Assembly (NCBI RefSeq): GCF_014280435.1 | Contig: NZ_CP060388.1 | Span: 310,001-374,000, forward strand | DNA: 64,000 nucleotides | Direction of reading: 5' to 3' | Source of the DNA: Sphingobium sp. KCTC 72723 | GTDB taxonomy: Bacteria; Pseudomonadota; Alphaproteobacteria; Sphingomonadales; Sphingomonadaceae | Part shown: positions 1 to 64,000 of the stretch, one piece after another | How the letters are laid out: each line of letters begins with the position of its first letter | How positions within the stretch are numbered: position 1 is the stretch's first letter | Notes under the pieces: generated by a model | Seen by the model: only the letters and a program-made list of their open reading frames with translations | Told to the model about the DNA's origin: nothing | Databases searched by the model: none | Translations under genes and position numbers: made by a program

Positions 1-474
1 CCAGCCGGTCCCACCCGGCCAGCGATATGCCCACGATCCAGCGCGCCTTTTGCCGCACCGCGCCGTCGATCGTGTCGGGAAAATATTCGCGCGTCGCCAC
101 CAGTTCGCCGCGCGCGTCGCGCATCCGCACGAACACGCCCTTGCCGCCCATGTCGCGGATGCGCAGGCCCGCTTCATAATCCTCCGTCAGCGATGAAGGG
201 TCGAACGGGCCGGGCGCGCCATCATGCGCCAGCCGCGCAAGCGTGCCGCGCTCGAACGCGCAGGCTACCCCCGCAGACGGCACGGATGCACCCAACGCTT
301 CCCGCACGGTCAGGAATTTGCCGTGGCTCTCGGCAAATTCGTCGCAATAATGATTGGCGATCGCGCGGGCCAGCAAGCCGCCCCGGCCGGGCAGCGGCAG
401 GACGGGCAGTTGCACCATTTCGAACCTGTCGATCATGAAGTCGAAGATGCGGATTTCATCGGCATGGACGACAT
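1..474 (-). pseudogene. NfrB-like glycosyltransferase, downstream fragment left of prophage
   Basis: Reading leftwards from the att core, the minus strand stays open to the window edge. It encodes EDVVHADEIRIFDF, then a SLTEDYEAGLRIRD stretch and VRQKARWIVGISLAGWDRL. The ED and (R/Q)QKxRW-type motifs are those of processive family 2 glycosyltransferases such as NfrB. The fragment continues the gene whose start is at 47614. Joining the two gives VLHDAEDVVHADEI, a coherent GT2 sequence, so prophage insertion split the gene. The fragment has no start of its own and continues beyond the window. Confidence 0.85.
468..474. repeat. attL core of the prophage
   Basis: ACGACAT here is repeated at 47094-47100. 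The glycosyltransferase reading frame is host-like to the left here and to the right at the other copy, which is the pattern of crossover by a serine integrase. The flanks diverge immediately outside the 7 bp. Confidence 0.8.
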
Positions 475-534
475 CTTCGCAAGTGGTTTCGGTTGTAACA
501 CCGAAAAGCCACGCAAATCTGCGGATTTTTGATC

Positions 535-1056
535 CTAACCAGAGATGACGGGAATTCTTCCGTTTGAAAGAGCAGTAGCGACGAGGACTATTGCCCAAGG
601 CAGCAGCGACGCCGTGGCATACTGCGTAGCATTTTTCAGATACCGATATTTACAGGCTACGATCTCAGAGTTGCGCCAAATCTGACCCGAAATGTCATCA
701 AGCAAATCCAATACCGACGCAGCCTTGTATTGTCTTATAAAGTCTGCTTCCCGCCGTTTCGCTATTTCCCCAAAATAAATGAGAGAGGCGCTTCCCCCCT
801 CCAAATGAGGATACGCGCAACGATACAGATTAAAAAATGTGACGCCCATAGCGACTAGGAGAATGGCCAGCGGTGTTGCGATATACCATCTTTGGAAATC
901 GCCAGCCGACAGATTGAGTGCAGCCACTGCGATCTCTGCACAGGAAATGGCAAATAGCGCCGATACGCGGGTGTCGAGACGAGGAATGAAGCTCTGGATT
1001 AGAGCCAAATGCCGTTCTGCAACTTCCAAACGGTGCCGGTCATCTGCAATTGCCAT
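535..1056 (-). CDS. pycTM: Pycsar membrane effector (PycTM-like)
   Basis: A 173-residue protein with hydrophobic helices near residues 33-52, 58-80 and 148-165, and a soluble loop between the second and third. Length and topology fit the Pycsar effector family (PF18967), whose members sense cyclic CMP or UMP and damage the inner membrane, causing abortive infection. The ATG at 1056 is chosen because GGTGGAG lies about 10 nt upstream and the cyclase stop is at 1058-1060, leaving a one-base gap. A longer frame from 1143 would overlap the cyclase. The gene is the leftmost of the prophage, 60 bp from attL. Function is inferred from family resemblance and pairing. Confidence 0.82.
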   Translation of the reverse strand: MAIADDRHRLEVAERHLALIQSFIPRLDTRVSALFAISCAEIAVAALNLSAGDFQRWYIATPLAILLVAMGVTFFNLYRCAYPHLEGGSASLIYFGEIAKRREADFIRQYKAASVLDLLDDISGQIWRNSEIVACKYRYLKNATQYATASLLPWAIVLVATALSNGRIPVISG

Positions 1057-1057
1057 T

Positions 1058-1756
1058 TTAGAGACTCCACCAATATGTGGAAGAGTAGATTGTCTTGCCA
1101 CCCATATCGTTCCAAGTGTTTGCAACCCACATATTTGTGCCATTTGACGCTGTTTTGGCAGAATTATCCATTTGGTCGTAAACAGCTTTTGTGATCCAAG
1201 TCGCCTTTGTATGATCTAATGCGGCGAGTTTTGCTGCATAGTTTGGCGCTTTGCCAACCCATACGAGATCGTTAGCGCCCCGAACTCCGGTCTTCGCAAC
1301 AAAAATATCAGAAGTGTCGACACCACACACATGATATAGTTTGTAGGTAGTGCGTTCTTTGTAGTGGTCGTCCATCTCTTTTTGGACAATGTTTTTAGCG
1401 GCCCAGTTTATTTTCAATGCAGTTCTAACTGCGCTGGTGTTTTTTGAGTCTCCTAGATAGACCGCCATGATACGATCGCCATCATATGCGGTGATTGTTC
1501 CACCTTCGGAGAGAATGATCTTCGCAGCGCAATGTAGAAAGGTCTTGTAGACCTCTGCTGCGAAAAAGTCTTTGTAACCGTCTACTAGCTTAGTTGAATC
1601 TGCGAGGTCAGCGTAAAGTATGGTCGCTTTCAGCTTTACAGCATCGTTGTTTAGCTTGATACTGTCGTCGGATGGTACAACACTACCATCTCGCGTAGTC
1701 CATCTTTGCTGGAAGATCTCTCTAACGCGCTTTTCCAGATCCTCTTTAAGCGACAT
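1058..1756 (-). CDS. pycC: Pycsar pyrimidine cyclase (class III nucleotide cyclase)
   Basis: A 232-residue single-domain class III cyclase. The metal-binding aspartates are visible in LYADLADST (Asp50) and AYDGDRIMAVYLG (Asp94); the WVGKAPNYAAKLA segment matches the conserved C-terminal part of the fold. Known PycC enzymes make cCMP or cUMP on phage infection and activate a linked effector. Which nucleotide is made here cannot be read off. A GGGGA ribosome site lies 6 nt before the ATG. The immediate downstream membrane effector makes this a Pycsar operon rather than a signalling adenylate cyclase. Base composition is lower in GC than the host. Confidence 0.87.
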   Translation of the reverse strand: MSLKEDLEKRVREIFQQRWTTRDGSVVPSDDSIKLNNDAVKLKATILYADLADSTKLVDGYKDFFAAEVYKTFLHCAAKIILSEGGTITAYDGDRIMAVYLGDSKNTSAVRTALKINWAAKNIVQKEMDDHYKERTTYKLYHVCGVDTSDIFVAKTGVRGANDLVWVGKAPNYAAKLAALDHTKATWITKAVYDQMDNSAKTASNGTNMWVANTWNDMGGKTIYSSTYWWSL

Positions 1757-1887
1757 TCGATTTCCCCATTTTTCGATAACTTACAACCAAGTAAGGGATT
1801 TTCAATATCCCACAACTCGTGTTGATGTAAATTACGTCCGAAACGATTTGGGTATAAAACGAGACCTCGGCCGCGCTTGGGCATGGA

Positions 1888-2181
1888 TTAACCTCGGAGC
1901 TTTCGGATCAGTCGCTTCCACTGGTCCTCGCTGCTCATCCAGTCCGGGTTATCTGGTCTGCGAGGCGAGGGAGCAAATCGTTCAGGATGGCCCCTACAGC
2001 GCGAGCAGCGCAAATGCGCTCCGACTGTTTCCATTGTGGTGTTCCAGCAATGGACGAGGAACCAACGGTTGAGTTTATCGGCATCGAGAACTCCTGAGTG
2101 ACCGCATTTGCAGATGATGAAAAGGTTCGCTTGGCGTCTCGCGTAGTCGCCTAGATTTCTGAGCGTCGGGTTAGCGCCCAC
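1888..2181 (-). CDS. Small zinc-ribbon-like protein, function unknown
   Basis: A 97-residue protein with paired cysteine motifs (CKCGHSG near residue 25 and CSRCRGH near residue 59), compatible with a zinc ribbon. The rest is basic and tryptophan-rich. The start is a GTG directly following the upstream gene's TGA and has no clear Shine-Dalgarno sequence, so it is probably translationally coupled. It lies upstream of the Pycsar genes on the same strand, separated by a 131-bp gap that could hold their promoter. No function is assigned. Confidence 0.6.
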   Translation of the reverse strand: MGANPTLRNLGDYARRQANLFIICKCGHSGVLDADKLNRWFLVHCWNTTMETVGAHLRCSRCRGHPERFAPSPRRPDNPDWMSSEDQWKRLIRKLRG

Positions 2182-2182
2182 T

Positions 2183-2374
2183 TCAAAGCGGGAACGTCAT
2201 CTGACGGGCATCAGGGATCGGCTGTTGCTTGTCCCATGCTGCTAAGATGCTCTGCGCCAGTTCAAGCGCGGCGTTCTCTCGCAGGCGCTCGTTCGGTGCT
2301 GTCAGTGCCACTCTTGCCCAACCGGGCGCGTGAAGAAGGCTCTGCGCGAGCCAGAGGGAATCAGGCTGGTTCAT
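2183..2374 (-). CDS. Small helical hypothetical protein
   Basis: A 63-residue protein containing APGWARVALTAPNERLRENAALELAQSIL, a pattern seen in short uncharacterised proteins of alphaproteobacteria and their phages (possibly DUF6771, from memory). The start is uncertain: ATG at 2374 or TTG at 2392, neither with a strong ribosome site. It is coupled to the following zinc-ribbon gene by a GTG that overlaps its stop region. It partly overlaps an upstream extension of the plus-strand gene starting at 2453, which is why that gene is given the shorter start. Confidence 0.5.
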   Translation of the reverse strand: MNQPDSLWLAQSLLHAPGWARVALTAPNERLRENAALELAQSILAAWDKQQPIPDARQMTFPL

Positions 2375-2452
2375 GAAGGCAATGTAGAACAAAAAGAGAA
2401 CGCATTGGCAAGTGCGATTGTGCAGGGTATGCCCGATCCAAAGGGGACGTTT

Positions 2453-2791
2453 ATGCTGATGCTGCTTCTTGCCGTGGCCGCTGGATCGCCAGCAATTGAG
2501 TATCGAAGCCTTAGCTCAATACCGGGATCGGTATTGGTTAGGGAATGCGCGGGCGACGCTGTTTCAACGGATCGTGGATTGGTCATGGACCTGTGCAATG
2601 CCTATATCCTTGGGGTCGCCGATACATTGCAAGCGAATAGACTTACCTGCCGGTCACATTCGGATGCGGCCAGTTTGCAGTCCGTAGGTGTCGTGCGAAA
2701 ATATATAAAGGATCACCCGGAAAGGTGGAATGCGCACCCGGCGATCATGGTCCAAGAGGCTTTACAGCAAGCCTTCCCATGTCAGCGGTGA
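2453..2791 (+). CDS. Rap1a/Tai-family immunity-like secreted protein
   Basis: A 112-residue protein with a short hydrophobic N-terminus (MLMLLLAVAAG) that resembles a signal peptide. The C-terminal LCNAYILGVADTLQ followed by VVRKYIKDHPERW and EALQQAFPC is characteristic of the Rap1a/Tai domain (PF18602), first described in immunity proteins against type VI amidase effectors and common in phages. The ATG at 2453 has AAGGGG 6 nt upstream. It is a single plus-strand gene between two minus-strand groups, typical of a cargo gene. The actual target is unknown. Confidence 0.65.
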   Translation: MLMLLLAVAAGSPAIEYRSLSSIPGSVLVRECAGDAVSTDRGLVMDLCNAYILGVADTLQANRLTCRSHSDAASLQSVGVVRKYIKDHPERWNAHPAIMVQEALQQAFPCQR

Positions 2792-2986
2792 TGATGAGAA
2801 TGCAGGAATTGAACCCTCATTAGCTCTACGATGAGGCCTCGAACCTCATTTCTTCGGCCATTTGGCCGCTATCTTGTCCCTTAAACGACGTAGAATGAGT
2901 GTGTCGGACCGGATCTAGGCAGCTTCGAACTGTCCCGCATCTAGCGTCCTCCGTGTGGAATAGGCCCGACCATCCGACACACATAT
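2792..2986. other. Structured non-coding stretch with tRNA-like and long inverted-repeat elements
   Basis: No coding gene is seen. On the minus strand, 2793-2870 contains a 5-bp anticodon-like stem with loop TTCGAGG and a T-arm-like GGGTTCAATTCC, but no matching acceptor stem, so it is at best a decayed serine-tRNA-like relic. A perfect 10-bp inverted repeat GTGTGTCGGA/TCCGACACAC (2899-2908 and 2973-2982) encloses about 64 nt. It could fold in the 3' end of the gene at 2987-3244. Confidence 0.35.
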
Positions 2987-3244
2987 TTAGCTTGCAGCCT
3001 TGTCAGCTTCGCGGGCCTTCTCAACCAGTGTGATAGCTTCATGTAGCTTCGCCACGACCTGATCTAGTGCCGGGTCGATGTTGACGGTCACGAACTCTTC
3101 GCGCTTGGTCGTCAGGCTATACACCTTGTCGAGCAAGATCGCGGCTTCGCCAATCACCTTATCGGCATCGAAGAAGTAGTTGGGCTTGCCCTTCGGATTT
3201 TCGATGTCTGGCAGGCGGTAGATTTCTTTGGTTGTGTCGGACAT
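2987..3244 (-). CDS. Small hypothetical phage protein
   Basis: An 85-residue, mostly helical protein (SDTTKEIYRLPDIENPKG..., C-terminus LVEKAREADKAAS). The ATG at 3244 is supported by AGGAGAGG about 6 nt upstream; the upstream extension to 3280 overlaps the preceding gene and is not used. It follows the primase-like gene closely, so the two probably form one transcript. I do not recognise a family. Confidence 0.65.
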   Translation of the reverse strand: MSDTTKEIYRLPDIENPKGKPNYFFDADKVIGEAAILLDKVYSLTTKREEFVTVNIDPALDQVVAKLHEAITLVEKAREADKAAS

Positions 3245-3276
3245 TTTTGCCTCTCCTATAATTGCTGCTCTACTTA

Positions 3277-4032
3277 TCAATTCAGCTTCAAGCCGATCTT
3301 CGCGAGAATGGCGTCGGCATCGTCGCGGGCAATCTCAACATCGGTCTTGGTCCAGACGAATAGGTCGTCATGGCTGGTAAATGTCGGTGGTGTGATGTGG
3401 GGAATGGCGCGCTTGCCAGCACCGCAAAATGCGTTCGGGTCTTGTCCCTGATACAAGTCTTTCGTCTCTTTGATCTTCGCCATGGGGGCCAAAATCGCGC
3501 CTTCATGCGCGACAATCTCGCTCTCGCTGTGGACATGGCAAAGATGGGTCATCGCGCAGTTGCCGTCAGCGGCGCGGTATTCGTTAATCTCGCTCATCAG
3601 CACCTTAGCCAAACGAGCATATTGGCCTTTGTTGACTGCCTCGGTCAGCGGGATCATCACCGAAACGGTGGCCTCGCCCTTACGGGTCATGCTGTCGAAA
3701 ATCACATGCGCGTAGCCTAGTCGGTCGAGAGCAGCATGAAGCGCAGCGCCTTTCGCTGCTAAATCCTTGCCGTGATATTCCAGCGCAATCGCGGTCGATG
3801 ATAGCCAGTATTCTTCGTGGTTGTTGGCCGTCTTGAGATTCTTCCATGTGCCGAACGACCATGCCGCTGGCTGGTCATCAAAGCGCTTCATGTGTTCGAT
3901 TGCACCCAGCATATATCCGACGATTGGATGGCAGTTATCCCCTTGGTCATTCCTCCAGCATCCAGAGTAAGCATCTTGGCGGCTGTAAGAGCGTGGACCG
4001 ACATTAAAACGGGTTAGGTGAAGAGGTGTCAT
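3277..4032 (-). CDS. Putative replication protein with primase-like (AEP-type) domain
   Basis: A 251-residue protein. Residues about 80-160 (AIALEYHGKDL, AHVIFDSMTRKGEATVSVMIPLTEAVNKGQYARLAKVL, then ADGNCAMTHLCHVHSE) follow the spacing of archaeo-eukaryotic primase-like domains of phage replication proteins, which typically read 'Dh-x-y-hTSfSht-xxxR-RvviPLsrPv-eey-rL'. The catalytic acidic pair is not clear and the assignment is by pattern only. The ATG at 4032 sits behind TTGGAGAATAAA, a leader also found before the gene at 5084. With the VapE-type helicase at 9798 it could form a primase-helicase pair. Confidence 0.45.
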   Translation of the reverse strand: MTPLHLTRFNVGPRSYSRQDAYSGCWRNDQGDNCHPIVGYMLGAIEHMKRFDDQPAAWSFGTWKNLKTANNHEEYWLSSTAIALEYHGKDLAAKGAALHAALDRLGYAHVIFDSMTRKGEATVSVMIPLTEAVNKGQYARLAKVLMSEINEYRAADGNCAMTHLCHVHSESEIVAHEGAILAPMAKIKETKDLYQGQDPNAFCGAGKRAIPHITPPTFTSHDDLFVWTKTDVEIARDDADAILAKIGLKLN

Positions 4033-4139
4033 TTTATTCTCCAATCAGTCCAGCAGCAACTCTGCTGTCCTATTAATTACCTGATTGTGGAGATTTAGGG
4101 CTGATAAGGGTCCAAAAGCCCTGATTGTAAATATGGGTT

Positions 4140-4565
4140 ATGACCCAACTATCAAAACATTTCTCGCTCGCAGAACTAACCATAACCAGTTCTGGACTTA
4201 ACAATACACCTAATGCCACGCAGCTTGCTAATCTGACTAAGACCGCACAAGCCATGGAAGCAGTGCGAACATTGCTCGGCAGGCCAATCCGCGTAAACAG
4301 CGGGTTCCGCAGTGCGGCGGTCAATCGCGCAGTCGGTGGCTCCCCAACATCGGCACATGCTCAGGGCTATGCCGTTGATTTCGTCTGTCCCGCGTTCGGC
4401 GACCCTATGACGATCTGTAAGGCTATCGTCGCGTCGGGCATCAAGTTCGATCAGCTTATTATGGAAAAGAACCGCTGGGTTCATATCAGCTTCGATCCAC
4501 GCATGAGGCAGCAGGTGCTTTCGTGGTGGGGTGGTGCTTATAAGTCTGGGCTGGTGTCGAAGTGA
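4140..4565 (+). CDS. Peptidase M15 family endolysin
   Basis: A 141-residue protein matching the M15A (Zn D-Ala-D-Ala carboxypeptidase-like) peptidases used as phage endolysins. The motifs SGFRSAAVNRAVGG, SAHAQGYAVDF and WVHISFD supply the zinc ligands His73, Asp80 and His115. No signal peptide is seen, so export would need a holin; holin-like genes lie far away at 11.8-12.4 kb. It is the first gene of a short plus-strand operon and its stop overlaps the next start (GTGA). Confidence 0.85.
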   Translation: MTQLSKHFSLAELTITSSGLNNTPNATQLANLTKTAQAMEAVRTLLGRPIRVNSGFRSAAVNRAVGGSPTSAHAQGYAVDFVCPAFGDPMTICKAIVASGIKFDQLIMEKNRWVHISFDPRMRQQVLSWWGGAYKSGLVSK

Positions 4566-4894
4566 GCGGCTACCGCAACAGCTACGAAACCCGGTGCGCT
4601 GCTCAAATCGGTCCCGAATATGCCTATGAGCCGGTGAAGCTGACATACACCCTGGAATGTTCGTATTTGCCCGATTTCGTGGATGTGGCGAACAAGCGCA
4701 TCATCGAAGCGAAGGGGCTTTTCGACACGGCTGATCGTCGCAAAATTCTTGCCGTCAAAGCCCAGCATCCAGATTATTCTATCGAGATTTGGTTTCAGAA
4801 GCCCGATATGAAGATCAGCAAAGGCAGCAAAACCACTTACAGCGCATGGTGCGATAAGCATGGTATCGCTTGGAAGCAGGGACCATTGCGGTAA
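4562..4894 (+). CDS. Endonuclease I-like Holliday junction resolvase
   Basis: A 110-residue protein closely following T7 gp3 endonuclease I: YTLECSYLPDFV, RIIEAKGLFDTADRRK, HPDYSIEIWFQ and KGSKTTYSAWCDKHGI. The catalytic residues correspond to Glu9, Asp38, Glu49 and Lys51 of the PD-(D/E)XK site. The enzyme resolves four-way junctions during phage recombination and packaging. The GTG start at 4562 overlaps the endolysin stop by four bases, indicating coupled translation. A strong terminator follows at 4942. Confidence 0.88.
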   Translation: MSGYRNSYETRCAAQIGPEYAYEPVKLTYTLECSYLPDFVDVANKRIIEAKGLFDTADRRKILAVKAQHPDYSIEIWFQKPDMKISKGSKTTYSAWCDKHGIAWKQGPLR

Positions 4895-4901
4895 ATAGGT
4901 G

Positions 4902-4918
4902 TGTCGCATAGTGCGACA
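4902..4918. promoter_or_regulatory. 17-bp palindrome, possible operator
   Basis: TGTCGCA-TAG-TGCGACA is a perfect 7-bp inverted repeat with a 3-bp centre, just after the endonuclease stop and before the terminator. It may be a repressor site or just a short RNA hairpin. Confidence 0.35.
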
Positions 4919-4941
4919 TCGGAATGCTCACCCCGAATAAG

Positions 4942-4977
4942 GCACCACACTTCTTTTTGGAGTGTGGTGCTTTTTTA
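4942..4977 (+). terminator. Intrinsic terminator after endolysin/endonuclease genes
   Basis: A 10-bp perfect stem (GCACCACACT / AGTGTGGTGC) with a 9-nt loop and a run of six T. It ends the 4140-4894 transcript. Confidence 0.9.
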
Positions 4978-5083
4978 TATTGCGCGAATCGAATCGAGTC
5001 ATCCATAGGAGTCTTACCGGAAGCGAACTGCTCCGGTCTCCGTCCGTGCGACAGATCGGCATCATGCCGGATTGGAGAATAAA

Positions 5084-5830
5084 ATGTCACATTTTTGGCT
5101 CAAGCCTGACGAGCAGGCTTTGATGGATAGCGCCACAGCCACGGCGCATGATTATGGCTATATCGGCGCGTTCGATATTGGCACCGCGACCAAGACGGCA
5201 CTCAAAAAGCTGCTGGGTTATGAAGCGAAGCCTGAGGATCAGATTCGTCCCCATAAGCTAGTGAATCAGACACGCTATTGCGTGTCGACGGAGCGTCGTC
5301 GCCCGAACATGCGCGTGAAGGTGCTTGTCCGCGTCACCAAGAACCAAGCTATGCGGTTGAAACTCAGCCTTACTGATGACGACCTAACGGCGAGGCTTAT
5401 GGACGACCCAACCGGCGAGTATTGGGGCAATCTGCTGATCTCGCAGTCCCATTTGCCATCCAAAGTTCTCGTCAAAGATGGATACGGGGCGCGTTGGCAT
5501 GTTATCATGTGCCTGCAAGAACTCATGAAGAATGAAGGTTTCGGCCCCACGCTCGAACGTGTTTCGACGTTTGCTGACGCATTGCCGGTAGAATGGCGGG
5601 CAGCGTTTGTGCTGACCAATTTCAGCAATTGGTCGCGGTCGCATTCGCCGTATGACTTTTTCAACCGGCAGCGCGGCAAGCTGAACTTCGCCGATCAGAA
5701 ATCAGAGGACAATTTCTTCAACGGCATCTTTGATGAGCCGATCACGAAATGCGGTCAGTCATGGGCAACCGATTTCTGGCGCATGTGCCAGAATGCTGAA
5801 TATCGCCAGAAGGTAGGCATCGGGGCATGA
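5084..5830 (+). CDS. Hypothetical phage protein (248 aa)
   Basis: A 248-residue soluble protein with no recognised domain. It contains KLVNQTRYCVSTERRRPNMRVKVLVRVTK and an aromatic-rich C-terminal half (FSNWSRSHSPYDFF). The ATG at 5084 is preceded by ATTGGAGAATAAA, identical to the leader of the divergent primase-like gene. The upstream TTG in frame is only part of that leader. Its stop overlaps the next ATG. Position between nuclease and helicase genes suggests a DNA-metabolism or regulatory role, but this is only context. Confidence 0.7.
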   Translation: MSHFWLKPDEQALMDSATATAHDYGYIGAFDIGTATKTALKKLLGYEAKPEDQIRPHKLVNQTRYCVSTERRRPNMRVKVLVRVTKNQAMRLKLSLTDDDLTARLMDDPTGEYWGNLLISQSHLPSKVLVKDGYGARWHVIMCLQELMKNEGFGPTLERVSTFADALPVEWRAAFVLTNFSNWSRSHSPYDFFNRQRGKLNFADQKSEDNFFNGIFDEPITKCGQSWATDFWRMCQNAEYRQKVGIGA

Positions 5831-5964
5831 GGAAGCGGCATAAAAAGAACCCCGGTCCTGACAATGCGTGGATTTTTGGCCGCGATGTGCTGCGCGACAA
5901 TGATTGGGACGAGCAGCTTTTCGTAGCTGATCTGCGCCAAAGCCGACGCAAGAAAGCCAGATGA
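5827..5964 (+). CDS. Small basic protein (45 aa)
   Basis: ATG overlaps the stop of the preceding gene (ATGA). The product starts MRKRHKKNPGPDNAWIFGRD and ends LRQSRRKKAR, with very basic ends and an acidic middle. Coupled translation and the clean stop before a hairpin argue that it is real. Function unknown; the basic ends would suit nucleic-acid binding. Confidence 0.6.
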   Translation: MRKRHKKNPGPDNAWIFGRDVLRDNDWDEQLFVADLRQSRRKKAR

Positions 5965-5968
5965 ACAA

Positions 5969-5995
5969 ATGACCGGCGACAGCGCCGCCGGTCAT
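5969..5995 (+). terminator. Hairpin after 5827-5964, terminator-like
   Basis: A 10-bp stem ATGACCGGCG / CGCCGGTCAT. No T-run follows, so it may be a weak or factor-assisted terminator. Confidence 0.5.
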
Positions 5996-6127
5996 TCTCC
6001 CTGCTGGGGAGCGGTCTCTGTCGCCTGCGCGTCGAAATTCAAATCAGATAAAATAATGACAACTCGAAGTCGCAGGCAATAAGTCTGCGATATCGGAATT
6101 CATTGTAAAAAGAAATCGAGGTTAGAA

Positions 6128-7231
6128 ATGGAAATTCAAAGTAAGCTAAAGTTATTTCGTGATAGCAAAGGGCATAAGCCAGAGTTTATCGAAAACAGGT
6201 ATCGGCATTGTGTTGAACGTGCGTCAGACCGCTATGGTTTTGACCTGAGTTATGACGATTGGGAACGCATCAACTATATTGTTTTTGCGGAAACCGACGA
6301 TTGCGAATTCGTCAACGTAGGCGATACGACCGAAGCAGGGCTTTATATCGTAAAGTTCAAAGGGCAGCAGTTTTTCGTCGCATACAGCGAGTCAGCCTAT
6401 CTCTGTATGACCTTTTTCCCGCGCTCAGATAGTCGCTTCCTCGCGGCTCTACATGGCGCTGCCCCTGTGCTGCTCTGTCCCGCTGAAAAGGCATATCGGG
6501 CAGCAAAGCAAGCTGTAGCCGACGCTTTTGACGATGTGGTCATCACAGGGGCCGGGAAGGTACATATGCCCTATGTTCCGGCGCCGATCCATGTGCAGGG
6601 GCTTCCTGCGAATAATGTGTTCGCTGAGGCACTGGCCGACTTTGTGCCAACACCGCCACCGGCTTTGTCACAGGTCGCGATTGCGGTTCCGGCTGTCATC
6701 GAACCTACGGTCGGAGGCGAAGTTGCGGGTATGTTCGCTATGCTGGAAAAGCGTTTCGCGGAATATGAGAAGCGCTTGGACGACGCAGAAGAAGCCAAGC
6801 AGCGAGAGATTGCCGCGCTCGAGGCCCAGCTTGCGAGCTTGCGATCAGAGGATGAGGGGCGCTCGATTTCACGCCAATTCATCGCGATGAATAGGGACTT
6901 CGCGCAGGCCACATTCAATAAGCTGGTAAATGGGGTTCTGGATGAGGCTTCGGCATCATCGGTTGTTCAAATGATGCTTGCCCAACAAGCTGCCAATGAC
7001 ACGGCGACCAACGCAGCGATTAAGCCGATCCCGGCTGATGGAACTGACGGCGTGTTGATTTTGCGCGGTAAGCGTCAGTTTTACCGCTTTGAAGGCGTCA
7101 CCCGGTCGTTGAAGGATTGGGCAGTCAGCAAGGGGATTTCCTACGCATTGCTGCTCCACCGCCTGAACACCGGAATGACATTTCGTGAGGCGGTCGAAAT
7201 GCCGGTTCGCCCTCGCAAGAAGGCCAGCTAA
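6128..7231 (+). CDS. Hypothetical phage protein with coiled coil and HTH-like C-terminus
   Basis: A 367-residue protein. Residues 1-165 form an uncharacterised domain. A proline-rich stretch follows around 175-195 and a charged coiled coil at about 205-245 (MLEKRFAEYEKRLDDAEEAKQ...). The C-terminal 50 residues, FEGVTRSLKDWAVSKGISYALLLHRLNTGMTFREAVEMP, match the short helix-turn-helix-like repeat found at the ends of many phage DNA-binding and nuclease proteins. A DNA-binding role is therefore plausible. It is preceded by a 160-bp non-coding stretch. Confidence 0.65.
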   Translation: MEIQSKLKLFRDSKGHKPEFIENRYRHCVERASDRYGFDLSYDDWERINYIVFAETDDCEFVNVGDTTEAGLYIVKFKGQQFFVAYSESAYLCMTFFPRSDSRFLAALHGAAPVLLCPAEKAYRAAKQAVADAFDDVVITGAGKVHMPYVPAPIHVQGLPANNVFAEALADFVPTPPPALSQVAIAVPAVIEPTVGGEVAGMFAMLEKRFAEYEKRLDDAEEAKQREIAALEAQLASLRSEDEGRSISRQFIAMNRDFAQATFNKLVNGVLDEASASSVVQMMLAQQAANDTATNAAIKPIPADGTDGVLILRGKRQFYRFEGVTRSLKDWAVSKGISYALLLHRLNTGMTFREAVEMPVRPRKKAS

Positions 7232-7299
7232 CCAAATACGGGCAGGGGGCGTCTGTTTGCTCCCTGTCCTTCCCGTAAATCTCAGTGCGCAATCGACTG

Positions 7300-7323
7300 C
7301 CCGGCAAGACCTGCCGGGCATCT
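7300..7323 (+). terminator. GC-rich hairpin between genes
   Basis: TGCCCGGCA-AGACC-TGCCGGGCA forms a 9-bp stem between the genes ending at 7231 and starting at 7400. No T-run follows, so termination is uncertain. Confidence 0.4.
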
Positions 7324-7399
7324 ACCATGCCACCGCATCCAGATCGAACCCAAGGTGGCGTTCGCGAGCCGGCGATCCGGCAGCATAACGAGATTCAAA

Positions 7400-7813
7400 A
7401 TGTTTCAGAAACTAATCACGCTCCCCGGTCCTCCGCACTTGATGGTGGAAATCAGAGACGACAGCGAACCCCAAGGTTGGCACTGGGGAGAAGGAAGCCC
7501 CGGATTGCTGAACGGCCTGTCTGTGATGCCCATGGTGATGATTGGGCAAACGGTTAGCACAGCTCTCAGTTGTGAATGCGTGGACGAAGAGGATTGGCAA
7601 TTTGCCATTTCGGTCATCGATCTGATGAACAAGCGCATTCAGCGAGGGCTGAAAACCATGTGGGCGCTTCACCGTGATCCAGCGGGTGACGGCTATCGGA
7701 TGGCAATTTACTTCCCCAATGAAGAAGGGCTTGAGATCTTCGAGCGCAAGGTTTGCACGATAAGCGGACACGAAGCTCACAACATGTCGAGGACCACGCG
7801 CTTGTTCCTCTGA
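7400..7813 (+). CDS. Hypothetical phage protein (137 aa)
   Basis: A 137-residue protein (FQKLITLPGPPHLMVEIRDD... near the start). Its second half has a strand-helix element (GYRMAIYFPNEEGLEIFERKV) loosely like the C-terminal strand-helix of the right-arm family at 40.5-43.4 kb. The ATG at 7400 is the best start, though the ribosome site is weak; the frame opens earlier at 7355 with poorer sequence. It is the last plus-strand gene before the candidate origin. Confidence 0.6.
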   Translation: MFQKLITLPGPPHLMVEIRDDSEPQGWHWGEGSPGLLNGLSVMPMVMIGQTVSTALSCECVDEEDWQFAISVIDLMNKRIQRGLKTMWALHRDPAGDGYRMAIYFPNEEGLEIFERKVCTISGHEAHNMSRTTRLFL

Positions 7814-7929
7814 TCTGCCCCGCAGAAGGCCGCTCAGCGCGATTTGGGGTCACACGGTAGCACGACTACCCCGAATTGCGCTGGTGGCTGTGTGGCCCGT
7901 TGGTGTCTTTGCTGCTTCAAACCTGAAAG

Positions 7930-8140
7930 GAAGGAAATCCGTTAAGGATGTGAAGGATATTAAGGGAAATACCCTTAACAACGATACATATATCAAAGAA
8001 TATTTTTCTTTATATTATTAATTAAGAAAAACCCTTAACATCCTTAACATCCTTAACATCAGAAATAAACCGCAGAAAAGGGCGAGTTTAGGACACCAAA
8101 CCCGTGAAGGGTCCGTGAAGGATGTTAAGGGTTCTGGACT
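7930..8140. other. Candidate phage replication origin with iterons
   Basis: Three tandem exact 9-mers CCTTAACAT lie at 8033-8059, with related CCTTAACAA at 7973 and inverted ATGTTAAGG at 8122. Further GTTAAGGAT/GTGAAGGAT variants lie at 7941-7965 and 8104-8121. Between the blocks, 7981-8030 is almost pure A+T. Iterons flanking an AT-rich unwinding region beside the helicase gene are typical of an origin; a repressor-controlled region is the alternative. No coding gene is seen in 7817-8157. Confidence 0.6.
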
Positions 8141-8148
8141 CAGGCACA

Positions 8149-8157
8149 ACGACGCGA
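8149..8157. repeat. Target-site duplication, left copy
   Basis: ACGACGCGA is repeated exactly at 9587-9595 on the other side of the insertion sequence. Confidence 0.9.
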
Positions 8158-9586
8158 GATCGTGTCCCGCGGGATGGTGTAACAGCGGGTATCCTCGGTA
8201 GAGGATCGGACTGGATCAGGCTGCCACGCCGGGCAAACTGATGAGGGGATTGTCGCTGACGGTGGCGAGACTTTCAAGTGTCATATATCGGCGAGCCACG
8301 GCCCATTCGTCCTGCTGTTCGAGCATGAGGGCTCCGACGAGGCGTACAATGGCCGCGTCATTGGGAAAGATGCCGACAACGTCGGATCTTCGTTTGATCT
8401 CTCCGTTGAGACGTTCCAGGGGATTTGTGCTGGAAATCTGCGGCCAATGTTCTTTCGGGAAGGCTGTGTAGGCGAGGACGTCTTCGCGGGAGCCATCCAT
8501 CATCTCAGCAAGTTTGGGAGCGCGATCACGCAGGGCATCGGCGACTGTTTGCCATTGCTTATGAGCCTCCTGAGCAGTTTCCTGCGCGAAAATTGTCTTG
8601 ATCATGGCGGTGACGGCGGCACGCTGCTTAGTGGAAACATGGGCGAGCGCATTGCGCATCCAATGAATCCGACAGCGTTGCTGGGTTGCGTGGAAGACCT
8701 TGCTGGCAGCGGCGCGTAGGCCCTTGTGATCGTCTGCAATGACAAGTTTGACGCCCCTGAGCCCGCGATCGGCAAGAGAGCGCAAGAAGCCCTTCCAGAA
8801 GGTTTCGGCCTCGGTTGGCCCGGTGTCGACGCCCAGTATCTCGCGGCGGCCATCGTTGCTGACACCGACAGCTATTATCGTCGCGGTCGACACAATCCGG
8901 CCACCCTGGCGCGATTTGATGTAGGTCGCATCGAGCCACAGATAAGGGAATTCGCCCTCGATTGGCCTGTTGAGGAAAGCGTTAACCCGTTCGTCGATCT
9001 CTTGGATCAGTCGGCTGACGGCGCTCTTGGAGATGCCCGTAGCGCCCATGGCCTTCACGAGATTATCGACCGATCGCGTCGAAATGCCCTGGACATAGGC
9101 TTCCTGTATCACCGCCGTCAGGGCCTTCTCGGCAGTCCGGCGGGGTTCAAGGAAGGATGGGAAATACGATCCCTTGCGTAGCCGCGGGATCTCCAGTTCG
9201 ATGTGGCCGGCCCTGGTCTCCCAGGAACGCTCTCGATAGCCGTTGCGCTGGACCTGTCGCCCGGCAGGGTCGCGAGCGCCATGCGCGGCACCAGTCAGCA
9301 CCTGCACTTCAGCTTCCATCATTCGCTCAGCGGCAAATGCCAACATCTCGCGAACGAGATCTGCATCAGCGCCCTTTTCAACCAGCTCGATAAGGGCCAT
9401 TCTGTCTGTGGTCATCGTCGTCTCCGATAGGTTCATTGGTTTCGCAACCCGAACTCTACCGAAGATTGGCGATGGCCGCCTAGACAGAAGCCATGCCACC
9501 GTTGGGGCATGAAGCTCCGGTCGCTACGCTCCCTCCGCTTCACGCCCCAACGGTGACGCTGTTACACCACGTAACGGGACACGGCC
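8158..9586. mobile_element. IS256-family insertion sequence (1429 bp)
   Basis: Imperfect terminal inverted repeats match over about 27 bp (CGTGTCCCG, five mismatches, TGGTGTAACAGCG) at 8161-8187 and 9557-9583. It contains one transposase gene and is flanked by an exact 9-bp duplication, so the insertion is probably fairly recent. It separates the iteron region from the helicase gene of the prophage. Confidence 0.92.
8216..9415 (-). CDS. IS256-family (mutator-type) transposase
   Basis: A 399-residue DDE transposase. Asp in [12 protein letters not shown], Asp in [11 protein letters not shown] and Glu in [15 protein letters not shown] form the catalytic triad; the [12 protein letters not shown] helix is also typical. 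The ATG at 9415 is preferred because GGAG lies 7 nt upstream and the length is that of the family; longer in-frame starts exist at 9436 and 9499. No frameshift or stop is seen, so the enzyme looks active. Confidence 0.93.
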
Positions 9587-9595
9587 ACGACGCGA
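9587..9595. repeat. Target-site duplication, right copy
   Basis: ACGACGCGA, identical to 8149-8157. Confidence 0.9.
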
Positions 9596-9742
9596 ACAGA
9601 ACTCGGAAAAGTAGTCCAGAATTGTAGAAAGATATCGCTATCTGGGCGTTATATCCCGTATATTATAAATAACATTGAAGCAGCAGACTGGAAACTGTCG
9701 CTTCGGCAGTGGTCTGATGCTTTACTTGATATGAAAAGTTCT

Positions 9743-9780
9743 GTCCGCTGTGTGTCTCCAGTCCGCACAGCGGACTTTTT
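9743..9780 (+). terminator. Terminator/attenuator just upstream of helicase gene
   Basis: A 10-bp stem GTCCGCTGTG / CACAGCGGAC with a 13-nt loop and five T, ending 17 nt before the helicase ATG. Any promoter upstream of it must be read through, so it could act as an attenuator. Confidence 0.7.
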
Positions 9781-9797
9781 ATATCGAGGTTATCAAA

Positions 9798-11369
9798 ATG
9801 ACAAAAGAAGAAGGCGCAAAGCCTCAGACCGTTATCGAATTTCCTAAAGCAGCAACTCAGGTCGGACCTCTCGATCAGGAATATACCTGCTACAAGGATA
9901 AGCTCAACGGCATCATCACCTACCTAACTACCCAGAAACTCAGCAACGCATTCATCGACGGCAAGGGCGTCGTTAAGCTGCTCGACGGAAACGAGGATAA
10001 CACCGCGATCCGCACTTGGCTTGATGACAATGGCCTGTTGACCAAGGGTGCCTTCGATAAGGCTCTCAGGAAGCATGTCCGCGACACCATTGTCTATAAT
10101 GCCCTCGGTTTCATCCCTCAGAGCGTTCAGGACTTCGTGAAGCAGTATGCGGAGAAGCAGGGCATCACGCTAACCCCGAACGGAATGTTGAAGCGCCAGC
10201 GCGCCTACAAACTGATTAATCGCCATGGCAAGGCCGATGACGAAGTGAACCACCATAATTGCGACACCAGCGATGTGACTCGTCTGGTCTATGACGTAGC
10301 CAATACAGAGGGTGCCGATCTGGTCAGCTTCGGGCGCGAACTTCGCTTGGTGAACGACAATCTGAATCTCGGTTATCGCGACAGCGTTGTGACCGACGCA
10401 GTTGATGCTTGGCGCGAACAAGTCACCCTCGACATGAAGGTCGAACTGCTCCTTACCCTGAAATACGAGAAGGGCCGTGCGACCGGTCCAGCGGGTCAGG
10501 CCATGTGGGCAGACATGGAAGCTGCCTGCTTTGATACGTCAGATACCACCGCAGGCTTTCCCACGGCTGTCCTCAAAAAGTTCATGTGGCAGGTCAAGCG
10601 CAAGGCGCGCGGATTGACCGTTACCAATCACTTGATGCCGGTCCTATCGGGCGCTCAGGGTAAGGGTAAGACGCATTTCGTCCAGGCCATGACAAACCCG
10701 CTGGAGCATTTCAAACGTCAGGTGGATTTCAACATCATCACCGATGGCAAGACCGCTGACATTTGGTCCAGCCTGATCCTGTTTATCGATGAAATGGGCT
10801 TCTTCTCGAAGGCCGATGTGGACACGGTGAAGAATGTCATCACGGCTGAAAGTCGATCCATCCGCGCAATGCGTCAGAATAGCAGCGCGCCGATCCGTAA
10901 TCATGCGACGCTCATTGGCTGTACGAACAAAAGCCTTGGACAGCTTATCCGTGACGAAACCGGCGGTCGTCGTTTCGCTGAATTGGTATGGCGCAATGAT
11001 CCTAATTGGGATGCGCTAAATCAGGTCGATTGGGTGATGCTCTGGCAGAGCGTTGATGAAATGGGCGAAGACCCGTTAATTGCTGCGAACATGATGGAAC
11101 GCCTTCGTGAACAGCAGGAAGATAACCGAAACCAAAGCCCGATTGAGATTTGGGTTCGTGAAGAGGGCCACGTTTTCAAGAACTGGAAGCGCGCCAGCGA
11201 ACTACATTCACTCTACCGAGAATGGGAAAAGGAAGCATTTCCGCGTCAGGATACCAATCAGACGATGTTCGGTCGCAGCCTGACAAACCTCATCACAAGC
11301 ATTGAGGACTTCCCGTTCGAGAAGCAGCAACAGAGGGATGGCGTGAAATACCGCTACAGTGGCATTTAA
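9798..11369 (+). CDS. VapE-type (virulence-associated E) replicative helicase/ATPase
   Basis: A 523-residue protein with an N-terminal region of about 260 residues and a C-terminal P-loop ATPase of the VapE/DUF5906 type. The Walker A motif GAQGKGKT lies at about residues 285-292, Walker B in LILFIDEMG, the sensor in LIGCTNK, and an arginine-finger region in DETGGRRFAE. Such proteins act as phage or satellite replicative helicases. The ATG at 9798 has GAGG 8 nt upstream; the frame opens at 9750 but inside the terminator hairpin. It lies next to the candidate origin, from which IS256 now separates it. Confidence 0.82.
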   Translation: MTKEEGAKPQTVIEFPKAATQVGPLDQEYTCYKDKLNGIITYLTTQKLSNAFIDGKGVVKLLDGNEDNTAIRTWLDDNGLLTKGAFDKALRKHVRDTIVYNALGFIPQSVQDFVKQYAEKQGITLTPNGMLKRQRAYKLINRHGKADDEVNHHNCDTSDVTRLVYDVANTEGADLVSFGRELRLVNDNLNLGYRDSVVTDAVDAWREQVTLDMKVELLLTLKYEKGRATGPAGQAMWADMEAACFDTSDTTAGFPTAVLKKFMWQVKRKARGLTVTNHLMPVLSGAQGKGKTHFVQAMTNPLEHFKRQVDFNIITDGKTADIWSSLILFIDEMGFFSKADVDTVKNVITAESRSIRAMRQNSSAPIRNHATLIGCTNKSLGQLIRDETGGRRFAELVWRNDPNWDALNQVDWVMLWQSVDEMGEDPLIAANMMERLREQQEDNRNQSPIEIWVREEGHVFKNWKRASELHSLYREWEKEAFPRQDTNQTMFGRSLTNLITSIEDFPFEKQQQRDGVKYRYSGI

Positions 11370-11404
11370 TAGTGACGCGCAGTAGTCCGTGAGCATATAA
11401 TGAA

Positions 11405-11440
11405 GTTGTAGGGTGTTTCATAGCGGTTGCACCCTACAAC
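11405..11440. terminator. Hairpin between convergent helicase and late operon
   Basis: An 11-bp perfect stem GTTGTAGGGTG / CACCCTACAAC with a 14-nt loop, lying between the ends of two convergent transcripts. It has no clear T-run and could serve both directions. Confidence 0.6.
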
Positions 11441-11455
11441 CCTTAACGATCCCTA

Positions 11456-11677
11456 TCAGTTGGCTTCCGGCCACTCAAAGCGGTAATGCGGTGTCCCATC
11501 ACCTAAAATCACATTGAGGTTAGTCGGATAATCGCCTTCGAAATATATTGTCCTGAAACCGTCTTCATCCTCAGATTTCCGGTAGAACATATCGTAGTCA
11601 TGAAAATCGGAATCGCCAAAATGCTCGGCGAGCAATTCCTTGTCAGCAACGTCTAAATATGTGGCTTCTTCGCTCAT
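11456..11677 (-). CDS. Small acidic hypothetical protein
   Basis: A 73-residue strongly acidic protein (SEEATYLDVADKELLAEHFG..., ending YRFEWPEAN). The ATG at 11677 is placed 10 nt after GGGGAG; an ATG three codons upstream is too close to it. It is the last gene of the late block. No family recognised. Confidence 0.6.
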   Translation of the reverse strand: MSEEATYLDVADKELLAEHFGDSDFHDYDMFYRKSEDEDGFRTIYFEGDYPTNLNVILGDGTPHYRFEWPEAN

Positions 11678-11776
11678 CGAAACCATTCTCCCCGTAAAAA
11701 AAGCTAATGCGTTGGACCGATTTTCCCGTCGTTCGATCCAAGCTGTATGTCGGATCGAACCAGAGCTTTATCAAGC

Positions 11777-12184
11777 TCAGTGTTTCGGGACGGTAATGCT
11801 GCGCTCGATCGTCATTTCTGATTTCACGGTCGGCGACTTCTTCGCGAACTGAACCTGTAAGCCCAGCGCCCCTATGACGCCCGCCAGCACGCAAAGAGCG
11901 TACCTAGCAGCACTGGCCGCACCGACGACGCCCTTCATGCCTCCATGGGCTTCTGAGCGCGCCGTTTTCAAATCCTCAACGTCGGTGACGACCTTCTCAA
12001 AACGCGCCAAGTGGACAGTGCGCCCACGTTCGGAGGCTTCAAGATCGGAGACACGAACATTGAGGTCTTTAATCTCAGCCGTGTTGGTTGCTGTCTGGCT
12101 CAACAAGCTGTCTAGCTTGCCATCCATCTTGCCCAGCATCATGAGAATGTCGGGTGACAAGGTTGCTTCTGACTTAGTGGTCAT
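11777..12184 (-). CDS. Coiled-coil membrane protein, holin-like accessory
   Basis: A 135-residue protein. Residues 15-80 form a heptad-rich helix (DGKLDSLLSQTATNTAEIKDLNVRVSDLEASERG...) and a membrane segment lies at about 93-112 (ALCVLAGVIGALGLQVQF). This layout resembles XhlA-type and other lysis-cassette proteins and fits with the adjacent small hydrophobic protein. The start overlaps the upstream stop (TAATG). A role in lysis timing is inferred, not shown. Confidence 0.55.
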   Translation of the reverse strand: MTTKSEATLSPDILMMLGKMDGKLDSLLSQTATNTAEIKDLNVRVSDLEASERGRTVHLARFEKVVTDVEDLKTARSEAHGGMKGVVGAASAARYALCVLAGVIGALGLQVQFAKKSPTVKSEMTIERSITVPKH

Positions 12185-12369
12185 TAGAGCAAACCCGATG
12201 CGACCTCAAACAGAGCGACCAGCACGGCAGCAGCGCCAGCACTCTTCACCTTGTTTGCGACGACCTTTGCCACAACAGTCTGCACAACAGGGTTTTTCAC
12301 CAGTCCCTTTGCGGTATTTCCCACGAAGCCCAACACGGACTTAACGGCCTTCTTAGTCTTTGCCTTCAT
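12184..12369 (-). CDS. Small hydrophobic protein, possible holin
   Basis: A 61-residue protein with a lysine-rich N-terminus and two alanine/valine-rich amphipathic-to-hydrophobic segments (VQTVVAKVVANKV and AGAAAVLVALFEVASGLL). Size, charge and position beside a coiled-coil membrane protein, downstream of the fibre genes, suit a holin or antiholin. The endolysin itself is at 4140. Not assignable to a family by eye. Confidence 0.5.
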   Translation of the reverse strand: MKAKTKKAVKSVLGFVGNTAKGLVKNPVVQTVVAKVVANKVKSAGAAAVLVALFEVASGLL

Positions 12370-12401
12370 GTCGGCACCCCCATTCTTTTTATTGCTGGCC
12401 C

Positions 12402-13931
12402 TTAAACAGCCGGGCCAGTTAGCTTGAAACAGTCCACCGTCATGGTTGGCTGCATTGTATCGGATGTGCTGATGTTAATACCGAAGCCGATGCGATCAGG
12501 TCGGTTTGGCAAGAAGGCAGTCACACTAGACTGTCCAAGCTGAAACCAGTTCTTGCCACAAAGGCTAGTGTAGAACGTCAATGTTGACCCTACACACGAT
12601 GCGCGATAAAATGTCGGAGTTGTCATGAAGCGCTTTAAGGAGCCTTCTAGTGCGCCACCGTACCCTGACATACCCGCAACATAAACAACTTGTGTTTGAT
12701 TATCTTCATTCACCTGACCAACGATGATATGTCGGCTAGTAATGCTATCCATAATAACAAGGCCAGCTTTACGGTAGTTGAGGAATGTCATGAGGTTCTG
12801 GGTGTGGACTACAACGTCCCAATCCAGCGCTTTGTTTGTGAGCGTCCTATATGCCACTCGGCTAATATCGCCCATGACACTGGGGCCGCACTTTACGAGC
12901 AAGCCTGCGTCGGCGTCGTCAGTGATCGTCAGTTGCGAGGCGTCACCGCTAACCTTGGTAAGTGTGCTTGCTTGTGGAACATCGAAATACCAAGGCTTGC
13001 CTGAACCGCCGCCACCCGTAGGCGCTGCGATCCATGCTGTTGCGAAGTCCGCGTTGCTGGTCTTGCTCAGGATTTGGCCGGTTGTGCCACCTGTAGGAAC
13101 GCCCTGACCATTTGTGCCGTTCGTGCCTGCTGCGCCAGTATTGCCGGTGTCGCCCTTGTCACCCTTTGCGCCGGTCGCGCCAGCAGCACCATCGGCGCCC
13201 CTGACCAAGCCAACATCCTGTGTGGTTGTGTCGGTATAAGTGATGATGAGACGACCGCTGCCGTTGACCGTAGCAGAGGTAATGCCGCGACCATCTTGAC
13301 CGGGAACACCTGATCCACCTTCGCCAGCGGTGAAGAATGTTTCGTAGAGCGTCCCATTGCTCATTTCGAGGGTTAGGGTGCCGTCTGCGTAGCGAAGATC
13401 AGCAACGCTATCACCGGGCAGACCGGGAGTGCCAGGCGTTCCAGCAGCACCGGCATCGCCCTTGTCACCTTTGTCGCCCTTATCTCCCTTTACGCCGGGA
13501 GTGCCTTGTAAGCCGGTGAAGCCTTGCTCGCCACGCTGTCCGGCAGGTCCAGCGGGGCCGGTTGGTCCAGTAGGACCAGCAACGGTTGAAGCGGGGCCAG
13601 CAGGACCAGTAGCGCCCTGTGGTCCGGTTAGACCTTGTGCCCCGCGTAGGCCAACTTCACCGGGAACGCCCTGAGGTCCGGTAGCACCAGTAAGACCCTG
13701 AATGCCGGGGACGCCCTGCGGGCCTTGTGGACCCATTGGACCGACCGGGCCGATTGGACCGGGAACTGTTGATGCTGGTCCTACTGGACCAATCGGGCCT
13801 TGTGGCCCAGCTTCTCCGGTGTCACCCTTTGGGCCTTGTGGACCGGGGATAGGAACGATACCTGATGTAACTTCGACAATTTCGGTAACGGCTTGCTCGT
13901 ATAGGTCGGTTACTCCGACTTCTGTTGTCAT
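12402..13931 (-). CDS. Tail fibre with collagen-like repeats
   Basis: A 509-residue protein. Residues about 28-170 and 235-275 are Gly-X-Y repeats ([17 protein letters not shown] and similar), which form a trimeric collagen-like shaft. A non-collagen linker lies between (about 175-235). The C-terminal 200 residues (from [11 protein letters not shown]) form a beta-rich domain resembling DUF1349/lectin-like folds, perhaps the receptor-binding tip. The start overlaps the upstream stop (TAATG). Confidence 0.8.
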
Positions 13932-14287
13932 TATCCCACCCTGACCGCTGTTACGGTTCCTTCGCGGATTGTCTGTGTCTCACCATCATTCCAGACTACG
14001 AATGCTTCATACTGAAGCTCTCCATCTTCGCGGATGAATGCTGTCTGCTGATTGGTGATGCGAATGTTTAGGGACTTGGTTGTGTCGTCCCATGTAAGGC
14101 CGTTACCCAACGTCAAAGTTAGGTATTGCCTGCGTCCTAGATTGACATGGAAACCAGCGCTCTCGACGCTGCGTTCTACTGGATCGGAAGTGCCTGCGGC
14201 TGTTAGCTTCCAGATGCGTAGGAAGACTGTCGCATCATCAGGAGCAAGCCTGTAGTAGCGCAGTTCTATTGGTTTGTTTTCCGCCAC
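13931..14287 (-). CDS. Small beta-rich tail accessory protein
   Basis: A 118-residue protein ([27 protein letters not shown]... after a GTG start). It has the look of a baseplate/tail N-terminal beta domain as in BppU-like proteins, but this is only a structural impression. GGAGG lies 9 nt before the GTG at 14287, and a TAAATA site lies 27 nt upstream. It is translationally coupled to the collagen-repeat fibre and may connect the fibre to the tail. Confidence 0.55.
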
Positions 14288-14314
14288 TCCGTGGTGCCTC
14301 CATATCGTTTCCGA

Positions 14315-14320
14315 TATTTA
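14315..14320 (-). promoter_or_regulatory. TAAATA late-gene motif upstream of 14287
   Basis: Minus-strand AAATAAATATCG, 27 nt before the GTG and upstream of GGAGG. One of a recurring set of possible late promoters. Confidence 0.5.
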
Positions 14321-14346
14321 TTTGAGGCACCAGTTCGGGAGTTCGG

Positions 14347-17300
14347 TTAGGGCTTAAACGGCGGGTTGTTCGTCGTCTGATGGAACAGGAACCAAGTCTT
14401 ACCTGCTTCCTGAAAGCCCTTCGCTGTTTCGCTGTCGATTTTCTGCTGACGAAGCTGTAGCGATTTGTCTCTCGCTGCTAACAAGCCTGTATCAGTGCGG
14501 CCCATATCGACGAGCAGTGATGCGCCAGCTAGTAGCTGATCGAAAGCCTGCCCGTCGCGATTGTAAACCTGTCCGCTGGTCGTAGTGAACGTATCCCAGC
14601 TAGGAGCCTTGTTTGCGCCCTGTAGGTCAGAGATAGCGTCATAGGTCTGCGGCAAGTTGGCCGCATTATAGCTGGCCCCCACAATCTGCGCATTGCTCCA
14701 GATAGGCGTGTTGTAATCGAGGTTGTCGAAAACATTGACGCGCATCTGGCTGTTGATCTTATTCGTGATGCGCTTTTGGTGCGAGGTGATAAGCCAGTCG
14801 ATGACCGCTTTGACCTTAGGCGAATGGGCGCGCAGCGCATCGTTAAAGCCTAGCTTCTCAGCCGCGTGAAGGGCCGACACCCAGTATCCAATTTGGAAAT
14901 CGTGCTGGTAAACGCCCCAACCATCGGACGCTACTGCGCCGAAATACTGCGCAGCCACATAAGCGCGGACATTGTAGACTTCTTCTGGATCAGCAGTGTT
15001 CATCGATGCTGGCGGGTTAAGGAAGCCGGGATCGCTTGCGTAGAAGCGATCATAGAACGCCTCAAAATCGAACCCGATATAGTCCATCACGTCTGCGCGG
15101 CTGTAGAGTCTGCTCGAATTGCTTGACGCAGTTTTCCAAGCCAATGCGGCATGGAAGAACTTCCATGCTGCGCTTCGCTGGCTGAACTCATGTGCCTGAT
15201 TAAACCCGCTGTTCAAAACCCACGGGGTGTAGAGACGGGCCTGATCCCAGAACTTAACGCCTAGCATTGCGAATTCAGGCGTCTGCCAAAGCAGCGAACC
15301 CCAATGCGGGAACTGATGGGCGTGAGCGTCATCAATCATGTTTGTGCCGAAATACGGCTTGTCGGAACTGGAACCAGCAAAGGGGACGCTGACACGAAGC
15401 GGGTTCTGCGTCGTAGCCCAGACATAAGATCGACCGCCCTGCGCGTAGTAGGCGCGCTCAGGCGGGGTGCTCTGTTCACCACCCCCGTAATAGTGGTTAC
15501 GCATGGTAATGTTGCGGCGCATGTTGCCCTTGAAGAGCGGCGTTAGCTTGCCATTCTCGAAACAGTGAAATGGATCGCTGACATATCCGGTCAGGTAGTC
15601 GAGCGCGATTTGCTTCATATCCCTGTTGTCGTGTGGGCGCTTCTTGGTCACATCGCGAGCATACTGCGCGACCATTTCAGGCATAATCTGACGGTCATCA
15701 CGAACACCGCCAGGACCAGTGATTGGGGATCGGGCCATCTGATTGAATGGCGTGTATTTCAACCAAACGCCTGCGTTCGGCACAATGTCATTCTGATTGT
15801 AGCCCTGCTTGTAGGGGTTAAGCGTGTTCTGACCTTGCGTGATGATTTCGTTGTAGGTCGTTGGTTCCCACGACATGCTGCGATAGTTACCGAAGCCATT
15901 AAGCTGCTCGCCCATACCGATACGCATGTCACCGCCGTTGACGGAAAAGCCGGTCTGCGAAGCAAACGGCACAGCCACATCATAGGTCGGAACGCGGTTC
16001 CAGATTTCTTGCTGGGTGTAGGCTGGTGGCTCAGCGTGTGAGCGCCAGATAATGCCTGAACGAACCGTGCCTTTCGGATAGTATCTGTTCGCAGTGGTGA
16101 TGATCGGGCAACCGCGTCCGTCCAGCGCGCCACTCCACATCGTTGGCGTTGCTGCCGTGTTGAGCGGCTGACCGTCTGGCTGCTCGACGCGGCCCAGCAA
16201 TGTGCCAGCGTTGTCGTAGATCAGCCACTTGTGCGGCACCATGTAGGAGTTTTTACCTTCTGGATTGCCGAATGGGTTTGCTGGCATTTGCGTGGTGTCC
16301 CAATCGTAGCCAAACTGTAGCTGGACGTAGGTTCCCATGCGGATGCCATTACAATAATAGTTGATGCCGCCAATGTTTGGCACTGGTCCCTTTGGCTCGA
16401 CTTCCGTCCAAGATGCCTGCGCGCCATAAAGAACGGAGTCTTCAAATCGGCAGTTCTGGGCAGTCGGCTTGGTCATGATGAGTTCGTTTGGATGAGGCAC
16501 ACCAGAGCCAGACGACCAATCCTCAAGGACCGCTTTGAAAGCGCGACCAGCCGGGACGATCATGTCGCTAACAACGACTTCCATGTTATAAGGGTTCTGA
16601 CCAGCAGCCGCGTAGCTGACAGTTACTGGTGCTTGTGCGGACGAGAAGCTGCGAGCATCTACAACCAGATTTTCAAGGTCGGCTGCGCTGATCGTACCGC
16701 TGCTGACGGGATCATAGGACTTCTGAATTTCAGGCTTACCGAATGATACACCAACGTATGCTACTTCCAGACCATCTTCACTATTTGAAGTGTTGTTTCC
16801 AACAACATTACATTCCAAGTTCATTGCTGGAGTGATACGAGGTTTCACTTCACACGGCTTATCTGCTCCGATTTGGACGCCATCAACGAAAAAGCGCACG
16901 ACGCCGCCGGTTCCGCCAACATTATCGATATACTGCGCTTCGATAGTTTTCAGGGTTCCACGCGCAAAAGCCGGGTCTTGATCGCTTTCGATTTGTAGCG
17001 AACTACCAGCGCCGCGACCGACAAGGCAAACAACTGAGTTGCCGTTCCAGTGCTGCTTGAGCGCGAACTGGCCAGTCATGTATTCATACATACCCGCGAG
17101 ATAGGGATAGGTATCATTCAAATTCACTAGACCGCGCCACGTTAGCTTGATGTCAGAAGGCGTCTGAGTGATGACTTCGTTTGTGCTGATCTTAAAGTCG
17201 AGTGCCAGAGGCTCGGTCGAAAGGTAGATGTGCTTCATCAGCTTGAGACGGCCATTGACCATTTCGCTGTTATCGACCGTTGTGCCGCCAGTGCCGGAAT

Positions 17301-18216
17301 AGATGCGCTTCGCCAGCCCGTTAGTGCCGCTTGCTGCGCTGCCCGAAGGATACCAAGGCGATCCCTGATTTGTGATAGTCCACTGGCTAGCCACAGGCAC
17401 GCTGATTTCGTTGCGGCGCTCAATGCGCAGCGGGAAGCCCGATGGTGCGGTGAGATTGAAATTGCCGGTGCTGCCCGCGAGATAGATGCCTAGCGAGAAA
17501 ATCGAACCGGGATCACCGTAAATCGTGCCGGAACCTGATAGATCAAGTTCTTCGTCGCTGCCAGGTGGAGGCGGTAGGGGAGCATCGGTCAGACCGAAAT
17601 AAACAGCGGTGCCGTTCAACAGCGGCTGCGCCCACATGCCGATGCCAGCACGCGGAGTGTCTTTCGGGATAATTACCATCGCAGACTGAGTGAGGGTTAG
17701 CGGCGGCGCGTTGGTAGAGATAGGAACGAGAACGCTGATCCCTGAGCCGCCCGCTGATTGACCAGCATGTTCGGAGAAATTCAGCAAAGCAGGAACGTTC
17801 AAGGTGCCGTCGATCCCGTCAGTGCCGTCAGTACCATGTAAGCTGGCAAGCCACTGCGCTTCCGTGCCGACGAAGCCATTCTTCACGGCAATCTCATAAG
17901 CGTCGTCGCCACCTTCAACGCCGTTCTCGATGATCTCTGCTGCGAGTTCGATCATCGTGTTTACGTCTTTGTCGAGGCCAGCAACGGTCGCCTGCGTGTG
18001 AATGATGCCGTAGTTTACGCCGTTGCCAGTGCCACCGCTAAAGGGGCTGGCTAGCTTCAACTGAATGGAGTTTACAACACCGTCAATTTCGTAGTTTCTG
18101 CCATCAACAACAAGGATATCGCCGCGCTGGATGGAACTGTCGAAGTTGGTGCTGTTGCCGATAACGATATCGGAATTGTTCGTGAGATTGATGGTGCCAG
18201 TTTTGAACCATGCCAT
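14347..18216 (-). CDS. Very large tail fibre/tailspike protein (1289 aa)
   Basis: A 1289-residue protein. The N-terminus (MAWFKTGTINLTNNSD... through residue 80) is the adaptor-like domain common to phage fibres with the W(F/Y)KTGT motif, followed by AYEIAVKNGFVGTEAQWLASL and a short Gly-X-Y stretch (GTDGTDGIDG). The remaining 1100 residues are unlike common depolymerase beta-helices. They include beta-sandwich-like segments and, near the C-terminus, tryptophan/tyrosine-rich alpha-helical sequence, possibly an enzymatic domain. AGGAG lies 10 nt before the ATG, inside a hairpin. Confidence 0.8.
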   Translation of the reverse strand: MAWFKTGTINLTNNSDIVIGNSTNFDSSIQRGDILVVDGRNYEIDGVVNSIQLKLASPFSGGTGNGVNYGIIHTQATVAGLDKDVNTMIELAAEIIENGVEGGDDAYEIAVKNGFVGTEAQWLASLHGTDGTDGIDGTLNVPALLNFSEHAGQSAGGSGISVLVPISTNAPPLTLTQSAMVIIPKDTPRAGIGMWAQPLLNGTAVYFGLTDAPLPPPPGSDEELDLSGSGTIYGDPGSIFSLGIYLAGSTGNFNLTAPSGFPLRIERRNEISVPVASQWTITNQGSPWYPSGSAASGTNGLAKRIYSGTGGTTVDNSEMVNGRLKLMKHIYLSTEPLALDFKISTNEVITQTPSDIKLTWRGLVNLNDTYPYLAGMYEYMTGQFALKQHWNGNSVVCLVGRGAGSSLQIESDQDPAFARGTLKTIEAQYIDNVGGTGGVVRFFVDGVQIGADKPCEVKPRITPAMNLECNVVGNNTSNSEDGLEVAYVGVSFGKPEIQKSYDPVSSGTISAADLENLVVDARSFSSAQAPVTVSYAAAGQNPYNMEVVVSDMIVPAGRAFKAVLEDWSSGSGVPHPNELIMTKPTAQNCRFEDSVLYGAQASWTEVEPKGPVPNIGGINYYCNGIRMGTYVQLQFGYDWDTTQMPANPFGNPEGKNSYMVPHKWLIYDNAGTLLGRVEQPDGQPLNTAATPTMWSGALDGRGCPIITTANRYYPKGTVRSGIIWRSHAEPPAYTQQEIWNRVPTYDVAVPFASQTGFSVNGGDMRIGMGEQLNGFGNYRSMSWEPTTYNEIITQGQNTLNPYKQGYNQNDIVPNAGVWLKYTPFNQMARSPITGPGGVRDDRQIMPEMVAQYARDVTKKRPHDNRDMKQIALDYLTGYVSDPFHCFENGKLTPLFKGNMRRNITMRNHYYGGGEQSTPPERAYYAQGGRSYVWATTQNPLRVSVPFAGSSSDKPYFGTNMIDDAHAHQFPHWGSLLWQTPEFAMLGVKFWDQARLYTPWVLNSGFNQAHEFSQRSAAWKFFHAALAWKTASSNSSRLYSRADVMDYIGFDFEAFYDRFYASDPGFLNPPASMNTADPEEVYNVRAYVAAQYFGAVASDGWGVYQHDFQIGYWVSALHAAEKLGFNDALRAHSPKVKAVIDWLITSHQKRITNKINSQMRVNVFDNLDYNTPIWSNAQIVGASYNAANLPQTYDAISDLQGANKAPSWDTFTTTSGQVYNRDGQAFDQLLAGASLLVDMGRTDTGLLAARDKSLQLRQQKIDSETAKGFQEAGKTWFLFHQTTNNPPFKP

Positions 18217-18226
18217 GCGGGGAAGT

Positions 18227-18246
18227 CTCCTGTTCTAATACAGGAG
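18227..18246 (-). promoter_or_regulatory. Leader hairpin covering the fibre ribosome site
   Basis: In the minus-strand mRNA, CTCCTGT-ATTAGA-ACAGGAG forms a 7-bp stem whose 3' arm contains the AGGAG ribosome-binding site of the 1289-aa fibre. It begins right after the TAAATA motif. Confidence 0.5.
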
Positions 18247-18252
18247 TATTTA
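18247..18252 (-). promoter_or_regulatory. TAAATA late-gene motif upstream of 18216
   Basis: Minus-strand GAATAAATACTCC, 30 nt before the fibre ATG; the same TAAATACTC string recurs at 20957 and 29047. Confidence 0.5.
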
Positions 18253-18272
18253 TTCAACCCTCGTTGGTGGCC

Positions 18273-18404
18273 TTATTCGCTGGGCTGATCCTTGGGGTTC
18301 GCATCCTTTACGGCTTGAACAACCGCTTTCCATGCGTCGAAACCCTGATGGAACAGAATGTCTAGTTGTTCTTCGACGCTTGGGTATGAGATTTTCCTCG
18401 CCAT
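18273..18404 (-). CDS. Small tail-associated protein (43 aa)
   Basis: MARKISYPSVEEQLDILFHQ is followed by GFDAWKAVVQAVKDANPK and a TAA. This P-S-x-E-E-Q-L-D-x-L-(F/Y)-H ... W pattern is common in very short phage proteins encoded beside tail fibres. AAGGGA lies 6-7 nt before the ATG. It sits in the gap between the tail accessory gene (18431) and the large fibre. Confidence 0.7.
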   Translation of the reverse strand: MARKISYPSVEEQLDILFHQGFDAWKAVVQAVKDANPKDQPSE

Positions 18405-18430
18405 CTGGTATCCCTTCTTAATGTTTACCT

Positions 18431-18796
18431 TCATGCTGCCTCCGGTCCTGTTTGGACTTCTATAAACTGCTCGATGTAATGAGGGTGGAACAGGAACAGC
18501 ACCAATGTTTCCGGTGTGTCTGCCTCAAACTCGACCGAACCATCATCGGTATGAACAATGTTCTCACCGAATGTAATTGCGGTTCCAACCGGGAGATTGC
18601 CTACTGAGTTGTAGCCGATGACAGGTTCAAGCGGCTGTCGCACTTTGACCTGCATGGTATCAAGATCGAGATAGATCAGGTTCGCGTTTAGGTGTTCGGG
18701 CAGTTCAGCAACGATAATGCTATCATCCTGATAGTCGAGCTCGTTCCTCGATACGGACAGGACACGGCCATCCGCTTTGAAGTATGCGTATGCCAT
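18431..18796 (-). CDS. Tail-associated hypothetical protein
   Basis: A 121-residue beta-rich acidic protein (AYAYFKADGRVLSVSRNELDYQDD...). It is directly coupled to the J C-terminal gene (stop and start share bases at 18796) and probably belongs to the fibre module. No family recognised. Confidence 0.6.
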   Translation of the reverse strand: MAYAYFKADGRVLSVSRNELDYQDDSIIVAELPEHLNANLIYLDLDTMQVKVRQPLEPVIGYNSVGNLPVGTAITFGENIVHTDDGSVEFEADTPETLVLFLFHPHYIEQFIEVQTGPEAA

Positions 18797-20856
18797 TATT
18801 TCTTTGCTCCTTTCAGCGTCATCATAATGTCTCGCGCATACTGGATGCGGGAAACAGAGCGCGGTAAGAAGGTGCCAGAGGTCATGCGCGCAATGACACG
18901 GACCTGTGTACCAGTAACCTGCGCTTCGATGATTTCGCTAGTGCGGCTGTATGTGTTACCGTTGTCGGTGGTGATACCGATTGTCTTCGTTTCCGGCTCA
19001 GAATAGCCGCTGCCAGTATCTACGAGCAGTCGAATGATACAGCTAGCGTCATAGCCCACAGTAGCATCGCGGGTCAGCGTGACAGTGATCGTGCCGTTGC
19101 CCGGTGTAACGCCGTCACCAATGGTCATGAACGGGGTAACGAGGAAGTCGATAGTCCCGCCTGCTGGACACAGTGCGTCCTCTGCGGTCATCACCTGATT
19201 TGCTGTGATCGCGTTCCCTGCGATCTTGAGCGTATTGACGGACAGGTCATTGATCTGCGCGCCGTCGATTGTGGCCCTCGCAATGATTGCCTGCTTCATG
19301 CGAATTTGACCCGCAACAGCTTCAAAGATCATTTCCGTGCCGCCGGGATGCCCGATAGCGAAGCGATCTGCGTTAACCGCAAACTCGAAATTCTGACTGG
19401 CATCCGTGTAGAGGCCGTAACCACCGACACGACCCTGATTGTCGATCCTGAGCGTATATTGTCCGCCGAAACCATCAATGGCGCTGCCGTATGTGGACAG
19501 CTTCTGTTCCAGCGTGACGCCGCCCTGATCGTTGAGCCTGCTGCTCAGAGTGATAATGTTGTCAGCATTGGTTTTGTCAGCAGCGGCATATGCCAGCTTC
19601 ACTTCTTCAAGCGCGCTTTCCCAGCCGTTATCATCTTCGCCGTCACCGATCTGCGCGGAGAGAGTGTCGATCCTTCGCGAAAGGGCTTCGCGCTCGTTGG
19701 CAATGGTCTCGTTGATAGTCTGCTGCGCGGCAGTGATCGCGCCCGAAATGTCGCTGTTCCAGACTGCGGACTGGTCAGTGATGCGCTTTGCTAGAGCCGT
19801 GTCGGCATCGACAAGTGTTTCTATCTTGTCGTTGAACTGGCTCTCATTGTCACCGATGCGGCTTGCTTGCTGATCGAGGCGCAAGGTCAGAGCCTTATCA
19901 GCATCGACATAGACTTTGCGCTCTTCGACTAGGACGCCCTCAATGAGCCTGAGAACGTCACCGTCAAAGTTCTCGAATTTCGCACCCATCTGTAGAAGCT
20001 GCTGGGACTGCGCGAAATCGACCCCGGCCTGTGTTTCCTGATACAGCCCAAAAACAGCATCGAAGTCATCGAACTTGCTTTCCAGTTCCAGCATCTTGCC
20101 GGAAATGAGAGTGCCGTTGTCGATGTCAGTGTAGAGCTTTTCGACGGCCTTCTGAATGCGACGTTCGTTCTGCTTGCCATAGGCATTTGCTAGCTTACCA
20201 AAGGCCGTGCTGCGCTGAACGTTGAGTGCCGCAACGCCTTCCAGCTTCTCATTCAGGATCGGTAGCAGCTTGCTTTCGACACTCAGGGTATGAATGCGAA
20301 TAGTAGCTTCGTTGAGCAAGTCCGTGCCGAAAGCGTCATAGGCCGCATAGGTGATGAAATATTCTGTGTCGGGTGCCAGCGGCAATGTGACCGTTGTATC
20401 TGGTCCAAGGTATTTTGATGTGATGGCGCTTTTACGAACAGGAGTCTGCGTATCTGCCCACACGACGAAACCCGCGAAGTCGGTATCCGCTGGTTTCTGG
20501 AATGACAAAACTGCCATGTCATAGCCGTGCATGGGGATAACAGCCGGAACCGGTGGAGCCGGATTAAGAGCCGCAATCTCGCGTTCGGCAGACCATTTGC
20601 CACCTGCTATCTGAGTAGCAAGATAGACCTTCGGGGAGCGCGTTAGACCAGCAGCAACATTCTCTTCAAAGGTCAGGGCATCCTTGTAGACGCGCATACC
20701 GTCAGCATCGACACTCTGGAAAACTGTGTGATTGAGATAATGGACGACTTCACTGTTCACGCATTCGTAGCGCAAACGATACTGCCATTCCTGACCATTG
20801 CTTGGATGCTCACGGAACCATGTAACAAGGTCACGACCTGTAAACTCAATTGCCAT
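18796..20856 (-). CDS. Tail-tip J-like protein, C-terminal half (central fibre)
   Basis: A 686-residue protein. A fibronectin type III-like domain lies near residues 95-195. A long alpha-helical/coiled region follows (205-430, repeated RID, LTLRLDQQASRIGDNE). Then a DUF1983-like segment (GGVTLEQKLSTYGSAIDGFGGQYTLRIDNQGRVGGYGL, about residue 450-485) typical of lambda J C-termini, and a C-terminal beta domain. It begins on the stop of the 968-aa protein. In lambda these are one polypeptide, so J is split here. Confidence 0.78.
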   Translation of the reverse strand: MAIEFTGRDLVTWFREHPSNGQEWQYRLRYECVNSEVVHYLNHTVFQSVDADGMRVYKDALTFEENVAAGLTRSPKVYLATQIAGGKWSAEREIAALNPAPPVPAVIPMHGYDMAVLSFQKPADTDFAGFVVWADTQTPVRKSAITSKYLGPDTTVTLPLAPDTEYFITYAAYDAFGTDLLNEATIRIHTLSVESKLLPILNEKLEGVAALNVQRSTAFGKLANAYGKQNERRIQKAVEKLYTDIDNGTLISGKMLELESKFDDFDAVFGLYQETQAGVDFAQSQQLLQMGAKFENFDGDVLRLIEGVLVEERKVYVDADKALTLRLDQQASRIGDNESQFNDKIETLVDADTALAKRITDQSAVWNSDISGAITAAQQTINETIANEREALSRRIDTLSAQIGDGEDDNGWESALEEVKLAYAAADKTNADNIITLSSRLNDQGGVTLEQKLSTYGSAIDGFGGQYTLRIDNQGRVGGYGLYTDASQNFEFAVNADRFAIGHPGGTEMIFEAVAGQIRMKQAIIARATIDGAQINDLSVNTLKIAGNAITANQVMTAEDALCPAGGTIDFLVTPFMTIGDGVTPGNGTITVTLTRDATVGYDASCIIRLLVDTGSGYSEPETKTIGITTDNGNTYSRTSEIIEAQVTGTQVRVIARMTSGTFLPRSVSRIQYARDIMMTLKGAKK

Positions 20857-23762
20857 TAGTCGAACCTCAGGAACTCTGGTGGATACACAACCTCGTCCGA
20901 TGCGCCATATTCAAACGTGACACGCAGGATCATTGCGGGGCTTGCTTTGCCCAGAGTATTTATTGAGCGGCAGCTAAAGACATGCTCGCCGGGTTCAGCG
21001 TTTCGCATGGTCGCGAAGTTGTTCGGACCACGATAAACCTCTTCCCATGTGCTGCTACCGGGACGCCTTACTTCAAGGGAGTAACCCTGTAGCAAGATGC
21101 GATAACCCTCAGGCGTTGTCGTATCGATAGCATCCCAAGATACCTCGAAGACATTCTGTGGGCCTAGCTGCTCGTCCGTATAGGAACGAGGAACAGCCTT
21201 CAGATTGGTAGGCGTTGGGGTGATGGGATTGAGCGTCGTCCACGGCGAATAGTCGACCGGGACATTATCATCGAAGAAGGCGAACTTGCCCTCATGATGG
21301 AGCGTTCCCTTAACGGTGTATCGGCCCTGACCGGCTTCAACAATGTCCTTGATCCTGAACACGCGGGGCTGAACAGCGGCAGAGGAAAACTCCACGATGC
21401 CGATAGGGGTGTCAGCTTCAAGGTCGGTCGTATCAACATTGATGATATCGGTGGTGCGGTTGCTGCTCACCATCGTCACAGAGCGCGTATCAAGCCCGTT
21501 GCCGACGACCATGTGAGCGCGATAAGCCGTAGCTGCTTTGACCGGGATCGGGTTGTCTAGGCGAAGCTGGGTAGGGCTGATGATCTCAGCGACACGGCCA
21601 GTCGGCGTCTTGCCAGAGCGCGTCCAGTCATCGACCTCAATAAGTTGGCCTGGCGCATATCCGGCACCGGCAAGCAGGGTGTCGAATTCAACGGTTGTGT
21701 ATTCCTTCTGGGCCGCAAAAACGAGGATGCGCGCAAAGTCGTATGCCTCTTGCCTGTTCGTGCATCCGGTCTTGTAAACCGTGCGCGACACGACGCCGTT
21801 GTTGGCGATGCCAAGGGCGCGGTTGCGATCAATGCTGGGCTGGTCGCGGTAAACGACGAGCGCTTTGCGGTAATAATCTGCCGGGTCGTCAAACTCGACA
21901 ATCACCTCATTCAAGCGATCCTGAATGGGTGCGCTGCCATATTTGAATTTGCCGTCTGCGGTCGCGGAGTTGTTGACGTAGTGGTCAACAGCGTCCTGCG
22001 GACGATCCTGCATGAGGATGATTTCACTGCCGCTGTGATATGGAAAGGCACGGAATGTCTGGGCAAGATCAATCAAGCCCTGCCAGCCATCCTGCTCGTC
22101 AGTGAACTGCTTATTCAGGGTAAAGCGAGTGCGCCCGTTGACCTGCTCGTCGCAGTATTTTGCCGTATTGAGCAGCGCGAACTTATTGAAGAATGTTTCG
22201 GGAAAGCCGCAACCCATGCGTGGGTTTGTTGCCATTTCCAGCCAGTGCCATACCGGATTGCTGGTGACGGCATATTTCCATGCACCATTCCAGAAGCCCG
22301 CATAGGTCTTCGCAACCGGGTCGTAATTGTCCGGAACGCGGACTTTCTGCCCGCGCACGATGACAGCAATCTCAGGGCTGGAACCTAGATCGAACTGCGC
22401 GAGGTCGATCATGGTCGAGAACAGCGCGGTCGGCACTTCGCCGCCGCTACCATCGTAGGCTAGTTCAAGATCAATCGTCTCACTCCAACCATTGAATACG
22501 GTATCATTGTTCAGCTTGTCGTCGGTGCTGTCAGGAGTGGTCCTGTAAACACGGAACATCCAAGGATCGCGGTCATTGCCAACGGTCTTTGGTGGAGCAG
22601 CAATCGAGTATTCACGGACAAAAGGATCGCTGGACTTTTCGTTGACATACCACTGACCAGCAGGCGTCCAGCTTGTGGCGCTCTGACGCTTTACATCGAA
22701 GCCGCCTTGAACTGTTGTCGTGGACTGGTTGCCCTTTTTGCTGGTGCGCAGCAGGGCGTTCATTCGGATGCGCGCTTTTACGCGATTGGGTTCGACGCCA
22801 TCGACGTTCGGCCCGGTAACCGTGTTGGTGATATAGAACTGACCGCCGCCACCGGCCTGCGTCTGGCGCAATTCGATATTGCTGTCGAAGTTGGACGAAA
22901 CGCCGGGGGTGATCGGAACAGCCGACTGGCCTTCGACACCGTAGCGCTCGGCCCAACTGATGCCATTGTAATTAAGCTGGCCTGTCCCGCGATCACGCAA
23001 CGGGACTTCGTTGACTAGAATGTTCTTCTCTTTGTCCTCAATCGTATCACCCACGATGCCGCCGATTTCACCGGCACCGAGCGCAGCAGTCATTCGCAAA
23101 GTGGCATCGCTGTAGGTCGTATTGCTGATGGTCTTGCCGCCACCCTTTTTGCCGTCAGCAGCCATTGCCGTTTTGAGAGCATCGGTTGCACGGAATACGC
23201 CAGTGCCGCCGAACTTGGCCTCCCATGCAGATTGCGGGGAGTTCATCGGACTGGAATAATCTACGTCTGCCTCAAGAATGTTCGATCCACACAGGACGCG
23301 ATCACCAGCGATGTAGGAAAGCACGGAGCCTTCTGTCTGGGTGTTTAGGCCATTCTCATACAGAGCCGACTTGCGCTTATCGTTCTTGGTCTGCGCTGCT
23401 GGCATGAGCAGGTTGAGCAGCATATTGACCGCAATACCAACCGCCGTGCTGATAAGCGCGGTGATGAGCATTGCCGTTGTGATTTCATGACCACCAGCAT
23501 GGGGACCGATATGCAGGGTCGTGCCAGCGGGCAGCGTCCAGCTTTCCTGAACTTGCTGCCCGGTCAGACTTGTCGAGTTCTTCCACGATTTGCCGATGCG
23601 AAACTCAGCGGGAGTGGTTTCGATCATGCGTCGGATAGGAAGTAGCTGTTCTAGTGCCGCTACAGCTTCCCTTGCATTTGATGCGTAGATATTAATCCCA
23701 CGCTTATAGCCCGTTGGTGCTTTGTCTTTGTAAGCACCGTGAAGCATGACTCTTATGGTCAT
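20856..23762 (-). CDS. Tail-tip protein: fused I-like and J N-terminal domains
   Basis: A 968-residue protein. Residues 1-130 resemble lambda tail protein I (MTIRVMLHGAYKDKAP..., with a hydrophobic segment near 95-120). From about residue 140 (NGLNTQTEGSVLSYIAGDRVLCGS) it follows J-family tail-tip proteins, including GIVGDTIEDKEKNILVNEVPLRD and a putative fibronectin-like end (about 850-960). It overlaps K by four bases and is followed immediately by the second J-like gene. Role: tail-tip cone and host-recognition hub. Confidence 0.85.
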   Translation of the reverse strand: MTIRVMLHGAYKDKAPTGYKRGINIYASNAREAVAALEQLLPIRRMIETTPAEFRIGKSWKNSTSLTGQQVQESWTLPAGTTLHIGPHAGGHEITTAMLITALISTAVGIAVNMLLNLLMPAAQTKNDKRKSALYENGLNTQTEGSVLSYIAGDRVLCGSNILEADVDYSSPMNSPQSAWEAKFGGTGVFRATDALKTAMAADGKKGGGKTISNTTYSDATLRMTAALGAGEIGGIVGDTIEDKEKNILVNEVPLRDRGTGQLNYNGISWAERYGVEGQSAVPITPGVSSNFDSNIELRQTQAGGGGQFYITNTVTGPNVDGVEPNRVKARIRMNALLRTSKKGNQSTTTVQGGFDVKRQSATSWTPAGQWYVNEKSSDPFVREYSIAAPPKTVGNDRDPWMFRVYRTTPDSTDDKLNNDTVFNGWSETIDLELAYDGSGGEVPTALFSTMIDLAQFDLGSSPEIAVIVRGQKVRVPDNYDPVAKTYAGFWNGAWKYAVTSNPVWHWLEMATNPRMGCGFPETFFNKFALLNTAKYCDEQVNGRTRFTLNKQFTDEQDGWQGLIDLAQTFRAFPYHSGSEIILMQDRPQDAVDHYVNNSATADGKFKYGSAPIQDRLNEVIVEFDDPADYYRKALVVYRDQPSIDRNRALGIANNGVVSRTVYKTGCTNRQEAYDFARILVFAAQKEYTTVEFDTLLAGAGYAPGQLIEVDDWTRSGKTPTGRVAEIISPTQLRLDNPIPVKAATAYRAHMVVGNGLDTRSVTMVSSNRTTDIINVDTTDLEADTPIGIVEFSSAAVQPRVFRIKDIVEAGQGRYTVKGTLHHEGKFAFFDDNVPVDYSPWTTLNPITPTPTNLKAVPRSYTDEQLGPQNVFEVSWDAIDTTTPEGYRILLQGYSLEVRRPGSSTWEEVYRGPNNFATMRNAEPGEHVFSCRSINTLGKASPAMILRVTFEYGASDEVVYPPEFLRFD
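20957..20962 (-). promoter_or_regulatory. TAAATA motif inside the end of the J N-terminal gene
   Basis: Minus-strand TCAATAAATACTCTGGG lies 100 nt before the start of the 686-aa gene. It is identical in its TAAATACTC core to two intergenic sites, but since it is coding it may be chance. Confidence 0.3.
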
Positions 23763-24523
23763 TTCAGCCTCCAGAATTGCATTGCGTATTTTTCGATTGT
23801 TCGTTCTTCAAGCAGTGGTGTCCATTCCTCAGAATGGCGTCGGGAAAGCTGATGAAGGTATTTGCCTTCGCCCAAATAGATCGCGCAGTGGTTCGCGATT
23901 GGGCTGTCCCAGAACATTATTGCTAGGTCGCCGGGCTGACGATCGTTCCTATCAACCGGCTTGAAACCCAAGCGTGGCGGCCAATATCGAAACGGATCTT
24001 GCCCACGCGCATGAGCATGGTGCGAGCCGGGTTCCCTGACACGCGGGATGCTATCTAAGATGCGCGCAGATGCCCTGTAATAGTCCGCACAGAGCGTCCA
24101 GCAGTCACGCACACCCCAGAGGTATGTGCGCCCTAGCAGGGGTTCTACGGGCTTCTCTGGACCCCATATTTCTGGGTAACTGACATCGGTAACGCCTGCC
24201 AGATTGGCATGAACAGCAACGATGCCCCATGTCCATCCGGTGGCAATCTGCTGCTCTGTGTCCCGGTCGCTTGGTTCGGCCGATCCGTTGGGATGGCTAT
24301 GCAGGAATAGAGCTGGTCGCTTCGATAGCAGGCGAGCATTATCCTTATGGGAAATGCCAAAGCCATGCGTGGGAATAGGATCGACGTTTTCGAGTTCAGC
24401 CCAAGTGCCATCGGACCAGATCGCAACGATAGCCTCTTTCGGCCATGCGCGAATGAATGCAGGTTTGATTGTCTGCCAGAGACTATCGGATAGGACTTCC
24501 ATCCGATACTTATCAGAGTCCAC
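23759..24523 (-). CDS. Tail assembly protein K-like (JAMM + NlpC/P60)
   Basis: A 254-residue protein with two domains, as in lambda gpK. The N-terminal half carries the JAMM metalloprotease motif LHSHPNGSAEPSDRD (about residues 73-87). The C-terminal half is an NlpC/P60 domain with catalytic Cys in GVRDCWTLCADYY (about 140) and a later His in NHCAIYLGEGKYLHQ. It acts in tail-tip assembly or peptidoglycan penetration. Order L-K-(I-J) is that of lambdoid tails. Confidence 0.88.
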   Translation of the reverse strand: MDSDKYRMEVLSDSLWQTIKPAFIRAWPKEAIVAIWSDGTWAELENVDPIPTHGFGISHKDNARLLSKRPALFLHSHPNGSAEPSDRDTEQQIATGWTWGIVAVHANLAGVTDVSYPEIWGPEKPVEPLLGRTYLWGVRDCWTLCADYYRASARILDSIPRVREPGSHHAHARGQDPFRYWPPRLGFKPVDRNDRQPGDLAIMFWDSPIANHCAIYLGEGKYLHQLSRRHSEEWTPLLEERTIEKYAMQFWRLK

Positions 24524-24531
24524 TTTGTGAA

Positions 24532-24564
24532 CTGTTTGCTGAACGGACTAGGTCCAGCAAACAG
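24532..24564 (-). terminator. Hairpin upstream of K-like gene
   Basis: A 10-bp stem CTGTTTGCTG / CAGCAAACAG with a 13-nt loop. No T-run, so it is either an mRNA-processing/stability element or a weak terminator between L-like and K-like genes. Confidence 0.45.
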
Positions 24565-24566
24565 CG

Positions 24567-24707
24567 TCACATCAATTCATCTGCAATTAATTCTTCCGAC
24601 GACATGCCCACACGAGTTTTGACGCACCAGTGAAGCAGGGACCAAGGGATAACAGAATTGCAGGGGTTAGGGTTAGAATCGTAAGTAAAGTCATATTTCT
24701 CCATCAT
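24567..24707 (-). CDS. Possible small protein (46 aa), uncertain
   Basis: MMEKYDFTYDSNPNPCNSVI followed by PWSLLHWCVKTRVG and SSEELIADELM. Composition looks protein-like, with two cysteines, and it fills the gap between the L-like and K-like genes. No convincing ribosome site is seen before the ATG, so it may not be translated. Confidence 0.35.
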   Translation of the reverse strand: MMEKYDFTYDSNPNPCNSVIPWSLLHWCVKTRVGMSSEELIADELM

Positions 24708-24842
24708 CGACTGCCGAATAGGTGGCAGACGAAACGGCAGTGACACGAATCGCGACCGGACGCAAGTGCTTCTGCGTGTGGTTACTTTCGGTTCACTTAA
24801 TGCTAGTCTTACTTGTCTTAGTGTTCTTATCACTAACACTTC

Positions 24843-25352
24843 TTACCTTAGTAGATTGCTTCCTAAACCGGGGTAGTGTTCACGGGTCATCTTAAAGCCG
24901 GGGAATTTGGCTCGCTTAAAGTCAGCATGGGTAGCGAGGGTCAGGGTTAAGACCTGGCCGTCGCTCGCGACGCTATCAAGGAGGTAGCGTTCCGTCTGGA
25001 ATGCAGCTTGCGGGTTATCGGCAATAACGTCTTCCGCTAGGGCTAGATAGCGCGTTACAGGGGCGCCGGGTGCATCGTCGTACTGCGCGAGCGTTACGGC
25101 CAAGGCCGATCCAAAGTCGGGCATTCCGATAGTCGGCTGAACCAAGTTCTCGCCACCACGCTGCCAGCCTGAGGTTACGAACGCATACGGCGTCCAATGC
25201 ACACCGTTGAAAATGATCGTGCCAGTTTCCGGCGTTTCAGTCTGATAGCTGGACGTATTAACGAAGCGATAAACAGCATCACCAAAAGCGGTCAGGTCGA
25301 GCGAATAAAACTCAATGAGACGATCAAACGTGGATTTGTTGAGGTTAGCCAT
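24843..25352 (-). CDS. Minor tail protein L-like
   Basis: A 169-residue protein. The middle (GTIIFNGVHWTPYAFVTSGWQRGGENLVQPTI) and the C-terminus (FPGFKMTREHYPGLGSNLLR) match the pattern of lambda gpL-type minor tail proteins, although the iron-sulfur cysteines of gpL are absent. The start overlaps the preceding stop (TAATG). It sits between the M-like gene and the K-like protease as in lambda. Confidence 0.72.
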   Translation of the reverse strand: MANLNKSTFDRLIEFYSLDLTAFGDAVYRFVNTSSYQTETPETGTIIFNGVHWTPYAFVTSGWQRGGENLVQPTIGMPDFGSALAVTLAQYDDAPGAPVTRYLALAEDVIADNPQAAFQTERYLLDSVASDGQVLTLTLATHADFKRAKFPGFKMTREHYPGLGSNLLR

Positions 25353-25684
25353 TAGACCACCTCAACAGCCAGAGTGACCGTGACACGAAGCGAACCATAT
25401 GTCTCGCCCATACCGAACGAGGACGTTGGCCTGATCTTTAATGCGCCACGAATGTTGCAGGTATAGTCATACACTCGGTTGAAGTGTCCTGCTTTCAATT
25501 CGTCTAAGAACGCTTTGGCTTCTGGCTTCAACATCGAAAAGGTTAGAGTCGCTGTCTCGGTCCATGGTCGCCAACCGATGGTGCCGCTCATGTTGTACGA
25601 GCCTGATTGCATAGTCTGCTTAATCGGAGTGATGCTCCAATCAATGGGAACGAGTAGTCGATTTTGATACGGTAGCGCGGGCAT
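25352..25684 (-). CDS. Minor tail protein M-like
   Basis: A 110-residue protein (PALPYQNRLLVPIDWSITPIKQTMQSGSYNMSGTIGWR... ). Position directly after the tape measure and before the L-like gene, together with its size, corresponds to lambda gpM. Sequence support alone is modest. Coupled to both neighbours. Confidence 0.6.
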   Translation of the reverse strand: MPALPYQNRLLVPIDWSITPIKQTMQSGSYNMSGTIGWRPWTETATLTFSMLKPEAKAFLDELKAGHFNRVYDYTCNIRGALKIRPTSSFGMGETYGSLRVTVTLAVEVV

Positions 25685-25686
25685 TT

Positions 25687-28600
25687 TTACCTCTTTTTTG
25701 CTAGTCGTGCGTCGATGTCAGCCATTAAGCTGCGCTTGTAGGCAGCCATCTGCGCGGCAATCTGAGACTGTGTGTCAGCCCCTGCGCCGCCCTGAATGAC
25801 GATGTGCGTGTCACCGATTGAAATGCTGGAACCGCCACCGGCACCGATGGCCCTGCGAGCAGTCTTGTTGTTGATGATGGTTCCGGCAGCGCCGAACTTC
25901 ATCAGTTCAGGTCCACGCTCGCCGACCAGATATGTTTTGCCAGCAGCGACTGAACCACCCGATGCGCGAGCGCCAGCAACGCCACTGGAGCCGCCTAGCG
26001 CACCAGAAATAACGCTGGTCAACAATCCGCCAATTCCGCCTTTGCCACCCAGCTTCTCACCGAGAATGACGGCCTTTGCGATTGCTTCCAGCAGTCCACG
26101 CAGAACGCCGCTGATGAATGTCTTGAACGCCTGCTTCGGGCCGTCCCACATTGCAGTCAAAAAGTTAGCCAGCGAAGAAGCTGCCTGTGCCTGACGATCC
26201 ATTGCAACGCCCTGTTCTAGCTGCTTGGCTAGATTCTGCTCGTTGAGGATCAGCTCTGCGCGCTTGGCCTCTGTGACGCCTTCAAGCAGTCGGATGCGCT
26301 CGATATTGGCATCACGTTCGCGCTGGATTTGCAGAACGCGGCGTTCGTCTTCTGCCTTGTCGGAATTGGTGCGCGCCCTGTTATCGACCTCAATGTCTTC
26401 CTTGCGCTGGGTCTGGTCGCGTTCAATTTCCTTGACGGCTTGCGCGGCCTCCTTGGCCTTTGCCTTGCGATACCAAGCAGCGGTTTCAGCATCTAGCTTC
26501 TTGGTCAGAGCATCAGAATATGTGAGGTCAACATTCAAGCCAGCACGACGACGGGCCTCAACCAATGCAAGCTGCTCTTGCGAGTAAGTGAGTTCGCGGA
26601 CTTTATCATTAAAGTCCTTGATTATATCATCGACCTTTTTTAGCTGCTCACCATCGCGCAGGGTTTTGAACAGATTCCTGATTGCATCAGCTTTTGCATT
26701 GACTTGTTTAATGTCACGACCAAGGCCAGCACGTTCCAACTCATCAGCAAGAGCCTTTTGCTCCTGAGTTAGCGTCAAATCCTTGATACGGTTGTTTAAG
26801 TCGGTGACTGCATCGGCATACTTCTTCTCGGCCTTTGCGGCATCGTCAGCAGCCTTCTTCTTTTTGTCGTCCTTCTTGCCGTCACCAGCAGGCTTCTGAG
26901 CAGGAGGCGTTTTGGCGTTTGCCTTTTCCTCTGCCTTCTCTTCGGCCTTGGCCTTTGCCTTACGGTCTTTCGCGATCTTGTCGGCGCGAGTGACCAGCTT
27001 GTTCAGGCCGGTTTCAATCGGCTTAGTGAATGCAGATGCATAGGCGCTGCCCATTTGTCCGCCCAGAGCAACAGCACCACCACCAGCAAGTCTGCCAAGC
27101 GATACATTCTCAAGCTGGCCGAAAGCAGCACCAAGGCTGTTCGCGAACGAGAGAACGCGATTAACGCCCTGAATGGTCTTGTTGATGAAGCCTTCGACAA
27201 TGGCTGTTGCGCCGTTGAATGCGTTGACGAAGATCGTGGACAACGCCTTTGGCAAGCCGGTGAACAGCGCGATCATCACGTTGTAGGTGCCGCGCCAGTG
27301 GCCCAGCATCGCGTCGAGCGTGCGAGCGACCAGACGAGCCATGCCCAGCAGCGAGAAGTCGATGCCGTCGAAGAACTTTCCGGCCATGTCCATCATGCCG
27401 CCGAAGGTGTCAGCGAACCAATCACCGACACTGCCGAACACATCGCGCGCCATATCGCCCAGGCCGCTGAATGTTTCGGTGAACCAGCTACCGACGCCGG
27501 ATGCGAAGTCCCTGACTACCGCGAAGGCTTCCGACGCAGTTTCAGAAATCATCTCGAAAGCTGCGCGGCCTACATCGCCGATGCTGGCAATGGAGCCGCC
27601 ACCGATGCCGATTGCGTCACGGAACTCATAAAGCAGGGCAATGGTCGCCGTGAGCGCAACAGCGATGAAGCCAATGGGATTTGCAGCAATAGCAGTGGTC
27701 AGGCCCATAACGGCGCGCTGACATGCCTTCATGCCTGCGCTGAACAGGCTCGATGCGACACCGGATGCACCAAGCGCGGTTTCAAGCGCTACGATGCCCC
27801 TCACGGTCGTCATGATCCATGTAACGGCAGCAGCGGCTTTGAATGCGAGGAACGAGGCTGCGGCAGCTTTCGCCACGCTAACAAGCCCGGTCATATTGTT
27901 CAGTAGGAACGATAGGGCAGCGCCACCGACTTGCTGAATGGTCGTCAGGATCGGCAGTAGCCCATTAAAGACCTCGCGCATGGAAGCGCCGATCTGCGCG
28001 AATGTCGGCTGTAGCGACGATCCAAATGTTTGTACCTTCGCGACCACAACCGCGAGGCTGTCAGCAATGCCAAAGCCCTTTGCGAACTGGCCTGCCAGTA
28101 GGGTGAACGTATTGCCAGCAGCGGTCCTGATGTCCGCGAAGCTGACCGGGATTTTACCAAATTCCTTTTCGATCCCGGCGACCAGCTTAGGGTCTGTCAG
28201 TGCTTTTGCGATAACGGCAGCGGTGATTTTGCCATCGCTTGCCAGCTTTTTCAGTTCGCCGCGGGGCTTGCCGATCGCGTCGGCAAACAATTCCATCAAG
28301 CGAGGCGCGTTCTCATTGATGGACGAGAATTCGTCACCGGCCAGCTTACCGGCGGCCATTGCCTGCGAAAGCTGTAGAATGGCGCTCGATGCCTGAGCGG
28401 CACCGGCACCACCGATCTTGAGGGCCATGCCTACGGTCTGGGTAGCGGCTGCAACTTGCTGCTGGCTTAGGCCGAGCGTCGTCGCGTTGCGCGCCATCGT
28501 GGCATAGAGGTCAGAAACCGAACCCAAGTCCGAACGACTGGTGTTCGCAATGGCTACAACGTCCTTCTGAGCCTGCGCGTAACTGCCGAATTTGGCGGTA

Positions 28601-29019
28601 GCGAGATTCAGCTTGGCTTCGATTGATCCAGCTTTGTCGCTGAAATCCGTGAAGCTACGGCCAAGGTCTTTCAGGCCATTGATTGCGCTCTGAAAGCCCA
28701 GAGCGCCGAGCGTTCCCGCGAAGCTGCCAAGTGCAACTGAAGATCGAGATATTGGGGCAGGGATGCTTTCGACGGCTGCGCGCATTTCGCGGGTTGCGCG
28801 TTCAGTCTCCGCACTGGCCTGACGCATCTGGCGAACAAGCTGATCGAGTCCGGGCATCTCAACGCGAGTGCTGCCCATGCGTCCAAAGCTGCTCTGAATT
28901 GAGGAACTAGCGTCGTTTGCCGCTGTCCTCGTAGTCTTGAGAAGGTCGCGAAGCTGGCGCAGACCTGTAAATGCTTGTGCGCCGTCGAATTTAGCCGAAT
29001 AAGATAGTGTTTCGCTCAT
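25687..29019 (-). CDS. Tail tape measure protein
   Basis: A 1110-residue protein. An N-terminal helix-rich section contains the tape-measure N-terminal domain (about 90-290, including GAAQASSAILQLSQAMAAGKLAGDEFSSINENAPRL). Hydrophobic segments at about 370-480 would enter the membrane. A lysine/glutamate-rich coiled coil lies near 690-760. The C-terminal ASGGSVAAGKTYLVGERGPELMKFG is a signature of tape measure proteins. It sets tail length (about 1100 residues, roughly 160 nm). GGAGG precedes the ATG and a TAAATA site lies 27 nt upstream. Confidence 0.95.
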   Translation of the reverse strand: MSETLSYSAKFDGAQAFTGLRQLRDLLKTTRTAANDASSSIQSSFGRMGSTRVEMPGLDQLVRQMRQASAETERATREMRAAVESIPAPISRSSVALGSFAGTLGALGFQSAINGLKDLGRSFTDFSDKAGSIEAKLNLATAKFGSYAQAQKDVVAIANTSRSDLGSVSDLYATMARNATTLGLSQQQVAAATQTVGMALKIGGAGAAQASSAILQLSQAMAAGKLAGDEFSSINENAPRLMELFADAIGKPRGELKKLASDGKITAAVIAKALTDPKLVAGIEKEFGKIPVSFADIRTAAGNTFTLLAGQFAKGFGIADSLAVVVAKVQTFGSSLQPTFAQIGASMREVFNGLLPILTTIQQVGGAALSFLLNNMTGLVSVAKAAAASFLAFKAAAAVTWIMTTVRGIVALETALGASGVASSLFSAGMKACQRAVMGLTTAIAANPIGFIAVALTATIALLYEFRDAIGIGGGSIASIGDVGRAAFEMISETASEAFAVVRDFASGVGSWFTETFSGLGDMARDVFGSVGDWFADTFGGMMDMAGKFFDGIDFSLLGMARLVARTLDAMLGHWRGTYNVMIALFTGLPKALSTIFVNAFNGATAIVEGFINKTIQGVNRVLSFANSLGAAFGQLENVSLGRLAGGGAVALGGQMGSAYASAFTKPIETGLNKLVTRADKIAKDRKAKAKAEEKAEEKANAKTPPAQKPAGDGKKDDKKKKAADDAAKAEKKYADAVTDLNNRIKDLTLTQEQKALADELERAGLGRDIKQVNAKADAIRNLFKTLRDGEQLKKVDDIIKDFNDKVRELTYSQEQLALVEARRRAGLNVDLTYSDALTKKLDAETAAWYRKAKAKEAAQAVKEIERDQTQRKEDIEVDNRARTNSDKAEDERRVLQIQRERDANIERIRLLEGVTEAKRAELILNEQNLAKQLEQGVAMDRQAQAASSLANFLTAMWDGPKQAFKTFISGVLRGLLEAIAKAVILGEKLGGKGGIGGLLTSVISGALGGSSGVAGARASGGSVAAGKTYLVGERGPELMKFGAAGTIINNKTARRAIGAGGGSSISIGDTHIVIQGGAGADTQSQIAAQMAAYKRSLMADIDARLAKKR

Positions 29020-29046
29020 GCGATAGGCGCCTCCATTGTTCGCGAG

Positions 29047-29052
29047 TATTTA
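29047..29052 (-). promoter_or_regulatory. TAAATA late-gene motif upstream of tape measure
   Basis: Minus-strand CCAATAAATACTCG, 27 nt before the tape-measure ATG and beyond the end of the frameshifted chaperone reading frame. Confidence 0.5.
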
Positions 29053-29061
29053 TTGGGAGGC

Positions 29062-29627
29062 TCATCGACCGCGTGCGGCACGGATTTGACGAATTGCTTC
29101 TTCCGCCGAAACAGGTTCAGTCGGCTGCTGATCGTCGTCTTCGTCGTGCTGGCTTTGCCAAGCAATTACCGCCAACAGGTATTCAGGCCATGTCATTGCC
29201 CAAATCTCTGATGGCGGCACTTGGTGATTGAATAAGTTCGTAAAAGCTATCTCGTGAGAGAACTTGAGCTTACTTACTTTTTTTGGGTGTCTTCCTTGGG
29301 AGGCTCGATTGCTGCCGCAAGGTCTTTGCCGGTCATCTGGCTAAAGCAGGTCAGGAGCGCTTCATTGAACTCGGCTTTCTCAAAGTCGCCGAAGTTGCCG
29401 AAGAAGAAGGAGAAAATGGCATCGCGATCATAGTCGGTGCCATGCTGTAGGTGAAAAAACAGTTCAGTCAGTCGAAGCGGATGATCGACCGTTGTCATGT
29501 ATTCCAGTGCATCTTCGCCAGTCGCCTTGGTCAGGTTCTGTAAGTTCTCAAGGCTTGACTGTAGCTTGATGCTGTTTCCTTCCCAGAGGAATACGCCAGT
29601 GCCGAGACGGGATTTGTTCTGTGCCAT
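29062..29627 (-). CDS. Tail chaperone GT-type product by -1 frameshift
   Basis: At 29277-29283 the minus strand reads A_AAA_AAG with zero-frame codons CAA AAA AAG followed by TAA. A -1 slip opens about 70 further codons (VSKLKFSHEIAFTNLFNHQV, then ...WAMTWPEYLLAVIAWQSQ..., ending AIRQIRAARGR) to a TGA at 29062, just before the tape measure. That frame has no start of its own. This is the G/GT arrangement of lambda-like tail chaperones. Confidence 0.82.
29274..29627 (-). CDS. Tail assembly chaperone G-like
   Basis: A 117-residue acidic helical protein (AQNKSRLGTGVFLWEGNSIKLQ...). It ends in DTQKK at a slippery sequence that also yields a longer fusion. Location between the tube and tape-measure genes is diagnostic of the tail chaperone. 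In the mRNA leader TGTGAGCG/CGCTCACA can pair, and a TAAATA site lies 49 nt before the ATG. Confidence 0.82.
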   Translation of the reverse strand: MAQNKSRLGTGVFLWEGNSIKLQSSLENLQNLTKATGEDALEYMTTVDHPLRLTELFFHLQHGTDYDRDAIFSFFFGNFGDFEKAEFNEALLTCFSQMTGKDLAAAIEPPKEDTQKK

Positions 29628-29676
29628 TTTATGTTTTCCTTTATAGGCTATGTGAGCGAGCTTTCACCCGCTCACA

Positions 29677-29682
29677 TATTTA
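29677..29682 (-). promoter_or_regulatory. TAAATA late-gene motif upstream of tail chaperone
   Basis: Minus-strand CGATAAATATG, 49 nt before the ATG at 29627, followed by an 8-bp hairpin. Confidence 0.45.
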
Positions 29683-29685
29683 TCG

Positions 29686-30138
29686 TTACGGGGTGACGGT
29701 TTCAGTGATCGCTTCACCAGTCTCAAGGTCATACTCGGTCACAGGACCGGCGTTCTTGAGAGTGTAGGACACTTCAAACACGCTCGTTGCCGCAGCGCCT
29801 GCTTCAACGCTGTTGATGATGAACTGACCCGAATAGAGCAGCTTATCACCGTTGCGGACCTGATAAGGCCAAGCCTTATTCTTTGCCCTCTGCAACAGTG
29901 GTGTAGAAGCATCAGTGAAAGCGTGATTGACGGTGAAGCTGAACTCGTAGCTTTCAGTGCCTTCCGTGGTGATCTTGCCACCTTCTTTGGTGTCGATTTC
30001 CTGAGTGTCGGACGACCAAGCCATGCTTAGTTCGTTTTCGTTCACGACCTTTTCAAAGTCTGCGGTTGCAGAAGCTGCCGCCGTCTTGCCGATGTAGGCA
30101 CGAACGTTCTTGTTTAGGATTTGCTTTACAGTAGCCAT
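29686..30138 (-). CDS. Major tail tube protein
   Basis: A 150-residue beta-rich protein (ATVKQILNKNVRAYIGKT..., SYEFSFTVNHAFTDAST, GDKLLYSGQFIINSVEAGAAATSVFEVSYTL) of the siphophage tube fold. The ATG at 30138 has GGAGG about 10 nt upstream and the leader AAGCCAAAC, nearly the same as before the capsid gene. The longer frame from 30171 would start inside the leader. It lies just before the chaperone genes as expected. Confidence 0.83.
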   Translation of the reverse strand: MATVKQILNKNVRAYIGKTAAASATADFEKVVNENELSMAWSSDTQEIDTKEGGKITTEGTESYEFSFTVNHAFTDASTPLLQRAKNKAWPYQVRNGDKLLYSGQFIINSVEAGAAATSVFEVSYTLKNAGPVTEYDLETGEAITETVTP

Positions 30139-30177
30139 GTTTGGCTTACCTCCGTTATTGGTTGTATACAACAGAGG

Positions 30178-30183
30178 TATTTA
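30178..30183 (-). promoter_or_regulatory. TAAATA late-gene motif upstream of tail tube
   Basis: Minus-strand CGCTAAATACCTC, 39 nt before the tube ATG. Confidence 0.45.
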
Positions 30184-30191
30184 GCGGCTAA

Positions 30192-30545
30192 TTAGTCAAT
30201 CAGCGCTGCTGGGATATAGGTGCAAGGGATGATCCAGCGATTGCGGGATTTCTCCGGTTCTGGTCGTGGCAGAAGTCCGAGGGTAACGATTGCAGCACTC
30301 TGCTTAATCGCGTTGAGAATGTTTTGCGCGTAGTCGAACTGGACAATGCTCAGGTCGGTAGTGACATAACAAATGTTGAACCTGTGACTGTCCTGCTTGT
30401 CATCTGTGAATGTCATGCCGTCGATGTAGATGGCTGGTAGCTTGCTTGGGATGCCATAATTGACATCGCCGACATTCAGGGTCGCAAGGCTTGCATCAGC
30501 AGCTACGAGGGCGCGGATATGGTCGACTAGGAGTTGAATGCTCAT
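30192..30545 (-). CDS. Tail terminator-like protein
   Basis: A 117-residue protein (SIQLLVDHIRALVAADASLATLNVGDVNYG...), mixed alpha/beta, ending AALID. Its position between the gp10-like connector and the tube protein is that of the tail terminator/completion protein of HK97-like phages. Sequence alone does not prove it. It overlaps its upstream neighbour by four bases. Confidence 0.6.
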   Translation of the reverse strand: MSIQLLVDHIRALVAADASLATLNVGDVNYGIPSKLPAIYIDGMTFTDDKQDSHRFNICYVTTDLSIVQFDYAQNILNAIKQSAAIVTLGLLPRPEPEKSRNRWIIPCTYIPAALID

Positions 30546-30883
30546 CGCATGGCCTTCCTGAGCGCCTTGTTTACGCGCTCATATAGTTTGTGGATCGTTG
30601 CGCCCCATGCGACGTCCATAAATGGGTTCGCAGGCATGGTGCTGGTTCCCTCTTGCACATATCGGGCATGGGGAGCCGTTGCGAAAACCTCGACACCGGA
30701 TGGCGTAACGCGACCGTCAATGCTGTCCCTGAGTTCCCCGCTGAGAACCGGCGCGATCTGCTTTGCGTATGGCTTAAAGTCCTGCTCCAGCCACGCCTTA
30801 GCGGCGTCCTGCGGGGCATTTTCCATCTTCATCAGCACTGCGTCGAGGTGATTGATTGCCTCGTCAAAGCCCTTAACGCTCAT
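30542..30883 (-). CDS. HK97 gp10-like head-tail joining protein
   Basis: A 113-residue protein. FKPYAKQIAPVLSGELRDSI and ATAPHARYVQEGTSTMPANPFMDVAW are the hallmarks of the HK97 gp10 family (RYVEfGTsxmpApPFm). The ATG at 30883 is the start; it overlaps the upstream gene by 11 bases. The longer frame to 30943 lies inside that gene. Confidence 0.83.
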   Translation of the reverse strand: MSVKGFDEAINHLDAVLMKMENAPQDAAKAWLEQDFKPYAKQIAPVLSGELRDSIDGRVTPSGVEVFATAPHARYVQEGTSTMPANPFMDVAWGATIHKLYERVNKALRKAMR

Positions 30884-31184
30884 GCAGCACCACCCTTTGC
30901 ATGAGATGTTCGTCGCCAACGCCTTTCTGCACACTGCTAACAATGTCGTATGTGACGCCCTTGAGCAGCAATTCGGCCCCTTCGACAGGGAACGAGGTTG
31001 CCGTCATGACGGCTTCGCACTTCGCTGGCTCTTCAAGTTCAGCCGTGCGGGTGATGATCCTGACACGGACTGGTGCCGTCTGATCGGTGCCACCAGAAAC
31101 GTCAGTCTTTTTGGTAACGAGTCCCTGAGTTGTAACCTTGTCGAGTAAGCGGGCAACGCTAGCCTTCTTCGCTTTTAGGTCCAT
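30873..31184 (-). CDS. Head-closure (stopper)-like protein
   Basis: A 103-residue protein (DLKAKKASVARLLDKVTTQGL..., ending HLMQRVVLHER). The core VRVRIITRTAEL plus VEGAELLLKGVTYDIVSSVQKGV suits the small SH3-like head-completion proteins. Assignment rests on size and order between the connector and gp10-like genes. Its start overlaps the previous stop (TAATG). Confidence 0.6.
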   Translation of the reverse strand: MDLKAKKASVARLLDKVTTQGLVTKKTDVSGGTDQTAPVRVRIITRTAELEEPAKCEAVMTATSFPVEGAELLLKGVTYDIVSSVQKGVGDEHLMQRVVLHER

Positions 31185-31585
31185 TAGCGCACCACCTTAA
31201 TGACGCTGATGCCCTTGCCGGTGGATGGCGTCTTAGTGACTGGTGCAAGCAATGCCGTGATAAGAGGGAAGGGGTCAGCAGCCGCAACATTATCGAAATA
31301 GGTAGTCTCTTCCGACAAAACGCCGTCGAGGCTTTCCTTGTATGTCTTGATGCCAGAAGCGCTGTTCTTTTCTGCGAGACTGTCGATCTCAGGTGCAAGC
31401 CTGATAGTCGCCTCACGAACTAAGTCAGCGGTATCGTCAGTGATAATCAGACGATATGTTGCGCGGATGAAGTCAGAGGCACGATACAGCGCAGCCAGCT
31501 TTTCAGCATCAGTGCCGAAATACTGCCAATCCTCATTGCCCCTGAGTGTGTGATAGGCGTCTGCCTCTGATACTGTAATTTCCAT
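31184..31585 (-). CDS. Head-tail connector (DnaT-like/gp6-type neck protein)
   Basis: A 133-residue protein. ITVSEADAYHTLRGNEDWQYF... LAALYRASDFIRATYR matches the neck/connector proteins annotated as DnaT-like (PF20557). It is next after the capsid gene. No Shine-Dalgarno sequence is seen; instead TAAATA lies only 5 nt before the ATG, so if that is a promoter the transcript would be leaderless. Confidence 0.75.
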   Translation of the reverse strand: MEITVSEADAYHTLRGNEDWQYFGTDAEKLAALYRASDFIRATYRLIITDDTADLVREATIRLAPEIDSLAEKNSASGIKTYKESLDGVLSEETTYFDNVAAADPFPLITALLAPVTKTPSTGKGISVIKVVR

Positions 31586-31590
31586 ACAGC

Positions 31591-31596
31591 TATTTA
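31591..31596 (-). promoter_or_regulatory. TAAATA motif 5 nt before connector ATG
   Basis: Minus-strand GAATAAATAGCTGTATGG; the same TAAATAGCTGTATGG string occurs before the small terminase gene at 40358. Confidence 0.45.
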
Positions 31597-31656
31597 TTCA
31601 GCCCACAAGAAAGCCCCGCTGTTTCCAGCGAGGCTCCTTGTTCTGTGGACCGGCTC

Positions 31657-32664
31657 TTAGGCGTTGGTCTTCAGGATTGCGATTGGGACGTTCTTGCGCT
31701 CGAAAACGCGGGTAAACGCGCCAGCAGCCGAATACTGAGCCAGCGAAGGCGACTTCGCAGGAGAAGTGATTGCAGCGGCACAGGTGAAGCCCTGTGGGTG
31801 GATCAGAAGCTGCTTACGGGTAATCAGCTTTTCTTCACCAGCGTTGTTACCGCTGTGGTCGTCGTAAACGACGGTGGTGCCGCGACCGAAAGCAGCTTCG
31901 CCGTATGCGAATGCGCCCTGACCTAGAATGTAGGTCGTGAAGGTCTTACGGTTGGTTCCCTGAACCACTAGGCCAGTGTCGTCGATAACGACGCGCTTGC
32001 GGTAGTAAGTGGTGAACGGCTGGGTTTCCGAAGGAGCCTGGAACGCATGTGGTTCCAGCTTCATCAGGTTAGTGAAAACCTGCGAGTGCATTACGATAAC
32101 GCCCAGCTTGTCTGCGCTGTCGCCCATTGTCTGGCAAGCATCAAGGATAGTGTTGATGGTAACCGACTGAGCAGCAGTAGCGGTGCCGGTTGCGTCGGTT
32201 GCGACGTTCACAACCATGTCGCCGCCGTTGTTGGCAACGTTCGCGACTTCGATGCCCTTCAGCTTCGCCAGCACGTTCTGCTGAATGTCCTGCGTCCAGT
32301 AGGTAGCAGCGATGTTCGCGATGTATGCAGGAACGTCTTCACCGATAACGGCGGAAGTTAGTTCCATTGCGGACCATGCCTTAGCGCGGTAATCCTTCTG
32401 AGCGACCTGAGCAGCGGCGGTTACAGCGGCTGTGCCACCCTTAACTGCGCTGTCGTCGTTCATCAGGTCCGACTCAACCCATGCAAACGGATTGAAGTGA
32501 GGCAGAGTAACAACGGTGCTTTCGCTTGCAGCGAGAGCGTCGAAATTCGATGCGCCGACGAGAACTGCCGAGTTGAGAAGTGCCGACTTTAGCGTAGTCT
32601 GCTGACGAGTGTAGCGGTCGAATACTTCTGGAACGACCACGTTCGATAGTGCTGTGGATGCCAT
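31657..32664 (-). CDS. Major capsid protein
   Basis: A 335-residue protein. ALSNVVVPEVFDRYTRQQTTLKSALLNSAVLV, TLPHFNPF, AVIGEDVPAYIANIAATYWTQDIQQ and GVIVMHSQVFTNLMKLEP are typical of HK97-fold capsid proteins of this length class. The ATG at 32664 has GGAGG and the AAGCCAAAC leader; the upstream in-frame start at 32712 lies in the leader. It follows the scaffold gene, as expected, and would be the most abundant virion protein. Confidence 0.92.
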   Translation of the reverse strand: MASTALSNVVVPEVFDRYTRQQTTLKSALLNSAVLVGASNFDALAASESTVVTLPHFNPFAWVESDLMNDDSAVKGGTAAVTAAAQVAQKDYRAKAWSAMELTSAVIGEDVPAYIANIAATYWTQDIQQNVLAKLKGIEVANVANNGGDMVVNVATDATGTATAAQSVTINTILDACQTMGDSADKLGVIVMHSQVFTNLMKLEPHAFQAPSETQPFTTYYRKRVVIDDTGLVVQGTNRKTFTTYILGQGAFAYGEAAFGRGTTVVYDDHSGNNAGEEKLITRKQLLIHPQGFTCAAAITSPAKSPSLAQYSAAGAFTRVFERKNVPIAILKTNA

Positions 32665-32747
32665 GTTTGGCTTGCCCTCCAACTTTGATGTTGTTGATCC
32701 AAGCAACATCAATCAGTTGCCGGGACACCCTTTTTTGAATGTCCCGT

Positions 32748-32753
32748 TATTTA
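32748..32753 (-). promoter_or_regulatory. TAAATA late-gene motif upstream of capsid
   Basis: Minus-strand AACTAAATAACGGG, 83 nt before the capsid ATG, followed by a GGGACA/TGTCCC hairpin in the leader. Confidence 0.45.
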
Positions 32754-32823
32754 GTTAGGAGAGTTATCTGGTAGCGCAGACATGGTAAGACTGAGTGTAG
32801 ACAATGCTACACTCAGTTACCTT

Positions 32824-33447
32824 TTAGCCGTTGATGAAGCCGTTGCCAGTTGCGGTTGCCCAAGCCTTAGCTTGTTCAGGATTGGTCTGTAGCATCGTCT
32901 GATATTCGCCAAGCGCAAACGGCTTGTTGGAATAATCGACTGCCTTAGCACCATTGTTGCCAACTGCATCTGCACCTGAATTGTCAGCAGCGCGGACATA
33001 ATGCGCGCCATCCTTTGCAAAGTAGCTCTTTGCGAAGTCCGCAACAGACTTACCGCCGATAGTGTCAGCGTCCTTGTCCAGCTTGCGATATAGGATTGCT
33101 TCAACGGCATCGACATGCTTGCCGTCAACATTACCGGATGCAATGGCAGCGGAAATAGCGTGGTCAACGCGAGTGGAATGCAGATCGGTCTTGATCTGGT
33201 CGCGTTCGGCCCTGAGGCTATCGCGTTCTGCGATGAGCGCCGAATGTTCCAGCTTTAGGGTAGCAAGTTCGTCACCAGCAGCCGCGTTCTTTGCTGCATC
33301 GCCGACCTTCTTTTCGGCAGCGTCAGCGCGCGACTTTTCGGTCTTTTCGCGGTCGATGAGTTCGGAGTTTTTTGTCTCTAAGCGAGAAATAGAGTCAAGC
33401 GCCTTTGCAAGGTCAGCCTGTAGCTCTTCAATAGTCTTGGTAGTCAT
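32824..33447 (-). CDS. Capsid scaffold-like protein
   Basis: A 207-residue protein. Residues 1-95 form a continuous charged coiled coil (TIEELQADLAKALDSISRLETKNSELIDREK...). The rest contains VEAILYRKLDKDADTIGGKSVADFAKSYF and a flexible C-terminus. Length, coiled coil and position immediately before the capsid gene are those of phage scaffolds. The ATG at 33447 is chosen; the frame opens at 33519 in sequence unlike the rest. Confidence 0.78.
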   Translation of the reverse strand: MTTKTIEELQADLAKALDSISRLETKNSELIDREKTEKSRADAAEKKVGDAAKNAAAGDELATLKLEHSALIAERDSLRAERDQIKTDLHSTRVDHAISAAIASGNVDGKHVDAVEAILYRKLDKDADTIGGKSVADFAKSYFAKDGAHYVRAADNSGADAVGNNGAKAVDYSNKPFALGEYQTMLQTNPEQAKAWATATGNGFING

Positions 33448-33520
33448 GTAAACCTCTGGCCGGGAGCCAATTAAGGGGTGCAGCGGGACTGCGACTTGCA
33501 CCGGCGGGACCAGTGCCACC

Positions 33521-33526
33521 TATTTA
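33521..33526 (-). promoter_or_regulatory. TAAATA late-gene motif upstream of scaffold
   Basis: Minus-strand CACTAAATAGGTGG, 73 nt before the scaffold ATG. Confidence 0.4.
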
Positions 33527-33584
33527 GTGGAAGGCTGGCAAAGCTCTGCTTGCCTGCTATGGTGCTTTCCATAACGGGGGTGGA

Positions 33585-34184
33585 ATGAACGTGAACTTCA
33601 GCTTCAATGGTGCGCCCGATCAGGGCTTGGACTGGCTGCAATTCGCCTCGTCGGTCATCGGGTCCATTGCTTGGCCCGGTATTCTGCTCGCCGTCATCCT
33701 GATTTTCAGAAAGCCGCTGACTGAACTCATCAACTCGATTGAAGAAGCCCGATATGGCGATACGAGCGTAAAAGTCAGTCGGAAGATCGACCAAGCCGAG
33801 AAGACCAGCGAGAACTTTATTGACCCTGCAACAATCGAGGGGATGGCACCGGAGCCAGAACCAATTGGCACTCGGTTCGATCAGTTGATGGAGATTTCAC
33901 CAAGCGCGGCAATTCTGGATTCTTGGATACACGTAGAGGATGCTCTACGCGAGGTGACGCATAAGTTCTCGACCATGGGAACTATGCCTTCAAGAAACGG
34001 CAGCACGGCAATGATCCGGTTCCTCACTTCCGCCAACATTATCAAGCCAGAGGTTGGGAAATGGTTGGACGAAATGCGGCAGGTCCGAAACGCTGCCGCA
34101 CATGCCCAAGACGTTAGCCCAGCGGACGCGCTTCGTTTTCAGGAGTTGTCGCAGAAGGTGCTACGGATTCTGCGCCAACTGTAG
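33585..34184 (+). CDS. Membrane-anchored HEPN-like protein (cargo gene)
   Basis: A 199-residue protein. One membrane segment at about 24-42 (VIGSIAWPGILLAVILIF) is followed by a cytosolic helical domain. The C-terminal 90 residues (ILDSWIHVEDALREV ... WLDEMRQVRNAAAHAQDVSP) resemble DUF4145-like HEPN domains; RNAAAH (Arg168-His173) fits the HEPN RNase motif RxxxxH. It is on the strand opposite to the late operon and its end overlaps the portal gene's 3' end by 71 bp. Such inserted genes often provide host defence or superinfection exclusion; the role here is unproven. Confidence 0.68.
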   Translation: MNVNFSFNGAPDQGLDWLQFASSVIGSIAWPGILLAVILIFRKPLTELINSIEEARYGDTSVKVSRKIDQAEKTSENFIDPATIEGMAPEPEPIGTRFDQLMEISPSAAILDSWIHVEDALREVTHKFSTMGTMPSRNGSTAMIRFLTSANIIKPEVGKWLDEMRQVRNAAAHAQDVSPADALRFQELSQKVLRILRQL

Positions 34185-35520
34185 CAATCGGTCGAGGACC
34201 GTCAGCTTTCAGGCGGCTTTGCTCTTCATCAAGCGTCAGCGTCTCATTGTGAACGCCACGATCGCGCAGCGTGTAGAAAAAGCTCTCGAATGACATGCCA
34301 CCACCCTGATAAACGGTAAAGAGCGCGGAAATCTCGCTCGCGTCCATCTTGGTAGGCAGATAATCCGTGTTTAGCTGATAGCTAACTGCGCTTCCATCGG
34401 TCCAAAGCGCGACCAGCTTCAAAGCCTGAGTTATCTTGGCCGAAACATGGTTGGCAATGGAGGCCAGGACGGAGTTTTCCGCACCCTGACGCAATGCCTC
34501 TGTCTCAGCAGCTTCCGGCGCGGGCTTAACGCGGGCCAGAATACGAGACGCAACAACTGCCAGCTTGTCTTCGGTGCGGTCAAGCTGCCTTTCGAGCGAA
34601 GGGATGCCATCGCCTGATGGCGCAATCCACTTCATGTCGGCTTCCCAATCCTCCACGGCTAGGATTGCACCGGGGCTGATTGTTACCTTGTCGATTTCGC
34701 CCTTCTGTAAGCCTTTGGCGAAAAGCATTGGCGTGGAAATGAACATATGACAGGAAGTTAGCAGTCCTTGCATACGGTAATGGTCAAGGTTTAGCTGAAC
34801 CACATGATCCATGATCGAGGGTTGCGGCTTTATGTTGTCATCTTCGCTAAGAAGCACGAACGGGATTTCGCGTAGCGGCTGGCCGCTGCGGCGAGGCACG
34901 ATAGCAGGCTCAGGAACCCATGTGCTGCCGACTTTGCGATGGATCGTGACGGAATAGACGCCGCCGACGAGCTGCAATTCGCGCACTGTCTCTTCGTCGT
35001 CCAGCAGTCGAACGTAGATTACAGCCCTGCGGACCCCTACGACGCCCTGTCGCACTTCCAAGATGGAATGCGCGGGATATTGCAGCACATAGGGACGAAT
35101 GCCCTCAGCAAGCGCTTCGCCGGCACTGGATGCCGTGCCTGACGGATGATCGACAAGCAGGCCGTGATAAGCAGCCGTTAGATAACCACGACAAACCTCT
35201 TTAGCGAGATCGTTGACGCTTTTGCCGTCGCGGGTGATTATGCCCTTTAGGCTACTTTCGATGACACCAGTGTTCTCCAACACCGGGTTGCGACGAAACA
35301 TCAGGCCTAGCAGGCCGGTCAATGTTCGGTTGGCTGCTGGGTAGAAGGAAACATGATCCTTGAAGGACTTATATTCTGGATCGGTTTGCTCGATATAAGC
35401 CTTCGGGAGATACTTCGTCCCCCTTGCTTTGACCGGGTAGTGTCCGCCAACTACATCAGCGTTGATGTCCCAGCGCTCATGTTCGCAAGCAATGTCAGAA
35501 TGTGGTTTATTGATTTCCAT
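34114..35520 (-). CDS. Portal protein (DUF4055 type)
   Basis: A 468-residue protein. KDHVSFYPAANRTLTGLLGLMFRRNP, VCRGYLTAAYHGLLVDHP, PYVLQYPAHSILEVR and the RLEDKL-like helix (RQLDRTEDKLAVVASRIL) fit the DUF4055 portal family. The portal forms the dodecameric DNA gate of the capsid. GAGG lies upstream of the ATG and a TAAATA site 25 nt away. Its final 24 codons overlap the antisense cargo gene. Confidence 0.87.
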   Translation of the reverse strand: MEINKPHSDIACEHERWDINADVVGGHYPVKARGTKYLPKAYIEQTDPEYKSFKDHVSFYPAANRTLTGLLGLMFRRNPVLENTGVIESSLKGIITRDGKSVNDLAKEVCRGYLTAAYHGLLVDHPSGTASSAGEALAEGIRPYVLQYPAHSILEVRQGVVGVRRAVIYVRLLDDEETVRELQLVGGVYSVTIHRKVGSTWVPEPAIVPRRSGQPLREIPFVLLSEDDNIKPQPSIMDHVVQLNLDHYRMQGLLTSCHMFISTPMLFAKGLQKGEIDKVTISPGAILAVEDWEADMKWIAPSGDGIPSLERQLDRTEDKLAVVASRILARVKPAPEAAETEALRQGAENSVLASIANHVSAKITQALKLVALWTDGSAVSYQLNTDYLPTKMDASEISALFTVYQGGGMSFESFFYTLRDRGVHNETLTLDEEQSRLKADGPRPIATVGAESVAPSATTPENEARPLG

Positions 35521-35545
35521 GGAGCGCCTCGCTGTAATTCAGCGA

Positions 35546-35551
35546 TATTTA
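35546..35551 (-). promoter_or_regulatory. TAAATA late-gene motif upstream of portal
   Basis: Minus-strand AGCTAAATATCGC, 25 nt before the portal ATG. Confidence 0.45.
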
Positions 35552-35573
35552 GCTATCCCATGGAGTTACTGCC

Positions 35574-36518
35574 TCAATTGGCAGCATTGCTCGAAAGAAC
35601 GATCTCTTCAATAGACTGAATTGCCAACTGCTGAATAGTAGAGCTACGATCTTGCGCTAGATAGCCCATGCCAGCGTCTAACGCATAGAGGCTCTCTCTA
35701 TTTTTCGGATCAGTAATCACTGAGAAGTATTGGTTTATAGGCATCCCAGAGCCGTTTGTGACGCTTCTATCCACATATGCGGCAGCATAGTTAAATGCTG
35801 AACAAAAGTCGAAATCTCGCCATTTTCCCGACTGAAGTGCAGCCGCATGACATTTTCGACTGTATGCTTCTGCACCAACCATGCCGCTTGATTTTAAAAT
35901 GCGGTCAAATTCTTTTGCAGCTTTAAGTATATTTCTTTCATCAACATTGTCTTGACTGGCGCTATCGTTGCTGGGCGCAGATTGTGTGATATTCTCTGAC
36001 CCGTCAAACGGTTCGCTTGCAGTCGTGAGATTAGCTTCATTCGAGGCTTCGGATGACGTCTGCGAAGCGGCATGTTCCGAATTTCCATCGTTTGATTTGT
36101 CGGTCGAAACGGCGACAGCGTAAATGCAGGCCAGCACGATCGCGACGCACAGGATCCCCACACTCTTATCAATCCGGGTTGATTGTGGACGCTGGGTAGC
36201 TTTTGCCTGCTGTGCAGGCTTGGGAGGCTTTGGCGTGGGTTTTGGCTGCTCGGTTCGAGCATCAGGCTTCTTTGGTTCAGCTTTCGCGCTACCACGCTGT
36301 GACGAATTACGAGCTGTCCTACGAGCGTCATATTCCGCTCGCCTTTCGGCGTTGCCAATGACGTGAAATGCCTCGTTGATTTCTGCGGCACGGGCGGTCG
36401 CATTTGAGCTTTTATTGGTATCCGGGTGATATTTGAGCATCAACGCTTTGAACGCTGCTCGTATCACGACCTCATCGGACAAAGGTGAAACGCCCAGAAT
36501 TTCGTAATAGTCTTTCAT
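35574..36518 (-). CDS. DnaJ-domain membrane protein (cargo gene)
   Basis: A 314-residue protein. Residues 1-65 are a J domain (KDYYEILGVSPLSDEVVIRAAFKALMLKYHPDTN) with the HPD motif needed to stimulate DnaK. A proline/lysine-rich linker follows (75-120), then a membrane helix (VGILCVAIVLACIYAVAVS), then a ~170-residue domain of unknown type on the other side. The ATG at 36518 has GGGGGA upstream. It is inserted between portal and large terminase. Co-chaperone help to assembly, or modulation of host chaperones, are both possible. Confidence 0.75.
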   Translation of the reverse strand: MKDYYEILGVSPLSDEVVIRAAFKALMLKYHPDTNKSSNATARAAEINEAFHVIGNAERRAEYDARRTARNSSQRGSAKAEPKKPDARTEQPKPTPKPPKPAQQAKATQRPQSTRIDKSVGILCVAIVLACIYAVAVSTDKSNDGNSEHAASQTSSEASNEANLTTASEPFDGSENITQSAPSNDSASQDNVDERNILKAAKEFDRILKSSGMVGAEAYSRKCHAAALQSGKWRDFDFCSAFNYAAAYVDRSVTNGSGMPINQYFSVITDPKNRESLYALDAGMGYLAQDRSSTIQQLAIQSIEEIVLSSNAAN

Positions 36519-36566
36519 CGATCCCCCACGTTTGGACCGCATACGGGATAGGTGGTAAGGGGCAAG

Positions 36567-37925
36567 TTAATTCCGCCACATACCACCGCTGCGCTTCACG
36601 GTCAGGCTGCCACCGCCACCACTCAGCTTCATCAATTCCGTTAGACCCCAGACAAGTGCATCCATGCGGTCAGGGGATTTCTTTGTTTCCGGCTTGTAGT
36701 CACACATTTGGCCTTCAAGTTCTTTGAAGCTATCTGTGTGGAAGACCTGTCCCTTCAAATAAAGCATCTGGACAGGTTCAGCGCGCAGGATTTTGCCGCG
36801 TGTCGCATTGACCATCTTGACCGGGATATTGCGGCGATGGGTACGAATGGTGTGTTCGACCATTTCGCCGCCGTAGTTCTTTTCCGCGACAACAAGGTCA
36901 GCATCCCACTTGTCATACATTTTGGATACTTCTGCTGCCCACTTCTCAGGCGTTCCCTTGATCGAAGCATCCTCAAGAACGTAGGCATGATTGTCCCAGC
37001 CCAACCCGACAACCACGATGCCGGTGTAGTCGCTGTTATTGCCCGATGAACCAGCAGGATCGACCGCGACGATGATGCGGACAAGGAAGTCCTTATTGAC
37101 CTCTTTGTATTTGAACATGCTCTTGCGGAAGAGCGCATTAGGGTTGTCGTCGCGCCACTGACCAATGAGGAAGCGGCTTTCCATGTTGGGGGAGCCGTCA
37201 TAACGCTCTGCTAGGTCTTCAAGGTAGCTCTCTTCCAGATTACCGGCGTTTTCCTGAGCCGGGAGAAACAGGCTCTTCCACTTGGGCTTGGCCTTATCGG
37301 TGAAAGGCTTGCCCGATGTGGGATGCACGTTGTCGATGAATGTGCGGTGTTCCCAATCTGACTTTAGATCAGGATTGCAATCAAACAGCATCAAGGCGCG
37401 GCTCATGACCGGCGAACCATCTGGATAGAAAACGGGCTTGCCGTTCCTGACCATCTGCGCACTGTCGGCCATACGAGACGCAAGCTGCTGGACTATCTCG
37501 TAGTCATCAATCTCGTTACATTCGTTGATCCACGCGGTAGCGTATTGCGCACCGAGAACCTTGTCGATGCGAGTAGGATCAAGCCCCTCAAAGAATATCT
37601 TGGACCCGTTGTGAAACTCAACGACATTATCGGCTTTGGCGATGCGGCTAACAAGGTCACGCTGCCAAGTCGGATACAGCATGTCCATAATTTCGGGGAA
37701 CGTGCCGTGGAACAGGTGACTGTGACAGCTACGCAGCGTCTTACGAAAGATCGCATGTTTGGTGCCGGGATACGCAATCGCACGATTGACGATGATAGAA
37801 GTCAGGATAGCGGACTTGCCTGAACGCGAAGGCCCAAAGGCAAGCAAGTTCTTCACATGCGGGTCATTCCACGCAATGTTTGTGAGCTTTAGCTGGGATG
37901 GGTTGATATTGAATGTCTTTGCCAT
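36567..37925 (-). CDS. Terminase large subunit
   Basis: A 452-residue packaging ATPase/nuclease. Walker A-like FGPSRSGKS lies at residues 30-38, Walker B-type ATAWINECNEI at about 130, and the RNase H-like nuclease starts with IIVAVDPAGSSGNNSDYTGIVVVG near 285 and later DAL (RMDALVWGL). The small subunit is about 1.9 kb away at 39807, separated by an HTH gene and a non-coding stretch. Confidence 0.93.
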   Translation of the reverse strand: MAKTFNINPSQLKLTNIAWNDPHVKNLLAFGPSRSGKSAILTSIIVNRAIAYPGTKHAIFRKTLRSCHSHLFHGTFPEIMDMLYPTWQRDLVSRIAKADNVVEFHNGSKIFFEGLDPTRIDKVLGAQYATAWINECNEIDDYEIVQQLASRMADSAQMVRNGKPVFYPDGSPVMSRALMLFDCNPDLKSDWEHRTFIDNVHPTSGKPFTDKAKPKWKSLFLPAQENAGNLEESYLEDLAERYDGSPNMESRFLIGQWRDDNPNALFRKSMFKYKEVNKDFLVRIIVAVDPAGSSGNNSDYTGIVVVGLGWDNHAYVLEDASIKGTPEKWAAEVSKMYDKWDADLVVAEKNYGGEMVEHTIRTHRRNIPVKMVNATRGKILRAEPVQMLYLKGQVFHTDSFKELEGQMCDYKPETKKSPDRMDALVWGLTELMKLSGGGGSLTVKRSGGMWRN

Positions 37926-37965
37926 CGACTAATTAGCCAAAGGCAAGATATTCCGTGCTGTGGTG

Positions 37966-37979
37966 TCACTCTTTGGTTG
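37966..37979 (+). promoter_or_regulatory. TCACTCTTTGGTTG element, copy 1
   Basis: Exact copy of the right-arm element, 47 nt before the ATG of the 29-aa peptide at 38027. Confidence 0.6.
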
Positions 37980-38026
37980 GAATATAGACTCAAAGACAGC
38001 ATAAGCTACGAGAAGGAGACGTAGCT

Positions 38027-38116
38027 ATGTGGAGCAATTTCAAGCCTTGGTCGTATGCAGAAGTAGCAGTGATCTTTGCGGTCGCTGTTTGCGCGGTTCT
38101 CTCAACCGGCGCTTAA
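38027..38116 (+). CDS. Single-span membrane micro-protein (29 aa)
   Basis: MWSNFKPWSYAEVAVIFAVA continues with VCAVLSTGA and TAA. AAGGAG lies 8 nt upstream and a clear terminator follows at 38131, making a compact monocistronic unit with its own upstream element. The peptide is one hydrophobic helix with a short aromatic N-terminus, of the size of small inner-membrane peptides. Possible roles are superinfection exclusion or toxicity, but none is shown. Confidence 0.65.
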   Translation: MWSNFKPWSYAEVAVIFAVAVCAVLSTGA

Positions 38117-38130
38117 ACGACAGGCAGCAA

Positions 38131-38156
38131 AAAGCCCCGGAGTGATCCGGGGCTTT
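38131..38156 (+). terminator. Intrinsic terminator after micro-protein
   Basis: An 11-bp stem AAAGCCCCGGA / TCCGGGGCTTT with GTGA loop; the T-run is short on the plus strand but stem strength is high. It can act in both directions. Confidence 0.8.
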
Positions 38157-38331
38157 CGTGGCGATTCATCTGCTTAACTGGTAATGCTCCCTTACGGCTT
38201 GCTGCCCAGCGTTCACATCATTCCGGCCCTATAGAATTCTACGGGAGGAACCCTGATGATGCAGCAGAAGCCTGAGCGATCCCGCGACAAACGGACCAAA
38301 GGAGTTTTGCAGCAGCCTTCTTGCCCGATAT

Positions 38332-38688
38332 TTAGTCATACTCGCCGTTGAGGATTTTCCCGACGGTGGACTGCGCGATGCCTAGCTGCTTGGCTATCTT
38401 ATCCTGAGATAGCGCAGCGCTCGACGCCTTCACGATATCCACCATTTCCATCGTCACACGACGACGCGGACTGCGCGTGTGAGCAACAGGCTTCTTGCGG
38501 GGCTTCGGTGGTGTAGCGGGCTTCTCAGGGCGCTTCTTTTTGGTCACGACCCGAACAGGCTTGCCGACTTTCTCGCCACGCTGATGCGCTCGCAACTGGT
38601 CTAGGCCGACAAGCTCAACATGCTCGCTGTAAGGCTCAGATAGCGCTTGGTCGTGGAAGGCTTGGTATGTGGGGAATTCTTCGGTCAT
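38332..38688 (-). CDS. HTH DNA-binding protein
   Basis: A 118-residue protein. A lysine/proline-rich basic centre (55-80) is followed by a C-terminal helix-turn-helix: MVDIVKASSAALSQDKIAKQLGIAQSTVGKILNGEYD. The HTH resembles those of resolvase/transposon regulators and phage regulators. It has a ~240-nt leader upstream with a minus-strand copy of the right-arm element. It is a candidate regulator of this prophage; it could also be a packaging factor given its place between the two terminase genes. Confidence 0.65.
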   Translation of the reverse strand: MTEEFPTYQAFHDQALSEPYSEHVELVGLDQLRAHQRGEKVGKPVRVVTKKKRPEKPATPPKPRKKPVAHTRSPRRRVTMEMVDIVKASSAALSQDKIAKQLGIAQSTVGKILNGEYD

Positions 38689-38930
38689 GCAGTAACTTAT
38701 CTGATGACCATTCCGGCAACCCGGATGGCTGACGAACTCAGTTTTTGGAAGTGAGTCTATATTTTTGAGCAGGGTGTCTGCGCTATCGGGTCACGATTGG
38801 AAATCTGAATACCCTAAGTATAATTCCGCGCATCCACAGCCCGCACAGGAAAGAGGGGTATACCCCGACCTTGGTTCACCATACCATACGCATGACCATA
38901 ATCTAACACTATAGCCGATGACTGAAATCG

Positions 38931-38944
38931 CAACCAAAGAGTGA
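38931..38944 (-). promoter_or_regulatory. TCACTCTTTGGTTG element, copy 2 (minus)
   Basis: Exact copy facing the HTH gene. GGCTATAGT lies 16 nt downstream, which would give TTGGTT-18-TATAGT as promoter-like hexamers. Confidence 0.55.
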
Positions 38945-39233
38945 CAAAAGAAATATCTTTTTATCTTTGCGACGAACCGTTGTGGAGAGTAGCAGTCTGG
39001 GAGCGGTATCTACCTGCTCGCATTACTACAATATCAACAATAGCATCGTATTACCAAATAGCGACATATCTTTGATGTTGACAAAATATATCTAGTGGTG
39101 AGCAACAGTCGAAAAGGTATGGTTTTCGTATATTATCCCTACCTCCAATGAGTGGTTGATTTGACATGCAGTGATGTTATGTAGAGTAGGCTAAAGTGTA
39201 GGCATTTTTCCTAGCGCGAAAAGCGACTTGGCA

Positions 39234-39247
39234 TCACTCTTTGGTTG
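39234..39247 (+). promoter_or_regulatory. TCACTCTTTGGTTG element, copy 3
   Basis: Exact copy, 48 nt before the ATG of the 24-codon frame at 39296; GGCTATAGG follows closely. Confidence 0.55.
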
Positions 39248-39295
39248 ATTAGGCTATAGGCTCTGCTACTGTTAAGTTGCAGGAGTACGACACCC

Positions 39296-39370
39296 ATGAA
39301 TGTCGTAGAATGTGGGTTGAACAGTCTGGTATTGTTCCTGCTTTGCACTCGCAAAAGTAGAAATCTGTAG
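39296..39370 (+). CDS. Possible hydrophobic micro-peptide (24 aa)
   Basis: MNVVECGLNSLVLFLLCTRK continues SRNL and stop. CAGGAG lies 9 nt before the ATG and a copy of the right-arm element 48 nt before, the same layout as the 29-aa peptide at 38027 and other right-arm genes. The short hydrophobic core suggests membrane association. Without that layout I would not call it. Confidence 0.4.
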   Translation: MNVVECGLNSLVLFLLCTRKSRNL

Positions 39371-39735
39371 ATTGCAGCGAAATAGTCTGAGCAACTATAT
39401 TACTCTTGCTCTCGCATACGACTTTGCGATTATTGCTCACTATCTAAGAACCATTCGCAGATAAGGAAATCTGTAGATTGTGGCCCAAACAGCCCAGATA
39501 GCTGCGGTCCCCGTAGATGCCCTGTAAAGCCCTCTAAGCACCGAGAGCTACCCGACTAGCGTAGGGTGCAGGAATTGTTCTCATAGACGCTCTACGGGCA
39601 TCGCAGAACAAGATAGCCCGATAGGATCGGGGGTGATGATCTATCGGGCTATCGGGCAAAGCGACCGTTGCTTGCAAACTGCTTTAATGCCGCACACCAT
39701 AGGATGCGACTGAAAAACGACTTGATACAAGAAAA

Positions 39736-39757
39736 CCCCTCCAACGAATTAGAGGGG
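39736..39757 (-). terminator. Terminator after small terminase gene
   Basis: A CCCCTC/GAGGGG stem with a TTTT run on the minus strand, 50 nt past the terS stop. Confidence 0.75.
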
Positions 39758-39806
39758 CTTCTTATTAGCGGTGATTTGAAAAACATTCTTCAAAAGTGCC
39801 TTCTAC

Positions 39807-40358
39807 TTATTCCTCTTCGTCAGGGTCGGACTGGTCCTCAATGATCGTGCCGGGAATAGAACCGAATGACCAATCTGGCATGGCTACTGGCTGCACGGTG
39901 ACATTGTGGTCAACCGACGAACTGTCCGCATACGCCTTACGGTTCGATCGAGCAGCAATCCACTTGATGTTGTCGGATAGCAACTTCTTCATCGCATCGC
40001 TTAGGCCATCCTCATACGGGATTTCATATAGGCGCTCGACCTGAGCATGTTGGCCTTGAGCGCAGGCAGCGGCGAGGTTCTTGTCGAACTCGTCATCCAT
40101 AGCTGCGAGGTTCCTGACAGAGCCGGGATTGACGCCAATGGATCGGCACACGCTGGTCAGCAACTCGCCCCCACGAATGCGGAACAAGATGATCTCGCGA
40201 TGCTCCAGACTGATCTTACGCCATCCATCGACTTCGCTCTCAGCTAGGTTACGGTCGGCTAATGCCGCTAATACCTTGCTGCCCTCTGCCGTCTTGGCAG
40301 CACAATGGATCGCTCTCTTGGAAGGCTCGTCTAATGGGGTGAGTTTTTTCTGCGCCAT
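39807..40358 (-). CDS. Terminase small subunit
   Basis: A 183-residue protein. GGELLTSVCRSIGVNPGSVRNLAAMDDEFDKNLAAACAQGQHA is the DNA-binding helix-turn-helix region, and LSDNIKWIAARSNRKAYADSSSVD matches the RLxxDxxKWxASKxxPKxYGD signature of Sf6-type small terminases. The acidic C-terminus (DQSDPDEEE) is also common. The ATG at 40358 has no Shine-Dalgarno sequence; TAAATA lies 5 nt upstream, as for the connector gene. Confidence 0.85.
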   Translation of the reverse strand: MAQKKLTPLDEPSKRAIHCAAKTAEGSKVLAALADRNLAESEVDGWRKISLEHREIILFRIRGGELLTSVCRSIGVNPGSVRNLAAMDDEFDKNLAAACAQGQHAQVERLYEIPYEDGLSDAMKKLLSDNIKWIAARSNRKAYADSSSVDHNVTVQPVAMPDWSFGSIPGTIIEDQSDPDEEE

Positions 40359-40363
40359 ACAGC

Positions 40364-40369
40364 TATTTA
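40364..40369 (-). promoter_or_regulatory. TAAATA motif 5 nt before terS ATG
   Basis: Minus-strand GGGTAAATAGCTGTATGG, same TAAATAGCTGTATGG as at 31591. Confidence 0.45.
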
Positions 40370-40548
40370 CCCACTCTGGTCGGCTCATTCGTCACCAGAC
40401 ATTGGATCACTGTTCCTGGGTTTAGCCTAGATGCCAGCAAACATTGGACCATGGGGCTGTCTGAGGGTTTCCTGACCCTATGCGGCCTGTGGATAAGTCT
40501 GTGGATAAATGGAAAAAGCCCACCAGACTTAACCAGTGGGCTGCTCCT

Positions 40549-40965
40549 TTATTTGCCCCCGAACGTCAGCTTGAACAGGGTAGCAGTCTCGCTATCGTCA
40601 ATTGCGATCACAACATAGCCACGACCATAGAAGTCATCTGAGTAAGAGAGAATATGATCTAATGCCCATTTCGGTGTGCATCCTTTTTCGTCATATTGCT
40701 TGTTTAACCATTCCCCCCAAACCTCATTTTGCATACCATCACTAACAGCATATAAATTGATCATGCCTACGCTATTGATGATTGAATATCCCTCTTCAAT
40801 CATCTTCTTGTATCCATCTTCTAACTCTTCTGGAGCAGGATAAAGCTGGGGATCAATGCTACATTCAAATAAGTGGACGCTGATTTTTACCATCTTCTTA
40901 GCTGCTCGATCAAAGCGATCTTCCAAGCGGGTATTTCGATATGTGACGAGGGGAGTGTTGCTCAT
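40549..40965 (-). CDS. Small right-arm protein with FKL C-terminus (A)
   Basis: A 138-residue protein (SNTPLVTYRNTRLEDRFDRA...). It ends GYVVIAIDDSETATLFKLTFGGK, a strand followed by an A-x-x-FKL-x-F helix/strand that two other nearby genes share. GGGAGG precedes the ATG at 40965, which overlaps the upstream stop (TAATG). No known family. Confidence 0.65.
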   Translation of the reverse strand: MSNTPLVTYRNTRLEDRFDRAAKKMVKISVHLFECSIDPQLYPAPEELEDGYKKMIEEGYSIINSVGMINLYAVSDGMQNEVWGEWLNKQYDEKGCTPKWALDHILSYSDDFYGRGYVVIAIDDSETATLFKLTFGGK

Positions 40966-41486
40966 TATGCGGCCTCCCATTCTGCGCGAAATTGTCCGGC
41001 GGTTTTTGCGTAGGTGATCGCCTTGGGATTATCGAAACGGATACGACCAACGACCCAGCCATCTGCTGTCAGGGCTTCATAGGAATATCGGTTTTTGTCG
41101 GCCCACTGCTTGACGGCACATGCCTCAAATACGAGTTCTGACCACCAACATCCTAGCGCATACATACCTCGCTGCATTTGCTTCCGCGTGTCGCTCTTGC
41201 CGAACTTGCTCATGTCGAGCGTATGGTTTGCCATAGCTTCCCAGAAGTTCATGAAGAGGTCTTTGCTCTCATCGGCCAGCGAGATAACGAATATCGAAGG
41301 CGTCAAGCTGTCTTGCCTTACCGTCACATGGAAGCCGCCTTGTTTCAGGAAGATCGCTTCGAGTTTATGCCAGGCGTTCATAAACTCGCTGCTGATGACC
41401 TCCTGTGCTTTTTTGGTAATCCGGTGCGGCTGCAAAAGGATGTCGATCTGCCCGGCAAGCAGAATGTCCTGAGTGAAATTGTCCAT
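40965..41486 (-). CDS. Hypothetical right-arm protein (B)
   Basis: A 173-residue protein (DNFTQDILLAGQIDILLQPHRITKKAQEV... to FRAEWEAA). It shares GGAGGCCGCAT-type leader sequence with its downstream neighbour and overlaps its upstream neighbour's stop. It lacks the exact FKL ending but has a comparable C-terminal strand-helix (WVVGRIRFDNPKAITYAKTAGQFRAEW). Function unknown. Confidence 0.65.
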   Translation of the reverse strand: MDNFTQDILLAGQIDILLQPHRITKKAQEVISSEFMNAWHKLEAIFLKQGGFHVTVRQDSLTPSIFVISLADESKDLFMNFWEAMANHTLDMSKFGKSDTRKQMQRGMYALGCWWSELVFEACAVKQWADKNRYSYEALTADGWVVGRIRFDNPKAITYAKTAGQFRAEWEAA

Positions 41487-41938
41487 CATGCGGCCTCCTT
41501 CTTATCGAAGGCCAGCTTGAACATCAGCGCTTGTTCAGGCTTTGTGAACGTCACCAGAACTTCTTCGGTGCGCCTGCTGTAGGACTTTGCATCAACGCTG
41601 TAGCGGAACTTTGCTTCCTTGGCCGTCCTGAGTGCAATCGTGCGTTCGGCGGCATCCTTGATGCGCTTGTGATAGAACTGCTTTTCGAGGCGCTTTTTAT
41701 CAGCAGCCGTCATCAGCTTCAAAGGCTGTGGCAGTCCTAGTCCGAGATACCAGTTTTGGGTCTTCCCTTGGTCGTCTACATAGACGTTAAAGCCCTTTGC
41801 GCTGTAGAAGTCTGCGAACTGGTCGCGCAGTCTTTCGGCTGCACCTTCTTCGCCATACATTTGCTCTTGATCGAGTGTCGCGAAAATGTCGTCCTTGATC
41901 GTCAGAGCAATCGTCTTATCGTCCACAAACCTAAACAT
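41486..41938 (-). CDS. Small right-arm protein with FKL C-terminus (C)
   Basis: A 150-residue protein starting FRFVDDKTIALTIKDD after Met. It has a basic helix in the middle (KKRLEKQFYHKRIKDAAERTI) and ends EEVLVTFTKPEQALMFKLAFDKKEAA. GGGAG precedes the ATG at 41938; the longer frame to 42028 lacks a ribosome site. It is the first of three coupled genes. Confidence 0.65.
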   Translation of the reverse strand: MFRFVDDKTIALTIKDDIFATLDQEQMYGEEGAAERLRDQFADFYSAKGFNVYVDDQGKTQNWYLGLGLPQPLKLMTAADKKRLEKQFYHKRIKDAAERTIALRTAKEAKFRYSVDAKSYSRRTEEVLVTFTKPEQALMFKLAFDKKEAA

Positions 41939-42097
41939 TCTAAACTCCCTTTGCTGTTTCATTCCATAGGCTGACTTCCGTTCGCGTCTGGTGAAACTGC
42001 ATATGGTCCATGTTTTGGTATCGGTCAATGGTATTTTGCAATGGTGTGGTCGATTGATGGTTAACGGGTTATGGTCGGCGCATTGGTGTGCTGTTAT

Positions 42098-42143
42098 TGT
42101 GTCAACGGGAATTGGTTGAAAATAATCAGTGTCAACGGTTTTG
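42098..42143. repeat. Two GTGTCAACGG direct repeats
   Basis: The 10-mer GTGTCAACGG occurs twice (about 42098 and 42131) within the 275-bp gap between the divergent genes at 41938 and 42214. It may be an operator pair for these divergent promoters. A TATAAAT -10-like sequence follows at about 42171 for the plus-strand gene. Confidence 0.4.
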
Positions 42144-42213
42144 TGGCCCCTTGCGCCGGGTTTGGTCTGCTATAAATTGGGCTTGGCAACAGCGCCGATA
42201 GAAAGGAAGTCCA

Positions 42214-42423
42214 ATGATCGTGCATGGTAGTGAGACGTATCGGGATGGGGATTTGCAGTTCCTCATGGAACAGGATGGTCGGGAGTATCGCTGCGGGGTA
42301 GCGAGCTATATCCTCGATAATCCTGATCGGGATAACGCGGCTGCAACATTGGCGCGGAACTGGTCGCTCGTGAAAGACGGCTTCAATAAGCTGGTCGGTC
42401 CTGCGTATCATCGACTGGCCTAA
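42214..42423 (+). CDS. Small hypothetical protein (69 aa)
   Basis: A 69-residue protein (IVHGSETYRDGDLQFLMEQDG..., ending LVGPAYHRLA). AAAGGAAG lies 5 nt before the ATG and a TATAAAT promoter-like element about 40 nt upstream. It is divergent from the 41938 gene. No family recognised. Confidence 0.6.
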   Translation: MIVHGSETYRDGDLQFLMEQDGREYRCGVASYILDNPDRDNAAATLARNWSLVKDGFNKLVGPAYHRLA

Positions 42424-42469
42424 GTGACATCGGGCAGCGGGGGGGCTGCTCAATCCAGTTTCGGTCCAG

Positions 42470-42724
42470 TCATCGCTTGAATTCCTGAAATCTCAAGCAT
42501 TCCGCCTTTAGCTCTGCGAATGTATCTTTGAGGGCAGTGGGGTTGTCGCAATCGTCCCATAGTTCGCTGAGTTGATCGGCGGTGAGGATCAGGTTCCAGC
42601 GCAGTCCGATGCGGAGACGATATTCGTCCTGGGTGCAAACGAATGTCTCGACCTTGACGCCTAGCGCCTTGGAGAGGCCACGCTCGACATCGAAACATTG
42701 GGCGTCAGGTGGAACGCTGCTCAT
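42470..42724 (-). CDS. Small hypothetical protein (84 aa)
   Basis: An 84-residue protein (SSVPPDAQCFDVERGLSKALGVKVETFVCTQDEYRLRIG..., ending LRFQEFKR). The ATG at 42724 overlaps the previous stop (ATGA), so it is the third gene of a coupled three-gene operon. The longer open frame to 43021 covers the other two genes in another frame and is not used. Confidence 0.65.
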   Translation of the reverse strand: MSSVPPDAQCFDVERGLSKALGVKVETFVCTQDEYRLRIGLRWNLILTADQLSELWDDCDNPTALKDTFAELKAECLRFQEFKR

Positions 42725-42882
42725 TCGTCGTCCTGCAAGCGATGCTTGCGATCTTGTCGTTCGGCTTCCCGCTGTTTGGATCGGGTGGCACAGTATTCGC
42801 AGTTCGGTGACGGACAGCCCCATTCCCATTCTTTGAGCTTTTTCCAATGATGCTTGATTTTGCGATGAAACGATCTGCTCAC
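42721..42882 (-). CDS. Small cysteine-containing basic protein (53 aa)
   Basis: The GTG at 42882 overlaps the upstream stop (GTGA) and its TGA overlaps the downstream ATG, so it is coupled on both sides. The product reads MSRSFHRKIKHHWKKLKEWE, then WGCPSPNCEYCATRSKQREA..., with a CPSPNCEYC motif that could bind zinc and very basic flanks. Nucleic-acid binding is plausible but unproven. Confidence 0.6.
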   Translation of the reverse strand: MSRSFHRKIKHHWKKLKEWEWGCPSPNCEYCATRSKQREAERQDRKHRLQDDE

Positions 42883-43358
42883 GGCTGGGCATCCTCACCG
42901 GGACGCTTCCACATCGCCAGCTTGAACATGATCGCATCGTTCTTATCCGCAAATCGGACCAGATAGCTTTTGATGCCACGCTGTAACGATGCTCCCCATG
43001 CTTCACGGGTGATGCCCGCATTATTGACGCCTCCCTGAATTGCGATCCTATTCAGCAATCGGCGGCTGCATGTTGCCGGTGTTCCCAACACAGTGATGTG
43101 AATGCGCTCATTGCTGTCGGTTTGGATTAGCGCTGCGCGCTCGGCCTCTTCTGTGACCTGATGATCGTCACCGGACTGGATAGCATCTTGTTCAGCGGCT
43201 GCGATTTTAGCTGCTCGCCATTCCTCGATCGACAGCCCGTCGATTGTTTCAACGGTGCTGATTATGAATTTACCAGATGCAACGCTCTTCAGGTATTCGG
43301 CTACATCGTCATATTCGAGAGTGTTGACATTGAACTTGAATGGATAGAGGTCTTGCAT
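42879..43358 (-). CDS. Small right-arm protein with FKL C-terminus (D)
   Basis: A 159-residue protein (QDLYPFKFNVNTLEYDDVAEYLKSVASGKFIISTVETIDG... ). It ends KSYLVRFADKNDAIMFKLAMWKRPGEDAQP, the third member of the FKL family. CAGGAGT lies 8 nt before the ATG and a TAAATA site 34 nt upstream. First gene of the coupled operon. Confidence 0.65.
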   Translation of the reverse strand: MQDLYPFKFNVNTLEYDDVAEYLKSVASGKFIISTVETIDGLSIEEWRAAKIAAAEQDAIQSGDDHQVTEEAERAALIQTDSNERIHITVLGTPATCSRRLLNRIAIQGGVNNAGITREAWGASLQRGIKSYLVRFADKNDAIMFKLAMWKRPGEDAQP

Positions 43359-43392
43359 ATTTCAACTCCTGCAATTTGTTTTTCGTCGCAGG

Positions 43393-43398
43393 TATTTA
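43393..43398 (-). promoter_or_regulatory. TAAATA motif upstream of 43358
   Basis: Minus-strand CGATAAATACCTGCG, 34 nt before the ATG. Confidence 0.4.
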
Positions 43399-43425
43399 TC
43401 GAGAGACAAAAGGTCCGGTTTTGAG

Positions 43426-43439
43426 TCACTTTATGGCTG
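43426..43439 (+). promoter_or_regulatory. TCACTTTATGGCTG element, copy 4 (variant)
   Basis: Three mismatches to the consensus, 52 nt before the recombinase ATG at 43492. Confidence 0.45.
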
Positions 43440-43491
43440 ACGCCGGAATCAAAAGGCTGCAACAGTGTTGAGCAACAAAGGAGTTCAACAC

Positions 43492-44016
43492 ATGCAAGCG
43501 CCGATTTTGGATGAAGAGCAGTTTGCTACCGTGCTGCAATTTGCTCGCAATATGCAGCGCGCACCAATGTATAGCTTGATGATCTTGCTTTCTAAAAAGC
43601 TAGGTCTGCGCCCGATGGAAATCGCTGGTCTGGAAACAAGCTGGTTCGTAGGTCAGTCGCTTCGTATCCCGTTGGGACATTCTAAGCGCAAGCAAGGGCG
43701 CACTTTACCCGTAGATCAAGAAATCCTGACCGCACTCGATAAGCACATGCAGGGCAGGGAAGGGCGCATATTTCGCAATGCTGCTGGGGACGCTTTCACA
43801 GCAAATGGTATCTCTGAGGCTATTCGACGCATTTACCGACTGTCCGGCGTTCAGGGTAGCTGCTACTCAGGTCGTCGGACGATGGCGACCAACTTAGTTG
43901 ATAACAAGGTTAACATTTTGGTGGTTCAAAAGCTGCTAGGGCATTCCTCGCCGGTTACAACAATGAACTATGTTGGAGTTTCTGAGCGCATGATGCGCGA
44001 AGCACTTTTTGGATAA
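43492..44016 (+). CDS. Minimal tyrosine recombinase-like protein
   Basis: A 174-residue protein consisting only of the catalytic domain of the XerC/D-lambda integrase fold. Catalytic Arg40 lies in LGLRPMEIAGL, a basic KQGRTLPVD turn follows, then YSGRRTMATNLV in place of HxxR, LLGHSSPVTTMNYVGV with His and nucleophile Tyr160. The N-terminal core-binding domain is missing and the first histidine of the HxxR box is Tyr, so activity is uncertain. AAGGAG lies 9 nt before the ATG. The prophage integrase proper is the serine enzyme at 45420. Confidence 0.8.
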   Translation: MQAPILDEEQFATVLQFARNMQRAPMYSLMILLSKKLGLRPMEIAGLETSWFVGQSLRIPLGHSKRKQGRTLPVDQEILTALDKHMQGREGRIFRNAAGDAFTANGISEAIRRIYRLSGVQGSCYSGRRTMATNLVDNKVNILVVQKLLGHSSPVTTMNYVGVSERMMREALFG

Positions 44017-44018
44017 AG

Positions 44019-44032
44019 TCACTTTTTGGTTG
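44019..44032 (+). promoter_or_regulatory. TCACTTTTTGGTTG element, copy 5
   Basis: One mismatch to the consensus; 70 nt before the ATG at 44103. Confidence 0.5.
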
Positions 44033-44102
44033 CACTAGGTATCAATTGGGCTTTTATGTCCTCAAACGCAGCGCGTGGTGCTGCACATTATGGAGATCGA
44101 AC

Positions 44103-44492
44103 ATGGCACTGGATTGGAAGAAGACCGTACAAGCAGCAAGCAAGGTCGAGGGCTTTAACGCTTCGGCACAGCGCGCCCCTAAGACGGCTCAGGAAGTCGT
44201 TGCTGCCGCGATTGACCGTCAAATCGAACTGTTCAACAAGCCCAAGACGGAAGGCCGTCGCTGGTTCGAAATAGTCGGTGACAACGTGGGCTTCGCTATC
44301 CGCTACGCTAACTCGCCGTTGAAGCTCGTCGGTGACGAAACGAAGGTCGTCGTGCCGAAAGCGCAGTTCGTTGAGGTCATGGAAGCCATCAAAGCCGACA
44401 TTCTCAAGGGCGATTTCAAAGCGCAGTTGGACGCCGGTGAAGCCAAAGTTCGCACCCGTGCAGAGAAGATCAAAGGTGTGAAGCGCAAGTAA
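44103..44492 (+). CDS. Hypothetical basic protein (129 aa)
   Basis: A 129-residue protein (ALDWKKTVQAASKVEGFNASAQRAPKTAQEV..., FEIVGDNVGFAIRYANSPLKLVG, ending RAEKIKGVKRK). It is lysine-rich at both ends. GGAG lies 8 nt before the ATG and a strong terminator follows, so it is monocistronic. It looks like a DNA- or RNA-associated protein but no family is recognised. Confidence 0.65.
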   Translation: MALDWKKTVQAASKVEGFNASAQRAPKTAQEVVAAAIDRQIELFNKPKTEGRRWFEIVGDNVGFAIRYANSPLKLVGDETKVVVPKAQFVEVMEAIKADILKGDFKAQLDAGEAKVRTRAEKIKGVKRK

Positions 44493-44514
44493 GCGCCTAA
44501 CCCGACAACAAAAC

Positions 44515-44542
44515 GGCTCGCCAGCGATGGCGGGCCTTTTTT
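44515..44542 (+). terminator. Intrinsic terminator after 44103-44492
   Basis: GGCTCGCC-AGCGAT-GGCGGGCC with one G-T pair and six T. Confidence 0.85.
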
Positions 44543-44652
44543 GTGACTGCGCTACCTTGTGTTCGTGGAGAAAGCTGGACCATTTCTGACCCAGCTTCCC
44601 CTTTGGCAATCAGCCTAAAATGACGAAAACCGATTGCCTGCTATTTAACAGC

Positions 44653-45006
44653 TTATGCCCGAATTGCCCCTGCGGACCTCGCTTGTGCTGCATATTCCGA
44701 TAGCGTGTGCTTGGCCGTCCAGTAGCGATCCTGTTCTATATGAAGCCCACCGGGCAGCTTAACGGCAAACACTTCCTCAAGCGAAATGTAGCCGAGTTCG
44801 GGATAGCCCGTGTCCGATAATCCGAAGGCCAGGCCATCGTTATCGCACTCCGTGAGAAGCCATGTCCCTATGCCCAGCGGGTTAAACAGTTTGACTACCG
44901 GGTTGTAGTCTCGCTCCTGAGAAGTCCCTTTGAGGGGCAATTGCTCTTCCCAATTTATGATTAGCTGTTGCAGGTCGTCGGGTCGGATATGATCTGTCCA
45001 TTCCAT
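44653..45006 (-). CDS. DUF2958 domain protein
   Basis: A 117-residue protein. VVKLFNPLGIGTWLLTECDNDGLAFGLSDTGYPELGYISLEEVFAVKLPGGLHIEQD follows the DUF2958 signature closely. DUF2958 proteins are found on plasmids, phages and integrative elements; the biochemical role is not known. The ATG at 45006 has AAGGA 11 nt upstream. A partial element TCACTCTTT faces it at 45099-45107. Confidence 0.82.
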   Translation of the reverse strand: MEWTDHIRPDDLQQLIINWEEQLPLKGTSQERDYNPVVKLFNPLGIGTWLLTECDNDGLAFGLSDTGYPELGYISLEEVFAVKLPGGLHIEQDRYWTAKHTLSEYAAQARSAGAIRA

Positions 45007-45114
45007 TGTAGGCACGTCCTTTCTGGTTGAAGTGCCTCAGGACATGCAAAGCCATTTGGGCTGGAAATCAACCAAATTACGACTACAGACTGGAAATAAA
45101 GAGTGATACAAAGT

Positions 45115-45128
45115 TCACTCTTTGGATG
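45115..45128 (+). promoter_or_regulatory. TCACTCTTTGGATG element, copy 6
   Basis: One mismatch to the consensus, 46 nt before the ATG at 45175; a partial inverted copy AAAGAGTGA lies just upstream at 45099-45107, making a divergent pair. Confidence 0.55.
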
Positions 45129-45174
45129 ACTGCTTCCCTGACTGAAAACATACAGTTGGGGAAGGAGACAACAA

Positions 45175-45354
45175 ATGCAGATCGACCTCAACGCACTTGC
45201 TAATTTTGTAGAACGGACGCTCGATTGCAGCCCAGACTTCGAGGATGATGCTTTCGCTTTCGACTTCCAAGACCATCGCATTTACTGCGAACGCAAGCGT
45301 TACTGTTTTGATCTGCACGTTGGTTCAGAAGTGCTGCAAATACCGCGTCACTGA
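45175..45354 (+). CDS. Small acidic hypothetical protein (59 aa)
   Basis: MQIDLNALANFVERTLDCSP leads into an acidic EDDAFAFDFQDHRIY and a cysteine/basic end. AAGGAG lies 8 nt before the ATG; the right-arm element is upstream and a terminator downstream. Function unknown. Confidence 0.65.
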   Translation: MQIDLNALANFVERTLDCSPDFEDDAFAFDFQDHRIYCERKRYCFDLHVGSEVLQIPRH

Positions 45355-45382
45355 TCCCCGTCGAAGCCCACACAGAACAAAG

Positions 45383-45411
45383 AAGCCCCGGCATGTTGTG
45401 CAGGGGCTTTC
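45383..45411. terminator. Terminator between convergent 59-aa gene and integrase
   Basis: AAGCCCC/GGGGCTT stem with TTTCTT on the plus side; may serve both directions. Confidence 0.75.
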
Positions 45412-45419
45412 TTGTGCCT

Positions 45420-47045
45420 TCAGTTTAAGATCGGCTCACAGGGTGTCGATGCACCTTCCAGCATCGTCCCTGCTTCATCGAACATATACCATGCGCCACC
45501 TTCCAACGAGATTTTGAATGTGCCGTTGGAGTAGATTTCGATCCTGTCGATGAGGCGGCGCAGCGCAACATTGGTTCGCGTCCGCGCATCAAAGCGGACT
45601 TCCTCGTCCTTGCTGTTGATAGCATCGCGCAGAAGGTCAATGGCTGCGGTGTCAGCAGACTTGTCAGGCATTGCGGCTTGAATCCCGCGTTGCCTTCTAA
45701 GTTCAGCTATTTCCAACGTGAGGGTTTCAATCTCCGCCTCTACCTTCATCGAGCGCGTAGCTAACGCTTTCGGGGCAATGCCCTCCGTGATGGCATCAAG
45801 TATGTTGTCCAGCGCCTTTTGCTGCGCGTCCAGTTTGTGCTGCGCCTCGGCTATCTGACGGTCAAAGGACGCAAGCGCGTTGTTTATGTTCCCGTTGTCC
45901 GCAATGACGGGAAGCAGTTCATCCAGCACCGTGCTTTCTACAACGCCGTAGTGGATGGTCGCATTGTTGGTGCAAGCATTGTCCTTGTAACGTGCGTCGT
46001 TACAGCGCAGCCAAGAATAGTGACGCGGTGGCCTCTTTTTGTTGACCATCGTGCGGCGTTGGATGACCGCACCATATCCGCAATGACCGCATTTAGTGAT
46101 TCCCGAAAACAAGTTCTGCGCTCGCTTTCGTTCATCGCCGCCTAGCGTTGTCCGATCTTTCCGAACCGATAGCGCCTTGTGGAATGTGTGGGCATCTACG
46201 ATCTGCGGATAATAATCTGTCGAAAGCACTTCGCCTTTGAGCGTTACATATTCGCCGATCACTGCCGGGCTGGTCAGCAGCTTGTGCAGGTAGCGAGGCG
46301 TCCAGTGCTTCTTGTCCTTATACCGTTTTTCGATGGACCAGCTTTTCTCGCCCAGACCATTCAGGCGATCAATTATCGTCAGGCTTCCAATCCCGTTAAC
46401 ATACCAATCGAATATCTGGCGGACGAGGGCTGCTCGATGCTCGTTCGGGACATAGACGCCTCCCTGAATGTCGAGCCATGAAGGACATTGCTTGCTGTAT
46501 GCCGTCTTGTCGCCGTTTGCGATTGCCGTGTGAATGCGCGTCCAACCTGCATTCGAGAGGCGGCTTTTGTTCAAGCTCTCCTCATGGGAGGTCTGGGCCT
46601 TAATGATGAGGCCGAAAACGTCCATCAGGTCAGCGTCGTTTCCCGCTTTGTAGAGGTGGTTGTCATGATAGGTGGCGACATCAACACCGGCTTCATTAAG
46701 CGCCCATACGAGACGCGCAGCGGCTTTTGGGCCTTGTCGGGATAGGCGTGACACATTCTCGCAGACTAGCACCGCGCCATTTTCAAAATGGCCCTCACGC
46801 GCTTTGCGCTCGAATTCGTACAGGGCTGAACCATCCTCGCGGTTCGCCCCTTTGAATGCGGACTTAGCCTCGTCCGTCATTTCCTCAACCACTGTCCAGC
46901 CGTGTTGGTCGGCGTGGGTGCGCCCGTAAGTAAGCTGGCGCTCGATGCTGTGTCCGTCGCGCTGGCCGTGCGAGCTAAAGCGTGCGTAAAGGTAAGCTGG
47001 CTTAGTTTCGGTTGCGGCAACTATATGCGAATTGTGTTTGACCAT
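45420..47045 (-). CDS. int: Large serine recombinase (prophage integrase)
   Basis: A 541-residue enzyme. The N-terminal resolvase domain has catalytic Ser24 in YARFSSHGQRDGHSIERQ and VCENVSRLSR. A recombinase domain follows (about 170-300), then a zinc beta-ribbon with KCGHCGYG and RCNDARYKDNACTN (about 315-375), then a coiled coil (about 395-460), the order of phiC31/Bxb1-type integrases. AGGA lies 4 nt before the ATG, 49 bp from the attR core. No recombination directionality factor was recognised. Confidence 0.95.
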   Translation of the reverse strand: MVKHNSHIVAATETKPAYLYARFSSHGQRDGHSIERQLTYGRTHADQHGWTVVEEMTDEAKSAFKGANREDGSALYEFERKAREGHFENGAVLVCENVSRLSRQGPKAAARLVWALNEAGVDVATYHDNHLYKAGNDADLMDVFGLIIKAQTSHEESLNKSRLSNAGWTRIHTAIANGDKTAYSKQCPSWLDIQGGVYVPNEHRAALVRQIFDWYVNGIGSLTIIDRLNGLGEKSWSIEKRYKDKKHWTPRYLHKLLTSPAVIGEYVTLKGEVLSTDYYPQIVDAHTFHKALSVRKDRTTLGGDERKRAQNLFSGITKCGHCGYGAVIQRRTMVNKKRPPRHYSWLRCNDARYKDNACTNNATIHYGVVESTVLDELLPVIADNGNINNALASFDRQIAEAQHKLDAQQKALDNILDAITEGIAPKALATRSMKVEAEIETLTLEIAELRRQRGIQAAMPDKSADTAAIDLLRDAINSKDEEVRFDARTRTNVALRRLIDRIEIYSNGTFKISLEGGAWYMFDEAGTMLEGASTPCEPILN

Positions 47046-47093
47046 GTTTCCTGACCTACGCGGAATTGCGTTGCCATTTCGTTTACAACCGCA

Positions 47094-47100
47094 ACGACAT
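47094..47100. repeat. attR core of the prophage
   Basis: ACGACAT, identical to 468-474. The host glycosyltransferase frame runs in from the right to this point and then enters phage sequence. Confidence 0.8.
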
Positions 47101-47614
47101 GCTCGGCATCATGCAGCACGATCGCTTTGTAGCGAAAGCCTGTGTTGCGTTCTTCCGCGACCATTGCCCGCCACAGGACGTTCAGGCAATCCGGCTTGGT
47201 CGTCGGGCCGAAATGTGGATTGGCGCATAGGATCAGGCGGGGATCATCCTGCGCGATGGGCGCAATCGCGTCGATCGTGGCGCGGTCATTGGGATAGACG
47301 CCGACGAAGATGCGATAGTCGGCCTGTCCCCATTGCCCCAGCGCATAGCGTAGCATCGGCCCGATCACGTCCGCTTCGCCCCAGGCGGGGATAAAGATGG
47401 CGATCCGCCCTGGCCGCGACGAAGGCGGCAGGCTCGCCGTCGTCATGCGGGAATGGCGGGTGTAGACGGTCAGGTCGCGCCAGCTTTGGCGGCACAGGAA
47501 CAGCAGGTCGATGATGAGGTCGTCCAGCCCGCCAATGGCAAGGCCGACGACCGCGAACAGCAGAACTTCATGGTGCAGGGTAGCCAGGCCCGTGACGAGC
47601 ATGTCCCACGGCAT
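47094..47614 (-). pseudogene. NfrB-like glycosyltransferase, 5' fragment right of prophage
   Basis: Translation from ATG 47614 gives a membrane-associated N-terminus (VLLFAVVGLAIGGLDDLIIDLLF), then GRIAIFIPAWGEADVIGPMLRYAL, typical of the GT2 domain of NfrB, and FRYKAIVLHDAE at the junction. In the lysogen the frame runs on into phage DNA and stops at 47021. In E. coli NfrB works with NfrA in export of a surface polysaccharide that phage N4 uses. Joining to 1-474 would restore the gene. Confidence 0.85.
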
Positions 47615-47903
47615 TTCCCCCAAGGCGTCCTCCCCCTGTCCCAACTGCCGTCCCGGCCCCTGTCCCGGCAAGCGCAACGATGCCATTCATGCCCGATGCT
47701 TCCAAGCCTTTTGCGTATTTTACATGCGATATTATAGCGGGCAGCCGGTTTAGGCGGTGCGCCGGGGCGCCCATTTTACCCGTTCGTCGGGTTCGCCAAG
47801 GTAAAAAACCTATGCTATACGGTCATCGTTGCTGTTGCGTTTCTTTGCGCAGCCGCGACCAAGTCGACCAATTCTCTTGGCACATTACCGGAGGAGGGCG
47901 AAT

Positions 47904-48083
47904 ATGAGTATGGAGACGGACGTCAATTATCTGCTGCATCGTCAGCAGATGTCTTTGATCCGCGCGCAGGCCAGTCCTTCGCGACAGGGACGGGTGGCCT
48001 ATGAAGGGCTGGCCCGGCGCTATGCCCAGCAAGTAGACGAATATAAGCAGGAAAATGAACGGCTGATCGTGCGCGCGCACTGA
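47904..48083 (+). CDS. Small conserved sphingomonad-type protein (59 aa)
   Basis: A 59-residue protein (SMETDVNYLLHRQQMSLIRAQ..., YAQQVDEYKQENERLIVRAH). Short helical proteins of this pattern occur across sphingomonads; function unknown. GGAGGAGGG precedes the ATG at 47904. The 217-bp gap upstream holds its promoter and the divergent start of the interrupted glycosyltransferase. Confidence 0.7.
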   Translation: MSMETDVNYLLHRQQMSLIRAQASPSRQGRVAYEGLARRYAQQVDEYKQENERLIVRAH

Positions 48084-48114
48084 TCGGTTATCGGGTGCGC
48101 TGGTCGGGCGGCCG

Positions 48115-48330
48115 TCATCGCCGTTCGATCAGCCGCTCTATGGCGCGCCGATGATGTGCGTCGTCCCCGCAATCCTGTTCCAGCACCGACTTGATCCGTT
48201 CCAGTTCGGCTTCGGTCAGATGTTCGATGCCAATGAAATCGTTGCGCGCCTTGTCCGCCGCGCGGATCAGTTCGTCCAGCTTGGCCTGAATGGCCGACCC
48301 GTCGCGATTTTGCGCATTCTGGATCAGGAA
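48115..48330 (-). pseudogene. Low-affinity iron permease-like, C-terminal fragment
   Basis: The minus strand encodes FLIQNAQNRDGSAIQAKLDEL and continues IRAADKARNDFIGIEHLTEAELERIKSVLEQD to a TGA at 48115. This is the C-terminal cytosolic part of the PF04120 low-affinity iron permease-like family. The N-terminal part is 2.9 kb away at 51278-51466. The fragment begins exactly at CAGGAA, which is repeated at the other break. Confidence 0.85.
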
Positions 48331-48473
48331 GCAAGTCGAAGGGTTGTAGCAAAAACGCGAGGCGAAACATCCGCAGTTTTGCGAGGTTTGTGAAAAAATA
48401 CGCGAATGTCCGACTTGGGTGGAAAGCGGTCATTAACTCAGAGCCGCTAAATGGCTCTGCGGAGGCCTGTAGA

Positions 48474-48797
48474 ATGGCGAGATCATACACCAAAACGGAC
48501 AAGTTCCTGCTGGCGGGAGGCGCTCTAGGTTTCGCTGCGTCGCGCATTATTCCCGTTCCAAAGCCTGTGCTGATTGTCGTCGGAGTCATTGTCGGCCTTT
48601 TGGCTCTCTGGCTTTCCGCGAGAGCGTTGATCCGAAGACGAAGGGAAAAGCTAGAAGATCGAGACGCTGCATGGAATGCGTTCGTTCAATGTGAAGGGTT
48701 TCGGGCGCTTGCGTACGAAAGCCTCCAGTGCAGGAACCCGCGGGCCCCATGTGCTGGTCTATGGGTAAAAAGGCTTTGGGATGGTGCTGGCGGGTAA
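48474..48797 (+). CDS. Small two-helix membrane protein, possibly truncated
   Basis: A 107-residue protein starting ARSYTKTDKFLLAGGALGFA after Met. Hydrophobic segments lie at about 13-27 and 33-52, followed by RRRREKLEDRDAAWNAF. The C-terminus (from about ALAYESLQ) looks unlike the rest and may be created by the adjacent transposon junction. GGAGG lies 9 nt before the ATG. Unknown function. Confidence 0.45.
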   Translation: MARSYTKTDKFLLAGGALGFAASRIIPVPKPVLIVVGVIVGLLALWLSARALIRRRREKLEDRDAAWNAFVQCEGFRALAYESLQCRNPRAPCAGLWVKRLWDGAGG

Positions 48798-48985
48798 GCG
48801 CTGCCGATCCAGAAGTGCCGCTGCTGGTCCGATCAACGTGATTTCGTGCGGCGTCAGATTGCTAGGTGCGTTTGTTTTGCTGGCCGGTGTGCCCTGGGCC
48901 CGGCGTAATTCTATGATGGGCATGCACTGGGTCATCGGCCAGGACACCATGGGCGTGACCGTCATGCAAGGCGAGCCATGCCGGA

Positions 48986-50179
48986 TCATGGCGCATGTCT
49001 CCGGGCGGGCGGCGCTGGCTGCGGCGGAGCGCGCGGTTGGTACCAGCGGACGAGGGTTTCGACGATAGTCATATGCCCGCCGCAACATGGGCATGGCGGT
49101 CGATGATCGGGCAGCTTGTCGGGCTCGGGTTCCTCGATCGGCGCAGCAACGCCCAGCAGCCTGCGGGCGAGCGCCATGGCCTCCTTGTGCGTCGAACTGG
49201 CGAGCAGACCGTAATGCCGGATACGGTGGAAGCCACGCGGCAGGACATGGATCAGGAAGCGGCGGATGAACTCGTCGGTCGCCAGCGTCATGACCTGCTG
49301 GCGTTCGGCCCCGTCGCGGCGATAGTCCTTATAGCGGAAGGTCACGCCGGTCTCGTCGAAGCCGATGAGGCGCCGGTTCGAGATGGCGACACGGTGGGTA
49401 TAGCGCGAGAGATAGGCCAGCACCGCCTGCGGCCCTGCAAATGGCGGTTTGGCATAGACCACCCAGCGCTTCTTACGGATGGGCGACAGATATCGCAGTA
49501 AGGCCTTACGCGAGGCCAGGCCCGCCAAGGCGTTGAAGAAGGCCAGCTTCCCAGCGTCGAACAACGCCAGCAGGCGTGTGAGGAACAGTCGGCGGAACAA
49601 CGCGCCCAGCACGCGCACCGGCAGTAGGAAGGCTGGACGTGACGAGATCCAACGCTTGCCGTCCAGCGTGATACCGCCGCCGGGTACGATCATGTGCACA
49701 TGCGGGTGGTGAGTCAGTGCCGATCCCCAGGTGTGCAGGACGGCGGTGATGCCGACCCGCGCGCCGAGGTGTTTGGGATCGGCGCCGATGGTCAGCATCG
49801 TGTCCGCAGCTGCGCGGAACAGCAGGTCATAGACCACCGCCTTGTTCTGCCAGGCGATGTCAGCGATCTCGGCGGGCACGGTGAACACGACGTGGAAGTA
49901 GCCGACCGGCAACAGATCAGCCTCGCGCGCGGCCAGCCAGGTGCGCGCTGCGGCGCCCTGACATTTGGGGCAATGCCGGTTGCGGCAGGAGTTATAGGCG
50001 ATCCGCCAATGCCCGCAGTCGTCGCAGGCCTCGACGTGGCCGCCCAGCGCGGCGGTGCGGCAGTTCTCGATCGCCGTCATGACCTTGAGCTGGCCGAGAC
50101 TGAGATGCCCGGCATGGGCTGCGCGATACGCTGGCCCGGCGCTACGGAAGATGTCGGCGACCTCGAGTGAGGTGCGCAC
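48986..50179 (-). CDS. IS91-family HUH transposase
   Basis: A 397-residue protein. N-terminal zinc-finger cysteines appear in CDDCGHWRIAYNSCRNRHCPKCQG. The HUH metal site is in ALTHHPHVHMIVPGGG. RYTHRVAISNRRLIGFDETGVTFRYKDYR and HVLPRGFHRIRHYGLL are typical of IS91 transposases, which act by rolling-circle-like transposition. The GTG start follows the recombinase stop by 4 nt, so the two are one operon. The proline/arginine-rich end may be altered. Confidence 0.92.
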   Translation of the reverse strand: MRTSLEVADIFRSAGPAYRAAHAGHLSLGQLKVMTAIENCRTAALGGHVEACDDCGHWRIAYNSCRNRHCPKCQGAAARTWLAAREADLLPVGYFHVVFTVPAEIADIAWQNKAVVYDLLFRAAADTMLTIGADPKHLGARVGITAVLHTWGSALTHHPHVHMIVPGGGITLDGKRWISSRPAFLLPVRVLGALFRRLFLTRLLALFDAGKLAFFNALAGLASRKALLRYLSPIRKKRWVVYAKPPFAGPQAVLAYLSRYTHRVAISNRRLIGFDETGVTFRYKDYRRDGAERQQVMTLATDEFIRRFLIHVLPRGFHRIRHYGLLASSTHKEAMALARRLLGVAAPIEEPEPDKLPDHRPPCPCCGGHMTIVETLVRWYQPRAPPQPAPPARRHAP

Positions 50180-50183
50180 CGGT

Positions 50184-51089
50184 TCAACCGGGAGGACCCC
50201 TGCCTTCCATCACGGCAACGATCTGGTCGAGCGGACTGGCCACCGCCCGCATGGTCTTGCTCGAAACCTGAGTATAGATGCCGGTGGTGTTGATGTTCAC
50301 GTGTCCCAGCAGGACCTGGATGACGCGGATATCGACACCCTGCTCGAGCAGGTGAGTGGCGAACGAATGCCGCAATGTGTGCGGGCTTACCCGCTTGTAG
50401 ATCTCGGCGCGCTCAGCTGCTTCCTGCACGACGCGATGCAACTGGCGCGCTGAGACCGGATCCGTGCCGTTGCGGCCAGGGAACAGCCAGCCATGCGGCA
50501 ACATCACTCCGCGCCGCTTGCCTTCGCGCCACCATTGGCGAAGCAAATCGAGCAGGTGCGGTGAGAGCATGGCGTTGCGATCCTTGCGTCCTTTGCCCTG
50601 CTCGACACGGATGATCATGCGCTCGCTGTCGATGTCATCGACCTTGAGGTGGGCAACCTCCGAGACGCGCAGGCCCGCGCCATAGGCAACGCTGAGGGCT
50701 GCTTTGTATTTGATGCCTGGCGCAGCCTCGAGCAGCCGCGCTGTCTCCTCAACGCTCAAAACCACCCGCAATTTGGGTGTGAAGCGAACGACGACAAGCC
50801 CCAGCGCCATCTCCGGTCGCTTGAGAGTTATACTGAACAGGAAGCGCAGTGCCGATACGGCTCCATTGATTGTTGCCGGACCAACGGCGCGTTCATGCTG
50901 ATCAATCTGAAAGCGCCGGAGGTCTTCGATCGTGGCCGTATCGGGAGGGCGACCGAGAAACGCGGCAAATGATCGGACGTGCCGGATATAGTCCTTCTGC
51001 GTGTGCTCCCCAAATCCACGCATCGTCATGTCCTGCAACATACGCTCGCGCAGTGAATTGTTCGGGGTCGGGGAAGTGATGGCATCCAT
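50184..51089 (-). CDS. Tyrosine recombinase of the IS91-type element
   Basis: A 301-residue XerC/D-type recombinase with a SAM-like core-binding domain (1-100) and catalytic domain. AYGAGLRVSEVAHLKVDDID carries the first Arg, SPHTLRHSFATHLLEQG the HxxR box, LLGHVNINTTGIYTQV the His and nucleophile Tyr. Several IS91-like elements carry such a recombinase before the transposase. AAGGAAC precedes the ATG at 51089. It looks intact. Confidence 0.9.
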   Translation of the reverse strand: MDAITSPTPNNSLRERMLQDMTMRGFGEHTQKDYIRHVRSFAAFLGRPPDTATIEDLRRFQIDQHERAVGPATINGAVSALRFLFSITLKRPEMALGLVVVRFTPKLRVVLSVEETARLLEAAPGIKYKAALSVAYGAGLRVSEVAHLKVDDIDSERMIIRVEQGKGRKDRNAMLSPHLLDLLRQWWREGKRRGVMLPHGWLFPGRNGTDPVSARQLHRVVQEAAERAEIYKRVSPHTLRHSFATHLLEQGVDIRVIQVLLGHVNINTTGIYTQVSSKTMRAVASPLDQIVAVMEGRGPPG

Positions 51090-51277
51090 GGTGAGTTCCT
51101 TTCCGTTGAAGGAACTCCACGGTCGCGAGGCGACATCGCCGCTCGCAAAGCCTGAACAATACTACGCTACGTCACCCCAAGCGACCCTCCCGCGGAGCGG
51201 GTTCGTGCATTGGTCGTTTGTGGTCAACGCCGTTAGGTGGTCTAGGCTGAGCGAATATGGTTAACGCTATTCCTTAA

Positions 51278-51466
51278 CAGGAATACCATCAGGAAGGTGA
51301 TGATGGTCGTGCCGGTGTTGATGACCAGTTGCCATGTGTCCGAAAAGCCGAACAGCGGCCCGGTGACGATCCAGCACAGCACTGTTCCTGTCGCCAGAAT
51401 GAAGGCTAGCGGTTGCCCCGCCCAGCTGGCGATGCGGTGCGAAAGTGCGGCAAAAAACTTGTCCAT
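51278..51466 (-). pseudogene. Low-affinity iron permease-like, N-terminal fragment
   Basis: From ATG 51466: MDKFFAALSHRIASWAGQPL then AFILATGTVLCWIVTGPLFGFSDTWQLVINTGTTIITFLMVFL, two membrane helices of the PF04120 family. At CAGGAA the frame leaves the family and ends in nine foreign residues at 51242. The remainder of the gene is at 48115-48330. The permease is therefore inactivated in this strain. Confidence 0.88.
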
Positions 51467-51530
51467 CTGCATCCTGTCTGATCGCGCCGCATTTATGCTG
51501 CGTTAAGCCATGTCTTGCCATGAGAGAGGA

Positions 51531-51857
51531 ATGACAGCCATCGCTTTCCACCGCCTGCTCGCCGCAGCACCTGCTTTCCTGCTGGTCGCGTCCTGCGCCA
51601 GCATTTCGCCCGAATCAAAGCTGCGCGCAGGGCTGATAGAGGCTGGCCTTTCGCCGCGCATGGCAGGCTGCATGGCCACGGACATGGCCGACCGGCTCGG
51701 CCTGATGCAGTTGCGGCGGCTCCAGTCGCTGGCTTCGCTCCGCAAGTCACACATGGGCGACATGACTCTGGATCGCTTCCTCTACAAAGTGCGTGCGCTG
51801 GAAGATCCCGAGATATTCCTGGTATCGAGCAAAGCGGCGATCCGCTGCGCAATCTAG
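51531..51857 (+). CDS. Small lipoprotein
   Basis: A 108-residue protein with a signal peptide and lipobox (AFLLVASCAS, lipidated Cys about residue 22), then a helical domain (AGLIEAGLSPRMAGCMATDMADRL ... LDRFLYKVRALEDPE). The domain is of a type seen in sphingomonad envelope proteins; function unknown. The ATG at 51531 lies right after GAGAGG; an earlier ATG at 51510 lacks a ribosome site. Confidence 0.7.
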   Translation: MTAIAFHRLLAAAPAFLLVASCASISPESKLRAGLIEAGLSPRMAGCMATDMADRLGLMQLRRLQSLASLRKSHMGDMTLDRFLYKVRALEDPEIFLVSSKAAIRCAI

Positions 51858-52003
51858 CCTGATTTTGCAATAATCGGGCGATCCGCTTCGCAACGCTTTT
51901 GCAATTTTGCAAAGTGCATTTGCGAAATCCATCTTTTCAACGCCGGGTTGCTGTGCTTTAGCCGTCGTCATAACGGTTCGACGCAAAAAGGACGGCTTGC
52001 CCC

Positions 52004-53203
<1,200 letters not shown>

Positions 53204-53300
53204 GGCCGCTTTTCACCTGAACTGAAACCATAAGGGGTGCGGGTGGTCCGGTAACGGACTGCTCGCGCCCGTGTTGGCGTTTCTACTGGAGGATGTTGCA

Positions 53301-54050
53301 ATGAAGATCCTTGTGCCTGTGAAGCGGGTGATTGATTATAATGTGAAGCCGCGTGTTAAGGCGGACGGGACGGGCGTTGATCTGGCCAACGTCAAGATGA
53401 GCATGAACCCGTTTGACGAGATAGCGATCGAGGAAGCGATCCGCCTGAAGGAAAAGGGCGTGGCGACCGAGGTGATCGCCGTGTCGATTGGTGTGGCGAA
53501 GGCGCAGGAAACCTTGCGCACGTCGCTCGCCATGGGTGCTGACCGGGCGATCCTGATCCAGACCGACGAGGATGTCGAGCCGCTGGGCGTGGCCAAGCTG
53601 CTGGCCAAGGTGCAGGAAGAGGAAGGCGCTGGCCTGATCATCCTGGGCAAGCAGGCGATCGACGATGACAGCAACCAGACCGGCCAGATGCTGGCCGCGC
53701 TGCTGGGCTTGCCGCAAGGCACGTTCGCCAGCAAGGTCGAGGTTGCCGACGGCAGCGTTTCGGTGACGCGCGAAGTCGATGGCGGGCTGGAGACGGTGAA
53801 GCTGTCGCTGCCCGCGATCATCACCACTGACCTGCGTTTGAACGAGCCGCGCTATGCCTCGCTGCCCAACATCATGAAGGCGAAATCCAAGCCGCTGGCG
53901 CAGAAAACCCCCGCCGATTATGGCGTGGACATCAGCGCCCGGCTGGAAACGCTCAAGGTCGTCGAACCGCCCAAGCGGACGGCGGGCGTGAAGGTCGCCG
54001 ATGTCGATGAACTGGTCGCCAAGCTCAAGGCCATGGGAGTAGCCGCATGA
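53301..54050 (+). CDS. etfB: Electron transfer flavoprotein beta subunit
   Basis: A 249-residue protein ([19 protein letters not shown], then [72 protein letters not shown]), the AMP-binding beta subunit of ETF. It passes electrons from acyl-CoA and other dehydrogenases to ETF-quinone oxidoreductase. GGAGG precedes the ATG at 53301. It overlaps etfA by ATGA. Confidence 0.97.
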
Positions 54051-54976
54051 AAACGCTGGTATGGGTTGAACATGAAGGTGGCGCGGTCAAGGACGCGACG
54101 CTCTCGGCCGTCACCGCTGCATCGCAGCTGGGCGAAGTGCATCTGCTGGTCGCTGGCGAAGGCGTCGGCGGCGTGGCCGAGGCGGCTGCGCAGATTGCGG
54201 GCGTGGGCAAGGTGCATGTCGCCGACGACGCGGCCTTTGGCCATGCGCTGGCGGAGAATATCGCGCCGCTGATCGTGGAACTGATGGGGCATCATGATGC
54301 TTTCGTCGCGCCGGCCACGAGCAATGGCAAGAATATCGCGCCGCGTGTCGCTGCGCTGCTGGACGTGATGCAGCTGTCGGACATTCTTTCGGTCGAAAGC
54401 GACGGCACGTTCACGCGGCCCATCTATGCGGGCAATGCGATTGCCACGGTTCGCAGCAAGGACGCCAAGAAAGTCATCACCGTGCGCGGCACCGCGTTCG
54501 AGAAGGCGGCGCGGGACGGCGGTTCGGGCGTGGTCGAAGCGGTGGCATCGACCGGGGACAAGGGACTGTCGTCCTTTGTCGGCGCAGAGATCGCCAAGCT
54601 GGAGCGTCCCGAACTGACCAGTGCGAAGATCATCGTGTCGGGTGGCCGGGCATTGAAGGACGGGCCGACGTTCGAGGAAGTGATCTTCCCGCTGGCCGAC
54701 AAGCTGGGCGCGGCCGTCGGTGCGAGCCGGGCGGCAGTGGACGCAGGTTATGTGCCGAACGATTATCAGGTCGGGCAGACCGGCAAGATCGTGGCGCCGG
54801 AAGTCTATGTCGCGGTCGGCATTTCCGGGGCGATCCAGCATCTTGCCGGAATGAAGGACAGCAAGACCATCATCGCCATCAACAAGGATGAGGACGCACC
54901 GATATTCCAGGTGGCCGACATCGGGCTGGTCGGCGATCTGTTCAAGATCGTGCCGGAGCTTACCAGCAAGCTGTGA
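54047..54976 (+). CDS. etfA: Electron transfer flavoprotein alpha subunit
   Basis: A 309-residue FAD-binding subunit. The C-terminal domain has [89 protein letters not shown], the conserved FAD site. Translated coupled to etfB; a strong terminator follows. Confidence 0.98.
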
Positions 54977-54995
54977 GGCTGCGTCGGACAATAGG

Positions 54996-55028
54996 AAAGG
55001 GCGCGGCCAGCGATGGCCGCGCCCTTTT
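54996..55028. terminator. Intrinsic terminator after etfA
   Basis: AAAGGGCGCGGCC / GGCCGCGCCCTTTT, 13-bp stem with AGCGAT loop; works for etfA and the convergent gene at 55044. Confidence 0.9.
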
Positions 55029-55043
55029 GCGTGTCCGAAAAGA

Positions 55044-55247
55044 TTAGTTGGGGAGGGGGCGGTTCAGGCCAGGGGTCGTGCTGGTCACGACCGGGGTCGA
55101 CAGGCTGTCGCTCTGGTCGGCCAGATTGGCCTTTGCGTCATTATAGCGGGTGACGAGGTCGTTCTTGAATTCGGTCAGCTTGCCGTCGTCGTACAGTTTC
55201 TTGCCGACATAACCGGCGATGGCGCCGAAAATCAGGGTGCGGATCAT
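55044..55247 (-). CDS. Small membrane-anchored protein (67 aa)
   Basis: A 67-residue protein ([44 protein letters not shown]...) with one N-terminal hydrophobic segment and a helical tail. AAGGAG lies 8 nt before the ATG. Short proteins of this kind are common in sphingomonads; function unknown. Confidence 0.7.
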
Positions 55248-55350
55248 GATATGCTCCTTGTTTGGGGTTCGGGAGCATAACTGGCGGCGCGGCGGGGAGT
55301 TCCCGCAGGCCAAAACTGTGCGACGGAGCGAAGCTGTCGCGGGCCGGATG

Positions 55351-55551
55351 TCAGGCCTGATGCAGGTCCGGGGTCGCGGCGGCAGGGGCTTCGCGGCGGG
55401 CGCGGTTCGCGTCGGCCAGATCCTGCCGCTCTGCCATGGCGAGGAAGCCGGCTTCCGAACGGAGGCAGCGGTCGCGGACATTATCCAGCGTTGCCGCGTC
55501 AGCAGCGGTGCGGGCCTGCGCGGCGAGCGTGCGATAGTCGGGATTGGCCAT
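55351..55551 (-). CDS. Small alanine-rich protein (66 aa)
   Basis: A 66-residue helical protein (ANPDYRTLAAQARTAADAATLDNVRDRCLRSEAGFLAMAERQ...). AAGGAA precedes the ATG at 55551. No recognised family; sphingomonad genomes have similar small unannotated proteins. Confidence 0.6.
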   Translation of the reverse strand: MANPDYRTLAAQARTAADAATLDNVRDRCLRSEAGFLAMAERQDLADANRARREAPAAATPDLHQA

Positions 55552-55587
55552 GGCGGGGTTCCTTCCAGTGGCGGGCAGAAAAAGCGA

Positions 55588-55618
55588 CGGCCGGGGTGCG
55601 GAAACGCACACCCGGCCG
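55588..55618. terminator. Intrinsic terminator after cspA-like gene
   Basis: A CGGCCGGGGTGCG / CGCACACCCGGCCG stem with GAAA loop and one bulged base; lies downstream of the minus-strand cold-shock gene. Confidence 0.7.
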
Positions 55619-55630
55619 ACACCTGTCAGA

Positions 55631-55846
55631 TTATTCGGCGTGCGAGATGTTCACAGCCGCCATCTTGCCGCGACGGTCCTGCTCCAGTTCATAGGAGACG
55701 CGGTCCTTTTCGCGCAGCGTGGCGAGGCCAGCGCGCTCGACGGCGGAGATGTGAACGAATGCGTCAGCGCCGCCATTGTCGGGGGCAATGAAGCCATAGC
55801 CCTTGTCGGCGTTGAAGAACTTGACGACGCCAGTGATGGTGCTCAT
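55631..55846 (-). CDS. Cold-shock domain protein
   Basis: A 71-residue CspA-type protein (STITGVVKFFNADKGYGFIAPDNGGADAFVHISAVERAG...). The RNA-binding motifs RNP1 (KGYGFI) and RNP2 (AFVHIS) are present. It binds single-stranded nucleic acid and acts as an RNA chaperone. AAGGAA precedes the ATG, with a leader of about 130 nt that may have regulatory structure as in other csp genes. Confidence 0.95.
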   Translation of the reverse strand: MSTITGVVKFFNADKGYGFIAPDNGGADAFVHISAVERAGLATLREKDRVSYELEQDRRGKMAAVNISHAE

Positions 55847-56038
55847 GAATATATTCCTTCTTTCTGGGCGGCGCAGCCCGTGTGGATACGCCGGATTGCT
55901 AACGGGGCAGGGAAAGAAGGAAGCGGGTGCCGCAAAGCGCCAAAAACCGTCGATTTGCGACTGTAGCATCGCCCATATAGGGCATGTTGCGGGCAATAGC
56001 AAATCGGGCGGGCGCGTGCGGGGGCTTTGGCCGGGATT

Positions 56039-57091
56039 TCAGCCTGTTTCCGACGCCGTTTCGTCCACCATTTCCAGGCCGAAAAAGGCGTCGCGGGCGC
56101 GGGCGGCAGCATCTTCGTAAGGCTGGCGCTCCTCCGCCTGCTGCGCGGCAAGGGCATCCTCCTCCTCCGGCGTCAGGTCGCGCTCATAATTGTCGATGTC
56201 GTAGATTTCGTCATTTTCGTCGCCGTCGAAACCGGGCGGGGCGGGGAAATCCGTGCGCCACCGATCAAGCTGGTCGTCCCACCAGATGCCGCGCAGGTGG
56301 GTGGCGGCCTCTTCGGGCGGCAACGCGCCGAGGTCCAGCGGTCTTTCCGGGCGAAGTTCACACCGTTCCTGGGCGGCGGCAAATGGGGCATATTGGGCCT
56401 GATCATGGGGCCGCGCGGCGGCGCTGTGCAGCGCCATGCGGACGGCGACGAACAGGGCGGCAGATGCGCCGGGGGAGAGGGCAGTGGCAGCCGCCTCGAT
56501 CGCGGGTTCGGGCGCGGGGGTGTCGGGCATGGTGCCGTCGAGCAGCCTTGCGTCCTCCATAGGACGGGCCGAGGGTTCCGCGCCGGGGCGGGGCAGGCCG
56601 AGCGCTTCGACTTCCTGCGCCATGTCCTCCGCCGGGCAGAGCATGTCGCAATAGGCGGCGAAATCCTGCGCGACGATGCGGGCGAGGGCAGCGTCGGTGC
56701 CTTCGGCCGGGCTGTCGGCCATGCGATCGAGCCGGGCGAGCATCGACATGGCGAGGCGATTGTCATGGCGGTGGCGGGTGATGTCGTGCGTGTCCGCATC
56801 CTTGCGGATGGTTTCGGTCTGGCCGGTGATGGCGCGGGCCATCAGATCATCGGCCAGCCGCGCGCGGGCGATGAGGATCGCCGCGTCCCAGCCAAGGCGA
56901 AAGGCCGCGCCGTCGCGGCGGATGCGCAGATTATAGGCCGAACGCGGGGTGATGCGCACCGCTTCGCAGGCGAGGCGAATGACGCCGGTGCTGGCAAGAG
57001 TTTCGAGGAAGCGGCGCTGGCGGGCCGGGGTCCAGCCGTCGGCGCGGGTTTCGGGCGAGGGGCTGGGGAGCGTGGGGAAGTGGTAGGACAT
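56039..57091 (-). CDS. Conserved hypothetical protein of sphingomonad type (350 aa)
   Basis: A 350-residue protein. The N-terminal region SYHFPTLPSPSPETRADGWTPARQRRFLETLASTGVIRLACEAVRITPRSAYNLRIRRDGAAFRLGWDAAI is a DNA-binding-like helical unit similar to terminase small subunit/homeodomain-like HTH repeats. The C-terminus is acidic with a predicted coil (DLTPEEEDALAAQQAEERQ). The ATG at 57091 is chosen; sequence upstream is unlike protein. A transcriptional or phage-derived origin is possible. Confidence 0.65.
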   Translation of the reverse strand: MSYHFPTLPSPSPETRADGWTPARQRRFLETLASTGVIRLACEAVRITPRSAYNLRIRRDGAAFRLGWDAAILIARARLADDLMARAITGQTETIRKDADTHDITRHRHDNRLAMSMLARLDRMADSPAEGTDAALARIVAQDFAAYCDMLCPAEDMAQEVEALGLPRPGAEPSARPMEDARLLDGTMPDTPAPEPAIEAAATALSPGASAALFVAVRMALHSAAARPHDQAQYAPFAAAQERCELRPERPLDLGALPPEEAATHLRGIWWDDQLDRWRTDFPAPPGFDGDENDEIYDIDNYERDLTPEEEDALAAQQAEERQPYEDAAARARDAFFGLEMVDETASETG

Positions 57092-57174
57092 GGGTTTGCG
57101 TGCCTCCGGCTGAGGGGATGCCGGGAGGGTAAGGCGGGGTTGGGCGTGTAGGACAGGGGGAAGTGGGGGTGGGG

Positions 57175-57375
57175 TCAGGACTTGTTTTTGTGCCGGTCTA
57201 TGATGGCCTGCATTTTCTTCATGACCTCTTCGTGCGGAATGCCGGGTGTTGGATCGGCGAGGGCGGCTTCGACCTTCTCCCGGAACCAAGCGTCATATTC
57301 GGCAGGGTCTTCCGGCGACATCAGATGCGGCGGCGGGTCGAAGTCGGACTCAGTGAAGGCATCATCTTCGGGCAT
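57175..57375 (-). CDS. Orphan antitoxin-like protein
   Basis: A 66-residue protein (PEDDAFTESDFDPPPHLMSPEDPAEYDAWFREKVEAALADPTPGIPHEEVMKKMQAIIDRHKNKS). YDAWFxxKVxxAlxDPxPxIPHxeVM is the pattern of RelB/ParD-type antitoxins. No partner toxin follows; the sequence after its stop is non-coding, so it is an orphan or has lost its toxin. The neighbouring DUF433/DUF5615 pair is separate and divergent. Confidence 0.7.
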   Translation of the reverse strand: MPEDDAFTESDFDPPPHLMSPEDPAEYDAWFREKVEAALADPTPGIPHEEVMKKMQAIIDRHKNKS

Positions 57376-57421
57376 GGTACGACTATAGCAGCGATGCGAC
57401 TTGTCTGATAGTTTACTTGCC

Positions 57422-57655
57422 ATGACACTTGCAGGCTTTCCCCGTATCGCCGTCGATCCCGCTGTTTGTGGCGGACGGCCTATTGTTGTCGGTACGCGCG
57501 TGCGGGTGAGCGATATATTGGAGATGCTGGCCGGAGGGGCTGGCGTGGACGAGATCGTAGCCGATTTTCCCTATCTGAGCGCTGATGATGTGCGGGCGGC
57601 GTTGGGATATGCAGCCGCTATGGCTGATCATCCCGTGGTGCTTGCTGCCGAATGA
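57422..57655 (+). CDS. DUF433 antitoxin
   Basis: A 77-residue protein. FPRIAVDPAVCGGRPIVVGTRVRVSDILEMLAGGAGVDEIVADFPYLSADDVRAALGYAA matches DUF433, an HTH antitoxin family paired with PIN-like DUF5615 toxins. It shares a short divergent promoter region with the orphan antitoxin. The ATG at 57422 is used; an alternative TTG at 57401 is weaker. It overlaps the toxin start (ATGA). Confidence 0.85.
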   Translation: MTLAGFPRIAVDPAVCGGRPIVVGTRVRVSDILEMLAGGAGVDEIVADFPYLSADDVRAALGYAAAMADHPVVLAAE

Positions 57656-57975
57656 AGTTCCTTGTCGACGCGCAGTTGCCACCTGCCTTGTGCCGATGGC
57701 TGCACGAGCAGGGCCATGAAGCCGTGCATGTTTGCGACATCGGGATGATTGCGGCCAGCGATGTCGAAATTGCTGCGCGCGCCGAAGTGGATGGGGCTGC
57801 TCTCGTCAGCAAGGACGAGGATTTTGTCGTGCTGCGCTTGCCGGATCGGTTCGCGTTGCTGTGGCTGCGGTGCGGGAACGCGACGAACCGGGCGCTGGTG
57901 GGGTGGCTTGAGGCGAGGTGGGCGCGGATTGTGGTGTTGTTGGAGGGTGGGGAGCGGTTGGTGGAAGTGCGGTGA
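57652..57975 (+). CDS. DUF5615 PIN-like toxin
   Basis: A 107-residue protein (KFLVDAQLPPALCRWLHEQGHEAVHVCDIGM..., GAALVSKDEDFVVLRL). Asp6 in FLVDAQLP and Asp in SKDEDF are the PIN-like acidic residues. Forms a type II toxin-antitoxin pair with the DUF433 protein; members are presumed ribonucleases. Coupled translation with its antitoxin. Confidence 0.87.
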   Translation: MKFLVDAQLPPALCRWLHEQGHEAVHVCDIGMIAASDVEIAARAEVDGAALVSKDEDFVVLRLPDRFALLWLRCGNATNRALVGWLEARWARIVVLLEGGERLVEVR

Positions 57976-58055
57976 TTTGACAATATTTTATAGAAAACAC
58001 GGTAATACATAATTTAAGATTTCATGCGGATGCAAATAGCGTCACGGGGGGGTAA

Positions 58056-58928
58056 ATGGCTGCATCGGAATATGCCGCACCAAGGCCAAACATTGTTGCA
58101 GAGATAAATTCTATTAACGATGCTATTGAGTATTTTGATAAATTAAAATCACGAAAATACCCATTAAATGTATTTCGAGGTCATGCTAATATTGATTGGG
58201 ATGTTGTCCCAAGTATATTTCGCGATGATATGAACGTATTAGAGCATGAAAGCAAAGTGATAAGGGATTTAATAGCTTCGTACCCATCTGAATTTGATCA
58301 AGATAAATCCATGTTCGATCATTTGGTGCGGATGCAGCATTTTGGTTTGAGAACCTGTCTGATGGACGTTTCTCGAAATCCTCTAGCGGCATTGTATTTT
58401 GCTGTCGAAGATGGAGAATGCAATTCTGACGATGGCTCCGTTCTTGTTTCAGAAGTTCCTGAGGAAAGAATAAAGTATTATGACAGTGACTCTATAAGTT
58501 GTATATCAAATCTTGCAAATTTATCAAATGAAGAAAAAACAACAATAGAAAACACTTCTGCAAGAACAATAAAAGAGCTTCATCAACTAAATTCTATTGA
58601 TAGGCTGTATCAATTTATAAGGTCGGAAAAGCCAGAATTTAGACCTAGAATAAAAAAAGAAGATTTGTTTAAACCATATTTTGTTTATCCAAAGATGAAT
58701 AATAAAAGAATCGTTGCTCAGAGTGGGGCCTTCATAATTTTCGGTTTGAACCGATCAAAGGGTCCCGATTATAAAAAAGGAATAACGGTACAAATGGCCG
58801 CAATTCCATCGAGATCAAAATCTAAAATAAGAGACAGTCTTAAAAGGCTTGGATACGATGACAGCACTCTGTTTCCAGATATCGAAAGGTCCGCAAAGCA
58901 AATAATGAAAAACTATGCTCAATATTGA
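58056..58928 (+). CDS. FRG-domain protein, horizontally acquired
   Basis: A 290-residue protein. VFRGHANIDWDVVPSIFR (FRG motif near residue 41), then MFDHLVRMQHFGLRTCLMDVSRNPLAALYFAVE and VAQSGAFIIFGLNRSKG are diagnostic of the FRG domain (PF08867). The gene is far richer in A+T than its neighbours, with many ATA and AAA codons, so it was probably acquired recently. It lies after a toxin-antitoxin pair. FRG proteins are often found in mobile and defence contexts; activity here is unknown. Confidence 0.85.
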   Translation: MAASEYAAPRPNIVAEINSINDAIEYFDKLKSRKYPLNVFRGHANIDWDVVPSIFRDDMNVLEHESKVIRDLIASYPSEFDQDKSMFDHLVRMQHFGLRTCLMDVSRNPLAALYFAVEDGECNSDDGSVLVSEVPEERIKYYDSDSISCISNLANLSNEEKTTIENTSARTIKELHQLNSIDRLYQFIRSEKPEFRPRIKKEDLFKPYFVYPKMNNKRIVAQSGAFIIFGLNRSKGPDYKKGITVQMAAIPSRSKSKIRDSLKRLGYDDSTLFPDIERSAKQIMKNYAQY

Positions 58929-58933
58929 AGATA

Positions 58934-61852
58934 TTACCCCACCGCCACACTCTCCAACCCCAACAACGGCGCAAGATAATGCCCCGTGAATGAGCGCGGC
59001 TCTTTCGCGACCTTTTCCGGCGTTCCCTCGGCCACCACTTCGCCGCCTTTGACGCCGCCTTCCGGTCCCATGTCGATGATCCAGTCGGCGGTCTTGATGA
59101 CGTCGAGATTATGTTCGATCACGACGACGCTGTTGCCTTGATCGACCAGCGCGTGGAGGACTTCGAGGAGTTTGCGGACATCTTCGAAATGCAGGCCGGT
59201 GGTGGGTTCGTCCAATATGTAGAGGGTCTGGCCGGTGGCTCTACGGGCGAGTTCCTTGGCGAGTTTGACGCGCTGGGCTTCGCCGCCCGATAGCGTGGTG
59301 GCTTGCTGGCCGACCTTGACATAGCCCAGGCCCACTTCGGCGAGCATGGCCATCTTGTCGCGGATGGGGGGGACGGCCTTGAAGAATTCGACGGCGTCCT
59401 CGACCGTCATGTCCAGCACGTCGGCGATCGAGTGGCCCTTGAACTTTACCTCCAGCGTTTCGCGGTTGTAGCGCGCGCCGTGGCACACGTCGCAGGTGAC
59501 ATAGACGTCGGGGAGGAAGTGCATTTCGATCTTGATGAGGCCGTCGCCGGAGCAGGCTTCGCAGCGGCCGCCCTTGACGTTGAAGCTGAAACGGCCGGGT
59601 TTGTAGCCGCGAGCAAGGCTTTCGGGCAGCCCTGCGAACCAGTCGCGGATGTTGGTGAAGGCGCCGGTATAGGTGGCCGGGTTGGAGCGGGGGGTGCGGC
59701 CGATGGGCGACTGGTCGATGTCGATCACCTTGTCGCAATGTTCCAGGCCCGTCACCTTGTCATGCGCGCCGGCGAGGATGCGCGCGCCGTTCAGGGCGCG
59801 GGCGGAGGCGGCGTAGAGTGTGTCGATGGTGAAGCTGGACTTGCCGGAGCCGGAGACGCCGGTGATGCAGGTGAAGGTGCCGAGCGGGATCGACGCGGTG
59901 ACGCCGCGAAGGTTGTTGGCGCGGGCATTGTGGACGGTGAGTTTCTTGCCGGTGCCTTTGCGGCGTTTGGGTGGCACTTCGATGCGGCGGGTGCCGTTCA
60001 GATAATCGGCGGTGAGGGAGCCTTTGGCCTTGAGGATCTGCTTGAGCGTGCCTTGCGCCACGATTTCGCCGCCGCGTATGCCTGCGCCCGGTCCCATGTC
60101 GACGATATAGTCGGCGTGGCGGATCGCGTCCTCATCATGTTCCACGACGATGACGCTGTTGCCGAGGTCACGCAGGCGTTTGAGGGTCACGAGGAGGCGG
60201 TCATTGTCGCACTGGTGCAGGCCGATGCTGGGTTCGTCGAGGACGTAGAGGACGCCCGACAGGCCGCTGCCGATCTGGCTGGCGAGGCGGATGCGCTGGG
60301 ATTCGCCGCCCGACAGCGTGCCGCTGGTGCGGTCGAGGTTGAGGTAATCGAGGCCGACATTGTTGAGGAAGCCGAGGCGCTCGACAATTTCCTTGAGGAT
60401 GGCGCGGGCGATCTGGTTCTGCTGGTCGTTCAGCTTTTCCGGCATCGCGGTGAAGAAATTGAGCGCGTCCACGACCGAGCGGCGAGTGGAGAGGGAGATG
60501 TCCTCGCCCGCGATCTTGACCGCCAGCGCTTCGGGTTTGAGGCGCGCGCCGTGGCAGGTTTCGCACGGTTGGGCGCGCTGATATTTGGACAGTTCCTCGC
60601 GCATCCAGGCGCTTTCGGTTTGCAGGAGGCGGCGATTGAGGTTGCCGATGACACCCTCAAACGCTTTCTTGACCTCATAGCTTTTGCGGCCGTCCATGAA
60701 TTTGAGCGTCACCGCCTTGCCCCCGGTGCCGTGGAGGATGATGAGTTGCACTTCGCCGGGCAAGTCGGCCCAGGGCGTGTCGAGGCTGAACCCGAATTCC
60801 TTCGCGAGGGAGGCAAGCACCTGCATATAATAAGGGCTGGGCGGATTGGATTTGGCCCAGGGGACGATCGCGCCCTTTTTGAGCGAGAGCGCTTCGTTGG
60901 GGACGACGAGTTCGGCGTCGAACAGCTGCTTCTCGCCCAGGCCATCGCAGGCGGGGCAGGCACCCATGGGGGCGTTGAAGGAGAAGAGGCGCGGTTCGAT
61001 TTCGGCGATGGTGAAGCCGCTGACGGGGCAGGCGAATTTTTCGCTGAACACGATGCGGTTGGCGGGGATGCCGGACCCCTTCATCTTCTTGTCGGCGCTG
61101 GGGGCTTCATCCTCGCGGCCCGGTACGACACCATCTGCGAGATCCACGAACGCGAGGCCGTCGGCGAGTTTGAGCGCCTGTTCGAAGCTGTCGGCCAGGC
61201 GCGTCCCCATGTCCGGTTCTACGGCCAGGCGGTCGACCACGACTTCGATGTCATGCTTGTACTTCTTGTCGAGGGCGGGCGCGTCCTCGATCAGCATCAT
61301 TTCGCCGTCGATGCGGACGCGGGTGTAGCCCGCCTTCTGCCATTCGGCCAGTTCCTTGCGATATTCGCCCTTGCGCCCGCGCACGACGGGGGCGAGCAGG
61401 TAGAAGCGCGTGCCTTCGGGCAGGAGGGCGACGCGGTCGACCATCTGGCTGACGGTCTGCGCGCTGATCGGCAGGCCAGTCGCGGGCGAATAGGGGATGC
61501 CGACGCGCGCCCACAGCAGGCGCATATAGTCGTAGATTTCAGTGACGGTCGCGACCGTGGAGCGCGGATTGCGCGAAGTCGTTTTCTGTTCGATGCTGAT
61601 TGCGGGGGACAGCCCCTCAATATGCTCCACATCGGGCTTCTGCATCATCTCCAGAAACTGGCGCGCATAGGCGGAGAGCGATTCGACGTAGCGCCGCTGC
61701 CCTTCGGCATAGATGGTGTCGAAGGCGAGCGAGCTTTTGCCCGAACCCGACAGCCCGGTAATGACGATCAGGCTGTCGCGCGGCAGGTCGACATCGACGC
61801 CCTTGAGATTATGTTCGCGCGCGCCGCGCACGGAAATATGGGTAAGACTCAT
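58934..61852 (-). CDS. uvrA: Excinuclease ABC subunit A
   Basis: A 972-residue protein. The first ATPase has [18 protein letters not shown] and the second [19 protein letters not shown], with the signature motifs [15 protein letters not shown] and [45 protein letters not shown] and [19 protein letters not shown] are zinc modules. UvrA detects DNA lesions in nucleotide excision repair with UvrB. The ATG at 61852 ([18 protein letters not shown]) matches the usual start; the in-frame extension to 61888 is unlikely. Confidence 0.98.
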
Positions 61853-61888
61853 GAGGTGCGTTGTTCCAGATTTGTTCTGATCGGGCAA

Positions 61889-62649
61889 GGCGGGTTTGTT
61901 GCTAGATAGGGCGCGGGCAAGCGCCGCGCCAGAGCGGCCTTTGGGGAACGGGCGGGAAACGCGCGTTCATGTCGTTCGCCGTTACGGATCGGCGGTTCGT
62001 CGGTTGGAAACGCAGCCGGGCGCATGGCAAGCGTCAGTGGTCGAACGGTCGATCCGCACGGGCGCTTCGTCGCTATAGTCGCGGGGCAGGCGACGGACAT
62101 ATGATCCGTCAAGCGACGGTTCATCTCTCATGGTGTCGTCTGCGTCCTGATAGTTTACCCCGATCCCGGTGCCCGACAGCAACCTGGATACGCCCCCGGC
62201 ATCCCTTGTGCCGGGGGCGTTTTACAGAGCCGATCGACAATTAGACCATATGGGCCTGCGCAGCGCGATTTTCTGCGCGCCGGTGCTTGAGAGGCACCCT
62301 TTTACCTTCGGCTCAGGCCTGCTTTCCAATCGGAGCGGTCATCCATCGACATGATAGTTTTCGCCACATGCTTTACGTTACGGAACATGTCGTTTGTTTG
62401 GACGCGCATGTCGTTCGTCGCGCTGTTCGTGCCGCAATTTTTGCGCTTGGTCGACAGATGGGGCGTTGGCCGACGCGGGGTGCCGCCGGTCGAAGCGGAC
62501 GGGCGGCGGCGCGGGGGCTGGCGTAGACAGGGTGGGCGAACGGGACAGGATGCCTACCCCAACACCCCGGCTCCCCCGTTCGCACCCCTGACGCGCCGAT
62601 AAGCCCCCCTTTGGCGGCGCATCGGACAACAATTTTGAGGAGACAGTCC
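61889..62649. other. 760-bp region without a confident gene
   Basis: A possible minus-strand frame from ATG 62131 to 61982 (49 aa, ending CVSNRRTADP) lacks a good ribosome site. A terminator CGCCCCCGG/CCGGGGGCG with TTTT lies at 62191-62223. From 62224 to 62640 nothing convincing is seen on either strand; the end should hold the promoter of the UrcA-family gene. Confidence 0.5.
62191..62223 (+). terminator. GC-rich terminator hairpin
   Basis: CGCCCCCGG / CCGGGGGCG 9-bp stem followed by TTTT. Which transcript it ends is not clear. Confidence 0.7.
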
Positions 62650-62997
62650 ATGTTTATCGCATCCAAATTCGCCGCCGTCCTTGGTTCCATCGCCCTGATC
62701 GCCAGCGCGGGCGCAGCGTCGTCGCAGAATTTCGTATCCAATGGCCGCACCAGCGAAGTGCGCCATGGCGACCTGAACCTGTCGAAAGCCGCCGACCAGC
62801 AAGCGTTGCGCGGGCGGATCGCGCGGGCCGTTGGCCGGGTCTGCAATGCGCAGGATATGGGTGAGCAGCAGGCGTGCAAGCGGATGGCGACTGCTCAGGC
62901 GCAGGTGCCGGTCAACGCCGCGATCGCACGGGCCGAAACGGGCGAGCGCTATGCCGATGCGCGCGGGCAGAAGGTGCCGGGCGTGGTCGGGAACTGA
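62650..62997 (+). CDS. UrcA family protein
   Basis: A 115-residue exported protein. A signal peptide (FIASKFAAVLGSIALIASAGAASS) precedes EVRHGDLNLSKAADQQALRGRIARAVGRVCN and ACKRMATAQAQVPVNAAIARAE, the UrcA-family pattern with conserved cysteines. Common in Sphingomonadaceae and Caulobacterales; role unknown. GAGGAG lies 7 nt before the ATG and a terminator follows. Confidence 0.85.
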   Translation: MFIASKFAAVLGSIALIASAGAASSQNFVSNGRTSEVRHGDLNLSKAADQQALRGRIARAVGRVCNAQDMGEQQACKRMATAQAQVPVNAAIARAETGERYADARGQKVPGVVGN

Positions 62998-63030
62998 GCA
63001 TCGCGCAAGGTTGCGTGGTGATGAAGAAGG

Positions 63031-63057
63031 GGTCCGGCGCTTGCCGGGCCTTTTTTT
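63031..63057 (+). terminator. Intrinsic terminator after UrcA-family gene
   Basis: GGTCCGGC-GCTT-GCCGGGCC with seven T. Confidence 0.92.
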
Positions 63058-63119
63058 GTTGGGGATTTTTGGGGTGGGCAACAATTAAAGACGCTTGTTA
63101 GGTAGACTGACGGGCCAAC

Positions 63120-63515
63120 TCAAAAGCCAAGTCTTTCACGCCGCTCGACAAAATATCCTAGCGCTGCCCAAGACAATCCAAAAAAGAACGCGAAAGCTGT
63201 AAGCACTTGAGATGCTCCCTCCCAGCCAGCCGTGAACGTCTGCTCGGCAATGATCCAAGCCATGAATGCGCAAGAACAGGAGCAAATTATCGAGGATGAC
63301 CACAATGGAACAGAATTGCTGACAGTTATTGTTAAAACAATTCCGGCGGGAATACAGAAAATTATCATGGGACCGCCTATGATCAATCCAATCCCTTGTA
63401 ATCCATCCAGAAAATGCAATATGGAAACCGGTTCCATCTTGTATAGGCAAAAAGAAACGCCCATAATCAATACGGCGATAAACCAAGCGGCTGCAATTCT
63501 AGAAAAGGCGCCCAT
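63120..63515 (-). CDS. Four-helix membrane protein of unknown function
   Basis: A 131-residue protein with hydrophobic segments at about 8-27, 41-65, 70-92 and 100-122, ending FVERRERLGF. GGGAG precedes the ATG at 63515; a start four codons upstream is less likely. GC content is lower than in the flanking host genes, hinting at transfer. No family recognised. Confidence 0.65.
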   Translation of the reverse strand: MGAFSRIAAAWFIAVLIMGVSFCLYKMEPVSILHFLDGLQGIGLIIGGPMIIFCIPAGIVLTITVSNSVPLWSSSIICSCSCAFMAWIIAEQTFTAGWEGASQVLTAFAFFFGLSWAALGYFVERRERLGF

Positions 63516-63627
63516 AAAATCTCCCACGTTTGTAGGGCATTGCGGCCAAAAAGTTAAAGAAATAACATTGCCAGAAAATTTCCTTTTCTGAACTGGAAGG
63601 GGAGGTAGGGATGGAGATCAATCCGTC

Positions 63628-64000
63628 CTAACGCCCCGTCATCGCCCGTGCGTTCGCCAGGAAGGTGCGGCCTATGCGGATTTCGCCGCCGGGGGCGAGG
63701 GCCGCGAACCAGACGCCGCTGCCGTCGTGGCGCAGGCGGGTGATGTGGTCGCGGCGGACGATGTGGGAGCGGTGGAGGCGGACGAACATTTGCGGGTCGA
63801 GCCGTTCTTCCAGGCTGCTGATCGTCTGGTGCAGCAGGTAGCTGTGGGTGCCGACATGCAGGCGCATATAGTCGCGTTCGGCCTCTATCCGGTCGATCTG
63901 GCTGGTGGCGATGCGGACCAGTTCGGCGCGGTGCGGCACCCAAAACTCCTCGGCCCATTCCGGTTGCGGTTCGGGGGGCAGGGCGGCGTCGTGGCTGGCG
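63628..64000 (-). CDS. LytTR-domain transcription regulator (partial)
   Basis: The frame is open to the window edge, so only the C-terminal about 124 residues are seen. VRIATSQIDRIEAERDYMRLHVGTHSYLLHQTISSLEERLDPQMFVRLHRSHIVRRDHITRL is a complete LytTR DNA-binding domain. The preceding residues (PEPQPEWAEEFWVPHR) look like a linker from an upstream receiver or membrane domain outside the window. Confidence 0.9.
   Translation of the reverse strand, partial: ASHDAALPPEPQPEWAEEFWVPHRAELVRIATSQIDRIEAERDYMRLHVGTHSYLLHQTISSLEERLDPQMFVRLHRSHIVRRDHITRLRHDGSGVWFAALAPGGEIRIGRTFLANARAMTGR

Follow-up and report, generated by a model that had tools for sequence, protein, structure and literature searches.

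In L5 and other cluster A mycobacteriophages, asymmetric 13–14-mers recur in intergenic gaps, oriented with transcription (PMC9283540). At T4 middle promoters a MotA box replaces the −35 element, centred at −30 and 12 bp from the −10 element (PMC2988021), and CtrA-controlled phage genes of Alphaproteobacteria have a regulatory site in common (PMC9437464). We analysed a 64-kb stretch of a Sphingobium genome (the window), in which a prophage carries a repeated 14-letter element that partly resembles each of these systems. As in L5, the sites are asymmetric, repeated, intergenic and oriented with transcription; however, there are about six of them here against more than 20 in L5, and all close copies but one lie in promoter-like layouts. 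As at T4 middle promoters, a phage box common to a gene set stands beside a host −10 element, but here the −35 element is kept and the box lies at about −45 to −36. Phages under CtrA control, which infect the same bacterial class, likewise share a regulatory site, whereas TTAA-N7-TTAA does not occur in 37801–45500. A host sigma-70 type promoter has in common with these sites a TTGACC-like −35, a 17-bp spacer, a CATATA-like −10 and a short leader to the ribosome site; unlike such a promoter, the prophage sites have a conserved box abutting the −35 and a TGRC block, and a 400-kb host sample contains no comparable whole site.

A scan of the window reproduced the copies listed in the original prediction: exact copies at 37966 (+), 38931 (−) and 39234 (+), one-mismatch copies at 44019 (+) and 45115 (+), and a three-mismatch copy at 43426 (+), with the start codon 46–70 nt past the element end in five plus-strand frames. 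Weak copies carry no meaning by count alone, since the window holds 8 matches at up to three mismatches against 4.57 expected, a number reached by 10 of 100 shuffles. At up to one mismatch the element occurs five times in the whole 4.43-Mb genome, each time inside these 7.2 kb, and all but the 38931 copy fit a promoter layout; the five further matches elsewhere in the genome each have two mismatches. The stretches common to the copies are mostly 14–19 bp long (one pair extends to 29 nt at 72%). The copies are therefore not duplications of whole segments, the origin that the original prediction had named as fatal to its reading, and we rule that origin out.

A search of related prophages, proposed with the original prediction, indicates that the element forms the upstream half of a two-part promoter standing before a conserved set of small genes in a Sphingobium-type prophage family, a conclusion well supported by the comparison of 56 promoters from 22 groups. 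The predicted common promoter or activator site thus stands as a promoter-type element before mostly small right-arm genes; it is not peculiar to this prophage, being the upstream part of a family-wide two-block promoter. The family consensus, derived without the window, is CAGTCTTTGG-TTGACC-N11-TGGC-NN-CATATA, in which the box abuts the −35 hexamer and the TGRC block precedes the −10 hexamer within a 17-bp spacer. The spacing of TTGACC-N17-CATATA falls within the 16–18 bp of sigma-70 hexamers; at promoters of that type transcription begins some 7 nt past the −10. A generic scan for TTGACA/TATAAT missed all five window promoters, showing that the individual sites match that consensus poorly. 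The model was seeded with the anchors GGxTG and CATA, spotted by eye at gap 20. The box columns, outside the seed, reach 0.67 bit, and G at position 20 (1.63 bit) and R at 21 (0.90 bit) are about as conserved as the −35 hexamer. At a posterior of at least 0.5 the motif was present in 82 of 103 upstream regions, a count that includes the window's five, and absent from 21, among them those of the 39234 copy and of 42214 in the window.

The distance between the two blocks was held constant more often than in the controls. With loci held out, the same offset was recovered in 22 of 38 and 21 of 40 cases; mismatched controls gave 1 and 2, respectively. An earlier test on 51 upstream regions, with DUF2958 left out, found gap 20 in 14 of 33, compared with a mean of 0.32 and a maximum of 4 in shuffles. 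These two tests replaced a gap scan with two short blocks, in which the gap equivalent to N20 scored highest (184.8) but gap 10, confounded by ribosome sites, came close to it (180.2). Host XerD-like matches (L060, L062), the L055 129-aa match (5′ part missing), distant L087 and L100, duplicate records (L070, L073, L075, L080, L083, L090), the L069 DUF2958 matches and one doubled L016 row were dropped from the posterior count (103), the coherence test described below (56) and the held-out spacing test. L013, L077–L079, L088, L091 and L098, which repeat the window or other loci, were not counted as relatives. Dropping near-identical upstream regions reduced 122 to 103 for the posterior count, 113 to 96 for the scoring model and 120 to 97 for held-out spacing; in the coherence test, removal of near-identical regions and of sites scoring below 7 took 93 sites to 56.

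We scored the window with a model trained on the 96 upstream regions of relatives, with the window and L055 left out. The five top sites of the 64 kb were those before the 29-aa, recombinase, 129-aa and 59-aa genes (+) and the DUF2958 gene (−), with scores of 17.7–23.7 and the next site at 14.3. Among 30 shuffled windows the best score averaged 13.9, and one site reached 22.4, so single scores of 17–22 are not decisive by themselves. A whole-motif scan of 400 kb of host DNA gave a best score of 15.2 and no site of at least 17, hence none as high as the window's five, host scores being lowered by the higher G+C content there (63% versus 51%). By eye, the promoter of a host tRNA-Met gene, one of seven tRNA genes, has the same core layout (TTGACC-N17-TATAGC) and no TGRC.

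The promoter of the 29-aa gene (37967..38005, +; score 20.8) consists of the box CACTCTTTGG (37967–37976), a −35 TTGGAA (37977–37982) and a −10 CATAAG (38000–38005). Gap 20 also precedes the orthologue in L011, L014, L056, L057, L058 and L059, and was not shown by L015 and L016 in that scan. The gene itself (38027..38116, +) encodes what looks, by eye, like a one-helix membrane peptide, with relatives at nine loci by tblastn at E ≤ 0.01 (L090 duplicating L089) and, by position, in L014 and L016. A terminator-like hairpin follows at 38130..38157 (+), where the stretch 38121–38165 folds at −24.2 kcal/mol; L011, L014, L016, L056, L089 and L093 have a hairpin in the same place, and the L015 stretch, folded as a shortened piece, gave no strong one. 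A 24-aa frame that the original prediction had placed among the controlled genes drops out of the set, its best relative among those searched reaching only E 0.33.

Upstream of the minimal tyrosine recombinase gene, the promoter (43427..43465, +; score 17.7) has the element at 43426, GGCTG at 43435 and a −10-like CAACAG at 43460–43465; by eye it is about 11 bp longer than its counterparts in L056 and L093, and the extra bases carry the box. The 174-aa product (43492..44016, +; PF00589, E 2e-18; alignment A4) consists of the catalytic domain only. The 129-aa gene has its promoter at 44020..44058 (+; score 23.7), with the element at 44019 and a −10-like TTTATG at 44053–44058; GGTTG-N20-TTTATGTCC is kept in L011, where the spacer agrees at only 6 of 20 bases. 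For both genes the −10 match is weak. The 129-aa conserved phage protein (44103..44492, +) is one of 99 proteins listed at E ≤ 0.001 when 8000 candidates were scored, and its predicted structure (mean pLDDT 78, pTM 0.62), compared with PDB and viral folds, matched none at E ≤ 0.001. Folding places a terminator-like hairpin with a T run after the gene (44515..44542, +).

The DUF2958 and 59-aa genes form a divergent pair. The former encodes a 117-aa protein (44656..45006, −; PF11171, E 9e-29), and its promoter (45043..45081, −) combines the box CGTAATTTGG (45081–45072), a −35 TTGATT (45071–45066) and a −10-like TGCATG (45048–45043). It scores 21.4, the third best in the window, and its GGTTGATTTCC is kept in L011. 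The best match lies at 45073 (−), with AATTTGGTTG, and had been overlooked; the partial divergent copy at 45093 (−), originally thought to face this gene, holds instead the left arm of a palindrome, AAAGAGTG-N10-CACTCTTT (45098..45123), which lies between the two promoters and whose right arm is part of the 59-aa promoter box. In the 168-bp intergenic region of L055 there are 12 differences, four between the 8-bp palindrome arms and none in them; the ninth palindrome pair of the window is broken in L055. The 59-aa promoter (45116..45154, +; score 23.5) has the element at 45115 and a −10 CATACA at 45149–45154. The conserved phage protein that it precedes (45175..45354, +) has 14 relatives, 36–78% identical (alignment A1), and its predicted structure (mean pLDDT 87, pTM 0.69) resembled no PDB fold at E ≤ 0.001. 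As neither the 129-aa nor the 59-aa structure matched a PDB entry, there is no hint of DNA binding. A terminator-like hairpin follows at 45381..45415 (+), in a stretch (45375–45420) that folds at −22.0 kcal/mol.

Two exact copies lie outside this arrangement. The copy at 39234..39272 (+) reads GGTTG-N16-TGCTAC, with an extended −10 TGC-TACTGT, and fits a different spacing class before a structured, probably non-coding region. GGTTG-N16-TG[CT]TA[TC] occurs seven times in 751 kb of relatives plus the window, against an average of 0.6 per gap for 16 others, and is absent from 400 kb of host DNA; an eighth site of the class, in L016, begins GCTCG. A related site, AATGAGTGGTTG-N16-TGTTATG (39147..39181, +), lies upstream in the same region, in a stretch conserved with L093 and L095. 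The probably non-coding region downstream (39265..39770, +) has an RNA folding z of −4.2, ends near a hairpin at 39732–39764 and contains no small frame conserved among the relatives searched. The other copy, at 38931..38944 (−), lacks a −10 at both conserved distances and lies about 240 nt from the start, at 38688, of an HTH gene, the next gene considered on that strand.

We consider it likely, judging from the sequence comparisons, that the family promoter includes a regulator box, is used by the host housekeeping polymerase and is switched by a common box-binding protein, so that the five units respond together. The box, CAnTCTTTGG, would occupy about −45 to −36, next to a TTGACC-like −35 hexamer, followed by a 17-bp spacer with the conserved TGRC block at about −18 to −15 and a CATATA-like −10 hexamer. 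The host polymerase, carrying the housekeeping sigma factor, would start five short units (29-aa, tyrosine recombinase, 129-aa, 59-aa and DUF2958). Exact starts are predicted near 38012, 43472, 44065 and 45161 (+) and 45036 (−), which would place transcript starts 14–38 nt ahead of the start codon, and the 29-aa, 129-aa and 59-aa units would each end in their own terminator-like hairpin. The putative common protein, a class II activator or a repressor, would most likely sit at the box beside the −35 and co-switch the small genes. Directly observed here are the sequence, its prevailing spacing, its conservation and its lack in the sampled host DNA; the sigma factor, the starts and the regulator with its sign are inferred. 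Five little-known or unknown but conserved small genes would thereby be tied into one likely regulon, and the motif can serve as a model for finding promoters in sphingomonad prophages. The adjacent HTH protein (38332–38688), originally proposed for gel shifts, is unlikely to be the common regulator: it has clear relatives in only two of the relatives searched (L093 and L095) and a weak one in L015 (E 0.002), while the promoters are far more widespread.

It is possible, though doubtful, that no special regulator exists and that box and TGRC are an extended form of a strong constitutive promoter for moron-like cassettes expressed in the lysogen. The core fits TTGACC-N17-CATATA and, as in moron genes, the units are short and separate; the 29-aa, 129-aa and 59-aa genes each appear to be enclosed by their own promoter and terminator-like hairpin. 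Against this, the host sample, scanned with the whole motif only, contained no site of at least 17, and we know of no housekeeping promoter with CA-T-T-TGG upstream of the −35 and TGRC. Unlike in morons, the same promoter is repeated before several genes conserved in order across the family. The wide conservation of these small genes also speaks against their being dispensable for the phage. An asymmetric repressor operator overlapping the −35 and silencing the five genes in the lysogen, as in L5, appears unlikely. The 13–14-mer in intergenic gaps is aimed at the downstream frame, the box is near-uniform in this prophage (likeness 0.70), and the second prophage of the same genome (L069) has different boxes, all of which speak for an operator; but only 38931 among the close copies lies away from a promoter-like layout, and across the family box likeness within prophages was not clearly above that between them (0.434 versus 0.399, p = 0.088; 56 promoters, 22 groups). 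This last result makes a phage-specific regulator less likely, high as the likeness is in this prophage, and a prophage-specific operator doubtful across the family. Likeness within prophages was clearer than for the box in three other stretches: the −35 (p = 0.016), the spacer (p = 0.006) and the sequence further upstream (p = 0.036).

Other readings are less probable still. A phage-encoded or recruited specificity factor, either an alternative sigma or sigma appropriation like that of T4 MotA/AsiA, would account for two blocks at one dominant distance and for the conservation of the G and R in the spacer, but is improbable: none of the 20 window proteins scanned with Pfam, a subset of the prophage proteins, belongs to a sigma-like family, the core coincides with housekeeping spacing, and the box is centred near −40, not, like the MotA box, at −30 and 12 bp from the −10. 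We regard it as most improbable that the elements are half-sites at which the minimal tyrosine recombinase acts, and that 38931 (−) and 39234 (+) are the inverted repeats bounding an invertible segment of 289 bp. Inverted exact copies do flank an AT-rich segment, and a catalytic-domain-only recombinase lies nearby; yet promoters are present where no recombinase relative was found (L061, L063, L065–L067), a dominant distance to the −10 and start codon would not be expected, and L013, the only near-identical record and probably the same genome, shows the segment in the same orientation.

A bolder and rather unlikely reading is that this sphingomonad prophage family has its own transcription class, with a putative phage protein reading an 8–10-bp box in either orientation together with TGRC and switching the conserved tiny genes as one regulon; we offer this tentatively. 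Eight 129-aa promoters (L012, L060, L065, L066, L067, L069, L072 and L076) and the 59-aa promoters of L066 and L067 carry a reverse-orientation box at up to one mismatch, and in the 129-aa promoters of L012, L060 and L065 CCAAAGAGTG is the exact reverse complement of CACTCTTTGG, shifted by one base. Being orthologous, the eight 129-aa boxes may go back to a single event and are not counted as independent evidence.

Neither the 14-mer nor the motif description was found in the literature searched, where subscription coverage was thin, which is weak evidence that they are unpublished. EcfG, sigma-54 and T4-late control were rejected along with CtrA, none of their strings occurring in 37801–45500, as was LexA (SOS) control, whose string GTTC-N7-GTTC occurs there once, at 41560 (−), and at none of the promoters. 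A further repeat, GCGACGANYCGTTGC, accompanies some promoters and also occurs in the relatives' non-coding region. The window has a single one-mismatch copy of it (38969); allowing three mismatches gives 16 matches, where shuffles give 11.4. TAAATA occurs four times in 37801–45500, on the minus strand.

This part of the window forms a prophage's right arm and encodes a terminase-type large subunit related to phage terminases (36567-37925, minus strand), an Sf6-type terminase small subunit (minus strand), a large serine integrase (45420-47045, minus strand), a tyrosine recombinase and a DUF2958 protein. Scanning the window for the 14-mer TCACTCTTTGGTTG, we detected exact copies at 37966 (+), 38931 (-) and 39234 (+), single-mismatch copies at 44019 (+) and 45115 (+), and a three-mismatch copy at 43426 (+), as the original prediction of a shared promoter or activator site had placed them. 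All five matches with at most one mismatch in the 4.43-Mb genome fall within this 7.2 kb, and five two-mismatch matches lie elsewhere. With up to three mismatches allowed, the 64-kb window holds 8 matches versus 4.57 in shuffles, so the weak copies are not significant by count. The copies are not duplicates of longer segments, because similarity between their flanks ends at 14-19 bp (29 nt at 72% in one pair). A literature search gave no match to the element.

Related prophages were gathered from IMG/VR, GTDB and further genomes with terminase, 129-aa, 59-aa, DUF2958 and recombinase protein queries. The gene series 29-aa, recombinase, 129-aa, DUF2958 (reverse), 59-aa and serine integrase is kept in four of these loci (L056-L059), and other related prophages retain only part of it. 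A search of 94 genomes from the genus found a relative of the 129-aa protein in 15, counting its own genome. The window's genome also carries another related prophage (L069; G000 C1:792000-811000), which shares some gene types and has different boxes. After the 129-aa gene, L071, L072, L074 and L076 (near 4800), L085 and L086 carry a longer paralogue of 168-185 aa with an extra C-terminal part.

Regions upstream of these genes contain GG[A/T]TG followed, after 20 nt, by CATA or similar. Of an initial 51 upstream regions, 33 cleared both thresholds, and in 14 of those 33 the gap was 20 (shuffles: mean 0.32, maximum 4). We then seeded a full promoter model from these two anchors and ran it on 103 upstream regions; it placed the motif at a posterior of at least 0.5 in 82 and found none in 21. 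In a held-out spacing test on 97 regions under 70% identity, divided by locus, the second block lay at the identical offset in 22/38 and 21/40 sites, versus 1/38 and 2/40 when sought in another sequence, with ancestry common to the halves not fully removed. Between the window and L011, the 129-aa promoters have GGTTG in common, agree at 6 of the next 20 bases and then share TTTATGTCC. An exact short form of the motif is not specific alone, since only one of its six genome matches lies in the prophage.

We next asked the relatives to predict the window, using a model trained on 96 regions, from which the window and the closely related L055 were excluded. The five highest-scoring sites were the predicted promoters of the 129-aa (+, 23.7), 59-aa (+, 23.5), DUF2958 (45073, -, 21.4), 29-aa (+, 20.8) and recombinase (+, 17.7) genes, followed by a site at 14.3. 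Across 30 shuffled windows, top scores had a mean of 13.9 and one was 22.4, so the case stands on the five sites jointly. The top site in 400 kb of host DNA, which is richer in G+C, scored 15.2. We conclude that, by comparison among relatives, it is well supported that the element marks a real, family-wide class of phage promoters for small genes.

The family consensus computed without the window reads CAGTCTTTGG TTGACC N11 TGGC NN CATATA. With CATATA as the -10, TTGACC would be a -35 separated from it by a 17-bp spacer, the box would occupy about -45 to -36 and TGRC about -18 to -15, and transcripts are predicted to start near 38012, 43472, 44065 and 45161 (+) and 45036 (-). A host tRNA-Met promoter, TTGACC-N17-TATAGC (one of 7 tRNA genes in the host sample), fits the family core. 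Terminator-like hairpins lie 3' of the 29-aa, 129-aa and 59-aa genes.

The box may be read by an activator, by a repressor or by no dedicated regulator. The helix-turn-helix protein at 38332-38688, put forward as a candidate, is unlikely to serve the family because, among the prophages searched, it has relatives only in L093, L095 and, weakly, L015; the 129-aa and 59-aa proteins matched no Pfam family and no PDB fold. Box similarity was 0.434 within prophages versus 0.399 between them (p=0.088), and 0.70 in this prophage. The box is present as an exact reverse complement, with a 1-base shift, in the 129-aa promoters of L012, L060 and L065, and with one mismatch in those of L066, L067, L069, L072 and L076 and in the 59-aa promoters of L066 and L067. 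This hints that some protein may read the box in either orientation, but the reversed 129-aa boxes may represent one event, as these promoters are orthologous.

A palindrome, AAAGAGTG-N10-CACTCTTT, occupies 45098-45123 between the DUF2958 and 59-aa genes and is probably a DNA site, given its location between two predicted divergent promoters. The L055 intergenic region differs at 12 of 168 bases; the 8-bp arms are unchanged, and four of the differences fall in the sequence that separates them. The window's ninth palindrome pair is broken there, and one difference falls within the DUF2958 box. A near-palindrome, GCGACGANYCGTTGC, possibly an operator, occurs near promoters and in the relatives' non-coding region (window 38969; L016 8595; L092 2439 and 8904; L093 2363; L096 10871; L099 2870 and 10640).

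The 39234 copy and a sister site at 39154 match GGTTG-N16-TG[C/T]TA[T/C], an extended -10 form with 7 occurrences in 751 kb of sequence from the relatives and the window (mean 0.6 for each of 16 other gaps) and none in 400 kb of host. Both stand upstream of 39265-39770, where the predicted RNA fold is more stable than in shuffled sequence (z -4.2), short segments recur in L011 and L062, and no conserved small frame emerged. This region is probably structured and non-coding, and could be an RNA or a packaging site adjoining the small terminase gene. The 38931 (-) copy has TATAGT 17 nt past GGTTG, with no conserved spacing.

Small proteins at 40549-43358 (-) have, by eye, similar endings (FKLTFGG, FKLAFDK, FKLAMWK), also seen by eye in frames of L011 and L016, and are possibly a paralogous family. 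In the left arm, at 8216-9499 (-) and 9750-11369 (+), what appears by eye to be an insertion-sequence transposase-like protein adjoins a VapE/DUF5906 replication-type protein. A protein at 58056-58928 (+) matches PDC-S15, a candidate defence family in PADLOC (E 1e-103), and probably lies outside the prophage, since it is located beyond the serine integrase on the right. A Pycsar anti-phage pair (535-1756, -) sits at the window's left end and comprises the cyclase PycC (PADLOC E 1e-102) and the two-helix membrane effector PycTM (PF18967, E 3e-11).
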